From Promicromonospora soli (GTDB lineage Bacteria > Actinomycetota > Actinomycetes > Actinomycetales > Cellulomonadaceae), in contig NZ_BNAS01000005.1 in the NCBI RefSeq assembly GCF_014653785.1, positions 187,090 through 241,354 of the forward strand: a stretch of 54,265 nt of DNA. The letters are read 5' to 3'. A program made the position numbers and the translations under genes. Positions 1 to 54,265 of this stretch are shown piece by piece (within the stretch, counting starts at the first letter, position 1; each line of letters begins with the position of its first letter). The notes under the pieces are model-generated. The model saw nothing but the letters and a program-made list of their open reading frames with translations. It did no database searches and had not been told where the DNA came from.

Positions 1-47
1 ATGGTGACCCGAGCCTCTGACACACCGCCGTTCAACGAGGAGTACCC

Positions 48-1160
48 ATGCCGTTCGCCGACGAGCTCATCAGTGACAGCACGGCCACCGCCCTGACCGA
101 GGCTGTGCGGGCCGCTGCCCCGGACGTGGTCCTGCGCGCGCTACCGGAGACGGTCGGCCGGCTCGGCGACCTCTCGTTGCGCGAGCGGGCGGACCTCCTG
201 CGTGACGCGCTGCTCGCCGACCTGCCGGGCTCGTACGAGGACCTCGCCCTCGTGGTCCGGACGGCACGCGCCGGCGCGGCGCCGTTCGGCGGCTGGCTGA
301 TCTGGCCGGTCACCAGCGCCGTCGCAGCCCGGGCCGTCGAGGAGAACACGGATGCGGCCTTCGACGACGCCATGGCGCTACTGGCCGATCTCACCGGCCG
401 CCTCTCCGCCGAGTTCGCGATTCGCACGCTCCTGCGGCACGACCTGGATCGCGCCATCGGCGCGGTCGCGGCCTGGGCCGGCTCCGACGACGTCGACGTA
501 CGCCGCCTGGCCAGCGAGGGCACCCGCCCGTACCTGCCCTGGGCCGTCCGGGTGCCGGAGATCCTGGCCCGTCCCGACGTGACGGTGCCCGTCCTCGACG
601 CCCTGTACCGGGACGAGAGCGACTACGTGCGCCGGTCGGTCGCGAACCACCTCAACGACCTCAGCCGCGACCACCCGGAGCTCGTTGTCGCGACGGCCGG
701 GCGCTGGCTCGCGGATCCAGCCACGACGACGCCGGGCCTCGTCCGGCACGCGCTCCGGACGCTCATCAAGCGCGGGCACCCGGGCGCCCTCGAGCTGCTC
801 GGGTTCGGCCCCGCCTCCCTCGAGATCGACGGCCCGGTGCTCGGCGCCGCCCGGGTACCGTTCGGCGGCACCGTCCGGTTCACGGCAGCGGTCCGCAATG
901 TCAGCGCCGAGCAGGCCCGGCTGTCCATCGACTACGTGGTGCACCACCGGAAGGCGAACGGCTCGCAGACCGCCAAGACGTTCAAGCTGACGACCCGGAC
1001 GCTCGCGCCGGGTGAGCAGCTCCAGATCAGCCGCGAGCACTCGTTCCGGCCGATCACCACGCGCCGCTACTACCCGGGCCCGCACGCCGTCACGCTGCAG
1101 ATCAACGGCGTGGCCACGGACCGGGCGACGTTCGAGCTGGACGCGCCGACCGGCGTCTGA
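48..1160 (+). CDS. DNA alkylation repair protein, AlkC/AlkD-like HEAT-repeat glycosylase
   Basis: A 370-residue all-helical HEAT-like protein. The stretch around residues 150-172, with the string RRLASEGTRPYLPWA, is the signature region I associate with AlkC/AlkD-type 3-methyladenine DNA glycosylases, which remove N3- and N7-alkyl purines from DNA. The helical repeats run to about residue 255. They are followed by a beta-rich tail with RKANGSQTAKTFK near residues 303-315, typical of the longer actinobacterial AlkC-like proteins. The start is fixed by GAGGAG a few bases before the ATG. It ends 18 bp before a convergent TetR gene and is probably monocistronic. The family call is firm; substrate range is inferred. 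Confidence 0.85.
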   Translation: MPFADELISDSTATALTEAVRAAAPDVVLRALPETVGRLGDLSLRERADLLRDALLADLPGSYEDLALVVRTARAGAAPFGGWLIWPVTSAVAARAVEENTDAAFDDAMALLADLTGRLSAEFAIRTLLRHDLDRAIGAVAAWAGSDDVDVRRLASEGTRPYLPWAVRVPEILARPDVTVPVLDALYRDESDYVRRSVANHLNDLSRDHPELVVATAGRWLADPATTTPGLVRHALRTLIKRGHPGALELLGFGPASLEIDGPVLGAARVPFGGTVRFTAAVRNVSAEQARLSIDYVVHHRKANGSQTAKTFKLTTRTLAPGEQLQISREHSFRPITTRRYYPGPHAVTLQINGVATDRATFELDAPTGV

Positions 1161-1177
1161 CGGAGAAACCCGGCCTG

Positions 1178-1750
1178 TCAGCGCAGCGACGTCCGCACGA
1201 TGCCGGCGACCACCTCGGCGAGGTCCGCCGGGATCGGGGTGTCGCCGCCCAGGTACCGCCGCACGGCGCCATAGGGCAGGTCGACGACGACCAGGAGGAT
1301 CTCGGTGATCGGCACCGACGTCTCGGCCCGTAGCCGACGCGTCAGCCCCCGGATCGACTGGTTCCAGCGCACGCTCTCGGCCGCCTCCGCCTGGCGAGCC
1401 GCGTCAGGCCACGCGTCGGCGTCGAACCGGGACCGGCCCGCGAGCAGCACGTGCGCGTGCGCGGGTTCCGCCTCGCACCACCGCACGGTGTAGGCGGCGA
1501 GCGCGGCCGCCGCCTCGACCGGGTCGCCCTCGAACAGCGGGTACGCGTCGCGGTGGTAGCTCTCGATCGCGCGGTTCCACAGGGCGGCGAGCAGCGCCGG
1601 ACGGTCGGGGAAGCGGTAGTAGAGCGATCCGCTCGGCACACCGGCCTCGCGGATGACCGCCGCCATCGTGACCTTCGCCAGGCCCTCCGCCCCGAGGATC
1701 CGGCCCGCCGCGTCGAGGATCGTAGAGGTGTCGTGGGTCGGGCGGGGCAT
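1178..1750 (-). CDS. TetR family transcriptional regulator
   Basis: An N-terminal TetR helix-turn-helix (residues about 8-52, including GVPSGSLYYRFPDRPALLAAL) is followed by a helical ligand domain. I use the ATG at 1750 (MPRPTHD). An upstream GTG at 1771 would add seven residues but has no ribosome binding site. The gene is divergent from the thioesterase gene at 1834, and the 83-bp gap holds overlapping palindromes (1786-1806), so it most likely represses that gene and itself. Ligand unknown. Confidence 0.85.
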   Translation of the reverse strand: MPRPTHDTSTILDAAGRILGAEGLAKVTMAAVIREAGVPSGSLYYRFPDRPALLAALWNRAIESYHRDAYPLFEGDPVEAAAALAAYTVRWCEAEPAHAHVLLAGRSRFDADAWPDAARQAEAAESVRWNQSIRGLTRRLRAETSVPITEILLVVVDLPYGAVRRYLGGDTPIPADLAEVVAGIVRTSLR

Positions 1751-1785
1751 GCGTTGACGGTACTCCAGCACCTGGTTAGAGTCCC

Positions 1786-1806
1786 GTCTCTAGAGACAAA
1801 TCTCTA
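1786..1806. promoter_or_regulatory. Candidate TetR operator (two overlapping palindromes)
   Basis: GTCTCTAGAGAC at 1786-1797 is a perfect 12-bp palindrome. The overlapping TAGAGA-CAAA-TCTCTA at 1791-1806 is a second perfect inverted repeat. Both lie between the divergent TetR and thioesterase genes, the usual place for an autoregulatory TetR operator. Assignment to this regulator is inference. Confidence 0.6.
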
Positions 1807-1833
1807 CAAACACATCGCAGAGAGGAAGCCCCG

Positions 1834-2232
1834 ATGACGCTGACCCAGGACGAGGTCTACGCGGCGGCGCCGTTCGTCAGGACGCTCGGCATTCGGCTCG
1901 ACGAGATCGCGCCGGAGGCCGTCGTCGGGCGCCTGCCGTTCGCGCAGCCGCTGTCGACGGTCGGCGGCGGCCTGCACGGCGGGGCCCTGATGGGGCTGGC
2001 CGACGGCACGGCCGCCGTCTGCGCCTCGGTCAACGGCGAGCCGGGCGCCCTGCCCGCGACCGTCGACTCCACCACCCACTTCCTGCGTCCCGTCGTGGGG
2101 CAGGCCACCGCCACGGCCAGACCGATCACGTCGAGCAGCAGGCAGGTTCTCGTCGAGGTCAAGGTCACCGACGAGTCGGGCGCGCTGTGTGTGCACGTGC
2201 TCCAGACCGTGCGGCTGGTCTACCCGGCGTAG
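1834..2232 (+). CDS. PaaI-family hotdog-fold thioesterase
   Basis: A 132-residue single hotdog domain with HGGALMGLADGTAAVCA near residues 49-65, the conserved helix of PaaI/YdiI-type acyl-CoA thioesterases, and a C-terminal VKVTDESGALCVHVLQTVR strand pair. It should hydrolyse an acyl- or aryl-CoA thioester in the cytoplasm; the substrate cannot be read from sequence. AGAGAGGAAG precedes the ATG. It is divergent from and probably controlled by the adjacent TetR regulator. A 9-bp stem hairpin begins at its stop codon. Confidence 0.8.
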   Translation: MTLTQDEVYAAAPFVRTLGIRLDEIAPEAVVGRLPFAQPLSTVGGGLHGGALMGLADGTAAVCASVNGEPGALPATVDSTTHFLRPVVGQATATARPITSSSRQVLVEVKVTDESGALCVHVLQTVRLVYPA

Positions 2233-2261
2233 TCGGGACCGCGCCCGGGAGGGGTCCCGAC
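2232..2261 (+). terminator. Hairpin after the thioesterase gene; contains shared CGGGAGGGGTCCC motif
   Basis: GTCGGGACC (2232-2240) pairs with GGTCCCGAC (2253-2261), starting at the stop codon of the thioesterase gene. There is no U-tract. The right half overlaps a 13-mer, CGGGAGGGGTCCC (2246-2258), that recurs upstream of the FHA gene and, on the other strand, upstream of the membrane protein gene at 5175-6752. The site may be both a terminator and part of the kinase gene's control region. Confidence 0.45.
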
Positions 2262-2333
2262 ACCCGGAGTCACCCGCTGTTCTCCCACGTCACCGTGCAC
2301 TAGCGTCGTTCCAGCACAGCGCAACGGACGGGC

Positions 2334-4226
2334 TTGTCAGTCGATGGGGGAGAGCGACAGGTGCACACCGGGCAGATTGTCGGCGGCCGGTACCGGCTTG
2401 AGGAGCGACTCGGGGCGGGCGGCCACGGAGAGGTGTGGCGCGCCGCCGACCTGAGGCTGCACGAGCGGCCGGTGGCGCTCAAGCGCACGCGCTACGACGG
2501 CGATGACGACGGCGCCGACCGGGTCCGCCGCGAGGCCGAGGTCCTCGCGCGGATCAACCACCCGCACGTGGTCGCCGTGCACGACGTGGTCGACGACGAC
2601 GGCGAGGTGTGGGTGGTCATGGAGTATGTGGCCGGGCGGCCGCTCTCCGAGTCCGGACGGGTATCGGTCGAGGAGGCCGCGCGCTACGGTGCCCAGCTCG
2701 CCGGCGGCCTGGAGGCGGTGCACACACACCGCGTCCTGCACCGAGACGTCAAGCCCGCGAACGTCCTGGTGACGAACGACGGGTTCGCGAAGCTCGCCGA
2801 CTTCGGCATCTCCCGCCCGCTGCACAACGACGAGACGGTCACCGCCACCGGCGCACTCACCGGAACTCCGGGTTATCTCGCGCCCGAGGTGGCCAAGGGC
2901 GGGCGGTTCACCGAGGCCGCCGACGTCTGGTCGCTCGGCGCCACCCTGTACTACACGCTCGAGTGCACTTCGCCGTTCGGCGACGACAACGCGCACGCCC
3001 TGCTGTGGAAGACCGTCTCCGAGGAGGTCCAGCCGCCCACGAGGGCCGGCGCCATGGCGCCGGTCTTGCTGCGCATGCTGGCCAAGAAGCCCGGCGACCG
3101 GCCGCGGCTCCGGCAGGCGCGGCAGGAGCTGGCGGTGCTGGCCGGCGACCCGACGGCGGGCGTCGGACCGGAGCCGACGAGGCGGACCCGGCGTCCCGGG
3201 TGGGCCCCCGCGGCCGGCGCCGCCGTCGTGCTGGTGGCAGTGATAGCCACGGCCGTGTGGTTCTCCCTGGACCGCGGCCAGGCGCAGGGTGACGGGGCGC
3301 CCGTCGCGGGCCCGAGCGCGGGCAGCGGCGATGGTGCAACCGGCTCCCCCGCCGGCGCGACCGGGGAGAGCGCCGGCATCGTCGGCGTCCCCGCGACCGC
3401 CGACCCGTGCGCTCTCCTGGACGCCGGGGCGCTCGGCGCGTTCGGCCTGACCCGGCTCGACACCGACAACGGCGAGCTGAACCGCTGCGACATCTTCGTG
3501 ACGGGCGCCGACGGCGCCGTGACCGAGGTGAGCATCAAGATCTGGCACAACAACGAGGAGCCGGCCGAGCCGAACCGGCGGGTCGGCAGGATCACCGTGG
3601 TGAACGACGAGAGCGAGCTGCCCGAGGAGTGCAGCCGCGAGCTCTTCCTACCCGGCGGCGACTACAACATCTCGCTCGACGCCGAGCGGCAGTCGGGCGA
3701 CGTCGACGACCTGTGCGCCCTCGCCGACGCGACCCTGAACCACACCACCGCGGTGCTGGGCGAGGGCGAGATCCCCCGCCGTGAGCAGGTCCCCGCCGCA
3801 GGCTCGCTCTACACGCAGAGCGTGTGCGACCTGCTCGCCGGGGAGCCGCTCGAGCGTCTGCCCGGCGTCGACGCAGCCCGCCCCGTCGTCGGGTTCGCCG
3901 AGTGGGAGTGCCGGTGGACGACCGACGACGGCAAGGGGCTGCGCGTGCTGTTCCAGCACAGCGACCCCCTCACGGCGGACGACGGCGAGCGCTTCGTCTT
4001 CAGCGGGCACGAGGTGTTCAACGAGGGCGACTCGTGGTCCGAGGACTCGTGCCTGGTCTCCGTGGTGAACCGCGTCGCACCCAGCGCCGACGGCGACGAC
4101 GACACCGTCGCGGAGCTGGTCCGGTTCCAGCTCGAGGCCGGCGGTGACGAGACTGTCGACGAACTCTGCGCTCTCGCCCTGGACATCGTCGAACCGGTGG
4201 CCGCCGCGCTACCCGCGACGTCCTGA
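2334..4226 (+). CDS. Receptor-type serine/threonine protein kinase with two outer DUF3558-like domains
   Basis: Residues about 18-270 form a Hanks-type kinase: glycine loop GAGGHG at 28-32, catalytic Lys50, HRD at 136-138, DFG at 156-158 and APE at 183-185. A membrane segment spans about 291-310. Outside lie two tandem domains (about 355-470 and 480-625), each opening with an acidic-Cys-Leu-Leu pattern (DPCALL, SVCDLL) and carrying paired cysteines, resembling duplicated DUF3558-like lipoprotein domains. The kinase should sense an external signal and phosphorylate cytoplasmic targets, plausibly the FHA protein encoded next. The start given is TTG at 2334; GTG at 2361, better placed after GGGGGAGAG, is an equally good choice. 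Confidence 0.9.
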
Positions 4227-4237
4227 CCGGAAGGCGT

Positions 4238-4251
4238 CGGGAGGGGTCCCG
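4238..4251 (+). promoter_or_regulatory. Shared upstream motif CGGGAGGGGTCCC before the FHA gene
   Basis: The second copy of this 13-mer, 45 bp before the FHA start, in the same orientation relative to the downstream gene as the copies before the kinase (2246-2258) and before the membrane protein gene (6804-6816, minus strand). Function unknown; a common regulatory site is inference. Confidence 0.4.
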
Positions 4252-4295
4252 GGGTTGGCATGCCAGGCTCGCGACGGGAGCACTTGGAGGTCGCC

Positions 4296-5090
4296 ATGAC
4301 AGACATCCCGCAGATGGAGGGCACGGAACCGCTCTCCGCCAGCCACGCGAGCCTGGCCTTCGGCGTTCCGACGTCGAAGCCGGGCACGATCTACGCCCTC
4401 TCCGTGTCCGGCGGCATCCGGCTCGGGGCACGGGAAGAGCGCACCGTGGTGTTCGGGCGCAACCGCCCCGAGGTGCACGTGTGCGTCGGCGAGGACGATC
4501 TGCGGATCAGCCGCAACCAGGGCACGGTCACGTTCCGCGAGGGCCAGTGGTGGCTCGCCAACACCGGGCACCGGGCGCTCCAGCTCCCGCGTTCCATGAC
4601 GCTCTTCCCCGAGGACGATCCCTACCCCGTCGACGCGGGGTACACGCCGGTGTTCGTCAACGGCACGGCGCGACGCCGACACCTCCTCGAGCTGTACGTG
4701 GCCGGCGAGGACGGGCGCCTGCCTCGCCCGGCGCCCGACGCCGCGACGCTGCGGGACAAGCCGTGGAAGCTCCGCGCCGACGAGCGGCTGGCGCTGATCT
4801 CGCTCGCGCAGAAGTACCTGCTGCACGAGGCCTACCCGCAGCCCTGCACCTGGCAGCAGGTCGCCGTCGACCTCAGCGCGCTGCGGCCGGGCGAGCAGTG
4901 GAGCGGCAAGCGCGTCGAGCACCTCGTGTCGGGCGTCCGGCATCGGCTGTCCCGCGCGGGCGTGCCCGGGCTGACCCGCGAGGAGGTCGGGGAGCCGGTG
5001 GGCAACATGCTCAACCACAACCTGATCACGGAGCTGCTGCAGACCCGCACCCTGGTGCCGCCGGACGTCCTGCTGCTCGAAGACCTCTGA
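4296..5090 (+). CDS. FHA domain protein next to the receptor kinase
   Basis: A 264-residue cytoplasmic protein. Residues about 33-110 match a forkhead-associated fold: GR at 54-55, SR at 72-73 and an N/G turn near 89-91, which together bind phosphothreonine. The C-terminal part (about 145-264) is helical with an [13 protein letters not shown] helix and looks like a small helical output domain. I choose ATG 4296 because GGAGG sits just upstream; the in-frame ATG at 4260 has no such site. It lies 69 bp behind the kinase gene and shares an upstream motif with it, so it is a likely substrate or partner of the kinase. Confidence 0.75.
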
Positions 5091-5105
5091 CCCGACCGCT
5101 GCCAC

Positions 5106-5154
5106 CGTTGGTCGAGCTTGTCGAGACCCTGGGTCTCGACAAGCTCGACCAACG
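5106..5154. repeat. 49-bp near-perfect palindrome (24-bp arms), GGTCGAGC-TGTCGAGACC family
   Basis: Two 24-bp arms (5106-5129 and 5131-5154) are exact reverse complements separated by a single T. The site sits between the convergent FHA and membrane protein genes. Related units are at 47612-47641 (30-bp perfect palindrome) and 52942-52963 (half unit). It may act as a bidirectional terminator, but the shared sequence across sites suggests a dispersed palindromic repeat family. Confidence 0.85.
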
Positions 5155-5174
5155 AGCGCGAGCGCGGCGAACGC

Positions 5175-6752
5175 TCAGCTCTGGTAGTTCTCGAACATCC
5201 CGCGGATCTCCGCGGACGTCACCGACGAGCGCTTCCAGCCGGGTGGGCTGAAGTAGCTCGTGTACGACTCGACCAGGATGCTCGGCGGGCACGGCTCGCC
5301 GAACTCGTCCGAGAAGTCCGCGACCTTCCGGCCGGTCCGGACCTCGTAGAGCTGCACGTCGAACCGGCTGGCGTAGAAGCTCACGTCGGACCCGAAGGGG
5401 TTCAGGTCGTCCTCGTACAGGCAGGTGTCCTGGTAGCTCCCCTTCCGGGGCCCGTCGACGCACGCCACGAGCACCATGTCGTCCAGGTCGTGCGCCCGCC
5501 AGGAGCGCGGGAAGCCGTGCGTGGCCGGGCTGATGCCGAACACCCGCATCGGGTTCGTGCCGCCACCCCGGTACGGCGACGCGTCCCGGTACGGCTGAGG
5601 GTTCGAGCAGTACCGGCCGGCGCTCAGCAGGTCCCGGACATTCCGGCGCTGCAGGCCGGTGACCACGTCGTACAGCTCGCCGGAGGCGGCGTCCGCCCTC
5701 CGGTCGGTGCGGAAGTCGCGCAGGAACGCCTCGTAGGTGTGGCGTGCCACCTTCAGCCGGCCCGTGGCCGCCAGGGTCCGCGCGCACTCGAGGACGCGCC
5801 TCGGCACCTCGCCCGACGCCGCGGCGACCGGCCCGGCCAGCTCCGGCGCCGACCAGTCCTGGCCGTCGACCCACTCGACGACGTCCCGGGCCGCGCAGTC
5901 GTCCGGGTCCTCGGCGAGGTCGGCCAGGAAGGCCTCCGCGACGGACTCCACCGGGCCTGCCTGGCTCGGGGTCGTGTCCAGCGTCGTCGTGAGCTGTTCG
6001 AAGCCGGCCTCCAGCGCCCGCTCGTCGACCTGGCCGGAGACGTACGCGTCGTCGAGCAGGTACTCGGCCCGTCGGGGCCCTGCCCCCTCCCACAGCGCGC
6101 TGGGGTGTTCCATGTAAGTCGCGACGGCCGCGGCGGCCTCCTCCGGCTGCGGCGGGTCCTGCTCGCCGAGCGCGAGCGCGTCGAGCAGGAGCCCGCACGC
6201 CTCCAGGTCCGCCGCACCCTCAAGCGCCTTCGAGCCGTAGACCACACGGTCGGTGGGCCCGAGGCGGTCCAGCAGCTTGGTCGCCCGCTCGCAGTCACCC
6301 GCAGCGTGGGCGTCGGCGGCGTCGTGCACCGTCTGCGCCGTGCCGACCCGCAGCCCGACGACGGTCGCGGCCAGCGCCACCACGACGGCGCCCGCCACGA
6401 TGCGCCGGGGCCACGACCGCGTCCGCCCCGGGCCCTCCGTGATGACTGCCGCTGCTCCGACGGCGGCCGCCGGCCCGGCCGCCGAGCGTGCGCGGCGCGC
6501 GAGCCACCAAGCGTGCGCGACCATGGCCGCCCACCACACCGCGAGCGCCGTCACCGCCGCGGCCGAACCGGCGGCGGCCGCGAGAACGATGACCAGCAGC
6601 GCGGTGCCGGCCAGCGCGAGCAGGGCGAGGCCCCAGCGCCGCAGATATATGTAGCCGAGGCCGAGCAGGGTCGCGTTGCCGAGCAGCACCGCGACCAGGT
6701 CGGGTTCGGGCCGTTCGTTCCGTGCGGGGTACGGGCCGTTCTCGGGGTCCAT
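5175..6752 (-). CDS. Membrane protein with N-terminal TM helices and a large TPR-like outer domain, function unknown
   Basis: 525 residues. The N-terminus has two or three hydrophobic helices (about 22-60 and 68-90) with GLGYIYLRRWGLALL, a TM2/DUF-type start, and another helix at about 115-135. A long helical region (about 145-390) with repeated A-x-x-L patterns resembles tetratricopeptide arrays. A C-terminal domain (about 400-525) contains paired cysteines (YCSNP, ACVDG, TCLYED, PCPPS). No enzyme motif is visible. It carries the CGGGAGGGGTCCC motif upstream in the same relative orientation as the kinase and FHA genes, so the three may belong to one regulon. I do not recognise its function. 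Confidence 0.75.
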   Translation of the reverse strand: MDPENGPYPARNERPEPDLVAVLLGNATLLGLGYIYLRRWGLALLALAGTALLVIVLAAAAGSAAAVTALAVWWAAMVAHAWWLARRARSAAGPAAAVGAAAVITEGPGRTRSWPRRIVAGAVVVALAATVVGLRVGTAQTVHDAADAHAAGDCERATKLLDRLGPTDRVVYGSKALEGAADLEACGLLLDALALGEQDPPQPEEAAAAVATYMEHPSALWEGAGPRRAEYLLDDAYVSGQVDERALEAGFEQLTTTLDTTPSQAGPVESVAEAFLADLAEDPDDCAARDVVEWVDGQDWSAPELAGPVAAASGEVPRRVLECARTLAATGRLKVARHTYEAFLRDFRTDRRADAASGELYDVVTGLQRRNVRDLLSAGRYCSNPQPYRDASPYRGGGTNPMRVFGISPATHGFPRSWRAHDLDDMVLVACVDGPRKGSYQDTCLYEDDLNPFGSDVSFYASRFDVQLYEVRTGRKVADFSDEFGEPCPPSILVESYTSYFSPPGWKRSSVTSAEIRGMFENYQS

Positions 6753-6803
6753 GGGGCGCTCCTTCGGTCGTCAGGTCCGCACCCAGTGGAACGTGGACCG
6801 ACG

Positions 6804-6816
6804 GGGACCCCTCCCG
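6804..6816 (-). promoter_or_regulatory. Shared upstream motif CGGGAGGGGTCCC (minus strand)
   Basis: Third copy of the 13-mer, on the minus strand 51 bp upstream of the membrane protein gene that starts at 6752. It has the same orientation relative to its gene as the copies at 2246 and 4238. Confidence 0.4.
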
Positions 6817-6824
6817 GAGGACGA

Positions 6825-6893
6825 CTTGGTTGCGGGCGTGATCGTTGCGCCTAAAACAGGCATGTCATCGCAACGATCACGCCCACAACCAAG
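6825..6893. repeat. Large hairpin, 25-bp arms with one mismatch, 19-nt loop
   Basis: The left arm 6825-6849 and right arm 6869-6893 are reverse complements except at one position (C against A). The loop (6850-6868) is A-rich and could pair again (GCCT with AGGC). It lies just past the 3' end of the NAD(P)-binding gene (stop at 6897) and upstream of the next minus-strand gene. No U-tract follows, so a plain intrinsic terminator is not certain. Confidence 0.8.
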
Positions 6894-6896
6894 GAC

Positions 6897-7544
6897 TCAG
6901 ACGGCGGCGATCGCCTCCGCGATCGGCGTACCGCCGTTGCCGAAGGCGATGGTGCGCCCGACCGTGCTGTCGTCCGCCAGGACCGCGGCGATCACCCCGG
7001 CGACGTCGGCGCGCGAGACGCGGCCGTCGCCGGGGTTCGCCACCTCGATGAGTCCCGTGGGCTCGTCCAGCGTGAGCGGGCCCGGAGCGACGATCGTGTA
7101 GTCGAGCCCGGAGGCGCGCAGGTGCTCGTCGGCCGCGGTCTTCGCCTCCGCGTAGGCGAAGAACGAGCTGTCCTCGGGCACGCCGTGGTCCGGCCCCGCG
7201 CCGAGGTAGGACACCATCACGTAGCGATCGACACCCGCCGCCTTCGCGGCGTCCATGGAGCGGACGGCGGCATCCCGGTCCACGGCATAGGTGCGCGCCG
7301 GGTTGCCGCCGCCTGCGCCCGCCGACCAGACGATGGCGTCATGCCCCTGCACGACGTCGGCGAGCCCGGCGGCGTCGAGGTGCTCGACGTCGGCGATCAA
7401 CGGGATCGCTCCCGTGGCGGCAACCTCGTCCTGGTGGTCGGGATTGCGGATCACGCTGGTGACGACGTCACCTCGCTCCACGAGCAGGGGCGCGAGCCGG
7501 AGCGCGATCTTTCCGTGGCCGCCGATGATCAGGACGCGGGACAT
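6897..7544 (-). CDS. NAD(P)-binding atypical short-chain dehydrogenase
   Basis: A 215-residue Rossmann protein with GGHGKIA at residues 8-14 for dinucleotide binding, DAIVWSAGAGG near 70, and AYAEAKTAADEHL near 130 in place of the classical YxxxK. This pattern is that of YwnB/NmrA-like NAD(P)H-binding proteins, which act as reductases or redox sensors. The substrate is unknown. It is upstream of, and in the same direction as, the membrane protein gene, but a strong hairpin separates them. Confidence 0.8.
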   Translation of the reverse strand: MSRVLIIGGHGKIALRLAPLLVERGDVVTSVIRNPDHQDEVAATGAIPLIADVEHLDAAGLADVVQGHDAIVWSAGAGGGNPARTYAVDRDAAVRSMDAAKAAGVDRYVMVSYLGAGPDHGVPEDSSFFAYAEAKTAADEHLRASGLDYTIVAPGPLTLDEPTGLIEVANPGDGRVSRADVAGVIAAVLADDSTVGRTIAFGNGGTPIAEAIAAV

Positions 7545-7638
7545 GGTGCTTCCTTCCGTCAGGTTCGGCTCCAGGCTATGCCGGACGACGGCGCGACTCC
7601 CTCGGCTGTCGCGGAGTGGCTCGATCTGACGGTGGCTG

Positions 7639-7681
7639 AAAAACGCTCCGCACCGCGGACGGGTGTCCGCGGTGCGGAGCG
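7639..7681 (-). terminator. Rho-independent terminator of the MscS-like gene
   Basis: 17-bp perfect arms (7644-7660 and 7665-7681) around a 4-nt loop. Read on the minus strand, the stem is followed by TTTTT (7639-7643). It lies 17 bp after the stop codon of the minus-strand channel gene. Confidence 0.9.
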
Positions 7682-7697
7682 GGTGCTCCGGCCTACG

Positions 7698-9068
7698 TCA
7701 GTAGGCGGGACCACGCGGAGGCGGCGGCGTCGGAGGCGTCGTCGGGGGCGGCGTCGTAGGAGGCGGCGTCGTAGGCGGCGGCGTCGTCGGAGGCGTCGTC
7801 GTGTGCGCACCTGTTGACATCGACGGCGAGGCCGGCGATGCCTCAATCCTGCGCTCCAGCCTCTCCAGCGACCGGTGCGCGACGTCGCGACCACCCAGGC
7901 CGTAGGCCAGGGCGGCGGCCAGAGCCGCACCGACGACGATCGAGCCGAACGCCAGGTTGATGATCGAGTCCGCGAGGCCCATGTACTGCAGGCCGATAAA
8001 CACGAACAAGACGATCGTGGCGTATCGGACGATCGTGGCGGCTGTGCTCGAGCCGATCGCGCGGCTGACGAGGTTGGCCAGGAAGAAGCCCGCGGCGATG
8101 ATCGCGCCGCCGAACAGGACCCGGCCGGCCAGTCCGAGCACCTCGTTGAGGATGTCGGTGATCTCCCCGAAGCCCAGCAGTTGCGCGGCCATGATCGCGA
8201 AGAAGACCATCACCGCGACCTGGGCGATCTTCCCGATGATCGTCGACGGGCTGACGCGACCGGTCGAGACCCCGATATCCCGGGCCGCGCGGTCGGTGCC
8301 GATGCCCTGCAGCGTGCTCTCCAGCAGGTCGCCGACGAACTTCGCGATGAGGTAGCCGATAGCGAGGATGATCAGCGCCGCGATGATCGCCGGGATCGCC
8401 TCGAGGATCAGCGTGAGCATTTCCGTGGCAGGATCGGAGATCGCCGAGATGCCGAGGACCTGCAGCGCCGCGATGGCCACGACGACGATGATCACAGCGA
8501 ACACCAGGTTGGCGACGACCGAACCAATGCGGGCGTTGGTCTCGCGGTCCTCGAGCTCGGTGGCGCTTTCCGTGGTGGTGTATTCGCCCGTCACCGGGTC
8601 GACAGTGCTCTCTTCGGTCCCTGTTGTCCGGGCGGCTGCGGACCTGGCCCGGCCGAAGACGCGGGCGAAGTTGACGGCCCCGAGGGCGGCCACCAGGATC
8701 TGCTTGACAATCTTGGCAATGAGGTAGCCGATGAAGAACACGACCGCCGCACCAATGATGTTCGGCAGATAGTCCATGATCGTCTCGAGCATGCCCTGAA
8801 GCGGACCTAGCACCTGTTCGAGCTGGAGCACCTGGAGCACGGCGATCAGGCCGAACAACCAGATCAGGAGCGCGACGATCTGCCCGATCGAGTTCCCGAC
8901 TGCGCGGCCGTCGGCCCCCTCACGCTGCAGGAATCCGATACGCGCCACCAGTTTGGCGACGGCCCATCGGACCAAGCGGGCGACGATCCACGTGACGACG
9001 AGGATCAGGATGACGATGAGTACCGTCCCTAAGATCCCGGCCCAGTCATAATCTTCTGCGATGTCCAT
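7698..9068 (-). CDS. MscS/CmpX-like mechanosensitive channel family protein
   Basis: 456 residues made of repeated amphipathic TM-helix units with glycine-rich strings such as IIGAAVVFFIGYLIAKIVKQIL and AIIAALIILAIGYLIAKFVGDLL, the TM_helix repeat typical of CmpX-like members of the MscS family. The last roughly 35 residues are a TPPPTTPPP proline/threonine repeat ending in RGPAY. I start at 9068 (MDIAEDYDW), since GGAGGA precedes that ATG; the upstream in-frame start lacks a site. It should sit in the cytoplasmic membrane and respond to membrane tension or modulate stress. A clear terminator follows. Confidence 0.8.
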   Translation of the reverse strand: MDIAEDYDWAGILGTVLIVILILVVTWIVARLVRWAVAKLVARIGFLQREGADGRAVGNSIGQIVALLIWLFGLIAVLQVLQLEQVLGPLQGMLETIMDYLPNIIGAAVVFFIGYLIAKIVKQILVAALGAVNFARVFGRARSAAARTTGTEESTVDPVTGEYTTTESATELEDRETNARIGSVVANLVFAVIIVVVAIAALQVLGISAISDPATEMLTLILEAIPAIIAALIILAIGYLIAKFVGDLLESTLQGIGTDRAARDIGVSTGRVSPSTIIGKIAQVAVMVFFAIMAAQLLGFGEITDILNEVLGLAGRVLFGGAIIAAGFFLANLVSRAIGSSTAATIVRYATIVLFVFIGLQYMGLADSIINLAFGSIVVGAALAAALAYGLGGRDVAHRSLERLERRIEASPASPSMSTGAHTTTPPTTPPPTTPPPTTPPPTTPPTPPPPRGPAY

Positions 9069-9228
9069 CTCGACGTCCTCCCTGGAACGGATCACGGCGC
9101 CCGTTCAGGCATCGATGCACAGCGGCACGCCGCACAAGATGGACGTTACCCACGTTTCTCTCGCTCGCTACTTGTAGCGCGAAAGGACGATCTCGATGAA
9201 TTAACTGGTCAACCCGAATGGGCGCCGC

Positions 9229-9726
9229 TCACACACGCTGACGCGTCTCCCGCTCCCGGACCAGTTCCTCGACAGCGCTCGGCAAGGTCGACTCGAAGTC
9301 GATCAGCTTCACCCAGGTGGGGGTCACGACGATCCGGACCATGCCGTCGTAGAGCGAACGGATCTCCTTCTCCCACTCGACCCGCTGTTCAGCCGTCATC
9401 TCGTAGCTCGTATTCATCGTCAGGTACTCGTCCGGGATGCCGTCCACCACGTCCAGCTCCGCCCGACCGCGAATCAGCAGAATCTTGGGCGGGTGCACCT
9501 CGGTGTCGATCGTCAGGGCAACCATCGGATTCTCGCGCAGTGACGGAAGCTTCGGAGCGTTCTTCGTCGTGCACATGACGATCTCCGAGCCGTTCCAGAC
9601 GAACGCGATCGGAACGTTGCGGGGCGTGCCGTCCTTGGCGACATAGGCCAGCCGGGTGATGTCGCGGGCCAGCAGCTCTTGGCTGTGCGGCCGATTCAGG
9701 ATCTCGGCGATCTCGTTCTGGTTCAT
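9229..9726 (-). CDS. Pyridoxamine 5'-phosphate oxidase-fold protein
   Basis: About 165 residues forming one split-barrel flavin-binding domain: AYVAKDGTPRNVPIAFVWNGSEIVM (about 27-51) and KLPSLRENPMVALTID (about 59-74) match PNPOx-like proteins. Actinobacterial members often bind FMN or F420. The ATG at 9726 (MNQNEIAEIL) has GGAG upstream; a longer in-frame extension to 9792 has no support. Single gene with no obvious partner. Confidence 0.8.
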   Translation of the reverse strand: MNQNEIAEILNRPHSQELLARDITRLAYVAKDGTPRNVPIAFVWNGSEIVMCTTKNAPKLPSLRENPMVALTIDTEVHPPKILLIRGRAELDVVDGIPDEYLTMNTSYEMTAEQRVEWEKEIRSLYDGMVRIVVTPTWVKLIDFESTLPSAVEELVRERETRQRV

Positions 9727-9849
9727 GGTGACTCCAGCTGTCGGGGCGGCTCTCCTTGGCCGCTGATAACCCTGGGACGGAGCCGGCGTCACGTTCTCGA
9801 CATCCGAGACCTGGCGGCTGCGGCGGAGTGCCGGCGCGCCCGGCCCGGC

Positions 9850-10452
9850 TTACGACTCCAGCTTGGTGATCTCGAACGACATCGCGCGCGACGACGCTGC
9901 GGTGACGTGCACGCTGACGAGCCGGTCGGCGTCGGACGTCACGCAGACGTACCTGTCGAGCAGCGTCGCGACCTCGCGAATGCTTTCGTCGAACTGCGTC
10001 TGGCTGCTGCATATGTCGTAGGTCGGCTCATCGTCAAGGACCGAGAGCCTGTCGCCGCGGAGGTAGTCGGAGTAACACAGGTCGCCGCCGTCGCCGTAGT
10101 CGATGGCCCCCCAGTCGGCCTCTTCGCTGTCGAGGTCGATGCACGTGTAGTTGTTGATAGTGATCTCGCCGTCGGGCGCCGCGGTGGAATCAGAACCCGC
10201 GGACGTCTCCGACTCGGCCTGCTTGGCGGAAAGCTCGTCGATCTTCTCGACAAGAGCCTCGTTCTGGGCCTCGAGCGACCTCTTCGACGCCGTGAGGTCC
10301 GCCACCTGCTCCTGCAGGTCGGTCGACGTGGGGCTGCCGGACAGCACGGGCACCTCCACCGTCCCGGTGAACAGGCCGATCACCGCTGCCAGAACGACAG
10401 CCCCTGCGCCGATCCAGGCAACCCGAAGGCTCGTGGAAGAGTCCGATGACAC
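9850..10452 (-). CDS. Membrane-anchored coiled-coil protein, unknown function
   Basis: About 200 residues. A short cytoplasmic start is followed by one TM helix (about 12-33), a coiled coil (about 45-80, LQEQVADLTASKRSLEAQNE and following) and an acidic exported domain with paired cysteines (YTCIDL, DLCYSD, DICSS, YVCVTS). I place the start at GTG 10452, eight bases after AGGGG; longer readings run into an antisense shadow. No family recognised; it is likely a secreted-side binding or envelope protein. Confidence 0.65.
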   Translation of the reverse strand: MSSDSSTSLRVAWIGAGAVVLAAVIGLFTGTVEVPVLSGSPTSTDLQEQVADLTASKRSLEAQNEALVEKIDELSAKQAESETSAGSDSTAAPDGEITINNYTCIDLDSEEADWGAIDYGDGGDLCYSDYLRGDRLSVLDDEPTYDICSSQTQFDESIREVATLLDRYVCVTSDADRLVSVHVTAASSRAMSFEITKLES

Positions 10453-10553
10453 CGAAGCTGCCCCTAGGTCAGTTTGCACCAATTGTCGCGACCATCTTAG
10501 GAGATCGCGCAGGTACCTGGCGCAAACGGCCGGGCGGCGGTTCTCGTCCGGGT

Positions 10554-10925
10554 TCAGCCCTCGTCGTCGAACCTCGCGCGCGCCCGCTCGACGTCGGGCA
10601 TGTTCTCGGCGCTCCAGTCGAACAGCGCGTCGATCAGGTCCTGGATGGTCCTGCCGACCTGCGAGATGCGGTACTCGACGGCGATCGGGCGCGAGCTCGT
10701 GATCACGCGATCGACCATCCCGTTGCGCTCGAGACGCCGAAGCGTCGCCGTGAGCGACTTCTGCGTCACGACGGGAATCGCTCGACGCAGCTCGTTGAAC
10801 CGCAGAGGCTGCTCGCACAGCTCCTCGAGCACCTGCAGCGACCACTTGTCCAGCACCTGGTCGAGCAGCTCGCGGTGCTGCGGGGCGATCTGGATGCGCT
10901 CTGCGGGCTCCGTGGTATCCGGCAT
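10554..10925 (-). CDS. HxlR family transcriptional regulator
   Basis: A 123-residue winged helix with the HxlR core: DKWSLQVLEELCEQPLRFNELRRAIPVVTQKSLTATLRRLERNGMV. I choose ATG 10925 (MPDTTEP) rather than the extension to 10988. It is divergent from the RidA gene (81-bp gap) and probably controls it. HxlR proteins often sense electrophiles or redox state; the signal here is unknown. Confidence 0.85.
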   Translation of the reverse strand: MPDTTEPAERIQIAPQHRELLDQVLDKWSLQVLEELCEQPLRFNELRRAIPVVTQKSLTATLRRLERNGMVDRVITSSRPIAVEYRISQVGRTIQDLIDALFDWSAENMPDVERARARFDDEG

Positions 10926-11006
10926 GAAACCTAGTCTAGTTGAAGTTCCCTTCGTACACCACGTATACATGAGATACCTGCTAGCCAACCAGTGAAGGGA
11001 CCACCC

Positions 11007-11417
11007 ATGGCCGTCCAGCTACTTACCCCCGAGGGCATGCTTCAGCCCGTTCCCTACCACCACGTCTCCATCGGCACGGGCAGCCGCCAGGTGCACGTGG
11101 CCGGCCAGATCGCGCGCGACGCCGAGGGGAACCACATCGCGACCGACGACCTCGCCGGCCAGGTGGCACAGGCCCTGCGCAACACGGCGCGCGGCCTCGC
11201 CGGCGCCGGCGCGACCTTTTCCGACGTCGTGCGGCTGCGGTTCTTCGTCACGCACTGGAGCCCCGAGAAGATCGACGACTTCATGGCGGGCCTGGCTGCC
11301 GTCACCGAGGAGCTCGGGATCCCGCAGCCGCTCCCGCCCGTCTCGCTCATCGGCGTCGACTACCTGTTCGAACCCGACGTGCTCGTCGAGGTCGAGGCGT
11401 TCGCGGTCCTGGACTAG
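11007..11417 (+). CDS. RidA family enamine/imine deaminase-like protein
   Basis: A 136-residue chorismate-mutase-like fold protein (YjgF/YER057c/UK114). Features are RQVHVAGQIARDAEGN near 31-46, the SDVVRLRFFVTHW strand and the PPVSLIGVDYLFEPDVLVEVEAFAVL end. RidA proteins hydrolyse reactive enamines from PLP enzymes; some are only binding proteins, and the catalytic arginine position is not obvious here. ATG 11007 follows GAAGGGA. Divergent from an HxlR regulator. Confidence 0.8.
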   Translation: MAVQLLTPEGMLQPVPYHHVSIGTGSRQVHVAGQIARDAEGNHIATDDLAGQVAQALRNTARGLAGAGATFSDVVRLRFFVTHWSPEKIDDFMAGLAAVTEELGIPQPLPPVSLIGVDYLFEPDVLVEVEAFAVLD

Positions 11418-11425
11418 GTCTGATG

Positions 11426-11495
11426 TCCGCTTCCAGAACGCGATCTGGCATGCTCCAGCCGCTGGTTCCATGCCAGATCGCGTGCTGGCTGCGGA
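11426..11495. terminator. Long hairpin between convergent RidA and thioredoxin-like genes
   Basis: 27-nt arms (11426-11452 and 11469-11495) pair with three mismatches; the inner 15 bp are perfect. It lies between two convergent genes and probably ends transcription from both sides, though no U-tract is present. Confidence 0.65.
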
Positions 11496-11522
11496 CCAAC
11501 CGCCGGCGTCGGTCTCAGACGC

Positions 11523-11798
11523 TCAGACTTGGAGCACCCTGTCCGCGGCGACGAGCACGTGAGCAACGCTCGGGATGGCCCCGGCCCGAAACGCCTCGAG
11601 ACCGTCGGCATCCCGGATGAGGACGGTCGGCGTCGAGCGGATGTCGAGCGATTCGGCCAGGTCCGTCTCGTGAGCGACATCGTGCTCGACCACCGTCGCG
11701 CCGGGGATCAGGCGCGCGGCCTCCGTGACGACGGCGCGCGCGTGATGGCACGGGCCGCAGAAGGCGGACGTGAACAGCTCGAACTGCACGGTGGACAT
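11523..11798 (-). CDS. Thioredoxin/glutaredoxin-like protein (CGPC)
   Basis: 91 residues with one thioredoxin fold: active-site CGPC at residues 14-17 and a cis-proline region RSTPTVLI near 58-65. It should reduce or exchange disulfides in the cytoplasm. The ATG at 11798 (MSTVQ) is used; ATG codons at 11810 and 11813 are possible. It is divergent from the cysteine peptide and DsbA-like operon across a compact 53-bp promoter region, which suggests joint control. Confidence 0.8.
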   Translation of the reverse strand: MSTVQFELFTSAFCGPCHHARAVVTEAARLIPGATVVEHDVAHETDLAESLDIRSTPTVLIRDADGLEAFRAGAIPSVAHVLVAADRVLQV

Positions 11799-11814
11799 CC
11801 CGCATCCCATCATC

Positions 11815-11861
11815 TTGACGGCCTAATCAACTTATCCTATGGTTCTTGACCATGACGTCAA
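11815..11861. promoter_or_regulatory. Divergent promoter region with leaderless plus-strand start and candidate operator
   Basis: Plus strand: TTGACG (11815-11820), 17-bp spacer, TATGGT (11838-11843), putting the transcript start within a few bases of the ATG at 11852, so the mRNA is probably leaderless. Minus strand: TTGACG (11856-11861 complement), 16-bp spacer, TAGGAT, reading toward the thioredoxin-like gene. The inverted repeat TTGAC-N6-GTCAA (11846-11861) overlaps the start codon and could be an operator for the TetR protein encoded at the operon's end. Confidence 0.55.
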
Positions 11862-12016
11862 GTAACGCGTTCGCGGAGCCGGTCCTCGTGGCCGAAGCCC
11901 CGCCGAAGCAGACCCCCGAGACCGTCGACGGCGGCTCGACCACCCCGTCACCGTTCGAGCTCCTCCCCACGGGCGAGGCGTTCGGCGTCTGCGGCCTGGA
12001 CGGAGAGTGCTCCTGA
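11852..12016 (+). CDS. Leaderless 54-residue peptide with a C-terminal CxxxxxxC motif
   Basis: A small gene running from ATG 11852 to TGA 12014-12016, with almost every codon ending in G or C. The N-terminal 35 residues are rich in Pro, Thr and Ser. The end, FGVCGLDGECS, holds two cysteines (47 and 53). There is no ribosome binding site, but a promoter places the transcript start at the ATG. Its stop overlaps the DsbA start (TGATG), so the two are translationally coupled. A 15-bp stretch encoding GEAFG is repeated at the start of the DsbA gene. A redox substrate, metal ligand or regulator of the DsbA partner is possible; I know no named family. Confidence 0.65.
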   Translation: MTSSNAFAEPVLVAEAPPKQTPETVDGGSTTPSPFELLPTGEAFGVCGLDGECS

Positions 12017-12738
12017 TGGCGGGCGAGGCGTTCGGCCAGGCCGCTGACCGGCTCGTGGTCGATGTGTGGAGCGACGTGATGTGCCCGTTCTGCTACATGG
12101 GCGACACCCTCCTGGAGCAGGCGCTGGAGAAGTTCCCGCACGCTTCCGGCGTGGACGTGCGGTACCACAGCTTCCTGCTGATGCCGCAGCTGACCGACGA
12201 CGACGCCCCGGTCAACCCGGCCGAGCTGCTGTCGGCCAAGCACGGCATGCCGCTCGAGCAGGCGCAGGCGCTGAACGACCAGGTCACCGAGCGCGCCAAG
12301 CAGATCGGGCTGGACTACCACTTCGAGCGCGCCCAGGCCGTGAGCACGCGCACCGCGCACCAGCTCAGCCACTTCGCCGCCGCGCAGGGCAAGCAGCACG
12401 AGATGGTCCAGAGCCTGTTCAAGGCGTACTTCACCGACGGGCTCAACGTCGCGGACCACCAGGTCCTCGCGGACCTGGCCGCCGACGTCGGCCTGGACCG
12501 CGACGCCGCGCTCTCGGCCCTGGCCAGTGACGAGTTCGCCGAGGCCGTCGAGGCGGACCTGGAGCAGGCTCGTCAGTACGGCATCACGGGTGTGCCGTTC
12601 TTCGTGTTCGCCGGCAAGTACGCAGTCTCCGGCGCACAGCCGGTCGAGGCCTTCGTGCAGGCCCTGACCAAGAGCTGGGACGAGACCGTCGGATCGGCTG
12701 AGACCGTGGGCACCACCGCGGCCGGGGCCGGTCGATGA
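12016..12738 (+). CDS. DsbA family oxidoreductase, FrnE-like
   Basis: 240 residues with the FrnE/DsbA layout: CPFC at residues 23-26 within VDVWSDVMCPFCYMG, a helical insertion (about 60-165), and a cis-proline region ITGVPFFVFAGKYAVSG near 193-209. No signal peptide is visible, so it acts in the cytoplasm as a disulfide oxidoreductase or isomerase. ATG 12016 overlaps the stop of the cysteine peptide; GTG 12007 is an alternative. It overlaps the TetR gene downstream (ATGA at 12735-12738). FrnE-type proteins are tied to oxidative and metal stress in other bacteria. Confidence 0.88.
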   Translation: MAGEAFGQAADRLVVDVWSDVMCPFCYMGDTLLEQALEKFPHASGVDVRYHSFLLMPQLTDDDAPVNPAELLSAKHGMPLEQAQALNDQVTERAKQIGLDYHFERAQAVSTRTAHQLSHFAAAQGKQHEMVQSLFKAYFTDGLNVADHQVLADLAADVGLDRDAALSALASDEFAEAVEADLEQARQYGITGVPFFVFAGKYAVSGAQPVEAFVQALTKSWDETVGSAETVGTTAAGAGR

Positions 12739-13310
12739 CCTCGGACACACCGCGCCTGCGCGCCGACGCGCAGCGCAACGTCGAGGGCATCCGCCTGGCT
12801 GCCCTCGACGTGTTTCGCGCGCACGGGCTGAACAGCCCGCTCGACGAGGTAGCGCGCGCCGCGGGCGTCAGCAAGGGCACCATCTACCACCGCTTCGGGG
12901 GTAGGCAGGGGCTGATCGACGCCGTGGTCGAGGATCTTGTCGCCGAACGGATCAAGGGCATCATCACCGAGGTCAGTGCCATCGACGACCCTGTCGAACG
13001 GTTCGAGAGCTACCTGCGCCAGATCTGGCTGCTCCAGTACGACGAGCCCGCCGCCAACGACGTCCTGCTGCGCGCCCTGCCCGGCTCCGCACCGCTGGCC
13101 GCGCTGTGCGAGCACGCCAACAGGGTCGCCGGCGGCTTCCTCGGCGAGGCCCAGGCCACCGGCAAGATCCGGGACGACCTCACGTCGGAGGACGTCTACC
13201 TGCTGATCTGGGAGCGCGGCATCATCGCCCGCGCCTGCGACCAGCAGCACCGCGAGGGCTTCACCCGGAGCTTCGAGCACACCCTGCGCGGCCTGCGCAG
13301 CGGCTCGTAG
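12735..13310 (+). CDS. TetR family regulator of the thiol-redox operon
   Basis: 191 residues; helix-turn-helix in EVARAAGVSKGTIYHRFGGRQGLIDAV (about 37-63) and a C-terminal helical sensor domain. It is the last gene of the cysteine peptide-DsbA-TetR operon with a 4-bp overlap, so it most likely represses its own operon and perhaps the divergent thioredoxin-like gene, through the TTGAC-N6-GTCAA repeat at 11846-11861. Confidence 0.85.
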   Translation: MTSDTPRLRADAQRNVEGIRLAALDVFRAHGLNSPLDEVARAAGVSKGTIYHRFGGRQGLIDAVVEDLVAERIKGIITEVSAIDDPVERFESYLRQIWLLQYDEPAANDVLLRALPGSAPLAALCEHANRVAGGFLGEAQATGKIRDDLTSEDVYLLIWERGIIARACDQQHREGFTRSFEHTLRGLRSGS

Positions 13311-13345
13311 CCGCACCCTCGCGACCTGACCGGACCGATCCAGGG

Positions 13346-14203
13346 TCAGGCCCGCTCGGCGGCTACGGCCTCGCGGACGGCGGGCGCGATCTCCTGGCCG
13401 ACGACGCGCAGACCGGCCGGGTCGTCGCCGTCGAGGATGTACGTCGAGAAGCCCTCACTGAGGGTGAGCGTCGTGAGCTGGTCCACCCACTGGGGCACGG
13501 CCTGCGGCGTCAGCGGACCCGAGACGTTGGCGATCCGCACCACGTTCGCGGGGTTGCGTCCCGCCGCTGCTGCGGCGTCGTCGATGCGCGCGTTCCCGTC
13601 CGTCATCTCCTGCGCGCTCATCCGCCCGATGGACGGCAGCCAGCCGTCGGCGAGAGTGCCGGTGAGGTCGAGCATGCGGGGCCGGTAGGCGCCGAGCCAG
13701 ATCCCGATGTCGTGGGCCGGGCGGGTACCTGGCTTGGCACCGCGCGCCCAGTAGAACTCGCCCTCGACCCGCGCGGGGCCGCGTCCCCAGGCGGAGTGCA
13801 TGACGCCGATCGCCTCGCGCGTGGCCTGGACGGCCTGCCGCGGAGCCAGGCGCCTGCCACCCATCGCCTCGATGGCGTCCCAGAAGGCGCCGGCGCCGAG
13901 GCCCAGCTCGACACGACCGCCGGTCAGGACGTCGAGCGAGGCCGCCGAACGCGCGAGGACGGCGGGCGGGCGCAACGGCAGGTTGGCCACGTTCGGGACC
14001 AGGGAGACGCGTTCGGTGCGCGCGGCGACGTATGACAGGAGCGTCCAGGTGTCGAGGAACCTCCGCTGATACGGGTGGTCCTGGAAGGTCACCAGGTCTA
14101 GCCCCGCGCGCTCGGACTCGACGGCGAGCTCCACGGTCCGTTGCGGGTTCTCGTTCGCCGGCGTGATGAACGACCCGAACTTGAGCTCATTTCGGTAGTC
14201 CAC
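13346..14203 (-). CDS. LLM class flavin/F420-dependent oxidoreductase
   Basis: 285 residues with the luciferase-like barrel: VTFQDHPYQRRFLDTWTLLSYVAARTERV (about 38-66) and GGRVELGLGAGAFWDAIEAMGG (about 94-115). Actinobacterial proteins of this sort usually use F420. The start is GTG 14203, six bases after the stop of the ferritin-like gene, so the two are co-transcribed. Substrate unknown. Confidence 0.85.
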   Translation of the reverse strand: MDYRNELKFGSFITPANENPQRTVELAVESERAGLDLVTFQDHPYQRRFLDTWTLLSYVAARTERVSLVPNVANLPLRPPAVLARSAASLDVLTGGRVELGLGAGAFWDAIEAMGGRRLAPRQAVQATREAIGVMHSAWGRGPARVEGEFYWARGAKPGTRPAHDIGIWLGAYRPRMLDLTGTLADGWLPSIGRMSAQEMTDGNARIDDAAAAAGRNPANVVRIANVSGPLTPQAVPQWVDQLTTLTLSEGFSTYILDGDDPAGLRVVGQEIAPAVREAVAAERA

Positions 14204-14209
14204 GCCGGA

Positions 14210-14692
14210 TCACTGTGAGTCGACCAGCGCAGCACGAACCGCGCCGGGCAGGTGCTGGTCGAGGAACTGGGCCATGGACTCCTCCTCGTGCAGGATGTCC
14301 GTCAGGCGGAAGGCGACGTCCTCCTCGCCGATCTCCTGACAGGCAACGATGAGGGCTCGATAGCAGGCGATCTCGAACTGCTCGGCCGCAAAGTCGGCGA
14401 GGGCGTTCTTGAGCATGGTGTCAGCCATCGGCCGGTTGGCCATGCCCTGCATCGCACCGAACATCTTGGCGAACGCGTCCTTGCTGCCGGACACGTCGCC
14501 GCCGAGCGACTCGATGCAGCCGCGCACCGTCTCCGCCTGGCCGCGGGTCTCGTCGATGTGCCGTTCGATGCGGGCCTGCACCTCAGCCTCGCCCTCGGCG
14601 TCCTTGGCATGCCGCTGCAGGACCTCTTCCAGGGCCCTCTCCATCGCGTGGGCGTCGTTCAGCCAGTCGATGACCTTCTCGCGAGCTGTCAT
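14210..14692 (-). CDS. Ferritin-like DUF892 (YciF-type) protein
   Basis: 160 residues forming a four-helix bundle with conserved E and H positions: DAHAMERALEEVLQRHAKDAEG, HIDETRGQAETVRGCIESLGGD and ILHEEESMAQFLDQHLP. DUF892 proteins belong to the ferritin-like superfamily and are linked to stress. ATG 14692 follows GGAGG at suitable spacing; a longer start at 14773 is unsupported. First gene of a two-gene unit with the LLM oxidoreductase. Confidence 0.85.
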   Translation of the reverse strand: MTAREKVIDWLNDAHAMERALEEVLQRHAKDAEGEAEVQARIERHIDETRGQAETVRGCIESLGGDVSGSKDAFAKMFGAMQGMANRPMADTMLKNALADFAAEQFEIACYRALIVACQEIGEEDVAFRLTDILHEEESMAQFLDQHLPGAVRAALVDSQ

Positions 14693-14844
14693 GTCGAACC
14701 TCCGTCGCGCAAGCAGTGCACAAGCCCGTTTCTGGACCTCTTTCCACCGTAGGGAAGGCGCCCCCACTGGCAACCGCGGCGTCGGCTCGGCAGCGGCGAC
14801 AGGCCCCGACCGGCGGCCACCCAGCGTTCGATTACGGTGGAATC

Positions 14845-15555
14845 ATGCAGCCTGCGACGAACGGACCCACCCGGCCGACCGTCGTCATCGACGTTCTCGG
14901 CACCCTGGTCGATCAGACCGGGAGCCTGGAACGGCGCGTCGCCGAGGTGGCCGGGATCGAGGGCGTCGTCGCAGCGGACGTGGCCCGTCGATGGCTCGGG
15001 CACGTCGGCGAGCAGGAGCGTGCGATCGTCGAGCGCCGTCGCGCGTTCGCGCCCAGTCACGAGCTGGACGCCGAAGCCCTGGACGTGCTGGTCCGCGAGC
15101 GCTTCCTGTCGCCCGACGCCGCCGCCGAGCTCACCGACGCTTCCGAGTGGCTGCTGCCCTGGCCGGACACCGTCGCCGGGCTCGACCTCCTCTCCGCCGA
15201 TGTCACCGTGCTCGCCCTGTCGAACGCGAGCCGTCGCGTCCTCGCCGGGCTCAGCGCCAATACCGGGATGCGGTGGCACCAGGCGTTCTCCGCCGAGGAC
15301 GCGGGCACGTACAAGCCGGCTCCGCAGATCTACGCGCTGGCGCTGGCCGGCGCGCCCACGGGCGCGGCCGCACCCTTCATGGTGGCCGCCCACGCCTGGG
15401 ACCTGCGGGCGGCCGCGGCGGCGGGTTTGCGCACGGCGTACGTGCCTCGCGCCGACGGCGACCCGGCTCGCCCGGACGACAGGTTCGACCTGCAGGCCAT
15501 GACCCTCCTGGACCTGCACGCGCAGCTGCTCGACCTGATCGAGAGCGTTCAGTAG
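14845..15555 (+). CDS. HAD superfamily hydrolase, haloacid dehalogenase type II-like
   Basis: 236 residues. Motif I is VVIDVLGTLVD (Asp about residue 14), with a helical cap at about 20-95, motif II as VLALSNAS near 120, and motifs III/IV as AGTYKPAPQIY and MVAAHAWDLRAAAAAG. This order matches L-2-haloacid dehalogenase-like HAD hydrolases. It probably cleaves a small halogenated or phosphorylated metabolite; the substrate is not determinable. ATG 14845 is the first plausible start; longer versions run antisense into the ferritin-like gene. Confidence 0.82.
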   Translation: MQPATNGPTRPTVVIDVLGTLVDQTGSLERRVAEVAGIEGVVAADVARRWLGHVGEQERAIVERRRAFAPSHELDAEALDVLVRERFLSPDAAAELTDASEWLLPWPDTVAGLDLLSADVTVLALSNASRRVLAGLSANTGMRWHQAFSAEDAGTYKPAPQIYALALAGAPTGAAAPFMVAAHAWDLRAAAAAGLRTAYVPRADGDPARPDDRFDLQAMTLLDLHAQLLDLIESVQ

Positions 15556-15586
15556 TCGGAGGCGATGGCCACCCCGGTGCCCACGC

Positions 15587-16138
15587 TCAGCCGGCCCACG
15601 GCGCGCGGAGCTCCTTCCAGTCGACGACCTTCAGCGGGACCGTCAGGACCGGCCGGTGCTGGTGATGGGCCAGGTGGACCGCCACCGATCCCTCGAAGAA
15701 CTCCGGCATCCGCGCACCGCTGCCGGGCGTTCGCGTGCCGACGACGATGAGCGCGGCGTCGACCGCGCGGGCCAGGTGGGTCAGCGCCCGGTCCGGGCGG
15801 CCGGCCAGGTACCGGAACTCCCATGGCACGGTCGACGCGTGCAGCACGCGCGTCAGCTGCTCACGCAGCACGGCCTCGGTGTCGTGCCAGGCATGGTCGA
15901 CGGCGTCCGGGTCGATCGGGGCGTGGAGCACCGATCCGTCGGGATGCTCCTCGACCGCGTAGCGCGCCGTGTCGGCGAAGGCGAAGTACACCGCAGGCGA
16001 TCCTGCGGCGCGCGCCCAGTCAGCCGCGGTCAGCGCGACCAGCTCGTGCTGGCCGGGCACCACCCCGGCCACGACCGGATGGCCCGCGAACGGCGTCATC
16101 CGGTCGACGGCCGGTTGCGGAACGGATCGGCTGCTCAT
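15587..16138 (-). CDS. Universal stress protein (UspA) domain protein
   Basis: 183 residues with one Usp domain ending in VVGTRTPGSGARMPEFFEGSVAVHLAHHQHRPVLTVP, the G-x2-G-x9-G-(S/T) ATP-binding signature. Likely a nucleotide-binding stress protein of the cytoplasm. Divergent from an MFS exporter gene. Confidence 0.85.
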   Translation of the reverse strand: MSSRSVPQPAVDRMTPFAGHPVVAGVVPGQHELVALTAADWARAAGSPAVYFAFADTARYAVEEHPDGSVLHAPIDPDAVDHAWHDTEAVLREQLTRVLHASTVPWEFRYLAGRPDRALTHLARAVDAALIVVGTRTPGSGARMPEFFEGSVAVHLAHHQHRPVLTVPLKVVDWKELRAPWAG

Positions 16139-16269
16139 GACGCACCCGGTGACGGTGGTGGATCCATGATCGCTGCTCTCGGGATCTCGGCGGTTCGAGG
16201 GCCCGGTGTCGAGTCTGGCACCGACGCGGTCGCTCGCAACCGTGCCCTCGGCTTAATGCATCTATGCGT

Positions 16270-16289
16270 ATTTGCGTAGTCACGCAGAT
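16270..16289. promoter_or_regulatory. Candidate ArsR-type operator upstream of the MFS gene
   Basis: ATTTGCGT-AGTC-ACGCAGAT is an inverted repeat with 7 of 8 matches per arm, 18 bp before the MFS start codon. An ArsR-family regulator is encoded directly downstream of the MFS gene, making autoregulation through this site likely. Confidence 0.5.
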
Positions 16290-16306
16290 AAGGACAGGAT
16301 GGCGGC

Positions 16307-17560
16307 ATGCCGCGCGTCCTGTCTCACCCCGTCTATCGCCGCCTCTTCACCGCCCAGGTCGTGGCCCTGGTTGGTACCGGCCTGGCCACGGTCGCCCTGG
16401 GCCTGGTGGCCTACGACCTGAACCCGGCCGCCGCAGGAGGGGTGCTCGGCACAGCACTCGCGATCAAGATGGTTGCCTACGTGGTCGTGGCGCCGCTGGC
16501 CGCCGCAGCGGTCGCGCGGCTGCCGCGAAAGTGGGTGCTGATCGGCGCGGACGCTCTGCGCCTCGTGGTGGCCGCCTCGCTCCCGTTCGTCGGCGAGGTC
16601 TGGCAGGTGTACGTGCTCATCTTCGTGATGCAGGCGGCCTCGGCGACCTTCACGCCGACGTTCCAGTCGGTGATCCCCGACGTCCTGAAGCGAGAGGACG
16701 ACTACACCGTCGCCCTCTCCCTGTCGCGACTGGCCTATGACCTCGAGTCGATCCTGTCGCCGATCTTCGCCGCCGCTCTCCTGCTGCTGGTGCCCTCCTC
16801 GGCGCTCTTCTTCGGGACGGCGATCGGGTTCGCCGGCTCGGCGCTGCTGGTCGCCGCCACCGTCGTCCCTCGTCGGGGTGGCGAGGACGCCGAGGAGCGG
16901 CCACAGCTGCCCTTCGGCAGCCGCGCACGGCGTGGGGCCGAGCTGTTCGTGCGCACCGGTGCGCTGCGACCGGTCCTGCTGCTGAACCTCGCCGTCGCTG
17001 CCGCGGGGGCGTTCGTGCTCGTGCAGACCGTGGTGATCGTGCGCACGACCTTCGGACAGAGCGAAGACGTCGTCCCGCTACTCCTGGCCGCAAACGGCCT
17101 CGGCTCGATGGCTGCCGCCATCACGCTCCCCCGCGTCCTGCGTCGTGTGCCGGAGCGGCGGGTGATGCTCACCGGCGGCATCGCCCTGACCACCGCCGTC
17201 GGGCTCGCGCCGGTCGCGCTCGGCGTCGCACAGTCCGTATGGGGGCTGGTCACGGTGGGTCTGCTCTGGTTCCTGGTCGGCCTGGGCTGGTCGACGGTGG
17301 AGACCCCGGTGGGCCGGATCATCCGTCGCAACGTGCCCCCGGCCGACCTGCCCGACGCGTTCGCCGCCCAGTTCTCCCTGTCCCACGCCTGCTGGCTGAT
17401 CACCTACCCGCTGGCCGGCTGGCTCGGCACGGCTGGCCTGAGCCCCACGGCCCTGATCCTGGCAGGTCTCGCCGGAGCCGCCACGCTCGCCGCCGCCCGC
17501 CTGTGGCCCACCGTCGAGACAGCCAAGGACAGCGTGCCGCGAGAAGCCACGGTGGGCTGA
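16307..17560 (+). CDS. MFS transporter, probable drug/efflux type
   Basis: 417 residues with about 12 hydrophobic helices, two six-helix halves separated by the PRRGGEDAEERPQLPFGSRARRG loop near residues 187-207. The start VYRRLFTAQVVALVGTGLATVALGLVAYDL and the DVLKREDDYTVALSLSRLAYDLESIL stretch resemble actinobacterial MFS exporters. Substrate unknown. An ArsR regulator lies 10 bp behind it in the same operon. Confidence 0.85.
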   Translation: MPRVLSHPVYRRLFTAQVVALVGTGLATVALGLVAYDLNPAAAGGVLGTALAIKMVAYVVVAPLAAAAVARLPRKWVLIGADALRLVVAASLPFVGEVWQVYVLIFVMQAASATFTPTFQSVIPDVLKREDDYTVALSLSRLAYDLESILSPIFAAALLLLVPSSALFFGTAIGFAGSALLVAATVVPRRGGEDAEERPQLPFGSRARRGAELFVRTGALRPVLLLNLAVAAAGAFVLVQTVVIVRTTFGQSEDVVPLLLAANGLGSMAAAITLPRVLRRVPERRVMLTGGIALTTAVGLAPVALGVAQSVWGLVTVGLLWFLVGLGWSTVETPVGRIIRRNVPPADLPDAFAAQFSLSHACWLITYPLAGWLGTAGLSPTALILAGLAGAATLAAARLWPTVETAKDSVPREATVG

Positions 17561-17570
17561 CCACGATGCG

Positions 17571-17918
17571 ATGATGACTTTCGTGGCAACCACCCAGCGC
17601 ACCACGCCGCCGGACGCCGACCTCGACCAGGCCGTCGATGTCTTACGGCTCCTCGCCGACCGCACGCGCCTGGCGATCCTCGCCATGCTCAACGGCACGG
17701 AGATGTCGGTGACGGCGATCGCCGAAGCCCTCGGCCGCCCCAGCTCGGGAGTCTCACAGCACCTGGCGAAGCTGCGCGCCGGCCGCCTGGTCACCTCCCG
17801 GCGGGACGGGACCACCATCTACTACGGGCAGCCGGACGAGCATGTCGCGGCCCTGGTCACAGGCGTCCTGCAGCACACCGAGCACATGATCTACGAGGTC
17901 CCGCCGCACCACCGCTGA
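17571..17918 (+). CDS. ArsR family winged-helix regulator
   Basis: 115 residues with the ArsR core: VLRLLADRTRLAILAMLNGTEMSVTAIAEALGRPSSGVSQHLAKLRAGRLV. There is no CxC metal-binding pair in the alpha-3 helix, so it may not sense metals through the classic site. Two adjacent ATG codons start it. It is co-transcribed with the MFS gene and probably represses it. Confidence 0.85.
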   Translation: MMTFVATTQRTTPPDADLDQAVDVLRLLADRTRLAILAMLNGTEMSVTAIAEALGRPSSGVSQHLAKLRAGRLVTSRRDGTTIYYGQPDEHVAALVTGVLQHTEHMIYEVPPHHR

Positions 17919-17976
17919 GCACCTCGCCTGCCGTCGTCGCCGAACCCAGATGCCCCACGCCGCTACAGTCGGGCAG

Positions 17977-18739
17977 ATGTTGCCGCTCGGGTTGTCCATG
18001 CTGTGGGAGTCGGTGGAGCCGGACGTCGCGCTCCGGGAACGATTCGGGTTCGACAGCTTCGGGATGGTCACGGACTGGACCGCGACGGTGCTCGGTGAGA
18101 CATGGGGGATCACTGGACCGGGTAGTCCTGGCGGGTCCGTCGGGCGCGCTGTCCGTCACCGTGCTGCCGGAGCTGACCGGGGACTGGTTGGACGTGGCGA
18201 ACCGTGCTGCGGTCCGGTTGGCGGGAGCCAGTCTGGCGGAACTGCACCGGGCGCTCGGCGCTAGCCATCACGACGCGTCGCCGATGTCAGCGCGAGCGAA
18301 GGGGTTGACCGAGCGGATCGATGACTGGCTGGCGGACGAAGACCGCGGACTGGCGCCAGCGGCGTCGCGCCGGCTCAAGGACCTGCTGTCCCGATCGCCT
18401 GAGCTCGATGACGAGCCTTAATGGGTGCACAACGACTTCCGGGCAGCCAACATCCTGATGCGAGACTCGAAGGTCGTCGGTGTCCTCGATTTCGACGACG
18501 TGGTGGTCGAGCACCGCGTGCACGACCTGGCCAAGGCCTGCGTCTATCTGGGCACGCGGTTCACCAAGTGGCAGCCGACGCCGATGGGGGTACGGCGGAC
18601 GCTGCGCGCCGGATACGAGTCGGTGCGGCCGCTCGGTCCCGCCGAGGCGCGATGGTTCGAGATCCTTCTGCTGTGGCAAGGCCTTCAGGCGATCCCGGGT
18701 GAGTACGACCCCGCCGGGTGGGCATCAGCGCTGCGACGC
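17977..18739 (+). pseudogene. Aminoglycoside phosphotransferase-family pseudogene (frameshift, stop, internal deletion)
   Basis: Reading starts in one frame at 17977 (MLWESVEPDVALRERFGFDSFGMVTDW), then changes frame between about 18095 and 18125 into DRVVLAGPSGALSVTVLPELTGDWLDVANRAA, then meets an in-frame TAA at 18419-18421 right before VHNDFRAANIL (the catalytic HxDxxxxN loop) and GVLDFDD. Compared with intact phosphotransferases, roughly 60-80 residues of the N-lobe seem missing at the frame change. The 3' end has lost its own stop and runs into the convergent XRE gene. The enzyme cannot be functional. Confidence 0.8.
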
Positions 18740-19593
18740 CGAGGTGTCCCTGAGTTCCTGTTCTTGTGCGAAGCCGGCGGGCCCGCGGAAGCCACCAGAG
18801 CTAGCTTGTCGGCGTCGCTGGACCCTGGGTCCGGGTGGTACACGACGAGCATCAGGCCCTCGGCCCCGCCGATGCTCAGTCGTTCTCGGTTCAGGGTCAG
18901 CTCCCCGATCTGCCCGTGATCGATCCGGATCGGCCCGCCGCTCTGCCCACGTACCTCATGGCGGGCCCAGAGCTCACGAAACCGGGCGCTTGCCAGTGAA
19001 AGCTCTCCGACAAGATCGATGAAGCGGGGATCGTCGATGTCGTTGCCCACCGCCTGCCGCAAGTTTGCGACGAAGCACTCCGTGTAGTCCTCCCAGTCCG
19101 GATACAGGGCCTGCTCTGCCGGGTCCAGGAACATGTCTCTCAGCTGATTGCCCCCCACGGCGAGGCCGGGATCGAGCGCTCTGGCCAGACCGTTCGAGGC
19201 CAAGATGTCGAAGTACCGTCCTTCGATGAATGCGGGCTGGACGAGGGACTCCAAGAGCTTGAGCGCGCCGGGCGGCGGGGTCTCCTCGCGCGGCCGACGG
19301 CGACGCTGCGGGGGCACCTCCGCGACCAAGGTCCGCAGGTGAGCGACATGGTCGTCGTCGAGGTGTAGCACGCGAGCGATCGACTCGAGGACCTGCACGG
19401 ACGGGTTGCGATCACGGCCCCGCTCCAACCGCAGGTAGTAGTCGGCGCTGATGCCAGCGAGCATGGCTACCTCCTCGCGCCGCAGCCCGGGCACACGCCG
19501 CACCCCCACGTCGGGAATGCCCGCCTGCTGAGGCGTCACGAGCTCGCGCCTCGCTCGCAGGTACGCGCCGAGGGCATTCGTCGTCGCGCTCAC
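18685..19593 (-). CDS. XRE family regulator with MmyB-like ligand domain; altered C-terminus
   Basis: 302 residues. An XRE helix-turn-helix (about 30-75, RVPGLRREEVAMLAGISADYYLRLERGRD) is followed by the MmyB-like ligand-binding domain (about 105-280). Family members normally end shortly after a DKLALLAS-type motif; here DKLALVAS is followed by about 25 odd residues encoded antisense to the decayed phosphotransferase gene, so the native stop has probably been lost by deletion. It starts at GTG 19593 and is divergent from an SDR gene, the typical target of such regulators. Confidence 0.82.
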   Translation of the reverse strand: MSATTNALGAYLRARRELVTPQQAGIPDVGVRRVPGLRREEVAMLAGISADYYLRLERGRDRNPSVQVLESIARVLHLDDDHVAHLRTLVAEVPPQRRRRPREETPPPGALKLLESLVQPAFIEGRYFDILASNGLARALDPGLAVGGNQLRDMFLDPAEQALYPDWEDYTECFVANLRQAVGNDIDDPRFIDLVGELSLASARFRELWARHEVRGQSGGPIRIDHGQIGELTLNRERLSIGGAEGLMLVVYHPDPGSSDADKLALVASAGPPASHKNRNSGTPRRRSADAHPAGSYSPGIA

Positions 19594-19733
19594 GAGGCCG
19601 ACCCAAGGCCCGGCACGTCAGACAGAGGGGGCCCTGTCACACCCCAGGCTCGAGAGGACTCTGGCTGAGGGAAGTAGCCGCGCATAGCGTTCCTAACGGC
19701 CTGCTCGGGCCGCATATTTCGAGAGGGGAACGC

Positions 19734-20420
19734 ATGACGGTCACACTGATCACCGGCGCCAACAAGGGCATCGGCTTCGAGACAGCCAAGCAGCTTCTGG
19801 AGCTGGGGCACGTCGTCTACATCGGTGCGCGTGACGTCGAGCGGGGTGAGAAGGCTGCGGCAGCACTTGGCGCACGGTTCGTGCAGCTCGATGTGACCGA
19901 CGACGAATCGGTCACCGGGGCGCTGGCGACAATCAGCTCGGCCGAGGGCCGGCTCGACGTTCTGGTGCACAACGCGGGCATCCTCGAGAACGGAGTCATC
20001 GACGGTCCCACGGCTCTGCGAGTGTTCGACACCAACGCGGTGGGAATCGTGCGCGTCACGGAAGCCGCGCTCCCCCTGCTGCGCAAGTCCTCGAACCCCA
20101 CGGTGGTGACCGTATCGAGCAGCGCAGGGTCGTTCTGGGCAGTGAACAACCCCGACCGGCCGGAATTCCAACTGCCGGTTGCGCTCTACTCCGCGTCCAA
20201 GTCGGCAGCCACCATGCTGACGGTCCAGTACGCCAAGGCCGAGCCGGGCATCAAGTTCAATGCACTGGAGCCCGGTGCCACCGCAACCGACATGACCGCG
20301 GCCTTCGGGATCGGCAGATCGGCGGAGGAGAGCGCACGAACTGTCGTGCGCCTGGCAACTCTCGAGGCGGACGGTCCGACGGGAACCTTCCAGGACGAAG
20401 CCGGGGAGCTGCCCTGGTAG
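19734..20420 (+). CDS. SDR family NAD(P)-dependent oxidoreductase
   Basis: 228-residue classical short-chain dehydrogenase: TGANKGIG at residues 7-14, NAG near 81-83, and YSASK at about 153-157 with a serine about 13 residues earlier. It resembles carbonyl reductase-like SDRs. It is divergent from an XRE/MmyB-type regulator, a very common pairing in actinobacteria, and is likely controlled by it. Confidence 0.88.
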   Translation: MTVTLITGANKGIGFETAKQLLELGHVVYIGARDVERGEKAAAALGARFVQLDVTDDESVTGALATISSAEGRLDVLVHNAGILENGVIDGPTALRVFDTNAVGIVRVTEAALPLLRKSSNPTVVTVSSSAGSFWAVNNPDRPEFQLPVALYSASKSAATMLTVQYAKAEPGIKFNALEPGATATDMTAAFGIGRSAEESARTVVRLATLEADGPTGTFQDEAGELPW

Positions 20421-20447
20421 CGACGCGGAACGTCCTACGCTGGCACC

Positions 20448-20972
20448 ATGGCGTTGGCTGTGTGCCTGCTGTTCGACGGGCCGACCGAGCGGGTCCTGCG
20501 ACGGCTGTGGCAGCGGCTCGAGGCCGACGGCGTGCCCACGCTCGCCACGCACACGCACGGTCAGCACGTACCGCATCTGTCCCTGGCGGTGCTGCGTTCC
20601 TGGGACCTGGACAAGGTGCGCGCCGCCGTTGAGGCGCTGCCCGACGCCGGCCCGACCACCGTCCGGTTCGACGCCATCGCGGCGTTCCGGCGCGGCCGGA
20701 TGAACCTGGTCCCAGCGGTGACGAGCACGCTCGTGGCGCGCCAGGAGCAGGTCGTCGAGGCACTCGGCGCGACCGAGGACGAGCTGCACAAGCACTACGT
20801 CCCGGGTGTCTGGACGCCGCACGTCACCGTGGCGACGCGTGTGCGGCTGGAGAAGACGCCACTGGTGCTCGAGGCGGCCTACGAGATCCTCCCGCTGACC
20901 GGCACGATGACGCGGGCCGCGCTCGTGGACGCCGGCACCGGCACCGTGCACCTGCTGGCGAACGTCCCGTGA
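20448..20972 (+). CDS. 2'-5' RNA ligase superfamily (2H phosphoesterase) protein
   Basis: 174 residues with two H-x-(S/T)-x motifs, HLSL at 43-46 and HVTV at 125-128, spaced as in LigT/2H phosphoesterases, which act on 2',3'-cyclic phosphates or 2'-5' linkages. Cytoplasmic; the natural substrate in actinobacteria is unknown. It follows the SDR gene by 27 bp. Confidence 0.8.
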   Translation: MALAVCLLFDGPTERVLRRLWQRLEADGVPTLATHTHGQHVPHLSLAVLRSWDLDKVRAAVEALPDAGPTTVRFDAIAAFRRGRMNLVPAVTSTLVARQEQVVEALGATEDELHKHYVPGVWTPHVTVATRVRLEKTPLVLEAAYEILPLTGTMTRAALVDAGTGTVHLLANVP

Positions 20973-21037
20973 CGCGTGGAGTCGCTCGCGAACAAAACCG
21001 GTGACGCCGGCAGCCACCCCTCGCGATACTGACCGGC

Positions 21038-21775
21038 ATGGAAAAGGTCGAGGTCGTCGTCGCCCATCAGGCGTGCGCGACCCTGCGTGTCGGCGACGTG
21101 TTCCTGAAGATCGACGGCGACCAGACGCGCACCGACGTCGAGGTCGAGGCGATGGCCATGGTGCCGATCCCGACCCCAGAGGTCCTCTGGCGCAAGCCGC
21201 CCGTGCTCGCGCTCGCCGCCCTCCCCGGGACGGCGCTCGGCCGCCTCGGCGAGCCGTCGCCCGCCTCGCCGTCGGCGTGGGCCGCTGCTGGCGCCGTCGT
21301 GCGGAAGCTCCACGACGCTCCGCTGCCGCCCTGGCCCGGCCGGAGCGTCGACGAGCTCGCCTCGGAGCTCGACGCCGAGTGCGAGTGGCTCGTCACGAAC
21401 GGCGTGCTTCCGACCGACCTGGTCGGGCGCAACCGCCAGATCGCCCAGGCCGCGCTCCGGCCCTGGGACCCGGTGTTCATACACGGCGACCTGCAGGTCG
21501 CCCACGTGTTCGTGGACGACGACGAGGTCACCGGTGTGATCGACTGGTCCGAGGCGAGCCAGGGCGACGCCCTGTTCGACCTCGCCATCTTGACGCTCGG
21601 GCACGAGGAGCGCCTCGGCGACGTCCTCGCCGGCTACGGCACCGATGTCGACCGAGACGTGATCCGCGCGTGGTGGTCGTTGCGGAGCCTGCTGGCCATC
21701 CGCTGGCTGGTCGAGCACGGCTTCGACCCGGCCGCACCGGGCTGCGAGATCGACGTGCTGAGAGCCCGGATGTAA
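21038..21775 (+). CDS. Phosphotransferase enzyme family (APH-like) protein
   Basis: 245 residues with the APH catalytic loop HGDLQVAHVFV (H-x-D-x4 then H in place of the usual N) near 148-158 and the metal-binding VIDWSE near 167-172. The family covers aminoglycoside, homoserine and sugar kinases; the N-to-H change at the second catalytic position is unusual and could reduce activity. Stands alone after the LigT-like gene. Confidence 0.75.
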   Translation: MEKVEVVVAHQACATLRVGDVFLKIDGDQTRTDVEVEAMAMVPIPTPEVLWRKPPVLALAALPGTALGRLGEPSPASPSAWAAAGAVVRKLHDAPLPPWPGRSVDELASELDAECEWLVTNGVLPTDLVGRNRQIAQAALRPWDPVFIHGDLQVAHVFVDDDEVTGVIDWSEASQGDALFDLAILTLGHEERLGDVLAGYGTDVDRDVIRAWWSLRSLLAIRWLVEHGFDPAAPGCEIDVLRARM

Positions 21776-21862
21776 GGAGCCGGAGCTCCCGCCCTGCGGG
21801 GTGGTCCCCACAGGGCGGGACCGACCTACCGCGGCGTCGGCGCCCCGACGTGCACGTCGATG

Positions 21863-23401
21863 TCAGTCATCGACGCCCAGCTCCAGCGCCACCGTCACAT
21901 AGGAGTGGGCCGGCAGGTCGAGCTCCAGGCCGCGCGGGTGCCTGCGGATACCGTCCAGCTTCCGCGGCGCCACGGCCTCCGGCTGCTCGGGCGTGTTGTG
22001 GCTGTTCAGCTCTGCCGCCGTCAGGACCTGCGCCGAGAAGCCCGTGACATCGCGACCCCGCAGGTCGAGCACCACCGTTCGCGCCTCCGCGGCGTCGAGG
22101 TTGGACAGCGAGACGTGCGCCGTCGCCCCCTTGGTGGACGCCGACGCCGACAGCAGCGACATGTCCTTCCCCTCGACCGTGCGCGACGCCTCGGGTGCGA
22201 TCACGTGCGCGGCGAGCGACCTGGCGTCGTGGTGCGGGGTGTTCATCGCGAAGACGTGGTACGTCGGGGTGAGCACGAGCGCCCCGCTGTCCGGGTCGGT
22301 GAGGATCATCGCCTGCAGGACGTTCACGGTCTGGGCGATGTTGGCCATGACGACGCGGTCCGCGTGCCGGTGGAACGCGTCGAAGTGCAGGCTGGCGACG
22401 AGGGCGTCGCGCAGGGTGTTCTGCTGGTACAGGAAGCCCGGGTTGGTACCGGGCTCGGCGTTCCACCACGTGCCCCACTCGTCGACAACGAGGCCCACGC
22501 GCTTGCCCGGGTCGTGGCGGTCCATGACCTGCCCGTGGCGGGTGAGCAGCTCGTTCATGTGCGCGGCGCGGGCCAGGGCGATGTACCACTCGTCCTCGGT
22601 GAAGGTGGTGGCGTCGCCCTTGTCCCCCCACGATCCGGTCATCGTGTAGTAGTGCAGCGAGATCCCCTGGAACGGCCCCGCCGGCCCGTCGCCCGCCTCC
22701 AGCTTGTCGAACGACTTCATCAGGACCTCGGTCCAGTTGTAGTCGTGGTCCGAGGCGCCCGCCGCGATGCGGTACACCTCGTTGTCCGCGTGCTTGCGCA
22801 CGTACGTCGAGTACTGGCGCGCCAGGGACGCGAACTGCTCCACGCGCATGCTCCCACCGCAACCCCACGCTTCGTTGCCGATGCCGAAGAACGGCACCTT
22901 CCACGGCTCGTCCCGCCCGTTCTGACGGCGCAGCACCGCCATCGGCGAGTCGTCGGCGCGCGTGAGGTACTCGATCCACTCGCTCATCTCCTGCACCGAG
23001 CCGGAACCCACGTTGCCGCTGATGTAGGCATCCGTGCCCAGCAGCTCGCACAGGGCCATGAACTCGTGCGTGCCGAAGGAGTTGTCCTCGACGACGTCGC
23101 CCCAGTGGGAGTTCACCATCCGCGGGCGCTCCTCGCGCGGGCCGATGCCGTCGCGCCAGTGGTAGTCGTCGGCAAAGCAGCCGCCGGGCCAGCGCAGGTT
23201 CGGAATCTGGAGGGCTCGCAGTGCCTCGACGACGTCGGAGCGGATGCCGCCCACGTTCGGGATCGGTGAGTCCTCCCCGACCCAGAAACCGCCATAGATG
23301 CAGCGGCCCAGATGCTCGGCAAAGTGACCGTAGATGTGCCGGCTGATCGTGGGGCCCGGCAGGTCGAGGTCGATCACGACGCGAGGAGATTCGGTGGGCA
23401 T
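21863..23401 (-). CDS. Alpha-L-arabinofuranosidase, GH51
   Basis: 512 residues with no signal peptide, so intracellular. GH51 landmarks: [12 protein letters not shown] (71-82), [11 protein letters not shown] with acid/base Glu177, HYYTMTGSW near 250-258, and VVDEWGTWW with nucleophile Glu308; a C-terminal beta domain follows. It releases terminal arabinofuranose from arabinoxylan or arabinan oligomers. The ATG at 23401 has GGAAGGA upstream. It is divergent from a LacI-type regulator with candidate operators between them. Confidence 0.93.
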
Positions 23402-23510
23402 AGGGAAGTCCTTCCAACAGCTCGGGGTTGATGCGTGGATTCGGGTGGGCGTGACTGACCGCGCGAGCGAGGTCACGGACCTCGGTGTCTCCATGACTCG
23501 CCTACGCGGA

Positions 23511-23522
23511 TGTATCGTTTCC
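23511..23522. promoter_or_regulatory. Candidate LacI-type operator 1
   Basis: On the minus strand the site reads GGAAACGATACA around a central CG, similar to the second site at 23577-23588 (GGTAACGATTCC). It lies between the GH51 and LacI genes on the GH51 side. LacI-family operators centre on CG; the match is moderate. Confidence 0.4.
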
Positions 23523-23576
23523 TCACGACCCCAGCGTCTCGCCCTAACTCAGTTGTTCTCTGGGGATCGGCGCAGA

Positions 23577-23588
23577 GGTAACGATTCC
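23577..23588. promoter_or_regulatory. Candidate LacI-type operator 2
   Basis: GGTAACGATTCC, 31 bp before the LacI-type regulator start, 8 of 12 positions palindromic about the central CG. Shares the AACGAT core with the site at 23511-23522. Probably serves autoregulation. Confidence 0.4.
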
Positions 23589-23619
23589 CCACGCCCGTTC
23601 AAGTGTCAAGAAGGTACAG

Positions 23620-24684
23620 ATGAGTACCAGGAAGACCTCGTCCGCGTCACGCGTCGTGACGATCGGCGACGTGGCACGCGCGGCGCAGGTGTCTACGACG
23701 ACCGTCTCGAAGGTGATCAACGGACTCCCCCGGGTCGGAGCAGAGACACGCCAGCGCGTGCTGGAAGTAGTCGCCGAGCTCGGGTACCAGGTGAATCCAA
23801 CGGCACGCAACCTGCGAGCAGGCCGCACCGACGCCATCGGCCTCCTGGTGCCTGAGCTCGATCGTCCCTACTTCGGCCAGCTCGCAACCCGTCTCGCAAA
23901 CGCCCTGGAGCCCACGGGCAGGCAGCTCGTCGTCCAGCGCTCCGGGGTGAGCCGGGCCGACGAGCTGGCGGCGGCGTCGTTCGCCCGCCTGCGCATGTAC
24001 GACGGCGTGATCATCAGCGTCGTCGGGCTCAACCCCTCAGACCTGGAGCAGCTCAACTTCCAGACGCCGGTCGTGCTCGTGGGCGAGCGCCCGCTGCCCC
24101 GCACGTTCGACCACGTGATGATGGACAACGTCGAAGGCGCGGCCACGGCAACGGCACACCTGCTCGAACGCGGATCGCGGCGCATCGTCATGCTGGGCGG
24201 GCGGGATGGCACCACGGAGCAGGACATGCCGACCCTTCGCACGCTCGGCTACTACAAGGCTCACGCCCGCCTGGGCGTGCCGCTGGACGCGCGGCTCGTC
24301 GCCGCGGTACTGCCCATGGACATGGCGACGGGATACGCCGCGGTGCGGAGCCTCGTCGACGCCGGAGTCACGTTCGACGGCATCGTCGCCGTCACCGACG
24401 TCGTCGCGATCGGCGCGCTGCGTGCCCTCGCCGACCTGGGGATTCGCGTGCCCGCGGAGGTGCAGGTCGTCGGGTTCGACAACATCGACGAGACCGAGTT
24501 CAGCACGCCGCGGCTCACCACGATCGACCCGGGCAACGAGCAGATCGCCGGCACGGTGCTCCAGTTCTTGGAGACTCGGATGGCCGAGCACTCGGCCGGC
24601 CTGCCCCGAACGTCGTCCAAGCCGACTGCCGAGGTGACGATCCCCGCCCGGCTCGTGATCCGGGAATCGACGCGTCGCGCCTAG
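23620..24684 (+). CDS. LacI family transcriptional regulator of the arabinofuranosidase gene
   Basis: 354 residues. The LacI helix-turn-helix TIGDVARAAQVSTTTVSKVINGLPRVGAETRQRV spans about 14-47, with the hinge at NPTARNLRAGRTDAIGLLVP, then a periplasmic-binding-protein-like sensor domain ending in VVGFDNIDETEFSTPRLTTID. Divergent from GH51, it most likely represses that gene until an arabinose-type sugar binds. Confidence 0.9.
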   Translation: MSTRKTSSASRVVTIGDVARAAQVSTTTVSKVINGLPRVGAETRQRVLEVVAELGYQVNPTARNLRAGRTDAIGLLVPELDRPYFGQLATRLANALEPTGRQLVVQRSGVSRADELAAASFARLRMYDGVIISVVGLNPSDLEQLNFQTPVVLVGERPLPRTFDHVMMDNVEGAATATAHLLERGSRRIVMLGGRDGTTEQDMPTLRTLGYYKAHARLGVPLDARLVAAVLPMDMATGYAAVRSLVDAGVTFDGIVAVTDVVAIGALRALADLGIRVPAEVQVVGFDNIDETEFSTPRLTTIDPGNEQIAGTVLQFLETRMAEHSAGLPRTSSKPTAEVTIPARLVIRESTRRA

Positions 24685-24717
24685 CGCGCCGCCCGGCGCC
24701 GCGGGCACCGGTCAGGC

Positions 24718-25547
24718 TCAGATCGTCGACCGGGCGGCGCGCCGGTAGTCGCGTGGCGCGACGCCGGTGCGCTCCCGGAACCGTTTCGCGAAGTGGTACT
24801 CGTCGGCGAAACCCAGGCTCGCGGCGATGGCCGCGTGGGTCATGTCGGTCATGCGCAGCAGCGCTCGAGCCGCCTCGATGCGCCGGTCGAGCCGGAACGC
24901 GGCAGGCGGGCGCCGACCGCCGCCCGGAACTGCTTGCGGAAGGTCTCGTAGGGCAGGCCCGCGGACGCGGCGACATCCCGGAGGTCGAGGTCAGCCCCGA
25001 GATCGCCGGCCAGCCGATCCCGCGCCAGTCCGATCCCGCGCGTCACCGGCTCGACGTCGGGCCGCTCGCCTCGCACGTCGACGAGGAGCGCGGCGAGCTC
25101 CAGGAGCTCCCTGCGCCGCGCCGTCGTGCCGCCGGGTCGCACGCGGTCGGCGAGCTCGGCCACACGGTCACGCCACGGCTTCAGAGGGGCGACCCGACGG
25201 ATCGGGTCGCGGGCATCGAGCACGCCTTCGACGGCGAGCGCGTCGAACAATGGGCCGTCGAACACGAGAAAGATCTCGCTCCAGGTGCCGCCGGGCGGGG
25301 GTCCGTACCAGTGCGGCCACCCGGGCGACACGGTGACGACGTCCCCGGGCGCGATCGGGCGAGAGCCGGTCTCGTCGTCGACATACGAGCCGGCACCGGC
25401 GTGCACGAGAACGAGCGCATAGCTCTCGAGGACCCTGCGCGGACGAGGAACGAATGCGGGACCGTTCTCGACGAACCCCGTCGTCCGCACCCGCCCGAGC
25501 CGCGTCCCGACCTCGTCCTGCGAGCTGATCCGCACCACACTGCTCAT
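24718..25547 (-). pseudogene. AraC family regulator with a single-base frameshift in the DNA-binding domain
   Basis: The N-terminal cupin sensor (about 1-140) and first helix-turn-helix ([29 protein letters not shown]) read in one frame from 25547. At about 24898-24902 one base appears missing; the next frame then gives [17 protein letters not shown] and the second helix-turn-helix [23 protein letters not shown], ending at TGA 24718. Without the frameshift the protein would be about 276 residues, a normal length. It may be a real mutation or a sequencing error. Divergent from the PhyH-type dioxygenase gene. Confidence 0.75.
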
Positions 25548-25619
25548 CTGACCATTTTAGACAAGAGCTTCCCATCACGGACCTGCCCCGACGCCGGAGC
25601 CCGGCCTAGCGTCGACCCC

Positions 25620-26384
25620 ATGGAAACCATCACAGACAAGGCATCGTCGATCGTCACCGAGGCCCAGGCCCGGCAGTACCGGGAGGAAGGCTGGTTCGTC
25701 CTCGAGCGGGTGCTCCCCGAGGACCAGCTCGAGCTCCTCCGCGGTCTCGCCCAGACCGCCATGGACCGGGCGGACGCCGAGATGGACGCCGCCGCCGTCG
25801 ACATGTTGGGGCTCAACCATCGCGGACGCCGCTACTTCGTCTCCGGGCTGGCCGAGCAGGAGCCGTCGTTGCGCTCGTTCCTCTTCGGAGACCTGATGGC
25901 CGACATCTGTCGAGCCACGCTGGGGCCGGACGTGTTCCAGTTCGTCGAGCAGTTCGTGATCAAGGCCGCCGACAAGAACAGCGCGTTCTCGTGGCACCAG
26001 GACAGCGGCTTCGTCCACGAGGATCACGAGCCTTATCTCACCTGCTGGATCGCGCTCGACGACGTCACCGAGGAGAACGGCAGCGTGTACCTGCTCCCGT
26101 ACTCCCGGGCGGGCGTCCGGTCGTACGTCAAGCACTTCCACGACGAGGCCACCAACGACAAGGTCGGCTACTTCGGGGACGACCCGGGCACGCCCCTGGT
26201 CGTTCCGGCGGGGAGCATCGCCTGCTTCTCGAGCGTCGTCTTCCATCGCAGCGGCCCCAACCTGACCCAGGATCTGCGCCGCGTCTACCTGGCTCAGTAC
26301 TCCTCTGAAGTGATCCGGACCAAGGACGGAACGCAGGCCTGGGAGGGCCCCGAGGAGTTTCTCCGGAACGGGGAGCGCGTCTGA
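25620..26384 (+). CDS. Phytanoyl-CoA dioxygenase (PhyH) family protein
   Basis: 254 residues with the Fe(II)/2-oxoglutarate facial triad visible: H126 and D128 in SWHQDSGF, H209 in VVFHRSGPN, and R221 for the co-substrate. The family hydroxylates acyl-CoAs, small osmolytes or secondary metabolites. ATG 25620 is chosen, since the upstream reading is antisense to the AraC gene. Divergent from the frameshifted AraC-type regulator, which would have been its activator; a TetR gene follows 32 bp later. Confidence 0.85.
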   Translation: METITDKASSIVTEAQARQYREEGWFVLERVLPEDQLELLRGLAQTAMDRADAEMDAAAVDMLGLNHRGRRYFVSGLAEQEPSLRSFLFGDLMADICRATLGPDVFQFVEQFVIKAADKNSAFSWHQDSGFVHEDHEPYLTCWIALDDVTEENGSVYLLPYSRAGVRSYVKHFHDEATNDKVGYFGDDPGTPLVVPAGSIACFSSVVFHRSGPNLTQDLRRVYLAQYSSEVIRTKDGTQAWEGPEEFLRNGERV

Positions 26385-26416
26385 TCGCCGTGCACCAGCC
26401 CCGATAGGCTGTCGGC

Positions 26417-27046
26417 ATGGTCAGCGACGCGCTCCCGTCCCGAGCGGCCCGGCCGCGCGGCGTGTACGCGAAGACTCCGCAGCGGCAGCGCGAGATCGTC
26501 GAGGCGGCCGCGGCGGTGTTCGCGGCGCGCGGTTACTCCGGCGGGTCGCTTCGTCAGGTCGCGAAGGACATCGGCGTGAGCGTCACCAGCGTGATGCACC
26601 ACTTCTCGTCCAAGGAGCTGTTGCTGGAAGCGGTCCTGGAGCACGCCGACTCGGAGGCGATCCGCGAGATCGACCTCGACCCGGCGCGCGACGGGCTGCG
26701 GGTGACGATCGTGCGGCTCGCGGAGACCGGGCAGGAGCATCCCAACCTGCTGCGGCTGCTCGCTGTGCTGAGCTCCGAAGCGTCCGCCGTCGAGCACCCG
26801 GCGCACGAGTGGTTCGTCGAGCGGTACCAGCGCGTGGTGGAGGGTATGGCCGGCTGGATCGATGCGGACCCGACTCTCGACCTGGCCCCGGACAACGCCC
26901 GGGTACTGGCGCGACGGATCGTCGCCCTGTGGGACGGCCTCCAGCTGCAGTGGCTGTTGCGTCCCGACTTCGACCTGGTCGCCGAGCTGGATGCCGCGGT
27001 GGCGGCGCTGGTCGATCAGGCTCGCCGGGCCGAGCTGCCGCACTGA
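26417..27046 (+). CDS. TetR family transcriptional regulator
   Basis: 209 residues; helix-turn-helix in SGGSLRQVAKDIGVSVTSVMHHFSSKELLLEAVLEH (about 42-77) and a TetR_C-like helical domain. It lies between the dioxygenase and the convergent GH35 gene; its target could be the GH35/MFS sugar locus or the dioxygenase. Confidence 0.85.
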   Translation: MVSDALPSRAARPRGVYAKTPQRQREIVEAAAAVFAARGYSGGSLRQVAKDIGVSVTSVMHHFSSKELLLEAVLEHADSEAIREIDLDPARDGLRVTIVRLAETGQEHPNLLRLLAVLSSEASAVEHPAHEWFVERYQRVVEGMAGWIDADPTLDLAPDNARVLARRIVALWDGLQLQWLLRPDFDLVAELDAAVAALVDQARRAELPH

Positions 27047-27077
27047 ACGTGCGTCCGCGCGGCAGCTCGGTCGCGTC

Positions 27078-28700
27078 TCAGGCGAGCCGGTAGACCTCGC
27101 ACGTGGACACTCCGCTGTGCTCCAAGGACATCGGGATCGGGAAGACCTCTGACTGCTGCTGGGCGAGCGCAGGGTGCAGCCACGCCGTCCCGCCCGCGGT
27201 CTCGTCACCGTTGAGACGGCGCAGCACCGGCCGCTCGCCGTCGTCGCCTGAAGGCGTGCGCGGGTGCTCGAGCACGGACAGCAGCCCGATCTGATCCGTG
27301 CCCGCTGGGTCGCGGAAGCTGAGGCTGAATCCGCGGCCGGCGGCCAGGAATCGTGTCGCGCTCAGGCGGATCAAGACGCCGAAGGCGCCCTGGGCGGGAG
27401 GGGCGACCTCGCCGAAGGGGACGAGGCGCGTCGCGCGCAGCTGGATGTCGCCGAAGTCGAGGACGGCGTGCGCGTCGGAGTCGGCTGTCGACGGTATGTG
27501 GAAACCGCGACGCTCCCGACCCGGGCGAAGATCGGGGTCGACGGCGGCGAGCAGCTCGAACCCGTCGCGCAGGTGGGTGGCCTCCTGCTCGGTGATGGAG
27601 TCGATGCCGAACGGCGCGACGCCGATCGCCCGGTGCTGTCCGACAGCGACGAACGCGTCGCCCACGCCCTGGGCGTCGCGGCGCATCTCGGGGATGAACA
27701 ACCCGGTCGACGCCGCGCCGTAAGTCGTGCAGATGGCCGAGAAGTCGCCGAAGTAGATGTCCGGCACGATCAGGTCCAGATGCGGGGCGAGGGACCGCCA
27801 CAGCGGAAGCATGCCGGCGACCGGGCCGCCGCTGGGGTAGGTGCCGGGGCGCTGCCCTCCGGCGAGCGCGAACCCGGGTAGGTCGATCTCGCTGTCGAGC
27901 CAGGTGTTCGTGAAGAACGGCAGGGCGGTGTGAGCCCGGCCGGCGCGCGCGACGGCATCGATGTAGGTCGCGAAGCCCCATGTCATGAAGTGCTCGTCGG
28001 CGTCGAGCCCGTCGCCGAACGCCGACACCCAGTCGCGGTGCCGCCCGGTGACGCCGGCGGCCTCGAGCACGCCTGCGGGCGGCGGGGCAGCGAACAGCGC
28101 CTGGGCGTGCGGGTCGTGGTCGCGCGAGCAGCCCAGCAGCCCGGGCTCGTTCTCCACCTGGACCATGAGGACCGTCCTGTCCTGCGCGTCGATCTCCTCG
28201 ATGCGTTGGACCATCGCCGCGAAGGCACGGGCGTCCGCCTCACGCGACGCCACGCTGAACGGCGAAAGGGTGCCGGTCCGTGCCCCGTTCTCGTCGAGGC
28301 ATCGCGGAAACCGGTCGGGGTCGGTCTTCACCCACGCGGGCGCGTAGGACGACGCGCCGTTCTTGTACGCCCCGAACCACAGCACGATCAGGCGCAGGCC
28401 GGCCTCACGGGCCGCGGCAACGAGCTGGTCGACCGCCGCCAGCTCGAAGTGCCCCTCCACGGGCTCGAAGGCATCCCAGGACACGGGAGCCAGGACCGTG
28501 TTCGCACCGACGGCGGCGGCCGCCCTGAAGGACGACCCGGCCGCCTCGGGCGTCGAGGCAGCGGAGTTGTGCACCTCTCCCCCACGGACCAGATAGCGCT
28601 GCCCGTCCACGACGAGCTGGGCCGTGCCGTCGTCGTATCGCAGGAACGGGGTGGTTGCGGTGCGGCTCGTGGCCCCGACTGCGACGGGCACTGCGGGCAT
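27078..28700 (-). CDS. GH35-type beta-galactosidase with DUF5597-like C-terminus
   Basis: 540 residues with no signal peptide. The N-terminus LVVDGQRYLVRGGEVHNS and GANTVLAPVSWDAFEPVEG match the GH35 barrel start. Candidate catalytic residues are Glu185 in VENEPG and Glu338 in LFIPEM. The C-terminal part (about 390-540) looks like the DUF5597 domain found on this GH35 branch. It should remove beta-galactosyl residues from oligosaccharides in the cytoplasm. ATG 28700 has GAGGAAGG upstream. Divergent from an MFS transporter that may import its substrate. Confidence 0.85.
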   Translation of the reverse strand: MPAVPVAVGATSRTATTPFLRYDDGTAQLVVDGQRYLVRGGEVHNSAASTPEAAGSSFRAAAAVGANTVLAPVSWDAFEPVEGHFELAAVDQLVAAAREAGLRLIVLWFGAYKNGASSYAPAWVKTDPDRFPRCLDENGARTGTLSPFSVASREADARAFAAMVQRIEEIDAQDRTVLMVQVENEPGLLGCSRDHDPHAQALFAAPPPAGVLEAAGVTGRHRDWVSAFGDGLDADEHFMTWGFATYIDAVARAGRAHTALPFFTNTWLDSEIDLPGFALAGGQRPGTYPSGGPVAGMLPLWRSLAPHLDLIVPDIYFGDFSAICTTYGAASTGLFIPEMRRDAQGVGDAFVAVGQHRAIGVAPFGIDSITEQEATHLRDGFELLAAVDPDLRPGRERRGFHIPSTADSDAHAVLDFGDIQLRATRLVPFGEVAPPAQGAFGVLIRLSATRFLAAGRGFSLSFRDPAGTDQIGLLSVLEHPRTPSGDDGERPVLRRLNGDETAGGTAWLHPALAQQQSEVFPIPMSLEHSGVSTCEVYRLA

Positions 28701-28721
28701 CGTTGCGCCTTCCTCTCGCGA

Positions 28722-28737
28722 ATGTTCTCGAAAATGT
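28722..28737. promoter_or_regulatory. Candidate operator between GH35 and MFS genes
   Basis: ATGTTCTCGAAAATGT is a partial palindrome centred on TCGA (TT-x-TCGA-x-AA). It lies between the two divergent start codons, 22 bp from the GH35 start. The cognate regulator is unclear. Confidence 0.35.
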
Positions 28738-28803
28738 AGCAGGTGTACGGATTTGTGTTCTACGCTGCGACGGCAAGCCCCGGTCGATGCGAAGGAGCAC
28801 CCT

Positions 28804-30063
28804 GTGACCACCCAACCCGACGCCGTGCTGTCCGCCACGACGGCTCCTGCCGACTCAGCCCTGCCGCACAAGCTGGGACGGCTGGGACCCCTGCTGTTCC
28901 TGGCGCACGCCGGCTGGATGCTTCCGTTCGCAGCCGCCGGCACGCTCGTGCAGGCCCTGATGACCGATCTGGACCCCGTGCGCAAGGTCGCGCTCTACGC
29001 GACGCTCGCCGCGGCCGGATCCCTGACGAGCATGATCGCCACGATCGTGTTCGGCGCACTCTCCGACCGCACCCGGTCGCGGTTCGGCAAGCGGAACCCC
29101 TGGATCGCATCAGGGGCGTTCCTGCTTGCTATCGCCTCGACGCTCATGTCGCTGACCAGCAGCTTCCCGCTGCTCGTCGTCCTGTGGATGGTCGTTCAGG
29201 TCGGCCTCGCCGTCGTGCTCGCCCCGCTGTTCGCGGTACTGCCCGACCGGGTGGCACAGCACAACTTCGGCAAGGCCTCGGCACTCATCGGCGCCGGCCA
29301 GCTCGTCGCCCAGAGCCTCGGCGGCGTCGTCGCCGGCTCTCTCGTGACCGTCCCTCGCGAGGGCTTGCGCTGGCTGCCCTGGCTGATCGCGGTGGTCATG
29401 GTCGTGTTCGTCCTGCTGTCCCCCGAGCGCGACAACCGTGACGAGCCCGGCGACAAGCTGTCGGTGCGGGCGCTGCTGCGCTCGTTCGTCCCGCCGAAGG
29501 ACCGCGACTTCCTGCTGGCCCTGGCCGGGCGGTTCTTGCTGCTGCTGTCCTTCATGATGATCCTGCTGTACCAGCTCTACCTGCTCACCGACTACATCGG
29601 CCTGAGCCTGGAACGTGCCGGCGGCGTCATCGCCGTCGGCGGCGTCATCATGGCAGTCGCGTCCGGCGCGGCGACCCTGCTGTCCGGCCCGCTGTCCGAC
29701 CGGCTCGGCCGACGCAAGGCCATCGTCATGACCGCCTCGGTCATCTTCGCCCTCGCGGCTCTTCCGCTCACTCTGTCGGCGCAGGTCAGCTCGTTCTACG
29801 CGTTCCTGGCCATCGGCGGATTCGCCTACGGCATCTACATCGCGGTCGACCAGGCGCTGCTCGCAGAGGTGCTGCCCAGCGCCGACGAGCACGCCAAGGA
29901 CCTCGGCATCCTCAACATCGCGAACACCCTTCCCCAGGTGCTCGCTCCCGTCATCGCCGGCGTCCTGGTCTCCAGCCTCGGCTACCAGCCCGTGTTCATC
30001 ATCGCGATCATCCTGGCGATCGTCTCCGCCGCTGTCCTCAAGCCGATTCAGCGCGCACGCTGA
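28804..30063 (+). CDS. MFS transporter, probable sugar/oligosaccharide uptake
   Basis: 419 residues, about 12 TM helices. The loop GALSDRTRSRFGKRNPWI near 82-99 carries the MFS D-R-x-x-R-x-G-R/K-R motif typical of GPH-like sugar porters, repeated in the second half as GPLSDRLGRRKAIV. GTG 28804 follows GAAGGAG. Its divergent pairing with the GH35 gene suggests uptake of the galactoside that GH35 cleaves. Confidence 0.85.
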   Translation: MTTQPDAVLSATTAPADSALPHKLGRLGPLLFLAHAGWMLPFAAAGTLVQALMTDLDPVRKVALYATLAAAGSLTSMIATIVFGALSDRTRSRFGKRNPWIASGAFLLAIASTLMSLTSSFPLLVVLWMVVQVGLAVVLAPLFAVLPDRVAQHNFGKASALIGAGQLVAQSLGGVVAGSLVTVPREGLRWLPWLIAVVMVVFVLLSPERDNRDEPGDKLSVRALLRSFVPPKDRDFLLALAGRFLLLLSFMMILLYQLYLLTDYIGLSLERAGGVIAVGGVIMAVASGAATLLSGPLSDRLGRRKAIVMTASVIFALAALPLTLSAQVSSFYAFLAIGGFAYGIYIAVDQALLAEVLPSADEHAKDLGILNIANTLPQVLAPVIAGVLVSSLGYQPVFIIAIILAIVSAAVLKPIQRAR

Positions 30064-30084
30064 CCAGCCGTGAATCCGGTTCCC

Positions 30085-30609
30085 TCAGTTCCGCCCGGCG
30101 CCGGGCCGGGTCTGGGGGACCATGCTGCGGTCCCCGAGGGTGACCATCGCGTGTATCGGTGCGGTGCTGGCGCGCAGGAGCGCCGCAAGGCCGCGGCGGC
30201 CCTGCCTGCGGGCGAGCTCCGGACCAAGGGTGAGCATCAGGGCGGTGAGAGCCGGCATCGGACGGCCGAAGAGCGTGATCTCCTCGATGCGCGCCTCGTC
30301 GTCGAATCGCAGCAGCTGCGCCTCCTCGAACGGCTGGGTCCCGACTCGTGCCCGGTAGACCAGCGCGTACGTGTCGCTCTGGCCGGTCTCGGTGTGGAAG
30401 CGGATGTCCTCGACTGCGGTGAACGCCGCTTCCAGGAAGTCGCGGAGCTGGTCAGCCCCCTCGAGGCGGAACTGGTCAGTCAGCGGCGAGCTGAGGACGA
30501 CGTCCGGGCTCAGGCAGGCGACCGCGGCGTCGGCGTCTGCGCTCTCCGCGGCGGCGCGCCAGCGGGCGACGGTAGCGGCGGCGGACAGTGAGGTGTCTGG
30601 CACGGGCAT
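30085..30609 (-). CDS. SnoaL/NTF2-like fold protein
   Basis: 174 residues with one cystatin-like alpha+beta barrel: ARWRAAAESADADAAVACLSPDVVLSSPLT near 15-44 and YALVYRARVGTQPFEEAQLLRFDDEARIEEITLFGRPM near 84-122. The fold serves both isomerases and non-enzymatic binding proteins. It follows the SDR gene (44-bp gap) in the same direction and may share its pathway. The ATG at 30609 has GGGAG directly adjacent, a tight spacing. Confidence 0.75.
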   Translation of the reverse strand: MPVPDTSLSAAATVARWRAAAESADADAAVACLSPDVVLSSPLTDQFRLEGADQLRDFLEAAFTAVEDIRFHTETGQSDTYALVYRARVGTQPFEEAQLLRFDDEARIEEITLFGRPMPALTALMLTLGPELARRQGRRGLAALLRASTAPIHAMVTLGDRSMVPQTRPGAGRN

Positions 30610-30653
30610 CTCCCGGTATGAACGACGCGTTGGACGGTTTGCGGGCGGGCGGA

Positions 30654-31472
30654 TCAGCCGGCCAGCTGGTTCATCTTGCGGATCTGGCTGTCGAAGGCCC
30701 AGGCAGGAACGAAGCGGCGCAGGATGCTGGCGCGTCCGGCCAGGGTGCCGGCGGTGTAGCGCAGGTTCGGCTTCGGGTCGGTTGCCGCCGCGACGATCAC
30801 CTTGGCGACGACGGCAGGGTCGTCGCCGTCCTTGATCGCCGCCGCCATCACGCGGCCGAAGGTCTGCCGCTGCTGCGCGTACACCTGCAGCGGCATGTCG
30901 GGCTGGGTGCTGTTGGCCTCGAATCCGGTCCTGGTGTAGGCGGGTTCGACGAGCACCGCCCGGATGCCGTACTCCCGGACCTCGTGGTCCAGGGACTGGG
31001 TGTAGCCCTCGATCGCATGCTTGGAGGCGCCGTAGACCGCCATGAATGGCGCCGGGATGAATCCCTGTACGGACGAGAGGTTGATGATGCGGCCGCGTCC
31101 CTGGGCTCGCATGTGCGGCAGGACCTCCCTCACCATGCGCATGACTCCGAAGACGTTGATGTCGAAGACCGCCTGGGCCTGCGCGACGGAGCTCTCCTCG
31201 GCCGCGCCGATCGAGCCGATGCCGGCGTTGTTTACGAGGACGTCGATCCGCCCGAACCGCTCGATCACCTCCTTGACCGAGGCGGTGGCCGACGTGTCGC
31301 TGGCCACGTCGAGGTCGAGGAACGCCACCCCGTCCAGCGGGGTGACTCGCGAGGTGTCGCGGCTGGTGCCGACCACGTCGAAACCTGCTTTGACCAGCCC
31401 GAGCGCGGCTTCCTTCCCGATGCCGGAGGACGCACCTGTCACAAGTGCCACCGGGCGAGCTGTCGTCATCAT
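30654..31472 (-). CDS. SDR family oxidoreductase
   Basis: 272 residues: TGASSGIG near 11-18, NNAG near 83-86, catalytic Ser in INLSSVQG and YGASK near 147-151. A classical short-chain dehydrogenase of the longer type with a C-terminal extension. It is divergent from an HxlR regulator at 31582, which likely controls this SDR and the SnoaL-like gene. Confidence 0.88.
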   Translation of the reverse strand: MMTTARPVALVTGASSGIGKEAALGLVKAGFDVVGTSRDTSRVTPLDGVAFLDLDVASDTSATASVKEVIERFGRIDVLVNNAGIGSIGAAEESSVAQAQAVFDINVFGVMRMVREVLPHMRAQGRGRIINLSSVQGFIPAPFMAVYGASKHAIEGYTQSLDHEVREYGIRAVLVEPAYTRTGFEANSTQPDMPLQVYAQQRQTFGRVMAAAIKDGDDPAVVAKVIVAAATDPKPNLRYTAGTLAGRASILRRFVPAWAFDSQIRKMNQLAG

Positions 31473-31581
31473 GAACTCCTGAACTCAAGAAGAAGGCACT
31501 GTGTTGTGATTTCCTACCGACTGGCCGCAACCGTAGACCCTGTGAGTTGGAAATGGCAACACACCGGCCTAGGGTGAGGTG

Positions 31582-32052
31582 ATGAGCGATTCAGACCCAC
31601 GCACCGAAATCGGCATGGCCGAGATGCCCTTGGCGGTCCGCCCCTGCTCGCTGGCCGCCGCTCTGGACGTCCTCGGCGAGCGGTGGTCGCTCCTGGCACT
31701 GCGCGAGATCGGCTACGGGGTGCACCGCTTCGCCCGGATCGCCGGCTACACAGGGGCGTCCCGCGACATCCTCGCCGACCGGCTCCGCAAGCTCGAGGCG
31801 GCCGGCGTCATCGAACGGCGGCAGTACAGCGAGCACCCGCCCCGCTACGAGTACCACTTCACCGAGGCCGGCCGGGAGCTGTTCCCGGCCATGCTCGCTC
31901 TGTCCCAGTGGGGCGACCGGTGGGCGGTGGAAGCTCCAGCCGTCACCCGCACACATACCTGTGGCCGGCCGGTCCAGGTCGACCTGCACTGCCACCACTG
32001 CGGCCGGCCGGTCACCCGCGACACGGTCCACGTCGAACCTGTCAACGCCTGA
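31582..32052 (+). CDS. HxlR family regulator with C-terminal zinc-ribbon-like tail
   Basis: 156 residues. The winged helix spans LAAALDVLGERWSLLALREI through DRLRKLEAAGVIERRQYSEHPPRYEYHFTEAGREL. The tail has C-x9-CHHC spacing (TCGRPVQVDLHCHHCGRPV), which could bind zinc. Divergent from the SDR gene at 30654-31472. Confidence 0.85.
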   Translation: MSDSDPRTEIGMAEMPLAVRPCSLAAALDVLGERWSLLALREIGYGVHRFARIAGYTGASRDILADRLRKLEAAGVIERRQYSEHPPRYEYHFTEAGRELFPAMLALSQWGDRWAVEAPAVTRTHTCGRPVQVDLHCHHCGRPVTRDTVHVEPVNA

Positions 32053-32096
32053 CGACTCCGGACGACGTCGGACGACGCTTGGCGCGAGTGAAGACC

Positions 32097-32381
32097 ATGT
32101 CGACCACAGCCGTCACCCGGGGGCACTGCTACCACCAATCCCAGGAGACGGTCGCCGTGAAGCGGGCCCTGATGGATGCCTGTGACCGCAAGATTCTGCT
32201 CGTCGACCACACCAAGTTTGCCAAGCGCGGGCTCTTCCAGCTGGCACCGCTCAAGGCCTTCGATCTCGTCCTGGTCGACGACGGAATCCAAGGGGCACAG
32301 CTCGAGGTGCTTCAGGCATCCGGCGTCGAGACCCTCGTTGTCAGCCAGGCGCAGTCAAGCCCAATAGCTGAAGAACCGTAG
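32097..32381 (+). pseudogene. DeoR/GlpR family sensor-domain fragment
   Basis: The 94-residue reading contains VKRALMDACDRKILLVDHTKFAKRGLFQLAPLKAFDLVLVDD, which is the phosphosugar-binding C-terminal domain of DeoR/GlpR repressors. The N-terminal helix-turn-helix and first half of the sensor are absent, so this is a truncated remnant. It ends in TAG 31 bp before the methyltransferase gene. Confidence 0.75.
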
Positions 32382-32411
32382 ACGACGAGTGCGCTGCTCT
32401 ACGCTGCCGGC

Positions 32412-33065
32412 GTGACGTCCTTCGAGCACCTCCCCATGGTCCGCAACGACCACGACGCCATGGCGCAGGCCTACGCCGCGTTCATCGGGGACGCGTTCAC
32501 AGGCAGCCCCCTGAATCATGTACTGGTCCAGGCCTTCGCCGACCTGGTCCAGCAGGCCGGCGGCGGGACCGTGGCCGACGTCGGTTGCGGGCCTGGGCAC
32601 GTGACCGCTTACCTGCGAGACCGGGGCGTCGACGCCTTCGGCATAGACCTCTCGCCCCGGCTGGTGGCGGCGGCCCGCGAAGCCAACCCGGGCATCCGGT
32701 TCGACGTCGGCGACATGGGCGCGCTCGACGTCGCGACAGGCAGCCTCGCCGGGGTGCTGGCGAACTACTCGATCATCCACACGCCGCCGGACGTGCTGCC
32801 CGCGATGCTCGGCGGGCTAAGCCGCGTCCTGGCTCCTGGCGGCCATCTACTGGTGTCGTTCCAGGCGCTGGCCGACGCTGAGGGAACGGCTGAGGCCTTC
32901 GACCACAAGGTCTCCCCCGCCTGGCGGTACTCGGCTGACCATGTCATCAGTCTGCTCGGGCAGACCGGTGTCGACGAGGTCGCCCGCCTTACGATCGCGC
33001 CGCGCGAGGACTCGGTGCGTGGCTTCCTACAGGCGCACGTCCTGACGCGCAAGGCGCCCGCCTGA
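32412..33065 (+). CDS. Class I SAM-dependent methyltransferase
   Basis: 217 residues. SAM-binding motif I is VADVGCGPGHVTAYL (about 54-68), motif II GIDLSPRLVAAAREA, and motif post-I LAGVLANYSIIHTPP. GTG 32412 start. The substrate is not apparent. An integrase remnant begins a few tens of bases after its stop, so it may be old cargo of a lost element. Confidence 0.82.
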   Translation: MTSFEHLPMVRNDHDAMAQAYAAFIGDAFTGSPLNHVLVQAFADLVQQAGGGTVADVGCGPGHVTAYLRDRGVDAFGIDLSPRLVAAAREANPGIRFDVGDMGALDVATGSLAGVLANYSIIHTPPDVLPAMLGGLSRVLAPGGHLLVSFQALADAEGTAEAFDHKVSPAWRYSADHVISLLGQTGVDEVARLTIAPREDSVRGFLQAHVLTRKAPA

Positions 33066-33099
33066 GGCTCACTGGTCAACGACCAGCACAGCACGCCGG

Positions 33100-33257
33100 G
33101 CCACGGTGCAGGCATGGTGTGGCCACGAGTCCGCCGCGACGACGAATCGGTACCTGCACTTCCTCGGCATCGGAGCCGATGTGGCGCCGGTCTGGAATGC
33201 CTCAACGACGGAACCGAGCACCCCGGGAGCACCCGAGACGCGGAGGACGCCTCCTGA
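33100..33257 (+). pseudogene. Integrase 3' remnant (third element)
   Basis: Translates to TVQAWCGHESAATTNRYLHFLGIGAD and ends in DAEDAS-stop, closely matching the last 55 codons of the intact integrase at 43566-44684 (catalytic H and Y included). Everything upstream is missing. It sits directly left of the leftmost att site, which implies that another element was once integrated there. Confidence 0.85.
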
Positions 33258-33269
33258 GTAACGAAGAAA

Positions 33270-33307
33270 CCCCGCTTGACCGGAGCGTTTGCCCTGGTCA
33301 AGCGGGG
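33270..33307 (+). terminator. Integrase terminator, copy A
   Basis: 12-bp perfect arms CCCCGCTTGACC (33270-33281) and GGTCAAGCGGGG (33296-33307). The same hairpin follows each integrase copy (37452-37492 and 44694-44737), so it belongs to the element's right end. Confidence 0.8.
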
Positions 33308-33316
33308 CTCCTATCG

Positions 33317-33359
33317 GTGGAGCTAGGGGGATTCGAACCCCCGACCTTCTCATTGCGAA
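33317..33359 (-). repeat. att site A: 43-bp 3' half of tRNA-Ala(CGC)
   Basis: Identical over 43 bp to the 3' half of the intact tRNA-Ala gene (44744-44786), from the anticodon loop to the acceptor end, and to site B (37501-37543). Beyond the core the sequence changes to the element-left-end sequence shared with site B. It marks the left boundary of element 2. Confidence 0.92.
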
Positions 33360-33485
33360 GACGGCCCAGGGTCTCCCGTGGCGAATCTTCCGCGTCATTC
33401 CGCGTGCATGCGGTGCGTCCAGCCCGGCCCCGTGCGGCGGCGGGGGCCGCCGGGGGCCGACAAGCTCGCCAGTAACGCCGCCGGA

Positions 33486-34544
33486 CTAGATGCCCGACCC
33501 GCCGCCGGACGTGTTGGTCCACCGGGCGTGGTATTCGTTCAGCGAGTACCTCTTCTGCTGACCGCTGGTGGAGGTGATCTCGAGGCCGAACTGCATCGTG
33601 TCGAAGTCGGTGTTGACCAGGAGGCCTTCCGACGCGGCCCATTCCCAGACCGCCAGGGCATCCACGGTGCCGCTATTGCGTTGTGAGGCAGGGATGAGCT
33701 GCAAGACGTTCCAGCCGGGGTTCGCCTGCCAGACCTCCGCATAGCGGATGCCGCCGATCGTCACGTTGGACCTGACCTTCGTCCCCCAGCCGCCTGCCTT
33801 TGGGTACCAGCTCGTGAAGACCATGACCTCGTCCTGGTTGCCGGTGGACCAGATGTCGGTCGTCCAGTTCCACCAGTCTCCGCTGCTGGTGGGGGCCGAC
33901 GAAGTGTTGTACGTGAACGTCGCCGACTTCATCTCGGCCAGGGGGGTGTGCGGCCTGACCGAGGTGTTCGGGTACGACTTGATGCCGCCGCCGGTCTGGG
34001 TCGAGTCGACGTACCACGAGTTCACGCTGTTGACGTGCAGGCACTGCGAGTCGTTGCCCTGGTTGCCCCACACGTTGTTGTAGATCGTCCAGCTGCCTTT
34101 GGTGTACTCCCCGAACGAGTTGCACGAGGAGTAGACCGCGGCCTGCGCCGGAGGCGCGTCCGGCGTTCCTGTGCTGGGCGACGGGGCCCCACTGACACCG
34201 CGGCCGTCTTCGCCGTCGCTTGAGCCTCGGCTGCTGCTGCCCGCCTCGGCCTCGGCGGCTGCCTCCGCCTCGGCGGCCTCAGCCGCGGCGGTGTCCGAGG
34301 GGCTGGGGCTCGGGCTCGGGCTGGGGCTCGGGCTGGCCGTCGCGGACGCGCTGGCGCTGGCGCTCGCCTCCGGCGACGAGCTGATCAGGGGGCCGTCAAA
34401 CCTGGGATCGACCGACGCGTCGCTGCCGGCGATGTTGCCGGCGATGGTCGGCGCGAGAGCGGCGGCGCCACCGAGGACGACCGCGAGGCCGACGACGACC
34501 GGCACGAGCCACCGGGGACGCAGGCGGCTCAGGAATGATGCCAT
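33486..34544 (-). CDS. Exported GH12-like endoglucanase with Ser/Pro/Ala linker
   Basis: 352 residues. A TM/signal anchor at about 12-35, a low-complexity linker (about 55-133: SPSPSP, then Ala/Glu and Ser/Gly runs), then a beta-jelly-roll domain (about 138-350) with GSWTIYNNVWGNQGNDSQCLHV, a GH12 hallmark. Candidate catalytic residues are Glu239 in DEVMVFT and Glu322 in GLEIT. GH12 enzymes cut beta-1,4-glucan or xyloglucan. It lies immediately inside att A, in the position where element 1 carries another exported protein. Confidence 0.75.
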   Translation of the reverse strand: MASFLSRLRPRWLVPVVVGLAVVLGGAAALAPTIAGNIAGSDASVDPRFDGPLISSSPEASASASASATASPSPSPSPSPSPSDTAAAEAAEAEAAAEAEAGSSSRGSSDGEDGRGVSGAPSPSTGTPDAPPAQAAVYSSCNSFGEYTKGSWTIYNNVWGNQGNDSQCLHVNSVNSWYVDSTQTGGGIKSYPNTSVRPHTPLAEMKSATFTYNTSSAPTSSGDWWNWTTDIWSTGNQDEVMVFTSWYPKAGGWGTKVRSNVTIGGIRYAEVWQANPGWNVLQLIPASQRNSGTVDALAVWEWAASEGLLVNTDFDTMQFGLEITSTSGQQKRYSLNEYHARWTNTSGGGSGI

Positions 34545-34839
34545 GGGGTCTTTTTCCCTCTCGTGAGGCGAAGAGGGGGCCGGAAGGACGCGCCGCCCTC
34601 GGCTTTAGGCCAGACCTTGCACGGTTGCTGCGCAGGTCGTCAAGACTTCAAAAGCCCGGCGGCTGCGTCGCTATGTCCTCGACCTTGCGCAGTATGGAGT
34701 CGTACACGCTCGACCGGGCCCTGCCAGGTATAGACGAACGGCCCGCCCAGGAAACCCTGGGTGCGGCCTGCCGCCCCCTGCTCTGGTTCCGCACCTCGCA
34801 TTGCGTGCGCGAACCGCTGGCGCGCACGTCGTCGGACCG
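34545..34839. other. No gene recognised between the GH12 promoter and the regulator remnant
   Basis: About 300 bp containing the upstream region of the GH12-like gene (34545-34620) and sequence without a coding pattern I can support. Antisense translation past the regulator remnant gives no recognisable family. Confidence 0.5.
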
Positions 34840-34957
34840 CTGTAGAGCCGCGTCCAGCATCCGCTGAACATCAGGCCGTTGTCGTGAACCCGGGTTCTGG
34901 TGCCATCCCGCAACGGTTCGCGGTGCGAGGCCGAGGTGTGTGTTCGGCGAACTCGTC
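34840..34957 (-). pseudogene. Remnant of the element HTH regulator gene
   Basis: Translates on the minus strand to LGLAPRTVAGWHQNP and QRPDVQRMLDAALQRS, nearly identical to the HTH domain of the HTH-Nudix gene in element 1 (nucleotides 40034-40147). Only about 118 bp remain; the 5' end is cut where integrase sequence begins. Confidence 0.85.
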
Positions 34958-34965
34958 GCCGGCTC

Positions 34966-35185
34966 ACGATCTACGGCACACCGCTGCGTGCCTCTGGCTC
35001 GCCCATCGCGTCGACCTGGCCACAGTGCAGGCATGGTGCGACCACAAGTCCGCCGCGACGACGGACCGATACCTGCATTTCCTCGGAACCGTGCCGATGT
35101 CGCGGGCCTGGAGCGCCTGAACGACGGTCGGGGGAACCTCGGGGGAACCCACGACGCGGAGGACGCCTCCCAGGCAACGAAGCCG
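34966..35185 (+). pseudogene. Integrase C-terminal remnant fused to the regulator remnant
   Basis: Encodes HDLRHTAACLWLAHRVDLATVQAWCDHKSAATTDRYLHFLGT (catalytic H-x-x-R, K/H and Y positions recognisable), then a frameshift, then GLERLND and DAEDAS. It matches 44464-44684 of the intact integrase. Directly upstream, within 10 bp, lies the regulator remnant, so the intervening replication genes were deleted in one step. No tRNA repeat follows it. Confidence 0.85.
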
Positions 35186-35212
35186 CGCCGCAGTCACCCC
35201 TGTCGGCCTGCA

Positions 35213-35520
35213 TTATCCGGACACGCTCCTAGGAGACACCCGCCCGAGCAGCGTGATCGCACGTTCCCGCATCTCGACCTTGCGGACTTTGCCTGTGACG
35301 GTCATGGGGAACTGATCGACCAGCTGGACATACCGCGGAATCTTGTAGTGGGCCAGATGGCCCTGGCAGTACCGCTTGACGTCCTGAGCGGTCAGCGGCG
35401 CGGCCCCGGAGCGCATGATGATCAGGCCATCAGTTCCTCGCCGCACTTGGCGTCGGGGACGCCGATGACCTGGACGTCGACGACGTCGGGGTGGGAATGG
35501 AGTTCCCTTCTCGTGATGCG
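35213..35520 (-). pseudogene. Acyl-CoA/AMP-ligase C-terminal domain fragment
   Basis: HPDVVDVQVIGVPDAKCGEELMA in one frame continues, after an apparent single-base loss near 35421, as IIMRSGAAPLTAQDVKRYCQGHLAHYKIPRYVQLVDQFPMTVTGKVRK, the C-terminal domain of AMP-forming acyl-CoA synthetases with its catalytic GK end. The N-terminal 400 residues are absent. It is a scar inside element 2. Confidence 0.85.
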
Positions 35521-35524
35521 CGCG

Positions 35525-35995
35525 CTACGGCTTGAGGTCGAGGTGTCGGCGTAGCGCCGTGGTGAACTCGTCGACCCGTGCCAGCTGTTCCGGGGAGAGC
35601 GCCTCGACGAAGAGCTCGTGCACGTCACGCAGGTGCGGCACCGAGCCGGTCCGGAACGATTCCGCACCGAGGTCGGTCAGCCGCACGTCGATGCCGTGGA
35701 CGTCGTCCGGGCACGGAGCCCGGTGTACGAGCCTGCGCTTCTCCATCCGTCCCAGGTGGTGGGACAGGCGACTGCGCTGCCAGCCGATGAGTTCGGCCAG
35801 CTCGGAGGAACGCAACGTCCTCCGGTCCGCCTCGCTCAGTGCGAGCAGCACCCGATAGTCGGCGGAGGACAAAGACGAATCGCTCTGAAGGCGTCCGTCC
35901 AGGATGGCCCGCAGTGTTTCGGCGGTCTCGATGTAGTTGCGCCAGATGCGCAGCTCCTCGCGCGTGGGCATCTCGCGGCGCTTGCCGTGAGCCAT
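35525..35995 (-). CDS. MarR family transcriptional regulator
   Basis: 156 residues with a MarR winged helix: LSSADYRVLLALSEADRRTLRSSELAELIGWQRSRLSHHLGRMEKRRLVHRAP. ATG 35995 follows GGGAGGT. It is divergent from the secreted SMP-30-like gene, with two near-perfect TTGACATGTCAA-type palindromes between them, so it almost certainly controls both genes. Confidence 0.88.
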   Translation of the reverse strand: MAHGKRREMPTREELRIWRNYIETAETLRAILDGRLQSDSSLSSADYRVLLALSEADRRTLRSSELAELIGWQRSRLSHHLGRMEKRRLVHRAPCPDDVHGIDVRLTDLGAESFRTGSVPHLRDVHELFVEALSPEQLARVDEFTTALRRHLDLKP

Positions 35996-36009
35996 GGCAC
36001 CTCCCGGGA

Positions 36010-36050
36010 TTGACATGTCAACTCCTCATGGTACAGGGTTGACACGTCAA
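36010..36050. promoter_or_regulatory. Pair of MarR-type operators
   Basis: TTGACATGTCAA (36010-36021, perfect palindrome) and TTGACACGTCAA (36039-36050, one position off) lie 29 bp apart centre to centre, between MarR and its divergent neighbour. The first box also supplies a TTGACA -35-like hexamer for the plus strand. Confidence 0.75.
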
Positions 36051-36112
36051 TCCCAATCAGGGTGAGACCTACCTCCGACTCGCTGTCGGATTCTGTGAGA
36101 AAGAAGAATGAA

Positions 36113-37090
36113 ATGAAGCTCTCCACGTCCATCGTCGGCGGTGTCCTCGCCGGCACCTTGGCGCTCGGCCTCGCCGCCGTCACCACCGCGTCCGCCACCG
36201 AGACGAACACCCCCGCCACGACTGAGGTCGCGGTCTCGGCATCCGACCGGGTCTTCCCCTCGACACTGTCCCTGCCCGACGGCTCGGTCCCGGAGGGAAT
36301 CGCGATCAGCGGCATCCACGCGTACGTCACCTCCTTCGCCGACGGCACCGTCTACAAGCTCAACCTGGCCACCGGCAGGTACAAGGTGCTCAGCCCGGCC
36401 ACCGGTACCGGCGCGGTCGGCATCATGCTCCATGACGGACGCCTGTTCGTCGCCGGCGGCACCGCGGGCACGGTGCGGGTGCTCGACCCGGGCAGCGGCG
36501 AAGAGCTGGCCAGCTACACCGTCGGCACCACCGGCCAGACCTTCATCAACGACTTCACCGTGCTCGACGGCGTCGTCTACGCCACCGACACGTTCAGCCC
36601 CGTCCTCCACAAGCTCCCGCTCGGGGAGAACGGTGAGCTGCCCGCGGCGGACCAGGTCGAGACCATCGCCCTGGACGGCATCACCTACAGCGAGGGCTTC
36701 AACGTCAACGGCATCACCACCACCCCCGACGGTGAGGCTCTCCTGCTCGTCCAGACGAACACCGGCCTGCTCTACCGAGTCGAGGAGAGCACCGGCGCTG
36801 CTGACCAGGTCGACGTCGGCGAGGCCGACCTGACCTGGGGCGACGGGATGCTGCTCGAGGGCAACACGCTCTACGTCGTGCGGAACTTCCCCAACACCGT
36901 CGCGGTGCTCGAGCTGGACGACACCGGCACCACCGCCGCCCTGACCGACGAGCTGACCGACCCGCGCTTCGACACCCCCACGACCATCGCCCGGTTCAAG
37001 GACAGCTTCTACCTGCCCAACGCCCGGTTCACGGCCGAGGACCCCTCGAGCGCCAACTTCTTCGTCACCGCCATCCCCGACGCGTCCTGA
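36113..37090 (+). CDS. Secreted SMP-30/gluconolactonase-like beta-propeller protein
   Basis: 325 residues with a Sec signal peptide (about 1-29, cleavage likely after SATA/SASA-type Ala) and repeated beta-propeller blades: GIAISGIHAYVTSFADGTVYKLNLATG, GIMLHDGRLFVAGGTAGTVRVLDPGSGE, NDFTVLDGVVYATDTFSPVLHKLP and NGITTTPDGEALLLVQTNTGLLYRVE. Similar proteins are lactonases or binding propellers; catalytic metal ligands cannot be fixed here. MarR-controlled cargo of element 2. A strong nested hairpin follows. Confidence 0.75.
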   Translation: MKLSTSIVGGVLAGTLALGLAAVTTASATETNTPATTEVAVSASDRVFPSTLSLPDGSVPEGIAISGIHAYVTSFADGTVYKLNLATGRYKVLSPATGTGAVGIMLHDGRLFVAGGTAGTVRVLDPGSGEELASYTVGTTGQTFINDFTVLDGVVYATDTFSPVLHKLPLGENGELPAADQVETIALDGITYSEGFNVNGITTTPDGEALLLVQTNTGLLYRVEESTGAADQVDVGEADLTWGDGMLLEGNTLYVVRNFPNTVAVLELDDTGTTAALTDELTDPRFDTPTTIARFKDSFYLPNARFTAEDPSSANFFVTAIPDAS

Positions 37091-37113
37091 TCCGCCGCTA
37101 TCGCAGCAGGGAC

Positions 37114-37171
37114 GCTGGGCGGGGCGAGAACCCGGGTCCGCACGGACCCTCAGATTCCCGCCCCGCCCAGC
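37114..37171 (+). terminator. Nested hairpin terminator after the SMP-30-like gene
   Basis: 13-bp perfect outer arms (GCTGGGCGGGGCG at 37114-37126 and its complement at 37159-37171) enclose a second stem GGGTCCG-CA-CGGACCC. It begins 23 bp after the stop codon. Confidence 0.75.
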
Positions 37172-37274
37172 AGAGTGCGCCAGCACGGATCCTGAGCAAG
37201 GCGTCACTCGCGTCGCGGCGTCGTTCCCATCTTGTGGGCGGAGATCTGACTCGCTCCGCACACCTTGCGCCGGC

Positions 37275-37450
37275 CCCGGGAGTACCCGAGGCGCGGAGGA
37301 CGCTTCCTAGGCACTTCCTCGGCACCCGGGCCACCGGTCGCCGAATGCGGGAGCGGCTGGGGGTACCTTGATCCACAGCGTTCGACCTCCGACACGAAAC
37401 ACCTGCTGCCGCTCGCTCACAGTGACGACGAACTGGTACCTGCAACGAAG
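37275..37450 (+). pseudogene. Scrambled integrase 3' remnants at the right end of element 2
   Basis: Two short matches to the integrase end occur here: 37277-37311 resembles the GAGGACGCCTCC tail (compare 33225-33257), and 37418-37450 resembles the TTNRYLH region but joins directly to the post-integrase CAACGAAGAAACCCC. Rearranged and non-coding. Confidence 0.7.
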
Positions 37451-37451
37451 A

Positions 37452-37492
37452 AACCCCGCCTGACCGGAGCGTTTGCCCTGGTCAGACGAGGT
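37452..37492 (+). terminator. Integrase terminator, copy B
   Basis: AACCCCGCCTGACC pairs with GGTCAGACGAGGTT with two mismatches; equivalent to the hairpins at 33270 and 44694. Confidence 0.7.
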
Positions 37493-37500
37493 TTCTACCG

Positions 37501-37543
37501 GTGGAGCTAGGGGGATTCGAACCCCCGACCTTCTCATTGCGAA
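37501..37543 (-). repeat. att site B: 43-bp 3' half of tRNA-Ala(CGC)
   Basis: Identical to site A and to the 3' half of the intact tRNA. It is the left boundary of element 1 and right boundary of element 2. The next roughly 100 bp match the sequence right of site A (about 33360-33450), the conserved left end of this element family. No gene is seen from 37544 to 37849. Confidence 0.92.
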
Positions 37544-37849
37544 GACGGCCCAGGGCCTCACGTGGCGAATCTCCCGCGTCATTACGCGTGCATGTGGTGC
37601 GTCCAACCCTTCCGCATGCGGTGGCGGGGGCCATCGGGAGGCCGCGCTTGAGGTTCGAAAGGGCATGCCAGTGCAGGCTGCCGCTGGGACCCGTCAGCTC
37701 TACCGAATTCGCGGGATGGGTTTGCCACCGCCACCGCGTTTACGGATAAAAGAGCAATTGAGGAATCAGCCGAGCAAACGAATCGACACCCCACAGAATA
37801 GGACCTAGCAAAGCGGCTTCACCCAAAGGATGAAGCCGCTTCGACGGCG

Positions 37850-38095
37850 TTATCTGATGAACACAGGAAGAAGGCTGTATACACCAGGAATGATGGCGGG
37901 AAAAATCATGAGGAGCGACCATGCTACGAGCACCGAGGCCCCAGCGAGGACCCACGGAAACCGCCTACCGAACAGCGCAGTCAGAACGGCCACCAAAGCG
38001 GTGATCAATGGAGCGTAAAACGCGGCAATGAAAGCGAATGCCAGTCCGGCCGCCAGCGCCGGAGTGATTTTTACAGACTTTTCCTCGTTGCTCAT
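37850..38095 (-). CDS. Small membrane protein, unknown
   Basis: 81 residues, short charged start (MSNEEKSVKI) then two or three hydrophobic helices, with GRRFPW between them. ATG 38095 has GGAG four bases away; ATG 38104 is an alternative after GAGGGG. Lower GC at third positions than the flanking chromosome. Cargo of element 1; function unknown. Confidence 0.6.
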   Translation of the reverse strand: MSNEEKSVKITPALAAGLAFAFIAAFYAPLITALVAVLTALFGRRFPWVLAGASVLVAWSLLMIFPAIIPGVYSLLPVFIR

Positions 38096-38197
38096 TCTCT
38101 CCATAACTCCCCTCAAAGCAAGCGATCACTGGCGGGCCACAAGCATTAACCGCGCCGCCAGTGATCTCAGTCTTGGCGATTCTAACGTTAGTGCGCT

Positions 38198-38857
38198 TTA
38201 ACCAGCCGCATCACCGTTCCACGAGAAGTACGCCGACCCGTTGCCGTGCATGTAGATGTCGATGCGCGGGTAGAAGTGCACAGGCACCCCCGCGGGTGTC
38301 CAAGTCGCATGCCACTGCAACTTGCTGTAGTAGCCAGAGTTAGCGATGGAGTTCCAGTTGTAGTAGCTCTTGTTGTGGCTGTAGACCGAGACGTCGGTAT
38401 AGAGCGAGGCGTCCAATACGCTCTGGCTCGCACTGGGACTCGTGACCTTCCCGGTAACTTTGCTCCAGCACCAGGAGACCGAATGCTTGAGCCTGTAGTA
38501 GCCGTCGTACTGTGCGACGTCGTAGGCAGACCTGCACCCGGTGGAACCTGTCGGCGCTGGCATCGTGTAGTTGCCGGCCGCAAGGATCGTAAATTCGCCG
38601 GGAGCTGGCTCGTCGCTCGAACTCGGCTCCATAAGGGCTTCCACAGAAACCGGCATGGTGACCCGGTGAGTATCCACCAGTTTGCCGCCGACAGTGTAGT
38701 CCTTGATAACCATCTCGATCGACGGCTCGGCAGCTTCGTCGGCAACGCCTGCGGCAAGTCCGCCGCTAGCGGGTGTGGCGGACACCGGACCCGCACCCCA
38801 CAGCAATCCAGCGATCAGCACTGGCGTCACCAGCACTGCCCTCTTTGAGATTTTCAT
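38198..38857 (-). CDS. Secreted protein rich in Tyr/Ser/Trp, unknown function
   Basis: 219 residues. A clear signal peptide (about 1-27, ending VSATPA), an acidic propeptide-like stretch, then a domain (about 95-219) with GCRSAYDVAQYDGYYRLKHSVSWCWSKVTG and many aromatic residues (SYYNWNSIANSGYYSKLQWHATW). Two cysteines may pair. I recognise no family. RBS-like GGAGCG precedes the ATG. Codon use is less GC-biased than in the chromosome, as expected for acquired cargo. It occupies the same end of element 1 as the GH12 gene does in element 2. Confidence 0.65.
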   Translation of the reverse strand: MKISKRAVLVTPVLIAGLLWGAGPVSATPASGGLAAGVADEAAEPSIEMVIKDYTVGGKLVDTHRVTMPVSVEALMEPSSSDEPAPGEFTILAAGNYTMPAPTGSTGCRSAYDVAQYDGYYRLKHSVSWCWSKVTGKVTSPSASQSVLDASLYTDVSVYSHNKSYYNWNSIANSGYYSKLQWHATWTPAGVPVHFYPRIDIYMHGNGSAYFSWNGDAAG

Positions 38858-39035
38858 AACGCTCCGTCGGTTCTGTGACTATTGTCCGAACTGCGTGGGC
38901 AGTCTGCCAGACCGTCATGGCACGTGGCTCCGGATTCGTTACGAACGTGGGTGAACTTTGGAGGGCCAGGACAGGATCGGCTCCTCGGGATCGATCTTTC
39001 AGGCCACCTCTCCCACCTACTCGACACAGCGAACG

Positions 39036-39232
39036 GGGTAGCGCATGTAGCGGATCGAGCCGCTACCAGTAGCGCGGGCGCTACCGCACCCGCTACCCCC
39101 GGGAGCCGCTAGATTCCAACGATCCTCACCAGGGGTAGCGGAAGTAGCGGCCTCCAGCCACAGGTCCTCGATATCGCCGAAACCCGGGTTCTGGCGCTCC
39201 GCGGGTAGACGTTACCCGCGCTACCGCTACCT
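39036..39232. repeat. Cluster of about ten GTAGCG/CGCTAC units, non-coding
   Basis: In under 200 bp the hexamer GTAGCG and its complement occur about five times each, often as GGTAGCGG, arranged as both direct and inverted repeats. The 38858-39234 gap has no supportable gene. Iteron-like; a replication origin, or binding site for an element protein, is possible. A GGGGTAGCGG unit recurs in the inverted repeat at 43205. Confidence 0.7.
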
Positions 39233-39234
39233 CG

Positions 39235-39645
39235 TCAGCCGACTTTCGTCGTGAGGTAGTCCTGCACTGCTGGCGCGAAGCCGTAGGGCACGTAGTCGGA
39301 GAACTTGTCCGGCGTTGCCCAGACGATGTCTGCGAGCTCTTCGGTGTCAGCGACGTACGCCTCGCCGCTGACGACGTCGCACGCGACGTAGCCCATGAGG
39401 CGACCGGTGTTCGGGTGCACGCGCTCCCCCAGCACCTTCACGGCCTCGACGGTGAGCCCGGCCTCTTCGGCCGTCTCGCGGACGGCCGCCTGTTCAAATG
39501 TCTCGCCCTGCTCGACGGCGCCAGCCGGGAACTGCCACGAAAGCGAACCCTCGGAAACGCGACGCTGGACCAGGAGCAACTTCCCGTCCTGGACGATGAT
39601 CGCCGCCGCGATGGCGGGCTTCGCTTCGGTCACTGCCTCAGACAT
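39235..39645 (-). CDS. Nudix hydrolase with canonical motif
   Basis: 136 residues. The Nudix box spans about residues 42-64 (GAVEQGET then RETAEEAGL) and matches G-x5-E-x7-REU-x-EE-x-GU. It should hydrolyse a nucleoside diphosphate derivative. pSAM2-type elements encode a Nudix protein (Pif) involved in transfer immunity; a similar role is inference. Its ATG overlaps the end of the upstream HTH-Nudix gene by 8 bp, so they are coupled. Confidence 0.88.
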   Translation of the reverse strand: MSEAVTEAKPAIAAAIIVQDGKLLLVQRRVSEGSLSWQFPAGAVEQGETFEQAAVRETAEEAGLTVEAVKVLGERVHPNTGRLMGYVACDVVSGEAYVADTEELADIVWATPDKFSDYVPYGFAPAVQDYLTTKVG

Positions 39646-40217
39646 GCGTGCCTCCCAGCACTTCGAGGATCGGCGGGTAGATATTGCTCTCCGGAACGAA
39701 CTTGCCGAGGTCCGCCACGGCTACCCATGCGACGCTGGCGTTCTCCACGACGTCGCGATTCTCCGCCTCACCGGCGAGGTAGTCACAGTGGAAATATTCG
39801 CAGTACACGCCCGTGTGCGGGTGCACGCGGGCTCCGATCTGCTCGCGGACGGAGCAGTGAACGGCGGTCTCGACGTAGGTCTCACGTACCGCGGCATCGG
39901 CCGGCGACGCTCCGGGTTTCACGATGCCCGCGGGGAACTGCCAGCGGAGCGCGCCGTCGTCGCGACGCTGGACCAGGAGCACGGAGTCGTCACGCTGGAC
40001 CACAGCCAGGGCGACGGTGAGCCGCTGCGGCTCGCTGTAGAGCCCCGTCCAGCATCCTCTGAACGTCTGGCCGCTGTCGGGTCGCCGGGTTCTGGTGCCA
40101 GCCCGCGACGGTTCGCGGTGCGAGGCCGAGGTGTTCGGCGAACTCTTCGTTGGACATGCGTAGCGCGGATTGGAGCCGGGCGGCTCGCTCGCCGTTCCAC
40201 GCATCAATCACAGTCAA
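39638..40217 (-). pseudogene. HTH-Nudix fusion regulator, frameshifted between the domains
   Basis: From TTG 40217 (GGGGG eight bases upstream) one frame gives TVIDAWNGERAARLQSALRM and LGLAPRTVAGWHQNP, an HTH domain common in AICE regulators, ending LDGALQR near 40030. The next frame then gives LTVALAVVQRDDSVLLVQRR and a Nudix domain to 39638. One base must be skipped near 40020-40030 to join them. The Nudix box is degenerate (Ala at the first Glu, VE for EE, Ala for Gly). It could be a mutation, or two overlapping products with an unseen internal start. Confidence 0.65.
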
Positions 40218-40323
40218 TGCAATCACCCCCTGAATCGGTTGCACCGGCACTGCATCGGGACTGCATCGGGGCGTCATCGATCGCCCACCCGAACAGCGGT
40301 TCGCTGGTCACATGCGAAACGAC

Positions 40324-40650
40324 CTACGCGGACCGAGCATCTTCGAGAGCCTGCACCCGCGCTTCGAGCGCGGCGACGCGCTCCGCGAGGCTCTCGTCTC
40401 CAGCCGACGCCGTGCGCTGTTCGGCAGTGGCGACGAAGACGCCCTTGCCCTGCTGTCCGATGACGTAGCCCTCCGCCTTGAGCGCACTGAGCGCGTCCCG
40501 GACGACCGTGCTGGAGACGCCGTGCTCCGCCTGGAGCGCGGCCGACGAGGGCAGTTGCGCACCCTCGGAGAGTTCACCGCTGACGATGCGGCGTCGGAGT
40601 TCTCCGGCCAGACGACGACCGGCGGGTTCGCTCGTGAGGTTCGTGTTCAT
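40324..40650 (-). CDS. GntR family repressor, KorSA-like, short form
   Basis: 108 residues. The GntR winged helix is in LAGELRRRIVSGELSEGAQLPSSAALQAEHGVSSTVVRDALSALKAEGYV (about 14-63), followed by a short coiled-coil tail (about 84-105) and no effector domain. KorSA of pSAM2 is a GntR-type repressor of element activation. Here it is divergent from the replication operon across a region with four GCACTA-type repeats. Confidence 0.85.
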   Translation of the reverse strand: MNTNLTSEPAGRRLAGELRRRIVSGELSEGAQLPSSAALQAEHGVSSTVVRDALSALKAEGYVIGQQGKGVFVATAEQRTASAGDESLAERVAALEARVQALEDARSA

Positions 40651-40669
40651 CAGGGCACCGCCTCCTTAT

Positions 40670-40755
40670 GCACTAAGTACAGCACACCCCACCTGCGACT
40701 TCACGGAAGTTCACTCGTAACACTTGACGCACTATGTGCACTAGGTGCACTGTGG
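40670..40755. promoter_or_regulatory. Direct repeats of GCACTAxGT, candidate GntR operators
   Basis: GCACTAAGT at 40670-40678, then three tandem 9-mers at 40729-40755: GCACTATGT, GCACTAGGT, GCACTGTGG. The tandem set overlaps a TTGACG hexamer (40724-40729) facing the replication operon, so binding would block that promoter. Confidence 0.65.
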
Positions 40756-40811
40756 AGACACGGGCCGAGGCAAAGGGTCGCGGCCGGAACGACGAACCTC
40801 AGGAGGTCATC

Positions 40812-40880
40812 ATGTCTGTGACGACGACGGAGAACACCACGGTCGGAGCGCAGGAGCCCGGACGCTGGTCGACGTCATGA
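40812..40880 (+). CDS. 22-residue leader peptide of the replication operon
   Basis: ATG 40812 follows AGGAGG at ideal spacing and reads MSVTTTENTTVGAQEPGRWS then TS and stop. Its TGA overlaps the next ATG (ATGA at 40877-40880). It is the only well-placed ribosome binding site at the operon start, so it probably drives translation of the next gene by coupling. Confidence 0.55.
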   Translation: MSVTTTENTTVGAQEPGRWSTS

Positions 40881-41206
40881 TCGACGCCGCGGCCCTGGTG
40901 GGCCGCATCGGTCGTGACCGCGTGCTCGAGGTGCACACGCACGTGCACGACGTGATCGTCACCCTCAACAGCGGCGTGGACGCCTGGGACCTGGCCAACG
41001 AGCTCGGGCTGCCGGGCGTGGACCTGGTCGAAGACGCCAGCATGAACGAGCTGCAGCGCACGGCCTGGGGACACGACGTCGTGCCCGGCCTGTCGTACGT
41101 CGCGCTCATGGGTGACGCACTGCCCGGCGACGCCGAGCTCTACGCCGAACTGACCGGCAACCACGACGCGGGCGCCGGACTTCGCGTCGTCGGGCCGAAC
41201 GCATGA
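40877..41206 (+). CDS. Small element protein, unknown
   Basis: 109 residues, MIDAAALVGRIGRDRVLEVH onward, acidic and alpha/beta in pattern, with a HTHVHD histidine cluster near residues 20-25. No family recognised. Coupled on both sides through ATGA overlaps (40877 and 41203). Its conservation of position in the operon before the replication ATPase suggests an element maintenance role, which is inference. Confidence 0.65.
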   Translation: MIDAAALVGRIGRDRVLEVHTHVHDVIVTLNSGVDAWDLANELGLPGVDLVEDASMNELQRTAWGHDVVPGLSYVALMGDALPGDAELYAELTGNHDAGAGLRVVGPNA

Positions 41207-41496
41207 CGCGGCCGGGCTACTACTCCGGTCGCTCGCGCCGCCCGAGCCCCGTCCGTCCGCCAGCTCGCGCGGACCGGTCCGGCTGGCGGGGACAGACGGA
41301 CAGACGGACCGGACCAGCGGACCGGGCCGGACAGACGGACACACGAACCGGACAGACCCCCGGACCGGACACAGACGTCATCCGGCCGGACAGTACGAAG
41401 ACTGCCCGGCCGGACACGCGGACAGACGGCTCCTGCCAGAGCCCACTGTCCGGACAGACCGCACACGAATCCAACCGCCAGGAAGGGTCACGATGA
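41203..41496 (+). CDS. Repeat-rich small protein overlapping the iteron-like array
   Basis: 97 residues, strongly basic and rich in Arg, Thr, Asp, Gly and Pro, built from units like GQTDRRTG, GQTDTRTG, GQTPGPDTD. It begins and ends in ATGA overlaps, which favours translation. The repeats are a direct result of CCGGACAGAC-type DNA repeats, so the DNA rather than the protein may be what is selected. Confidence 0.45.
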   Translation: MTRPGYYSGRSRRPSPVRPPARADRSGWRGQTDRRTGPADRAGQTDTRTGQTPGPDTDVIRPDSTKTARPDTRTDGSCQSPLSGQTAHESNRQEGSR

Positions 41497-41620
41497 ACAG
41501 CCCAAACCCAGTGAACACCACGGGTGACAGCCACGTCACGCCGGACACGTCCGGCCGGACAGAGGGCGGCGCGGCACCTGCCGTGTCCACCCCGGACACG
41601 TCCGGACCACGGGAACGGAA
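41289..41620. repeat. Iteron-like array of CCGGACA/GGACAGAC units
   Basis: About ten copies of CCGGACA, many extended as CGGACAGACGG, spread from 41289 through the first 40 codons of the replication ATPase gene. Both the small protein gene and the ATPase gene read through it. Repeats directly at a replication gene are typical of origins; function not shown. Confidence 0.65.
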
Positions 41621-43355
41621 GTCCGCCGCTGCGGTCCTGGTCGAGCTGGCCATGGACCGGTACGGCTTCGGCTGCACCCCGGACGGGGAGCCGTTCGCCG
41701 TCCCGACGTCGGGCGGCAAGATCGTCCGGATCCTCCGTGGCGGACGCTCGTCACTGCGGTCCGAACTCGCGCAGATCTACCAGAAGCAGACCGGCCTCAT
41801 CGCCGGACAGCAGGCTCTCTCGGACGCGCTGCTCGTGATCGAGGGAACCGCCCGGCAGACCGAGCCGGTAGCCGTGCACCTGCGAGTCGCCGAGCACGCC
41901 GGCGCAACCTGGATCGACCTAGGCGACGCTGCCGAACGGGTCGTGCGCGTCGACTCACGAGGCTGGACCATGGCTGACGACGTGCCAGTCCTGTTCCGCC
42001 GCACCGCGCTCACCGCCGCGCTCCCCGCTCCCGAGCCGGGCGGCACGCTGGAGGATCTGTGGGCGCTGCTCAACGTCACCGCGTCGGACCGGCCGCTCGT
42101 GCTCGCGTGGCTCGTCGCCGCTCTGGGCTGGGAGAACATCCCGCACCCGATGCTCGCGCTGCTCGGTGAGCAAGGCACCGGGAAGTCGTCGGCAACGAAG
42201 AGCTTGGTGCAGCTCGTGGACCCGTCTCCGGTGCCGCTGCGCAAGCCGCCACGGGACGCCACAGGTTGGGTGACGGCTGCGGCCGGTTCGTGGGTCGTCG
42301 GCCTGGACAACATCTCGGACATCCCCGGCTGGCTGTCCGACTCCCTTTGCCGGGCGGTGACCGGTGACGGCGACGTGCGTCGCGAGCTGTACAGCGATGA
42401 CGGGCTCGCCGTGTTCTCGTTCCGCCGCGCCATCGTCATGAACGGCATCGACGTCGGTGCCATGGCACCCGACCTCGCGGACCGATCCATCGTCGTCAAC
42501 CTCGATCGGATCACCGAGACGCAGCGCCGCCCAGAGTCGCAGCTCGTCGCCGCATGGGAAGGAGCATGGCCGCGTGTGTTCGGTGCGCTGCTCTCGCAGG
42601 TCCAGGCGTGCAAGGCCCGGATTCCTTCCGTCCGGCTCGACTCCATGCCACGCATGGCCGACTTCGCCATGGTGCTTGCAGCGCTGGACCAGGTGAACGG
42701 GACGGCTGGTCTCTCGTCGTACAGGGACCAGGCGAACACGCTCGCGCGCGACGCCGTGACGTCGGACCCGTTCCTCGCCGCCCTGGCCCAGCACGTCACG
42801 CGCGCATGGGAGGGGACTGCCGCCGCGCTGCTCGATCTGGTCCAGCCCGAGGGCATCCCGCCGCGCACCTGGCCCAAGAGCGCCCGGGGCGTGACCGGTG
42901 TGCTCAAGCGCACCGCGCCCGCGCTCCGCTCCGCCGGCTGGGGCGTGGATGACCTCGGCACCGCGAACAAGAGCGGCGTCAACCTCTGGAGACTCACGCC
43001 ACCCAGAGATGCCCCGGAATCATCCCCGCCTATCCCCGCTACCCCGTCTTCGCAGGTCACAGCCCTGCACATGGCGGGGAAAGGCGGGGTAGAGCGGGTT
43101 ATCGATCCCGGCAGGCGGGATAACGGCGGGGAACGATACCCCGCCCTCAGAGTCGTTAACCCGCCTTACCCCGCCACCTCCGACGCTCTGACCTGCGAAG
43201 ACGGGGTAGCGGGGATAGGCGGGGATCAATACGGGGCATCTCCGGTCGGCACCTGTCCCGACTGCGGAGAGTCCCTGTCCGGCCCTGGCTCCACCACCCG
43301 ATGCCGCCCCAACCACACCACCGACGACGCCGAGGAGAACACCCATGTCTCGTGA
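41493..43355 (+). CDS. Replication ATPase, probable SF3/D5-like helicase of the element
   Basis: 620 residues. An N-terminal tail carries two TPDTSG repeats. The ATPase core has Walker A GEQGTGKS at 225-232, a Walker B-like WVVGLDNISD at 267-276, a sensor-like FSFRRAIVMNGID at 308-320 and a helicase-like DLADRSIVVNLDRI segment. Residues about 510-578 are low-complexity and encoded by a nested inverted repeat. The end has a C-x2-C zinc-finger-like CPDCGESL...RC motif. It probably unwinds the excised circle for replication. No primase motif is evident. Confidence 0.75.
   Translation: MNSPNPVNTTGDSHVTPDTSGRTEGGAAPAVSTPDTSGPRERKSAAAVLVELAMDRYGFGCTPDGEPFAVPTSGGKIVRILRGGRSSLRSELAQIYQKQTGLIAGQQALSDALLVIEGTARQTEPVAVHLRVAEHAGATWIDLGDAAERVVRVDSRGWTMADDVPVLFRRTALTAALPAPEPGGTLEDLWALLNVTASDRPLVLAWLVAALGWENIPHPMLALLGEQGTGKSSATKSLVQLVDPSPVPLRKPPRDATGWVTAAAGSWVVGLDNISDIPGWLSDSLCRAVTGDGDVRRELYSDDGLAVFSFRRAIVMNGIDVGAMAPDLADRSIVVNLDRITETQRRPESQLVAAWEGAWPRVFGALLSQVQACKARIPSVRLDSMPRMADFAMVLAALDQVNGTAGLSSYRDQANTLARDAVTSDPFLAALAQHVTRAWEGTAAALLDLVQPEGIPPRTWPKSARGVTGVLKRTAPALRSAGWGVDDLGTANKSGVNLWRLTPPRDAPESSPPIPATPSSQVTALHMAGKGGVERVIDPGRRDNGGERYPALRVVNPPYPATSDALTCEDGVAGIGGDQYGASPVGTCPDCGESLSGPGSTTRCRPNHTTDDAEENTHVS
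43022..43226. repeat. Nested inverted repeat: 38-bp perfect arms plus inner 19-bp arms
   Basis: Arms 43022-43059 and 43189-43226 are exact reverse complements. Inside, 43083-43101 and 43153-43171 pair with two mismatches (GGCGGGGTA...GCGGGTTA). GCGGGGTA units recur throughout. It lies within the 3' end of the replication ATPase gene, just upstream of the excisionase and integrase genes. Confidence 0.85.
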
Positions 43356-43569
43356 GACCAACACCGCCGTCGCCAAGCTGACGACGCTCATCCCGGCTGA
43401 CGAGTTCCTGACGACCGAGGAAGTAGCCGCATGGCTCAAGGTCGCACCATCCACGGTCTGCCGGTGGCGGCTCGCTGGCAAGGGTCCGCGCGTCGTGTGG
43501 CTCTCCCCGTCGCTCCCCCGCTACCGCCGGAACGACATCGTGCTGTGGCTCGAAAGGAGCGCCGCGTGA
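43345..43569 (+). CDS. Excisionase-like helix-turn-helix protein
   Basis: 74 residues with one MerR/HTH_17-type domain: EFLTTEEVAAWLKVAPSTVCRWRLAGKGPRVVWLSPSLPRYRRNDIVLWLE. Such proteins next to tyrosine integrases direct excision. The start overlaps the ATPase gene by 11 bp and the end overlaps integrase (GTGA at 43566-43569). Confidence 0.85.
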   Translation: MSRETNTAVAKLTTLIPADEFLTTEEVAAWLKVAPSTVCRWRLAGKGPRVVWLSPSLPRYRRNDIVLWLERSAA

Positions 43570-44684
43570 GCATCGTCAAGGAGAACGGCCGGTTCCGCGC
43601 CCGCCTCAAGTCCGGCCGTCAGAACATCGCGTCCAAGACGTTCGACACCCGCCGCGAGGCCAAGGCGTGGCTCGACCGGGAACGGGCCGCCCTCGCGGGC
43701 GGCCTGGACCCCAGAGCAGGCAAGGAGCCTGTGAAGTCGGCTCTGGACCGTTGGCTGACGATCCGCAAGACGACCGTCGCGAAGAAGACCTACGGCGCCG
43801 ACGTGGACCTCAGGCGGCTCATCCCGACGAGCATGCAGAACGTGCACCTGTCGGCAGTCTCGGAACGGGAGGTGGCGCGCTCGTTCGAGAAGCTGCTCGC
43901 TGGCGGCCTGGCCGAGTCGTCTGTAGTGCGGTACCGCGCCAGCCTGTCCGTCTTCTTCTCCTGGTGCGTCCGAGAGAAACTGCTCGCACGGAACCCCGTC
44001 GCCGGGGTCAAGGTCCCCAAGGGCTCGGACGAGGTGGACGAGATGCACCCGTTCACGGAGAACGAGCTCGAAGCCGCGCACCTGGTCTGGAAGATGAAGG
44101 ACGAGCGGCTGGCGGACATCCTGCTCGTGCTGGGTTGGACCGGCCTCCGCTGGGGCGAGGCCCGCGCGATGCAGGTCGCGTCTCTCATGGAGATTCCGAC
44201 CGCTGCGCTCATGGTCCGCCGGAGCCAGCCCGAGGGCTCCCCCGTGAAGGCCACCAAGGGCCGGAGCATGCGCCGCGTGCCGCTGGGGAATCGCGTGCTG
44301 CCGATCGTCCGTGAACTGGCGCGTGGCAAGGCACCCCATGACCTGCTGTTCACGACGTCAGGTGGAGCGCAGCTCTGGCGCTCGTCGTCGCTGCGACTGC
44401 TCGACTGGACGAGACTCGATGACCACGGGAACAACGTCGGGACCGGCCGTGGCCGGCGCCTCCACGACCTACGGCACACAGCCGCGTGCCTCTGGCTGGC
44501 ACGGCGCATCGACCCCGGAACGGTGCAGGCGTGGTGCGGCCACGAGTCCATCGCGACCACGAACCGGTACCTGCACTACCTCGGTACCGGAGCGGACAAG
44601 GCGGGCCTGGATCGGCTCAACGAAGGGGTCTCCGACGACGCGGGGGCCGCCGGGGGGCCGCGCACGGAGGAAGACGCCTCCTAA
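43566..44684 (+). CDS. Tyrosine site-specific integrase of element 1
   Basis: 372 residues. An AP2-like N-terminal DNA-binding segment (about 8-50), a SAM-like core-binding domain (about 55-140) and a catalytic domain with R195 (TGLRWGEA), K230, H300-x-x-R303 (HDLRH), H326 (GHES) and Y335 (NRYLH). Start GTG 43566 overlaps the excisionase stop. It lies 60 bp from the intact tRNA-Ala, and its integration core is the 43-bp tRNA 3' half. All catalytic residues are present. Confidence 0.95.
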   Translation: MSIVKENGRFRARLKSGRQNIASKTFDTRREAKAWLDRERAALAGGLDPRAGKEPVKSALDRWLTIRKTTVAKKTYGADVDLRRLIPTSMQNVHLSAVSEREVARSFEKLLAGGLAESSVVRYRASLSVFFSWCVREKLLARNPVAGVKVPKGSDEVDEMHPFTENELEAAHLVWKMKDERLADILLVLGWTGLRWGEARAMQVASLMEIPTAALMVRRSQPEGSPVKATKGRSMRRVPLGNRVLPIVRELARGKAPHDLLFTTSGGAQLWRSSSLRLLDWTRLDDHGNNVGTGRGRRLHDLRHTAACLWLARRIDPGTVQAWCGHESIATTNRYLHYLGTGADKAGLDRLNEGVSDDAGAAGGPRTEEDAS

Positions 44685-44693
44685 GCAACGAAG

Positions 44694-44737
44694 AAACCCC
44701 GCTCGACCGGAGCATCTGCCCTGGTCAAGCGGGGTTT
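44694..44737 (+). terminator. Integrase terminator, copy C
   Basis: AAACCCCGCTCGACC (44694-44708) pairs with GGTCAAGCGGGGTTT (44723-44737) with one mismatch, and ends in TTT. Between the integrase stop and the tRNA, transcribed toward the tRNA 3' end. Confidence 0.85.
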
Positions 44738-44744
44738 CCGTCTG

Positions 44745-44817
44745 TGGAGCTAGGGGGATTCGAACCCCCGACCTTCTCATTGCGAACGAGACGCGCTACC
44801 AACTGCGCCATAGCCCC
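44745..44817 (-). tRNA. tRNA-Ala(CGC)
   Basis: 73-nt cloverleaf on the minus strand: acceptor GGGGCTA/TAGCTCC with the G3-U70 pair that marks alanine tRNAs, D arm GCGC...GCGC, anticodon loop TTCGCAA (anticodon CGC), T arm CGGGGGTTCGAATCCCCC. CCA is not encoded (ACAG follows). Its 3' half from the anticodon loop is the integration core repeated at 33317 and 37501. Confidence 0.95.
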
Positions 44818-44919
44818 TCGGACTGCAGAAGACTAGCATCTCACCTCCCGTGATCCGCAACTTGATGCGGTGTCGCGCGGGTCACGAACGCATGACCCGC
44901 GCGACCCCCACCAGCAGCG

Positions 44920-46017
44920 TCACCCGGCAGCCCGGCGTCGCGCCAGGATCTCCTCGAGCGGCGTGCCCAGCGTCTCGGACTTCATGCGCGGCGGCTCGCC
45001 CCGCATCAGCTCGTCCTCGGCGATCGCGTCGTCCCTGGCCGACGCCGCTGCATCCGCCGAGCCCGCACCCGAACCACCCTGACGCCCCGACCCGCCCGAA
45101 GACGCCGTCGGCCCCTTGGCGGGCGACTGCGCGGGCGGAAGTGCCACAGGCTGACGCTGCGGTGCCGCGGGCTTGGTCACGTAGGTGGGCAGCGGTACGG
45201 GAACCGGGTCCCAGGCACGTCCGGTCGGCGGCTCGTCCCGCTTCGCGGGCTTCTCGCCCTCGTCGTCGGAAACTGCCTCGGCCTCGACCTGCACCTCGAT
45301 CACCTTGGGCTTCGCCGGGCCGTCGAGGATCTCGTCGAGCACGTTCTTGCCCCCGACCCGCGGGATCGCCTGCGTCTCCGTGTCCGAGCCGCGGGCCGCC
45401 AGGCCCACGACCTGCGCGCGGTTCCGCGGAGCGTACGGGCCGCCGTTCGCGAGGGCACGCTGCTGCGTGGCACGCTGCCGGGCGTCCCTGACCGCGGCCG
45501 TCCACCTGGCATCAGCCCGCCGCGCGGCGCGGGCCGCGCGCCGACCCAGGAACAGCACGAACAGCAGCATGGCCGACGCCGTGACGGCCGGCCCCCAGTG
45601 GAGCCTGTCGAACCCGACAAGCGTCCAGGCAGCGACGCTGCACAGCAGCAGGAAGATCGACACGATGAACCGACGGCGCGCCCGAGCGGCCCGCCGCGCA
45701 CGCCGCTCGACCCGGCGGATGCGCTCCGCCGTCAGCGGGCGGCCCCGGACCATGATCTGGAGCGGGCGGCCCTGCTTCGGGATCGGGCGGGCGACGCGCG
45801 GCACACCCTGCGCGGTAACGCGTGGCTTGCCGTCGGTGACCATCGCCCCTCCTCTCCTACCGGAGCCGCTCATCGCGACGATGCGCAGCCCTCCCGAAAA
45901 CCGGTCCATCACTCGTGCGTCGGCAAGCTCCGCCCGATGGCGCACCAGACTTGGCATCCAGTAGCCCAGCCACAGGACGGACAGCGCTACGGCTGTGAGT
46001 CCCGCGGTCGATTCCAC
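44920..46017 (-). CDS. sepX: SepX/GlpR-type divisome membrane protein
   Basis: 365 residues. An N-terminal TM helix (about 5-22) followed by LGYWMPSLVRHR, a basic cytoplasmic region, two adjacent TM helices (about 117-135 and 141-157) and a long disordered Pro/Ala/Lys tail. This layout and its place next to a RimJ-like gene match the actinobacterial family called SepX in Streptomyces and GlpR in Corynebacterium, which binds the gephyrin-like Glp and FtsZ. GTG 46017 start. Gene symbol by family and context, not by close alignment. Confidence 0.75.
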   Translation of the reverse strand: MESTAGLTAVALSVLWLGYWMPSLVRHRAELADARVMDRFSGGLRIVAMSGSGRRGGAMVTDGKPRVTAQGVPRVARPIPKQGRPLQIMVRGRPLTAERIRRVERRARRAARARRRFIVSIFLLLCSVAAWTLVGFDRLHWGPAVTASAMLLFVLFLGRRAARAARRADARWTAAVRDARQRATQQRALANGGPYAPRNRAQVVGLAARGSDTETQAIPRVGGKNVLDEILDGPAKPKVIEVQVEAEAVSDDEGEKPAKRDEPPTGRAWDPVPVPLPTYVTKPAAPQRQPVALPPAQSPAKGPTASSGGSGRQGGSGAGSADAAASARDDAIAEDELMRGEPPRMKSETLGTPLEEILARRRAAG

Positions 46018-46078
46018 GGCACGACGTTAGGCGAGCATCGGCACAGCCCCCCGCACCACGCACGGCGTGTCCCCGCTG

Positions 46079-46852
46079 TCATGGCGCGTCCCGCAGGCGC
46101 TGCCAGCGCGCCAGCAGCCCCTCGGGCACCTCCTCGGTGGTGATCGCGAAGGAGCGGTGGTCGCGCCACTGGCCCTGGATGTGCAGGAAGCGTTCGCGCA
46201 CACCCTCGTCCCGCAGGCCGAGCTTCTCCACGACACGCAGGCTCGGCTTGTTCTCGGGCCGGATGTTGATCTCGATCCGGTGCAGCCCCAGGAAGAAGGC
46301 GTAGTCCGTGGCCATCGCCACGCCCGTGGGGATCACTCCCCGCCCGGCCACGCTCTGGCTGACCCAGTAACCGATGCTCGCTGAGCACATCGACCCCCAG
46401 GTGATGGACGCGACCGTCAGCTGGCCCACGAGGGCGCCGTCGAGCTCCACGCCGAACGGCAGGGAGGTCCCGGCGCGGGCCTGCGCCGAGAGGGAACGCA
46501 CGTACTCGCCGAACGTCGAGGCGATGTATCGGTTCGCACCGGGCGACGTCGCCTCCCAGCGCTCCAGCCATGCCGCGTTCTCGGCGCGGAGCCGGGACCA
46601 GTCGGTCGCATCCCGCCGCCGGAGCGGGCGCAGAACTACTGTCCCGGCCGGCGTGTCGTCACGCAGTGTCACCGGCCATGGCTTGGCCACCGTCCACCCC
46701 TTACCAATCTTTCCCGTCGCGCCTTCTGGCGCGTCCGACTTGCTCGACGGCATCATCCTTAGCCCCTTGCCACGTCCCATGACGAATCCCGGCGTTGGAG
46801 AGGGTCTACCACGCTCGGTGGTCCTGGACCCGTCGAGCAGGCGCTCGGTCAT
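46079..46852 (-). CDS. GNAT acetyltransferase, RimJ/RimL type
   Basis: 257 residues. The C-terminal GNAT domain (about 70-250) has VVLRPLRRRDATDWSRLRAENAAWLERWE, the acetyl-CoA loop QSVAGRGVIPTGVAMATDYAF and the NKPSLRVVEKLGLRDEGVRERFL end typical of ribosomal-protein alanine N-acetyltransferases. The N-terminal 60 or so residues are unusual and might be upstream DNA; GTG near residue 61 (VAKPWPVTLRD) is an alternative start. Upstream of SepX in the same direction, divergent from the folate enzyme. Confidence 0.8.
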   Translation of the reverse strand: MTERLLDGSRTTERGRPSPTPGFVMGRGKGLRMMPSSKSDAPEGATGKIGKGWTVAKPWPVTLRDDTPAGTVVLRPLRRRDATDWSRLRAENAAWLERWEATSPGANRYIASTFGEYVRSLSAQARAGTSLPFGVELDGALVGQLTVASITWGSMCSASIGYWVSQSVAGRGVIPTGVAMATDYAFFLGLHRIEINIRPENKPSLRVVEKLGLRDEGVRERFLHIQGQWRDHRSFAITTEEVPEGLLARWQRLRDAP

Positions 46853-46917
46853 GTTCTCGCCTTCTTCGTGCGCTGTTCGTAACAATCTTGTCTCGGAGTC
46901 TTGGCACAATAGCGGTC

Positions 46918-47562
46918 ATGAGCGGCATCTCTCTCCCGACGCCACAGCCATACCCCGTCCAACCCGGCATGGAGACAGGTGACGCCAAGGAGGAGCTCCG
47001 GCGCGCGATCCGCGCGCGTCGCGGCCATCGAACCGCCCGGCAGAGGGCCCAGGCCGCCGAGGCGTTCGCCGACGTCATCGAGTCGATCCCCGAGGTGCGC
47101 GACGCCGGGTGCGTCGCCGCGTACGCCGCCCGCAGCGCCGAACCCGGCATGCAGCCGCTCCTGGACCGCCTCGCGGGCCGCGGCGTCCGTGTGCTGCTCC
47201 CGGTGCTCGGGGCCGGCCTGGCCCGGGACTGGGCCGACTACACCGGTCCGGACGACCTCCTGGAGCGCGCGCCCGGCCGCCCGCCCGAGCCCGGCGGCCC
47301 CACCCTGGGCGCCGATGCCATCAAGCTGGCCGACGTCGTCCTGGCGCCCGCCCTCGCCGTCGACACCCGCGGGGTGCGGCTCGGCCAGGGCGGCGGCTGG
47401 TACGACCGCGCGCTCACCCACCTGCGCCCGCGCGCGAAGGTGGTCGCCGTCGTCTTCCCGGAAGAGGTGTACGACGCCGCGGACCACCCGCTGCCGCTCG
47501 AGGAGCACGACATCCTCGTGCACGCCGTGGCGACCACCACGGAGTGGCGCTGGCTCGGCTGA
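46918..47562 (+). CDS. 5-formyltetrahydrofolate cyclo-ligase
   Basis: 214 residues with KEELRRAIRARRGHR at the start (substrate phosphate binding) and VLAPALAVDTRGVRLGQGGGWYDRAL near 141-166, the ATP/Mg-binding signature of this family. It converts 5-formyl-THF to 5,10-methenyl-THF using ATP. ATG 46918. In many actinobacteria galU and glp/moeA lie between this gene and rimJ; they are absent here. Confidence 0.92.
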   Translation: MSGISLPTPQPYPVQPGMETGDAKEELRRAIRARRGHRTARQRAQAAEAFADVIESIPEVRDAGCVAAYAARSAEPGMQPLLDRLAGRGVRVLLPVLGAGLARDWADYTGPDDLLERAPGRPPEPGGPTLGADAIKLADVVLAPALAVDTRGVRLGQGGGWYDRALTHLRPRAKVVAVVFPEEVYDAADHPLPLEEHDILVHAVATTTEWRWLG

Positions 47563-47578
47563 CGGGTAGTCGAGCTTC

Positions 47579-47641
47579 CTGTAGCGGGTCGAGCCCGTTC
47601 TGTAGCGGGTCGAGCCTGTCGAGACCGGTCTCGACAGGCTC
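47579..47641. repeat. Direct repeats plus 30-bp perfect palindrome
   Basis: CTGTAGCGGGTCGAGCC occurs at 47579-47595 and 47600-47616 (16-17 of 17 bp). The second runs into the perfect palindrome at 47612-47641, built from GAGCCTGTCGAGACC and its complement. Between convergent genes, same family as the palindrome at 5106-5154. Confidence 0.85.
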
Positions 47642-47652
47642 CGCAGCCCCCG

Positions 47653-50331
47653 TCACGGCGTGAGGATCAGTTCGTCCTCCTGCGCGGCGTCGACCGCCTC
47701 GGTGCTGAACGGCCACGGGAAGGTCTCCCCCGCCGCCCACGCACCGAGCTGGTCGTCGTAGTGCTCGGAGGCCGGATGCGCTGACGTGCCGGTCACGACG
47801 ACCCAGGTGGAGGCATCGAGGTCCGCGAGGTCGACGACCATGCGCATCGACGGGCCGCCCGTGACATCGAAGCTGCCGCTGGCCGCGTCCCACGCCGTGG
47901 CGTTCACGATCGACGGGCCACCCCCGACCTTGACCGGCGCCGGGTTCATGTACGCGGCGATCGGAGCCGGGATCCCGGACCCGCCCAGCACCAGGTGCTC
48001 CAGCCTGAGCTGGTGCAGGGTGCCCCACTCCCAGTCGCCGGTGTCCTTGCCGAGCTCGACGGTGAGGTCCTGGCGCGCGCTGAGCAGTGCCTCCTTCAGC
48101 ACCTGGTCGCGGCTCTCCACGACGGCGACGGTGGACTGGTCGTCCCAGAACTCGTCGTTCGGGTTGTCGAGCATGCCCTGGACAACGGCGAGCCAGCGGC
48201 TGCCGCCGTCGGGCCACATGGACTGCGGCAGCTCGTCGTTGAAGGTGGCCTCCAGGAGGTTGCGCCACACTGCCGCGAAGTAGGCCGCGGCGGCGGAGTC
48301 GGCGTCCATGGAACGGCTGTCCCAGTCGGCCAGCAGGACCTGGCCGTCCGACTCGTAGCCGGCCGGAAGCTCGACCTTGAGCAGCACGGGCACCAGCCTC
48401 TCGGCGAACACGCTCCACTGGTCCATCTGGATCTCGGACATGTCGGCGGCCGTGAGCTTGCTGCCCTCCGCGATCTGCTCGCTCAGCAGGGTGCGGATGC
48501 GCTCCGACCGGTACCCGTAGTCCCAGTCACGCGTGATGAACGGCCCGGAGCCCGCCGGCAGCACCGCCTGGTTCGCCGCGACGATGAAGCCTTCCTTGGG
48601 GTCCACGACGCCCGGCATCTGCTCCGGGGCCACGTAGCCGGTCCAGTCGTAGCGGGCGTCCCAGCCTGGGCGCGGCCACGTGCCGTCGGACTCCACAGCA
48701 CCGGGGACGCTGGCCCGCACCGGGATCTTTCCCGGCGCCTGGTACCCGATGTGCCCGTCCGTCGTGGCGAACACGATGTTCTGCGACGGGACCTCGAACC
48801 TCGAGGCCGCCTTCTTCATGTCCTCGGGGGTCTTCGCACGGTTCATCTCGAACACGGCGTCGGCGGAGTGGCCGGGCTCGAGCGCCGTCCACTGCAGCGA
48901 GATCTCGTACTGGCCCAGCTCGGTGCCGGTCTCGGTGGGCGAGTTGCGCACCGCCTCCATCTCCGCCTCGTTCATGACCGACGAGACGATCGGGCCGTGC
49001 ACGGTCCGACGGACCTCCAGGTCGATCGGGCTGCCGCCGTCGACCCGGATCACCTCGGTCTCCTTCTCCATGGGAACCCACTTGTCCGCGCCGCGCAGGT
49101 AGGTGTCGTTGCGGACGCGCTCGATGAAGAAGTCGGTGACGTCGGCGCCCATGTTGGTCAAGCCCCAGGAGACGTCGGCGTTGTGCCCGATGATCACGCC
49201 GGGGAAGCCGGAGAAGGAGAACCCCGACACGTCGAAGGGGCACTCCGGACCCACCTGGGTGCAGTGCAGGCCCACCTGCGCCCAGACGCCGGGAGCGGCG
49301 AGGTCGAGGTGCGGGTCGTTGGCCAGCAGCGGCTTCCCCGACTCCGTGTACTGACCTGACACCGCCCACGAGTTCGAGCCCGTGGCCGCACCGCGCGCGA
49401 TCTGCACGGGCACGGCATCAAGGGCCCGCTGTGCCGAGTCCAGGGCGTCGGAGAGTTCCGGGCTCTTGTACACGTCCCCGCTGGCCGACGCCGTCTGGGT
49501 CGCCGGGGTCTGCTGCGTCCCCGCCGGTACGCCCGCCTCGGCAGGGTCGAGGATCGGCGCATTGCCGGTGCCCGAGTACGCCGGGAACAGCTCCGCGACC
49601 CGCGACGCGTCCCCGAGGGTGCTGTAGGCCAGGGCCCGGTCGAGCTCGTCGTTGTAGTTGCCGCGCAGGTCCCAGGCCATGGCCTTGAGCCAGGCGAGCG
49701 AGTCGATCGGGTCCCACGGCTCCGGCTCGTTCACCTCGACGCTGACGTCGAGCACCGTGTACTCGACGGCCGTCTCGGCGGGGCTGCGGTCAGCGAGATA
49801 GGCGTTCACGCCGTCGGCGTAGGACTGGAGGTACTGCCGGGTCGTGTCGTCGAGGATGTTGAACTCCTCCTCCGCGACGTGCCGCCAGCCGAACGTGCGG
49901 GTGACCATGTCGGCCTGGATCGCGTCCGGGTTGTTGCCCACGAGCTCGGCCAGCCGGCCGGCGGTCACGTGGCGGCGGTAGTCCATCTCGAAGAAGCGGT
50001 CCTGCGCGTGCACATAGCCCTGCGCGCGGAACAGGTCCTCGGCGGAGTCGGCGTAGATCTGCGGTACGCCCTGGGCGTCGCGGCTCACGCGCACGTCCGA
50101 GCTGAGTCCCTCGACCTGCACCGTCCCGGAATGCTCCGGGAGCGGACGCCGAGCGGTGAGCCAGCCGAAGGTCGTCAGTGCGACCAGCACCAGCACCAGG
50201 ATGACGGCGGTGCCGACCAGGAACTGGCGAACACGGGACGTGCGGGTCCGACGGGGCTTTGCGGGTCCCGCACTTTCGGGGGTGGCTGTTTCAGCGGGCT
50301 CTAAGGGCTCGGCGGAAGTGGTCGCGGACAC
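47653..50331 (-). CDS. Penicillin acylase family protein (Ntn hydrolase precursor)
   Basis: 892 residues. An N-terminal TM anchor (about 35-58), the alpha-chain start VRVSRDAQGVPQIYADSAEDLFRAQGYVHAQDRFFEMD, a spacer near 255-315, then RGAATGSNSWAVSG where Ser319 would become the beta-chain N-terminal nucleophile after self-cleavage. Later HNADVSWGLTN and LLADWDSRSM regions also match. Family members cleave acyl amides such as penicillin G or acyl-homoserine lactones; the substrate here is unknown. GTG 50331 chosen. Confidence 0.88.
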   Translation of the reverse strand: MSATTSAEPLEPAETATPESAGPAKPRRTRTSRVRQFLVGTAVILVLVLVALTTFGWLTARRPLPEHSGTVQVEGLSSDVRVSRDAQGVPQIYADSAEDLFRAQGYVHAQDRFFEMDYRRHVTAGRLAELVGNNPDAIQADMVTRTFGWRHVAEEEFNILDDTTRQYLQSYADGVNAYLADRSPAETAVEYTVLDVSVEVNEPEPWDPIDSLAWLKAMAWDLRGNYNDELDRALAYSTLGDASRVAELFPAYSGTGNAPILDPAEAGVPAGTQQTPATQTASASGDVYKSPELSDALDSAQRALDAVPVQIARGAATGSNSWAVSGQYTESGKPLLANDPHLDLAAPGVWAQVGLHCTQVGPECPFDVSGFSFSGFPGVIIGHNADVSWGLTNMGADVTDFFIERVRNDTYLRGADKWVPMEKETEVIRVDGGSPIDLEVRRTVHGPIVSSVMNEAEMEAVRNSPTETGTELGQYEISLQWTALEPGHSADAVFEMNRAKTPEDMKKAASRFEVPSQNIVFATTDGHIGYQAPGKIPVRASVPGAVESDGTWPRPGWDARYDWTGYVAPEQMPGVVDPKEGFIVAANQAVLPAGSGPFITRDWDYGYRSERIRTLLSEQIAEGSKLTAADMSEIQMDQWSVFAERLVPVLLKVELPAGYESDGQVLLADWDSRSMDADSAAAAYFAAVWRNLLEATFNDELPQSMWPDGGSRWLAVVQGMLDNPNDEFWDDQSTVAVVESRDQVLKEALLSARQDLTVELGKDTGDWEWGTLHQLRLEHLVLGGSGIPAPIAAYMNPAPVKVGGGPSIVNATAWDAASGSFDVTGGPSMRMVVDLADLDASTWVVVTGTSAHPASEHYDDQLGAWAAGETFPWPFSTEAVDAAQEDELILTP

Positions 50332-50516
50332 GCAGTGGAGACTACCGCCCGCCCCTGGGCTTGAGTGAACGCCCTTCGGTGAACAGCCTCGGGAGATCCT
50401 GGGACTATCCCCCGCCGCCCGACCGTTACTATTGGCACTCGGAAACCCCGAGTGCCAGGCACGGTCCCGGTGAGCGCGCGATGCCCCGGCCGGCCTGACG
50501 TCCAAGAGGAGAGCAC

Positions 50517-50882
50517 GTGCCCACCTACGCGTACCGGTGTGCCGACTGCGGCCACGCGTTCGACATCCACCAGGAGTTCAGCGACGAGTCGCTGACCCTC
50601 TGCCCCGAGTGCGAGGGCCGGCTGCGAAAGGTGTTCAGCTCCGTGGGCGTCACCTTCAAGGGGTCCGGTTTCTACCGCACCGACTCGCGCAGCACGTCGA
50701 CGAGCAGCACAGTGAAGCCCGGCAAGTCGGAGTCGTCTTCGGACTCGTCGTCGTCGGGTTCGTCGAGCAGCACGTCCTCGGACAGCTCGGGTTCCTCGTC
50801 GTCGGGAACCTCGAGCACGTCGGGTTCCTCGAGCTCTTCGGGTTCCTCGTCATCGAGCACGTCGAAGGCCGCCTCCGCCTGA
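50517..50882 (+). CDS. FmdB family zinc-ribbon protein with serine-rich tail
   Basis: 121 residues. The zinc ribbon CADCGHAFD...CPECEG (about 8-36) is the FmdB signature; the C-terminal 65 residues are almost entirely Ser with Gly and Thr. Proposed roles are regulatory; actual function is unknown. GTG 50517 follows AGAGGAGAG. Divergent from the penicillin acylase gene. Confidence 0.88.
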   Translation: MPTYAYRCADCGHAFDIHQEFSDESLTLCPECEGRLRKVFSSVGVTFKGSGFYRTDSRSTSTSSTVKPGKSESSSDSSSSGSSSSTSSDSSGSSSSGTSSTSGSSSSSGSSSSSTSKAASA

Positions 50883-50932
50883 TCTCGGGCGCGCCCGAGT
50901 TCGGTCGGGCGCTGGCCGGGCGGCGGTGAGTT

Positions 50933-51114
50933 TCGGTCCTTTGGTGGCCCCGGCCGCGGCCCCGGCGAACTCGGTCACTTGGTGGCCCCGGCGCGCTGAA
51001 ATCGGTCACTTGCTGGCCCCGGCATGCTGAGTTCGGTCCCTTGGTAGCCCGGCCGCGCTGGGTTCGGTCCGTTGCTTCGAGATCGGTCCATCGATGGACC
51101 GATCTCGAGGCAAC
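50933..51114. repeat. 31-bp tandem repeats ending in a 44-bp palindrome
   Basis: TCGGTC-headed units begin at 50933, 50971, 51002, 51033 and 51064 (spacing 38, 31, 31, 31), each with CTTGGTGGCCCCGGC. The last unit merges into a 44-bp palindrome (51071-51114, one mismatch) centred on ATCGAT. The window's last 50 bp hold related units. The rest of the gap, 51115-51419, shows no gene I can support. Confidence 0.85.
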
Positions 51115-51419
51115 GGGCCGATCTCGCGCGAAACGCAGACACAACGGACCGAAGTCGCACGCGCCGCGAGCGGCACCTTGCTGGGTGCTCGTCTCTGAAG
51201 GCGGCGCCTTGCATGAGGCCGACCGACCTATCGCCCACAGCGCTCATCCCCGAGGCCCCTCCCTCCGCCCGCCGGCAACTATCTCTTCGCCGGTTGCACC
51301 GACCCGGTCGACGCGCTTCCAACGGCGCGAGCCCGACCACAGGCGGCGTCTTCCCGCCGTCGTGCACAGGTTGCCCGACGGCGGCCCCGCAGGCCCGCCT
51401 GGCTGCATAACGTGCCGGC

Positions 51420-52235
51420 ATGGGACTTCTCGACACGATCGCCGAGCCGGCCGCGCGCCACGGTTCGCCGCCGGGCTCCGGCGCGCCCACGCCATGGGGC
51501 CGGACGAACAGAACGCCGCCGCCCGCGGGGTCGCGCACGGCGCTCACCGCACTCCTGCCCCGGCAGGGCCGGCCTCGTTCGGCCGCGCTCCGCCGGGTGC
51601 GGCGCGTCGCGTGGCGCTGGCGCTTCGCACTCGCCGCCGCAGTGTTCGGCCTCGCGATCGCCCTGACGGTGCACCTCCTGCGCCCGCCGCCGCCCCCGAC
51701 CGTCGACGTCGCGGTCACCGCGCGTCCCATCGCGGCCGGCACCGAGCTCGGCCGGGACGACGTCGTCCTGCGCGCGATCGCCGCCGACCTCGCCCCGCCC
51801 GGCGCCGTGCACTCGGTGCGGGACCTGCTGGGCCGCGCGGCCGTCGTCGGGCTGCCGGCGGGAGCGCCGTTGCACACCACCCTCGTCTCCGACGGCGGTG
51901 TCTCTGCCGCGGCCCCCCGCGGCACGGTAGTGGTCCCGGTTCGCCTGTCCGACGACGCGGTCGCCGCCCTGCTGCGCCCCGGCGACCGGGTGGACCTGCT
52001 CGCGGGAACGACGTCGGGCAGCGAGCCGGGGGCTGCTCCACCCCAGTACCTCGCCCGGAGTGCGCTGGTCCTGCCCGTCCCGGCGGAGCGCGAGCCGGAG
52101 GGATCGGGCGGGCTGCTAGGTCCGGTGTCGGACGGCGACCGGCCCGTCACGCTGGTCGCGGTGAGCCCGCGGGACGCCCCGGAGCTGTCGTCGGTCTCCG
52201 GCTGGGGATCGGTGACGGCGGTGCTGGTGCCGTAG
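51420..52235 (+). CDS. SAF-domain protein, CpaB/RcpC-like
   Basis: 271 residues. A basic cytoplasmic start, one TM helix (about 70-87), a proline run, then the SAF domain (about 94-160, VDVAVTARPIAAGTELGRDDVVLRAI) and a second domain with RGTVVVPVRLSDDAVAALLRPGDRVDLL. This is the arrangement of CpaB-like proteins, linked to Flp pilus assembly, but no other pilus gene is nearby, so the role may be different. ATG 51420. Confidence 0.75.
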   Translation: MGLLDTIAEPAARHGSPPGSGAPTPWGRTNRTPPPAGSRTALTALLPRQGRPRSAALRRVRRVAWRWRFALAAAVFGLAIALTVHLLRPPPPPTVDVAVTARPIAAGTELGRDDVVLRAIAADLAPPGAVHSVRDLLGRAAVVGLPAGAPLHTTLVSDGGVSAAAPRGTVVVPVRLSDDAVAALLRPGDRVDLLAGTTSGSEPGAAPPQYLARSALVLPVPAEREPEGSGGLLGPVSDGDRPVTLVAVSPRDAPELSSVSGWGSVTAVLVP

Positions 52236-52395
52236 GAATTCGGCGGGGAAGGTTCGGGCATACTGGCGACCGGCGCTGCCAATTCGGCCGAATGTCCTGT
52301 TCGACGTGCGAAATGCCCTGGGCAATCGCAGAATCCTGCCCGGGCCGGTCCCGGCAGCCCGCGACCATTCGGAACAACTTCAGGGGACCCCAACG

Positions 52396-52824
52396 ATGTT
52401 TCAGGGCTTCAAGGAATTCATCACGCGCGGCAACGTGCTCGACCTCGCGGTCGCTGTCGTCGTCGGCGCTGCGTTTTCCGGAGTGATCGACGGCCTGGTC
52501 AAGGGCTTCATCATGCCGCTCATCGGGTGGCTCATCGGCGCTCCCAACTTTTCCGGTATCAGGTTCAGCGTCCCGAACTGGCAGGGCGGGTCCACGGTGT
52601 TCCCGATCGGCCTGTTCATCCAAGGCCTGATCATGTTCCTGCTGATCGCGGGTGCGATCTACTTCTTCGTGATTGTTCCCGTGAGGCGGCTCTCGGCGCT
52701 GCGCAAGCGCGCGGACGAGCCCACCGTCGAGGAGTCCCTCGCCGAGGACGTCGTCCTGCTCACCGAGATCCGCGACCTGCTGCGCGCCCAGGCCGGCGTG
52801 CGGGCCGACTCGCAGTCGAGCTGA
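52396..52824 (+). CDS. mscL: Large-conductance mechanosensitive channel MscL
   Basis: 142 residues: amphipathic N-terminus MFQGFKEFITRGNVLDLAVAVVVGAAFSGVI, pore helix 1, periplasmic loop, helix 2 LFIQGLIMFLLIAGAIYFFVI, and a charged C-terminal bundle with VRRLSALRKR and TEIRDLL. It opens at high membrane tension to release solutes on osmotic downshock. ATG 52396; longer readings upstream are not needed. Confidence 0.95.
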   Translation: MFQGFKEFITRGNVLDLAVAVVVGAAFSGVIDGLVKGFIMPLIGWLIGAPNFSGIRFSVPNWQGGSTVFPIGLFIQGLIMFLLIAGAIYFFVIVPVRRLSALRKRADEPTVEESLAEDVVLLTEIRDLLRAQAGVRADSQSS

Positions 52825-52865
52825 GCTCCTCCGTCGCCCTTCGCGGGCGGCGATCGGCAAAAGGT

Positions 52866-52899
52866 CAGGTGACCGGCAGTTCGGGCTGCCAGTCACCTG
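52866..52899. terminator. Hairpin after mscL
   Basis: 14-bp arms (52866-52879 and 52886-52899) with one mismatch, loop TTCGGG. It can end mscL on the plus strand, and on the minus strand is followed by CCTTTTGCC, so it may serve both directions. Confidence 0.65.
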
Positions 52900-52970
52900 G
52901 TCTTCTACCGACCCCTGACGTCTCGGCGATGATGCGGCACGCGGTCTCGACAGGCTCGACCACCGAGCCG

Positions 52971-53207
52971 TCAGCCCCAGTGCGGCGGGACATCCCGCCT
53001 GAGCTGCTCGTCGTTGGAGCTGTGACCCGCGTCGGGTGCGGCTCCGCCGTCGGATCCCTCGCCCCAGCCGGCCGGGCGCTCGTCGGCACTCACGCCCAGC
53101 ACGGCCTCGCGTTCGGTCCCGCGCCGCACGGCACGCCGGGGACCCCGCCGTCGAGGGGCGGCGTCGATCGGTGCCGGGTCGGCCGGCTTGTTCACGGACT
53201 CGCTCAC
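52971..53207 (-). CDS. Small conserved actinobacterial protein ending in PPHWG
   Basis: 78 residues, disordered and rich in Arg, Pro and Ala, ending SNDEQLRRDVPPHWG. Small proteins with an ND-x-L-x-x-D-x-PPHWG end recur in actinobacteria; function unknown. ATG 53207 follows a GGTGAGC-type site. On the minus strand, 34 bp after the SRPBCC gene. Confidence 0.65.
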   Translation of the reverse strand: MSESVNKPADPAPIDAAPRRRGPRRAVRRGTEREAVLGVSADERPAGWGEGSDGGAAPDAGHSSNDEQLRRDVPPHWG

Positions 53208-53241
53208 CGGACCATTGTCGCCCTGCGCGGCCCGCGTTCAG

Positions 53242-53721
53242 TCAGGCCGTGGCGAACGCCACCAGCGCGTCCAGGGAGGCCTGCCATCCGGTCGCGGAGC
53301 CGACGCCGCGGTGGATCGAGCCGCCGCCCTCGCCGTGCGCCTCGAACCCGGTGTGCACCAGGCGCAGCACGGTCTGGTCGGGTCCGACCTCGGTGAACGT
53401 CACCTCGATGCGGCTCGCCCGCTCTCCGTCCGGGTCGAACCGCCAGTCGCCGTCCAGCATCCATGCGAGCACGAGCCGGCCGGGGGCGCCCCATTCGAGC
53501 ACCCGGCCCCAGTCGCACTCGGTGCCGTCGGGCTGCCGCTCGTACCAGCGGCCGCCCGCGGTCGGCTCGAACACGATCGCCGCGGGCCGCTCGTCCCCGA
53601 GCCAGTGCCCTTCGAAGAGCCACGCCGCCTGCTCCACGGTGTACAGCTCGAACGCCCGCGCCAGGCCGGCGGGCACGGTCACCTCCGCCACGACGGGCGC
53701 GTAAGCCTGGGTCTCGCTCAT
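53242..53721 (-). CDS. SRPBCC/AHSA1-like protein
   Basis: 159 residues with a START/Bet v1-like fold: AEVTVPAGLARAFELYTVEQAAWLFEGHWLGDERPA at the start and RIEVTFTEVGPDQTVLRLVHTGFE near the middle. Usually paired with an ArsR regulator in actinobacteria, as here (ATGA overlap at 53718-53721). Binds small hydrophobic ligands; function unknown. Confidence 0.85.
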   Translation of the reverse strand: MSETQAYAPVVAEVTVPAGLARAFELYTVEQAAWLFEGHWLGDERPAAIVFEPTAGGRWYERQPDGTECDWGRVLEWGAPGRLVLAWMLDGDWRFDPDGERASRIEVTFTEVGPDQTVLRLVHTGFEAHGEGGGSIHRGVGSATGWQASLDALVAFATA

Positions 53722-54146
53722 GATCGGTCCCTCTCGGATTCGTCGCCGCGCCCCGCCTTGTCGGACGGGGCACCGCTCCGCCGTCGGACGGCGTCCTCGC
53801 CGACGTACTCGGCGAAGGCGGCCAGATGATTGCTCCAGAAACGGTCGAGGTAGGCCCGCACGTCGGCCGGCCCGCTCGGATCAAGGCCATAGAGCCGCCG
53901 CGTTCCCTCCGCGTGATCGCGGACGAGCCCGGCCTCCTTCAGCACCTTGAGGTGCTGCGACACCGCGGGCCGGCTGATCGGCAGCCGATCCGCAAGCTCT
54001 CCCACGGACACTGCGCCGTCTGCCAGCAGGGCGACTATGTCGCGACGCCGGGCGTCGCCCAGCGCGTCGAGCTGCTGCTCGCCGCGCCTGGCGTCCCGGC
54101 CGGCGCCCCGCCCAGGGCCCGGGCCGGCGTCCGCTCGCCGGGCCAT
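53718..54146 (-). CDS. ArsR family regulator paired with SRPBCC protein
   Basis: 142 residues with winged helix LDALGDARRRDIVALLADGAVSVGELADRLPISRPAVSQHLKVLKEAGLV. No metal-binding cysteines. ATG 54146; a longer in-frame start at 54200 runs through the candidate operator. First gene of a two-gene unit and likely self-regulating. Confidence 0.88.
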   Translation of the reverse strand: MARRADAGPGPGRGAGRDARRGEQQLDALGDARRRDIVALLADGAVSVGELADRLPISRPAVSQHLKVLKEAGLVRDHAEGTRRLYGLDPSGPADVRAYLDRFWSNHLAAFAEYVGEDAVRRRSGAPSDKAGRGDESERDRS

Positions 54147-54151
54147 CGTTC

Positions 54152-54186
54152 GGTAAGTTCCCACGAACGGTAAGTTACAACTAACC
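54152..54186. promoter_or_regulatory. Candidate ArsR operator
   Basis: GGTAAGTT-AC-AACTAACC (54169-54186) is an inverted repeat with 7 of 8 matches per arm; a further half site GGTAAGTT lies at 54152-54159. Just upstream of the ArsR start codon. Confidence 0.5.
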
Positions 54187-54213
54187 ATTAACGGCCGCAA
54201 CCTCAGATCGAGT

Positions 54214-54265
54214 TCGGTCGGTTGCGCGGCACGAAACGTGACCTCGGTCGGTTGCCTCGAGATCG
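54214..54265. repeat. Start of a TCGGTC tandem repeat, cut by the window end
   Basis: TCGGTCGGTTG units at 54214 and 54244 (30-bp spacing); the second continues CCTCGAGATCG, closely matching 51064-51084. Same family as the array at 50933-51114. Confidence 0.7.

Follow-up and report, generated by a model that had tools for sequence, protein, structure and literature searches.

The window (the whole 54,265-nt stretch of Promicromonospora soli DNA analysed here) contains a single detected tRNA gene, tRNA-Ala(CGC), and to its left lies an array of two bounded units and the debris of an older element (Table 1). Three exact copies of a 43-bp core, which by position represents tRNA-Ala(CGC) positions 32–74 (the copy in a sister element of genome G005 was measured as 32–74), begin at 33317, 37501 and 44744, and their spacings of 4,184 and 7,243 bp give the sizes of the two units. 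The first two copies share a longer run of identity of 57 nt (33315–33371) and remain alike over the 100 nt past the core (84/100 identical, 33360–33459 versus 37544–37643), and the 58 nt ahead of the core, including a hairpin, are 47–50/58 identical between copies. The hairpin nearest the tRNA is probably the terminator of both int and the tRNA, whose 3′ half would have been supplied by the 7.2-kb element. Integrase debris at 33103–33186 matches residues 319–346 of the 372-aa integrase at 86% identity. The sequence-only reading had described unchanged tRNA copies, the same hairpin before each, the same element left end after two of them and an integrase remnant of a third occupant left of 33317, and all four were recovered here. 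With up to three mismatches allowed, the 30-nt start of the core had no match in 100 dinucleotide shuffles, and exact direct repeats in 20 Markov sequences reached 18 nt at most, which excludes a chance origin of the core repeats. Segmental duplication of a chromosomal block that by chance took in an integrase tail along with the 3′ end of the tRNA could account for the 195-nt direct repeats, 90% alike, at 33260 and 37444. Their boundaries, however, fall at the anticodon loop and agree with the displaced tRNA halves of other genomes, the contents of the units differ apart from remnants, and the loci of genomes G005, G236 and G006 contradict it, so that this explanation is hardly credible.

Table 1 Features of the array at tRNA-Ala(CGC), in window coordinates
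Feature	Position	Strand	Evidence or remark
Integrase 3′ remnant, older third element	33046..33275	+	DNA match
Hairpin of copy 1	33266..33312	.	
att core copy 1, array left end	33317..33359	-	exact 43-bp repeat
Left end, 4.2-kb unit	33360..33459	.	88/100 to G005 element left end
GH12-like glycoside hydrolase, cargo, secreted-type by eye	33486..34544	-	phmmer to PDB 6sdu 2.1e-19
HTH-Nudix gene fragment	34833..34939	.	88% to 40028-40134
Integrase 3′ fragment lacking att and hairpin	34914..35191	+	
MarR-family regulator, cargo	35525..36016	-	Pfam MarR_2 8.9e-10
Beta-propeller-like protein, cargo, secreted-type by eye	36062..37090	+	weak SGL/PQQ matches under cut-offs
Hairpin of copy 2	37444..37500	.	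nearest to G001 tRNA-proximal hairpin, 54/59
att core copy 2, between 7.2-kb and 4.2-kb units	37501..37543	-	exact 43-bp repeat
Left end, 7.2-kb unit	37544..37643	.	84/100 to 33360-33459
Cargo ORF, 88 aa	37850..38116	-	without Pfam match
Cargo ORF, 219 aa, secreted-type by eye	38198..38857	-	without Pfam match
Nudix hydrolase, Pif-like position	39235..39645	-	Pfam NUDIX 1.8e-22
HTH-Nudix gene, HTH and Nudix parts out of frame	39638..40232	-	
GntR-family regulator	40324..40650	-	Pfam GntR 5.7e-18
109-aa ORF	40877..41206	+	among compared loci only in G005 element, 72% identity
P-loop ATPase, 620 aa, putatively RepA/RepPP-like	41493..43355	+	Prim-Pol partner in relatives
Palindrome of iteron-like units, ~250 nt, inside ATPase gene	43003..43245	.	
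Xis-like protein, 74 aa	43345..43569	+	Pfam HTH_17 6.2e-7; relatives carry a similar ORF before int
Tyrosine integrase, 372 aa	43566..44684	+	Pfam Phage_integrase 2.3e-15 (longer reading frame)
Element-type hairpin between int (+) and tRNA (-)	44692..44738	.	
att core copy 3, tRNA-proximal	44744..44786	-	exact 43-bp repeat
tRNA-Ala(CGC), target gene	44744..44817	-	ARAGORN, Rfam tRNA

Gene content of the two units

The 4.2-kb unit lacks int and is a decayed composite. It is composite because its internal integrase fragment, a feature absent from the earlier reading, has no att site, and it is CIME-like in having both att ends with no integrase (apart from that fragment) or transfer genes. The earlier claim of two tandem elements therefore stands for the two bounded units and fails for the smaller one as a single crippled element. 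Its GH12-like product also matched the GH12 endoglucanase 6k9d (phmmer 2.7e-7) and had no Pfam match at 0.01.

In the 7.2-kb unit, the integrase residues R-K-H-R-H-Y, which we take to be catalytic, are invariant in all 20 aligned rows, the window's own included, and the HTH_17 protein encoded before int would serve as the excisionase expected of an AICE. Phage origin was considered and rejected: all 73 phage records matching the integrase are <60% identical, with the eight listed at 25–29%. GGACAG repeats at 41290–41480 (10 in this element and 8 in that of G005, versus 0, 1, 6 and 3 in stretches of relatives L094–L097) are candidate transfer (clt) or origin repeats.

The integrase adjoins an att site in a tRNA 3′ end, as in AICEs, but we found neither an FtsK/SpoIIIE-type translocase nor a RepSA/RepAM/Prim-Pol module in the unit. 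A PF01580 search of the source genome gave eight matches, none inside the window (AICE-type FtsK candidates lie elsewhere, at C2:334818 and C13:2950); Prim-Pol had no match in the whole genome at E ≤ 0.001, and neither RepSA nor DUF3631 had one among the scanned element proteins. The replication module is thus reduced to the Prim-Pol partner ATPase, and the unit fits a defective or remnant (mobilisable) AICE, in which tra or rep is absent and att and int are kept. Its excision is plausible and its self-transfer unlikely. The proposal that one surviving integrase could mobilise its neighbour was right about the integrase and overstated its role as helper: the unit could offer integrase and Xis at most, and a part as self-moving helper is unlikely since the window lacks an FtsK-type translocase and the genome a Prim-Pol. 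Contig C13 was also considered as a circular element and set aside, as its last 20 bases were found nowhere else on it.

Relatives and the present state of the array

We compared one genome per species, taking ~20 kb left of the tRNA in each (10 kb in G007, 3.9 kb in G012, more in G003 and G006). An unbroken, syntenic 33–45 kb block in related strains, which would speak against mobile elements, was found in none of the 12 other genus genomes; G005 alone has most of 39.0–44.7 kb, and the others have pieces, such as Nudix genes. G005, a second species, carries a 6.8-kb sister element at the same tRNA with the same translocase/Prim-Pol gap. In a 14.2-kb relative at tRNA-Ala(CGC) in G236 we found the undeleted plan (Nudix, HTH-Nudix, GntR, FtsK, Prim-Pol, DUF3631, xis and int), with an open FtsK frame whose stop, at residue 737 of 738 read, is its natural end. 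With hairpin types classed by eye, the displaced copy in both G005 and G236 has a native-type hairpin and the tRNA an element-type one.

The search for element-free tRNA-Ala sites suggested by the earlier reading yielded junctions in G001 and, with G005 as the reference, in G010. The G005 left flank and core match the G010 tRNA junction at 97.6% identity over 168 bp, and the G001 tRNA hairpin matches that of window copy 2 at 54/59; outside the core this evidence spans 125 bp and 59 nt, respectively, and is indirect. Because G010 also carries, 12.3 kb further left, a partial core copy of 35 bp whose hairpin is almost identical, its site lacks this element yet may hold another one. These junctions support insertion, and successive integration at one att site, over short stretches. 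Spread of the repeats by homologous recombination or gene conversion, in place of repeated integrase-made insertions, would fit identical cores between arms that differ at 8–11 of 58 positions, but each copy is joined to its own int tail or hairpin variant and single-element sites with the same anatomy are known (L066, L142); we regard it as very doubtful.

Between the source genome and G005, dN/dS was 0.09–0.23 for int, the ATPase, GntR and both Nudix parts (int 0.09) and 0.36 for the 109-aa ORF; the genes common to the two elements are under purifying selection. Since dS in the element (0.34–0.54) is like that in core genes (0.30–0.58), the 7.2-kb element may be inherited and not recently moved, and we make no claim that the tra-less element recently passed horizontally between the two genomes. 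This equality of element and host divergence is also what would be expected if the array were a fossil, made by accretion but with nothing excising now and an integrase intact only through recent disuse. The HTH-Nudix gene, a single open frame in G005 and out of frame here, agrees with such a fossil, as do the lack of a further core copy, expected from a circular form, in the assembly, and the state of the genus genomes with an element-type hairpin at this tRNA, where six of eight have no intact integrase beside it. Against it stand the low dN/dS of int, the retained catalytic residues and Xis, and the exactness of all three cores, and we consider it somewhat unlikely.

Integrase targets and the ATPase-gene palindrome

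The 21 loci of int-A relatives lie beside tRNA-Ala(CGC) (9), tRNA-Thr(CGT) (9), tRNA-Pro (2) or no detected tRNA (1). Displaced copies of about tRNA positions 32–74 were present in seven of 17 loci examined (L066, L100, L101, L102, L142, L144 and L160), and none was found in the other ten. Alternation of the family between tRNA-Ala(CGC) and tRNA-Thr(CGT) has modest tree support: parsimony gives five changes, 57 and 62 of 500 label shuffles came out as low, and no more than one or two changes are forced by branches with strong support.

The ATPase occurs as nine copies in 7 of 221 genomes. Five copies have an FtsK-type gene nearby and two form the tra-less pair; L148 and L149 gave no match to FtsK queries and were kept apart from that pair. 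The 620-aa protein matched no PDB sequence up to E = 1, and an AlphaFold2 model from six sequences (mean pLDDT 44.5) was set aside. The palindrome inside its gene is a probable replication origin, and its structure is conserved among relatives. In an alignment of seven of the eight members (L148 omitted), 22 pairs are maintained by changes on both sides, with a slightly unfavourable RNAalifold covariation term (+1.13); L148 scored 58 bits versus ≤48 in shuffles, a narrow margin.

Accretion model and known systems

We consider it very probable that AICE-derived elements, relatives of the pSAM2 type, accreted site-specifically at a tRNA-Ala(CGC) hotspot to form the array. Integrases of one family would recombine at the anticodon loop of tRNA-Ala(CGC), and, judging from the anatomy, every insertion would carry in a tRNA 3′ half and a terminator of its own, displacing the prior 3′ half to the left. 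An older element would have decayed until the integrase stub to the left of 33317 remained, at least one later element would have decayed to the 4.2-kb composite, with both ends kept and int lost, and the 7.2-kb element would have entered last, at the tRNA. This element appears to be a mosaic of a xis-int-att module of tRNA-Thr/tRNA-Ala elements with Nudix-GntR and RepA-like modules, the latter two from Prim-Pol-type AICEs; the FtsK-to-Prim-Pol block is missing from it. Integrase and Xis probably excise the 7.2-kb unit by 37501 × 44744, and the 4.2-kb unit, or both together, would leave less often; the circle may replicate from the rep-gene palindrome if primase is supplied, and transfer would need TraB/FtsK of another element. 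It is rather unlikely, in our estimate, that the 7-kb unit is instead a selected mini-AICE or satellite, which shed its translocase and primase but retained integrase, Xis, palindromic origin and entry-control genes, and borrows TraB and primase from resident AICEs; its integrase family would then hop between a pair of tRNA genes with a common anticodon arm, and arrays would serve as a parking place.

Element stacking at a tRNA is already known from other bacteria. At a Streptomyces tRNA-Arg hotspot (PMC9513070), AICEs and defective AICEs accreted much as here: identical direct repeats at a single tRNA separate several units of AICE origin, a remnant lacking traB is shared, decay leaves cargo plus a truncated integrase, and cis-mobilisation is proposed. 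The two strains described there have two or three functional elements, whereas here the one int-bearing unit lacks translocase and Prim-Pol. An Actinobacteria AICE survey (PMC3218068) likewise describes int-att modules seated at the 3′ ends of tRNA genes, xis, Nudix, Prim-Pol with a RepPP partner and tandem pairs, and terms four Frankia units without tra or rep remnants or mobilisable elements; its main search drops fragments with two or fewer of three modules, so the 7.2-kb unit would be missed. The 4.2-kb unit resembles a CIME as characterized in PMC5704250 (both ends, no integration or transfer genes) but is composite with an extra integrase fragment, and would be a candidate for cis-mobilisation.

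A full-text literature search found no paper on Promicromonospora integrative and conjugative elements, and our analyses extend AICE accretion and decay to this genus. Here the sole element that may still excise has lost its transfer genes and stayed largely intact in two species; the undeleted relative at the same tRNA shows how such a transfer-less derivative could arise and persist, and together they make satellite behaviour of AICEs testable. The results also point to alternate use of tRNA-Ala(CGC) and tRNA-Thr(CGT) by a single integrase family, and to a covarying, origin-like palindrome within a replication gene. For the latter, pWTY27 (PMC3583192) offers a possible analogue, in which RepA adjoins a primase/polymerase and acts on an extended inverted repeat built of short repeat units; that repeat is non-coding, whereas the present one lies inside the rep-like gene.

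Anatomy of the array and its tRNA target

The sequence-only reading had described a tandem array at one tRNA-Ala gene, and its anatomy was borne out. The 43-bp 3' half of tRNA-Ala(CGC) occurs three times without change (anticodon loop to 3' end, positions 32-74), the same kind of hairpin lies left of each copy (47-50 of 58 nt alike), and the common element left end stands right of copies 1 and 2 (84 of 100 alike). The two bounded elements, claimed at 4.2 and 7.2 kb, measure 4,184 and 7,243 bp, and no such repeats were obtained in chance controls. We infer the insertion order of the elements, as well as excision by Int and Xis. The host genome (G000) is a 5.38-Mb draft assembly, in which the window spans C5:187090-241354. 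Published reports describe AICE accretion, decay and proposed cis-mobilisation at tRNA genes (PMC9513070, PMC3218068, PMC5704250), and among the 3,919 islands of Islander 125 tandems of at least two are counted (PMC4383910); the array thus belongs to a known kind, and the parts worth following are its tra-less unit and the palindrome.

Features of the window (window coordinates)
Feature	Position	Strand	Remark
Hairpin	5106-5154		near-perfect
Hairpin	6825-6893		near-perfect
Repeat, ~73 nt	11425-11498		palindromic, REP-like family, at least 7 other genome places
Conserved chromosomal anchor, end	13301
Methyltransferase gene	32412-33065		adjoins array
Core copy 1	33317
Core copy 2	37501
Repeat cluster	41290-41480		GGACAGAC/CCGGACA, where transfer block is absent
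ATPase gene	41493-43355	+	620 aa
Palindrome, ~250 nt	43003-43245		short iteron-like units, in frame, near ATPase gene end
tRNA-Ala(CGC)	44744-44817	-	contains core copy 3; sole tRNA found within window
Hairpin	51064-51121		near-perfect

Related arrays are present in other genomes. The tRNA lies 31 kb from the anchor end in G000, and in the nine of 13 genus genomes with anchor and tRNA on one contig (G000, G001, G003, G005, G006, G008, G009, G010, G011; separate contigs in the other four) this span, by coordinate subtraction by hand, runs from 19 kb (G011) to ~166 kb (G003). The region is a hypervariable tRNA hotspot. In G006 the cores are paired 917 bp apart, with an element-type hairpin at both and an integrase tail on the left, which is the same accretion and decay as in the window. 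Relatives of the methyltransferase gene lie roughly 44-52 kb past the anchor in G004, G005, G006, G010, G011 and G012, so the gene may have moved or been copied beside the array.

Two hairpin types, sorted by eye, adjoin the core among relatives: at the tRNA, eight of 13 genus genomes carry the element type (G000, G001, G004, G005, G006, G009, G011, G012) and five the native type (G002, G003, G007, G008, G010), while an intact integrase of the 7.2-kb unit's family (int-A) adjoins it in two of 13. Junctions free of the element are seen in G010 and G001, over short stretches. The left core copy of G005 has a native-type hairpin, and this junction matches the whole-tRNA junction of G010 at 97.6% over 168 bp, 125 bp of them outside the core. 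In G010 a partial core copy of 35 bp stands 12.3 kb farther to the left, after a nearly identical hairpin, so that the G010 site lacks this element but is perhaps not empty. At 54 of 59 positions the tRNA hairpin of G001 agrees with window copy 2, against 43 of 59 for the tRNA copy of the window, which would be expected had the 7.2-kb element inserted between copy 2 and the tRNA. In G001, G002, G004 and G012 (L016, L018, L015, L020) the anticodon stem reads TCTTC/GAAG, not TTCTC/GAGA, a paired change that alters the att core and is possibly target-site resistance. No full displaced core copy was found in 3.9-20 kb left of the tRNA in these four; G002 has a 31-bp copy on a different contig from its tRNA-Ala(CGC).

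A unit lacking its transfer block

The 7.2-kb unit carries Nudix, HTH-Nudix, GntR, a 109-aa ORF, a P-loop ATPase, a Xis-like protein with an HTH_17 match and a 372-aa tyrosine integrase. The catalytic residues of this integrase are the same in all 20 rows of an alignment that includes it. The FtsK-type translocase model PF01580 matches nothing within the window, and the Prim-Pol model PF09250 matches nothing in the entire G000 genome. The ATPase has no Pfam match; its relatives lie downstream of a Prim-Pol gene in L094-L097 and L112 and, ~43% identical over 77-78%, directly after a 'bifunctional DNA primase/polymerase' in three Streptomyces plasmids examined. Because of these neighbours, it would be a Prim-Pol partner of the RepPP or RepA kind.

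G236 carries an undeleted relative of 14.2 kb beside its tRNA-Ala(CGC). This element is ordered displaced core, Nudix, HTH-Nudix, GntR, FtsK, Prim-Pol, DUF3631 (RepAM-type), xis, int, tRNA, with an integrase 77% identical to that of the 7.2-kb unit, an FtsK frame open up to its natural end, and native-type and element-type hairpins at the displaced core and the tRNA copy, respectively. The 7.2-kb unit looks like this plan minus the block between GntR and the rep gene. In L096, FtsK and Prim-Pol occupy the space between GntR and the same ATPase, and both also lie upstream of the ATPase in L094, L095 and L097. The xis-int-att part matches elements located at tRNA-Thr(CGT), several of which carry RepSA-like and FtsK genes, so the unit is a mosaic.

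In G005, a second species, a 6.76-kb sister element occupies this tRNA and lacks the same block; window 40028-45069 aligns to it in a single piece at 85%, and 39030-40038 at 89%. Window-to-G005 dN/dS values show selection on the element genes (int 0.09, ATPase 0.23, GntR 0.22, Nudix parts 0.10 and 0.12, 109-aa ORF 0.36), and since both genomes have the shortened GntR-to-ATPase stretch, purifying selection probably operated on the tra-less form. The dS of the element is 0.34-0.54, equal to that of eight neighbouring chromosomal frames (0.30-0.58; frames with dN/dS < 0.5 accepted as true ones), which makes vertical descent as good an explanation as transfer. G003, nearer G000 by core dS, showed element fragments only. 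The HTH-Nudix gene is a single open frame in G005; in the window its HTH and Nudix parts are out of frame with each other, a sign of decay in the window element.

Transfer of the unit would need a helper. Possible helpers in G000 itself, by similarity, are two FtsK genes of AICE type, one at C2:334818 next to RepSA-like and integrase genes (L105) and one on contig C13 (L104). Both loci (L105 at C2:325500-345400) are further AICE-like gene sets with an FtsK-type translocase, Rep and integrase being assigned by similarity; one L105 gene resembles, by eye, a DNA methyltransferase. For the repeat cluster at 41290-41480, GGACAG counts are 10 in the window element, 8 in G005 and 0-6 in full-length relatives.

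The 4.2-kb unit is ordered left end, GH12-like enzyme, fused HTH-Nudix and integrase pieces (without hairpin or att), MarR regulator, propeller-like protein and, by eye just before copy 2, an integrase tail. This unit appears to combine at least two decayed elements, to retain usable ends and to be CIME-like (CIME, cis-mobilisable element).

The palindrome in the rep gene

All eight close members (the window, G005, L094, L095, L096, L097, L112, L148) have a palindrome, 177-264 nt long, that was not found in G177 or the three Streptomyces plasmid relatives. Ten control ORFs gave a longest match of 59 nt, and the real score was never reached by synonymous-codon shuffles (40 each in five genes; window 179 versus 55 bits for the best shuffle, narrowest in L148 at 58 versus 48). 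Symmetry is kept while unit and protein sequences vary: among seven aligned members, 22 of 64 pairs changed on both sides with pairing kept, and pairing holds in 88% of cells versus 38-49% when slid (0 of 500 shuffles equal), the tested structure being derived from the same alignment and the RNAalifold covariation term slightly unfavourable (+1.13). Folded as DNA, it gives z = -14.7; at gathering scores no Rfam family other than tRNA was found in 33.0-44.9 kb. The RepA of pWTY27 binds a long inverted repeat (PMC3583192), and by this analogy the palindrome would be a replication origin, from which the element may replicate.

Target choice of the integrase

The integrase has 21 matches, spread over 19 of 221 genomes in the family. 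Nine adjoin tRNA-Ala(CGC), nine tRNA-Thr(CGT) and two tRNA-Pro(CGG), and no tRNA was detected beside the remaining one; parsimony places five Ala/Thr changes on the int-A tree, with modest support. The elements L156 (G194, tRNA-Ala(CGC)) and L098 (G027, tRNA-Thr(CGT)) share 91% identity over 7.2 kb (91.5% between their integrases) and differ mainly in ~32 bp of tRNA 3' half beside a common hairpin, perhaps a recent target switch; displaced core copies were not found at either of these two loci. AICE integrases that are close relatives yet sit at different tRNAs have been described before (PMC3218068). The motif common to both tRNAs, CGACCTTCTCATTNCGANNGAGA, occurs at two places in G000, inside the tRNA-Ala(CGC) and tRNA-Thr(CGT) genes, and 2, 2, 1, 1, 0 and 0 times across the six genomes searched. 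Integrase debris is present at the G000 tRNA-Thr site too.
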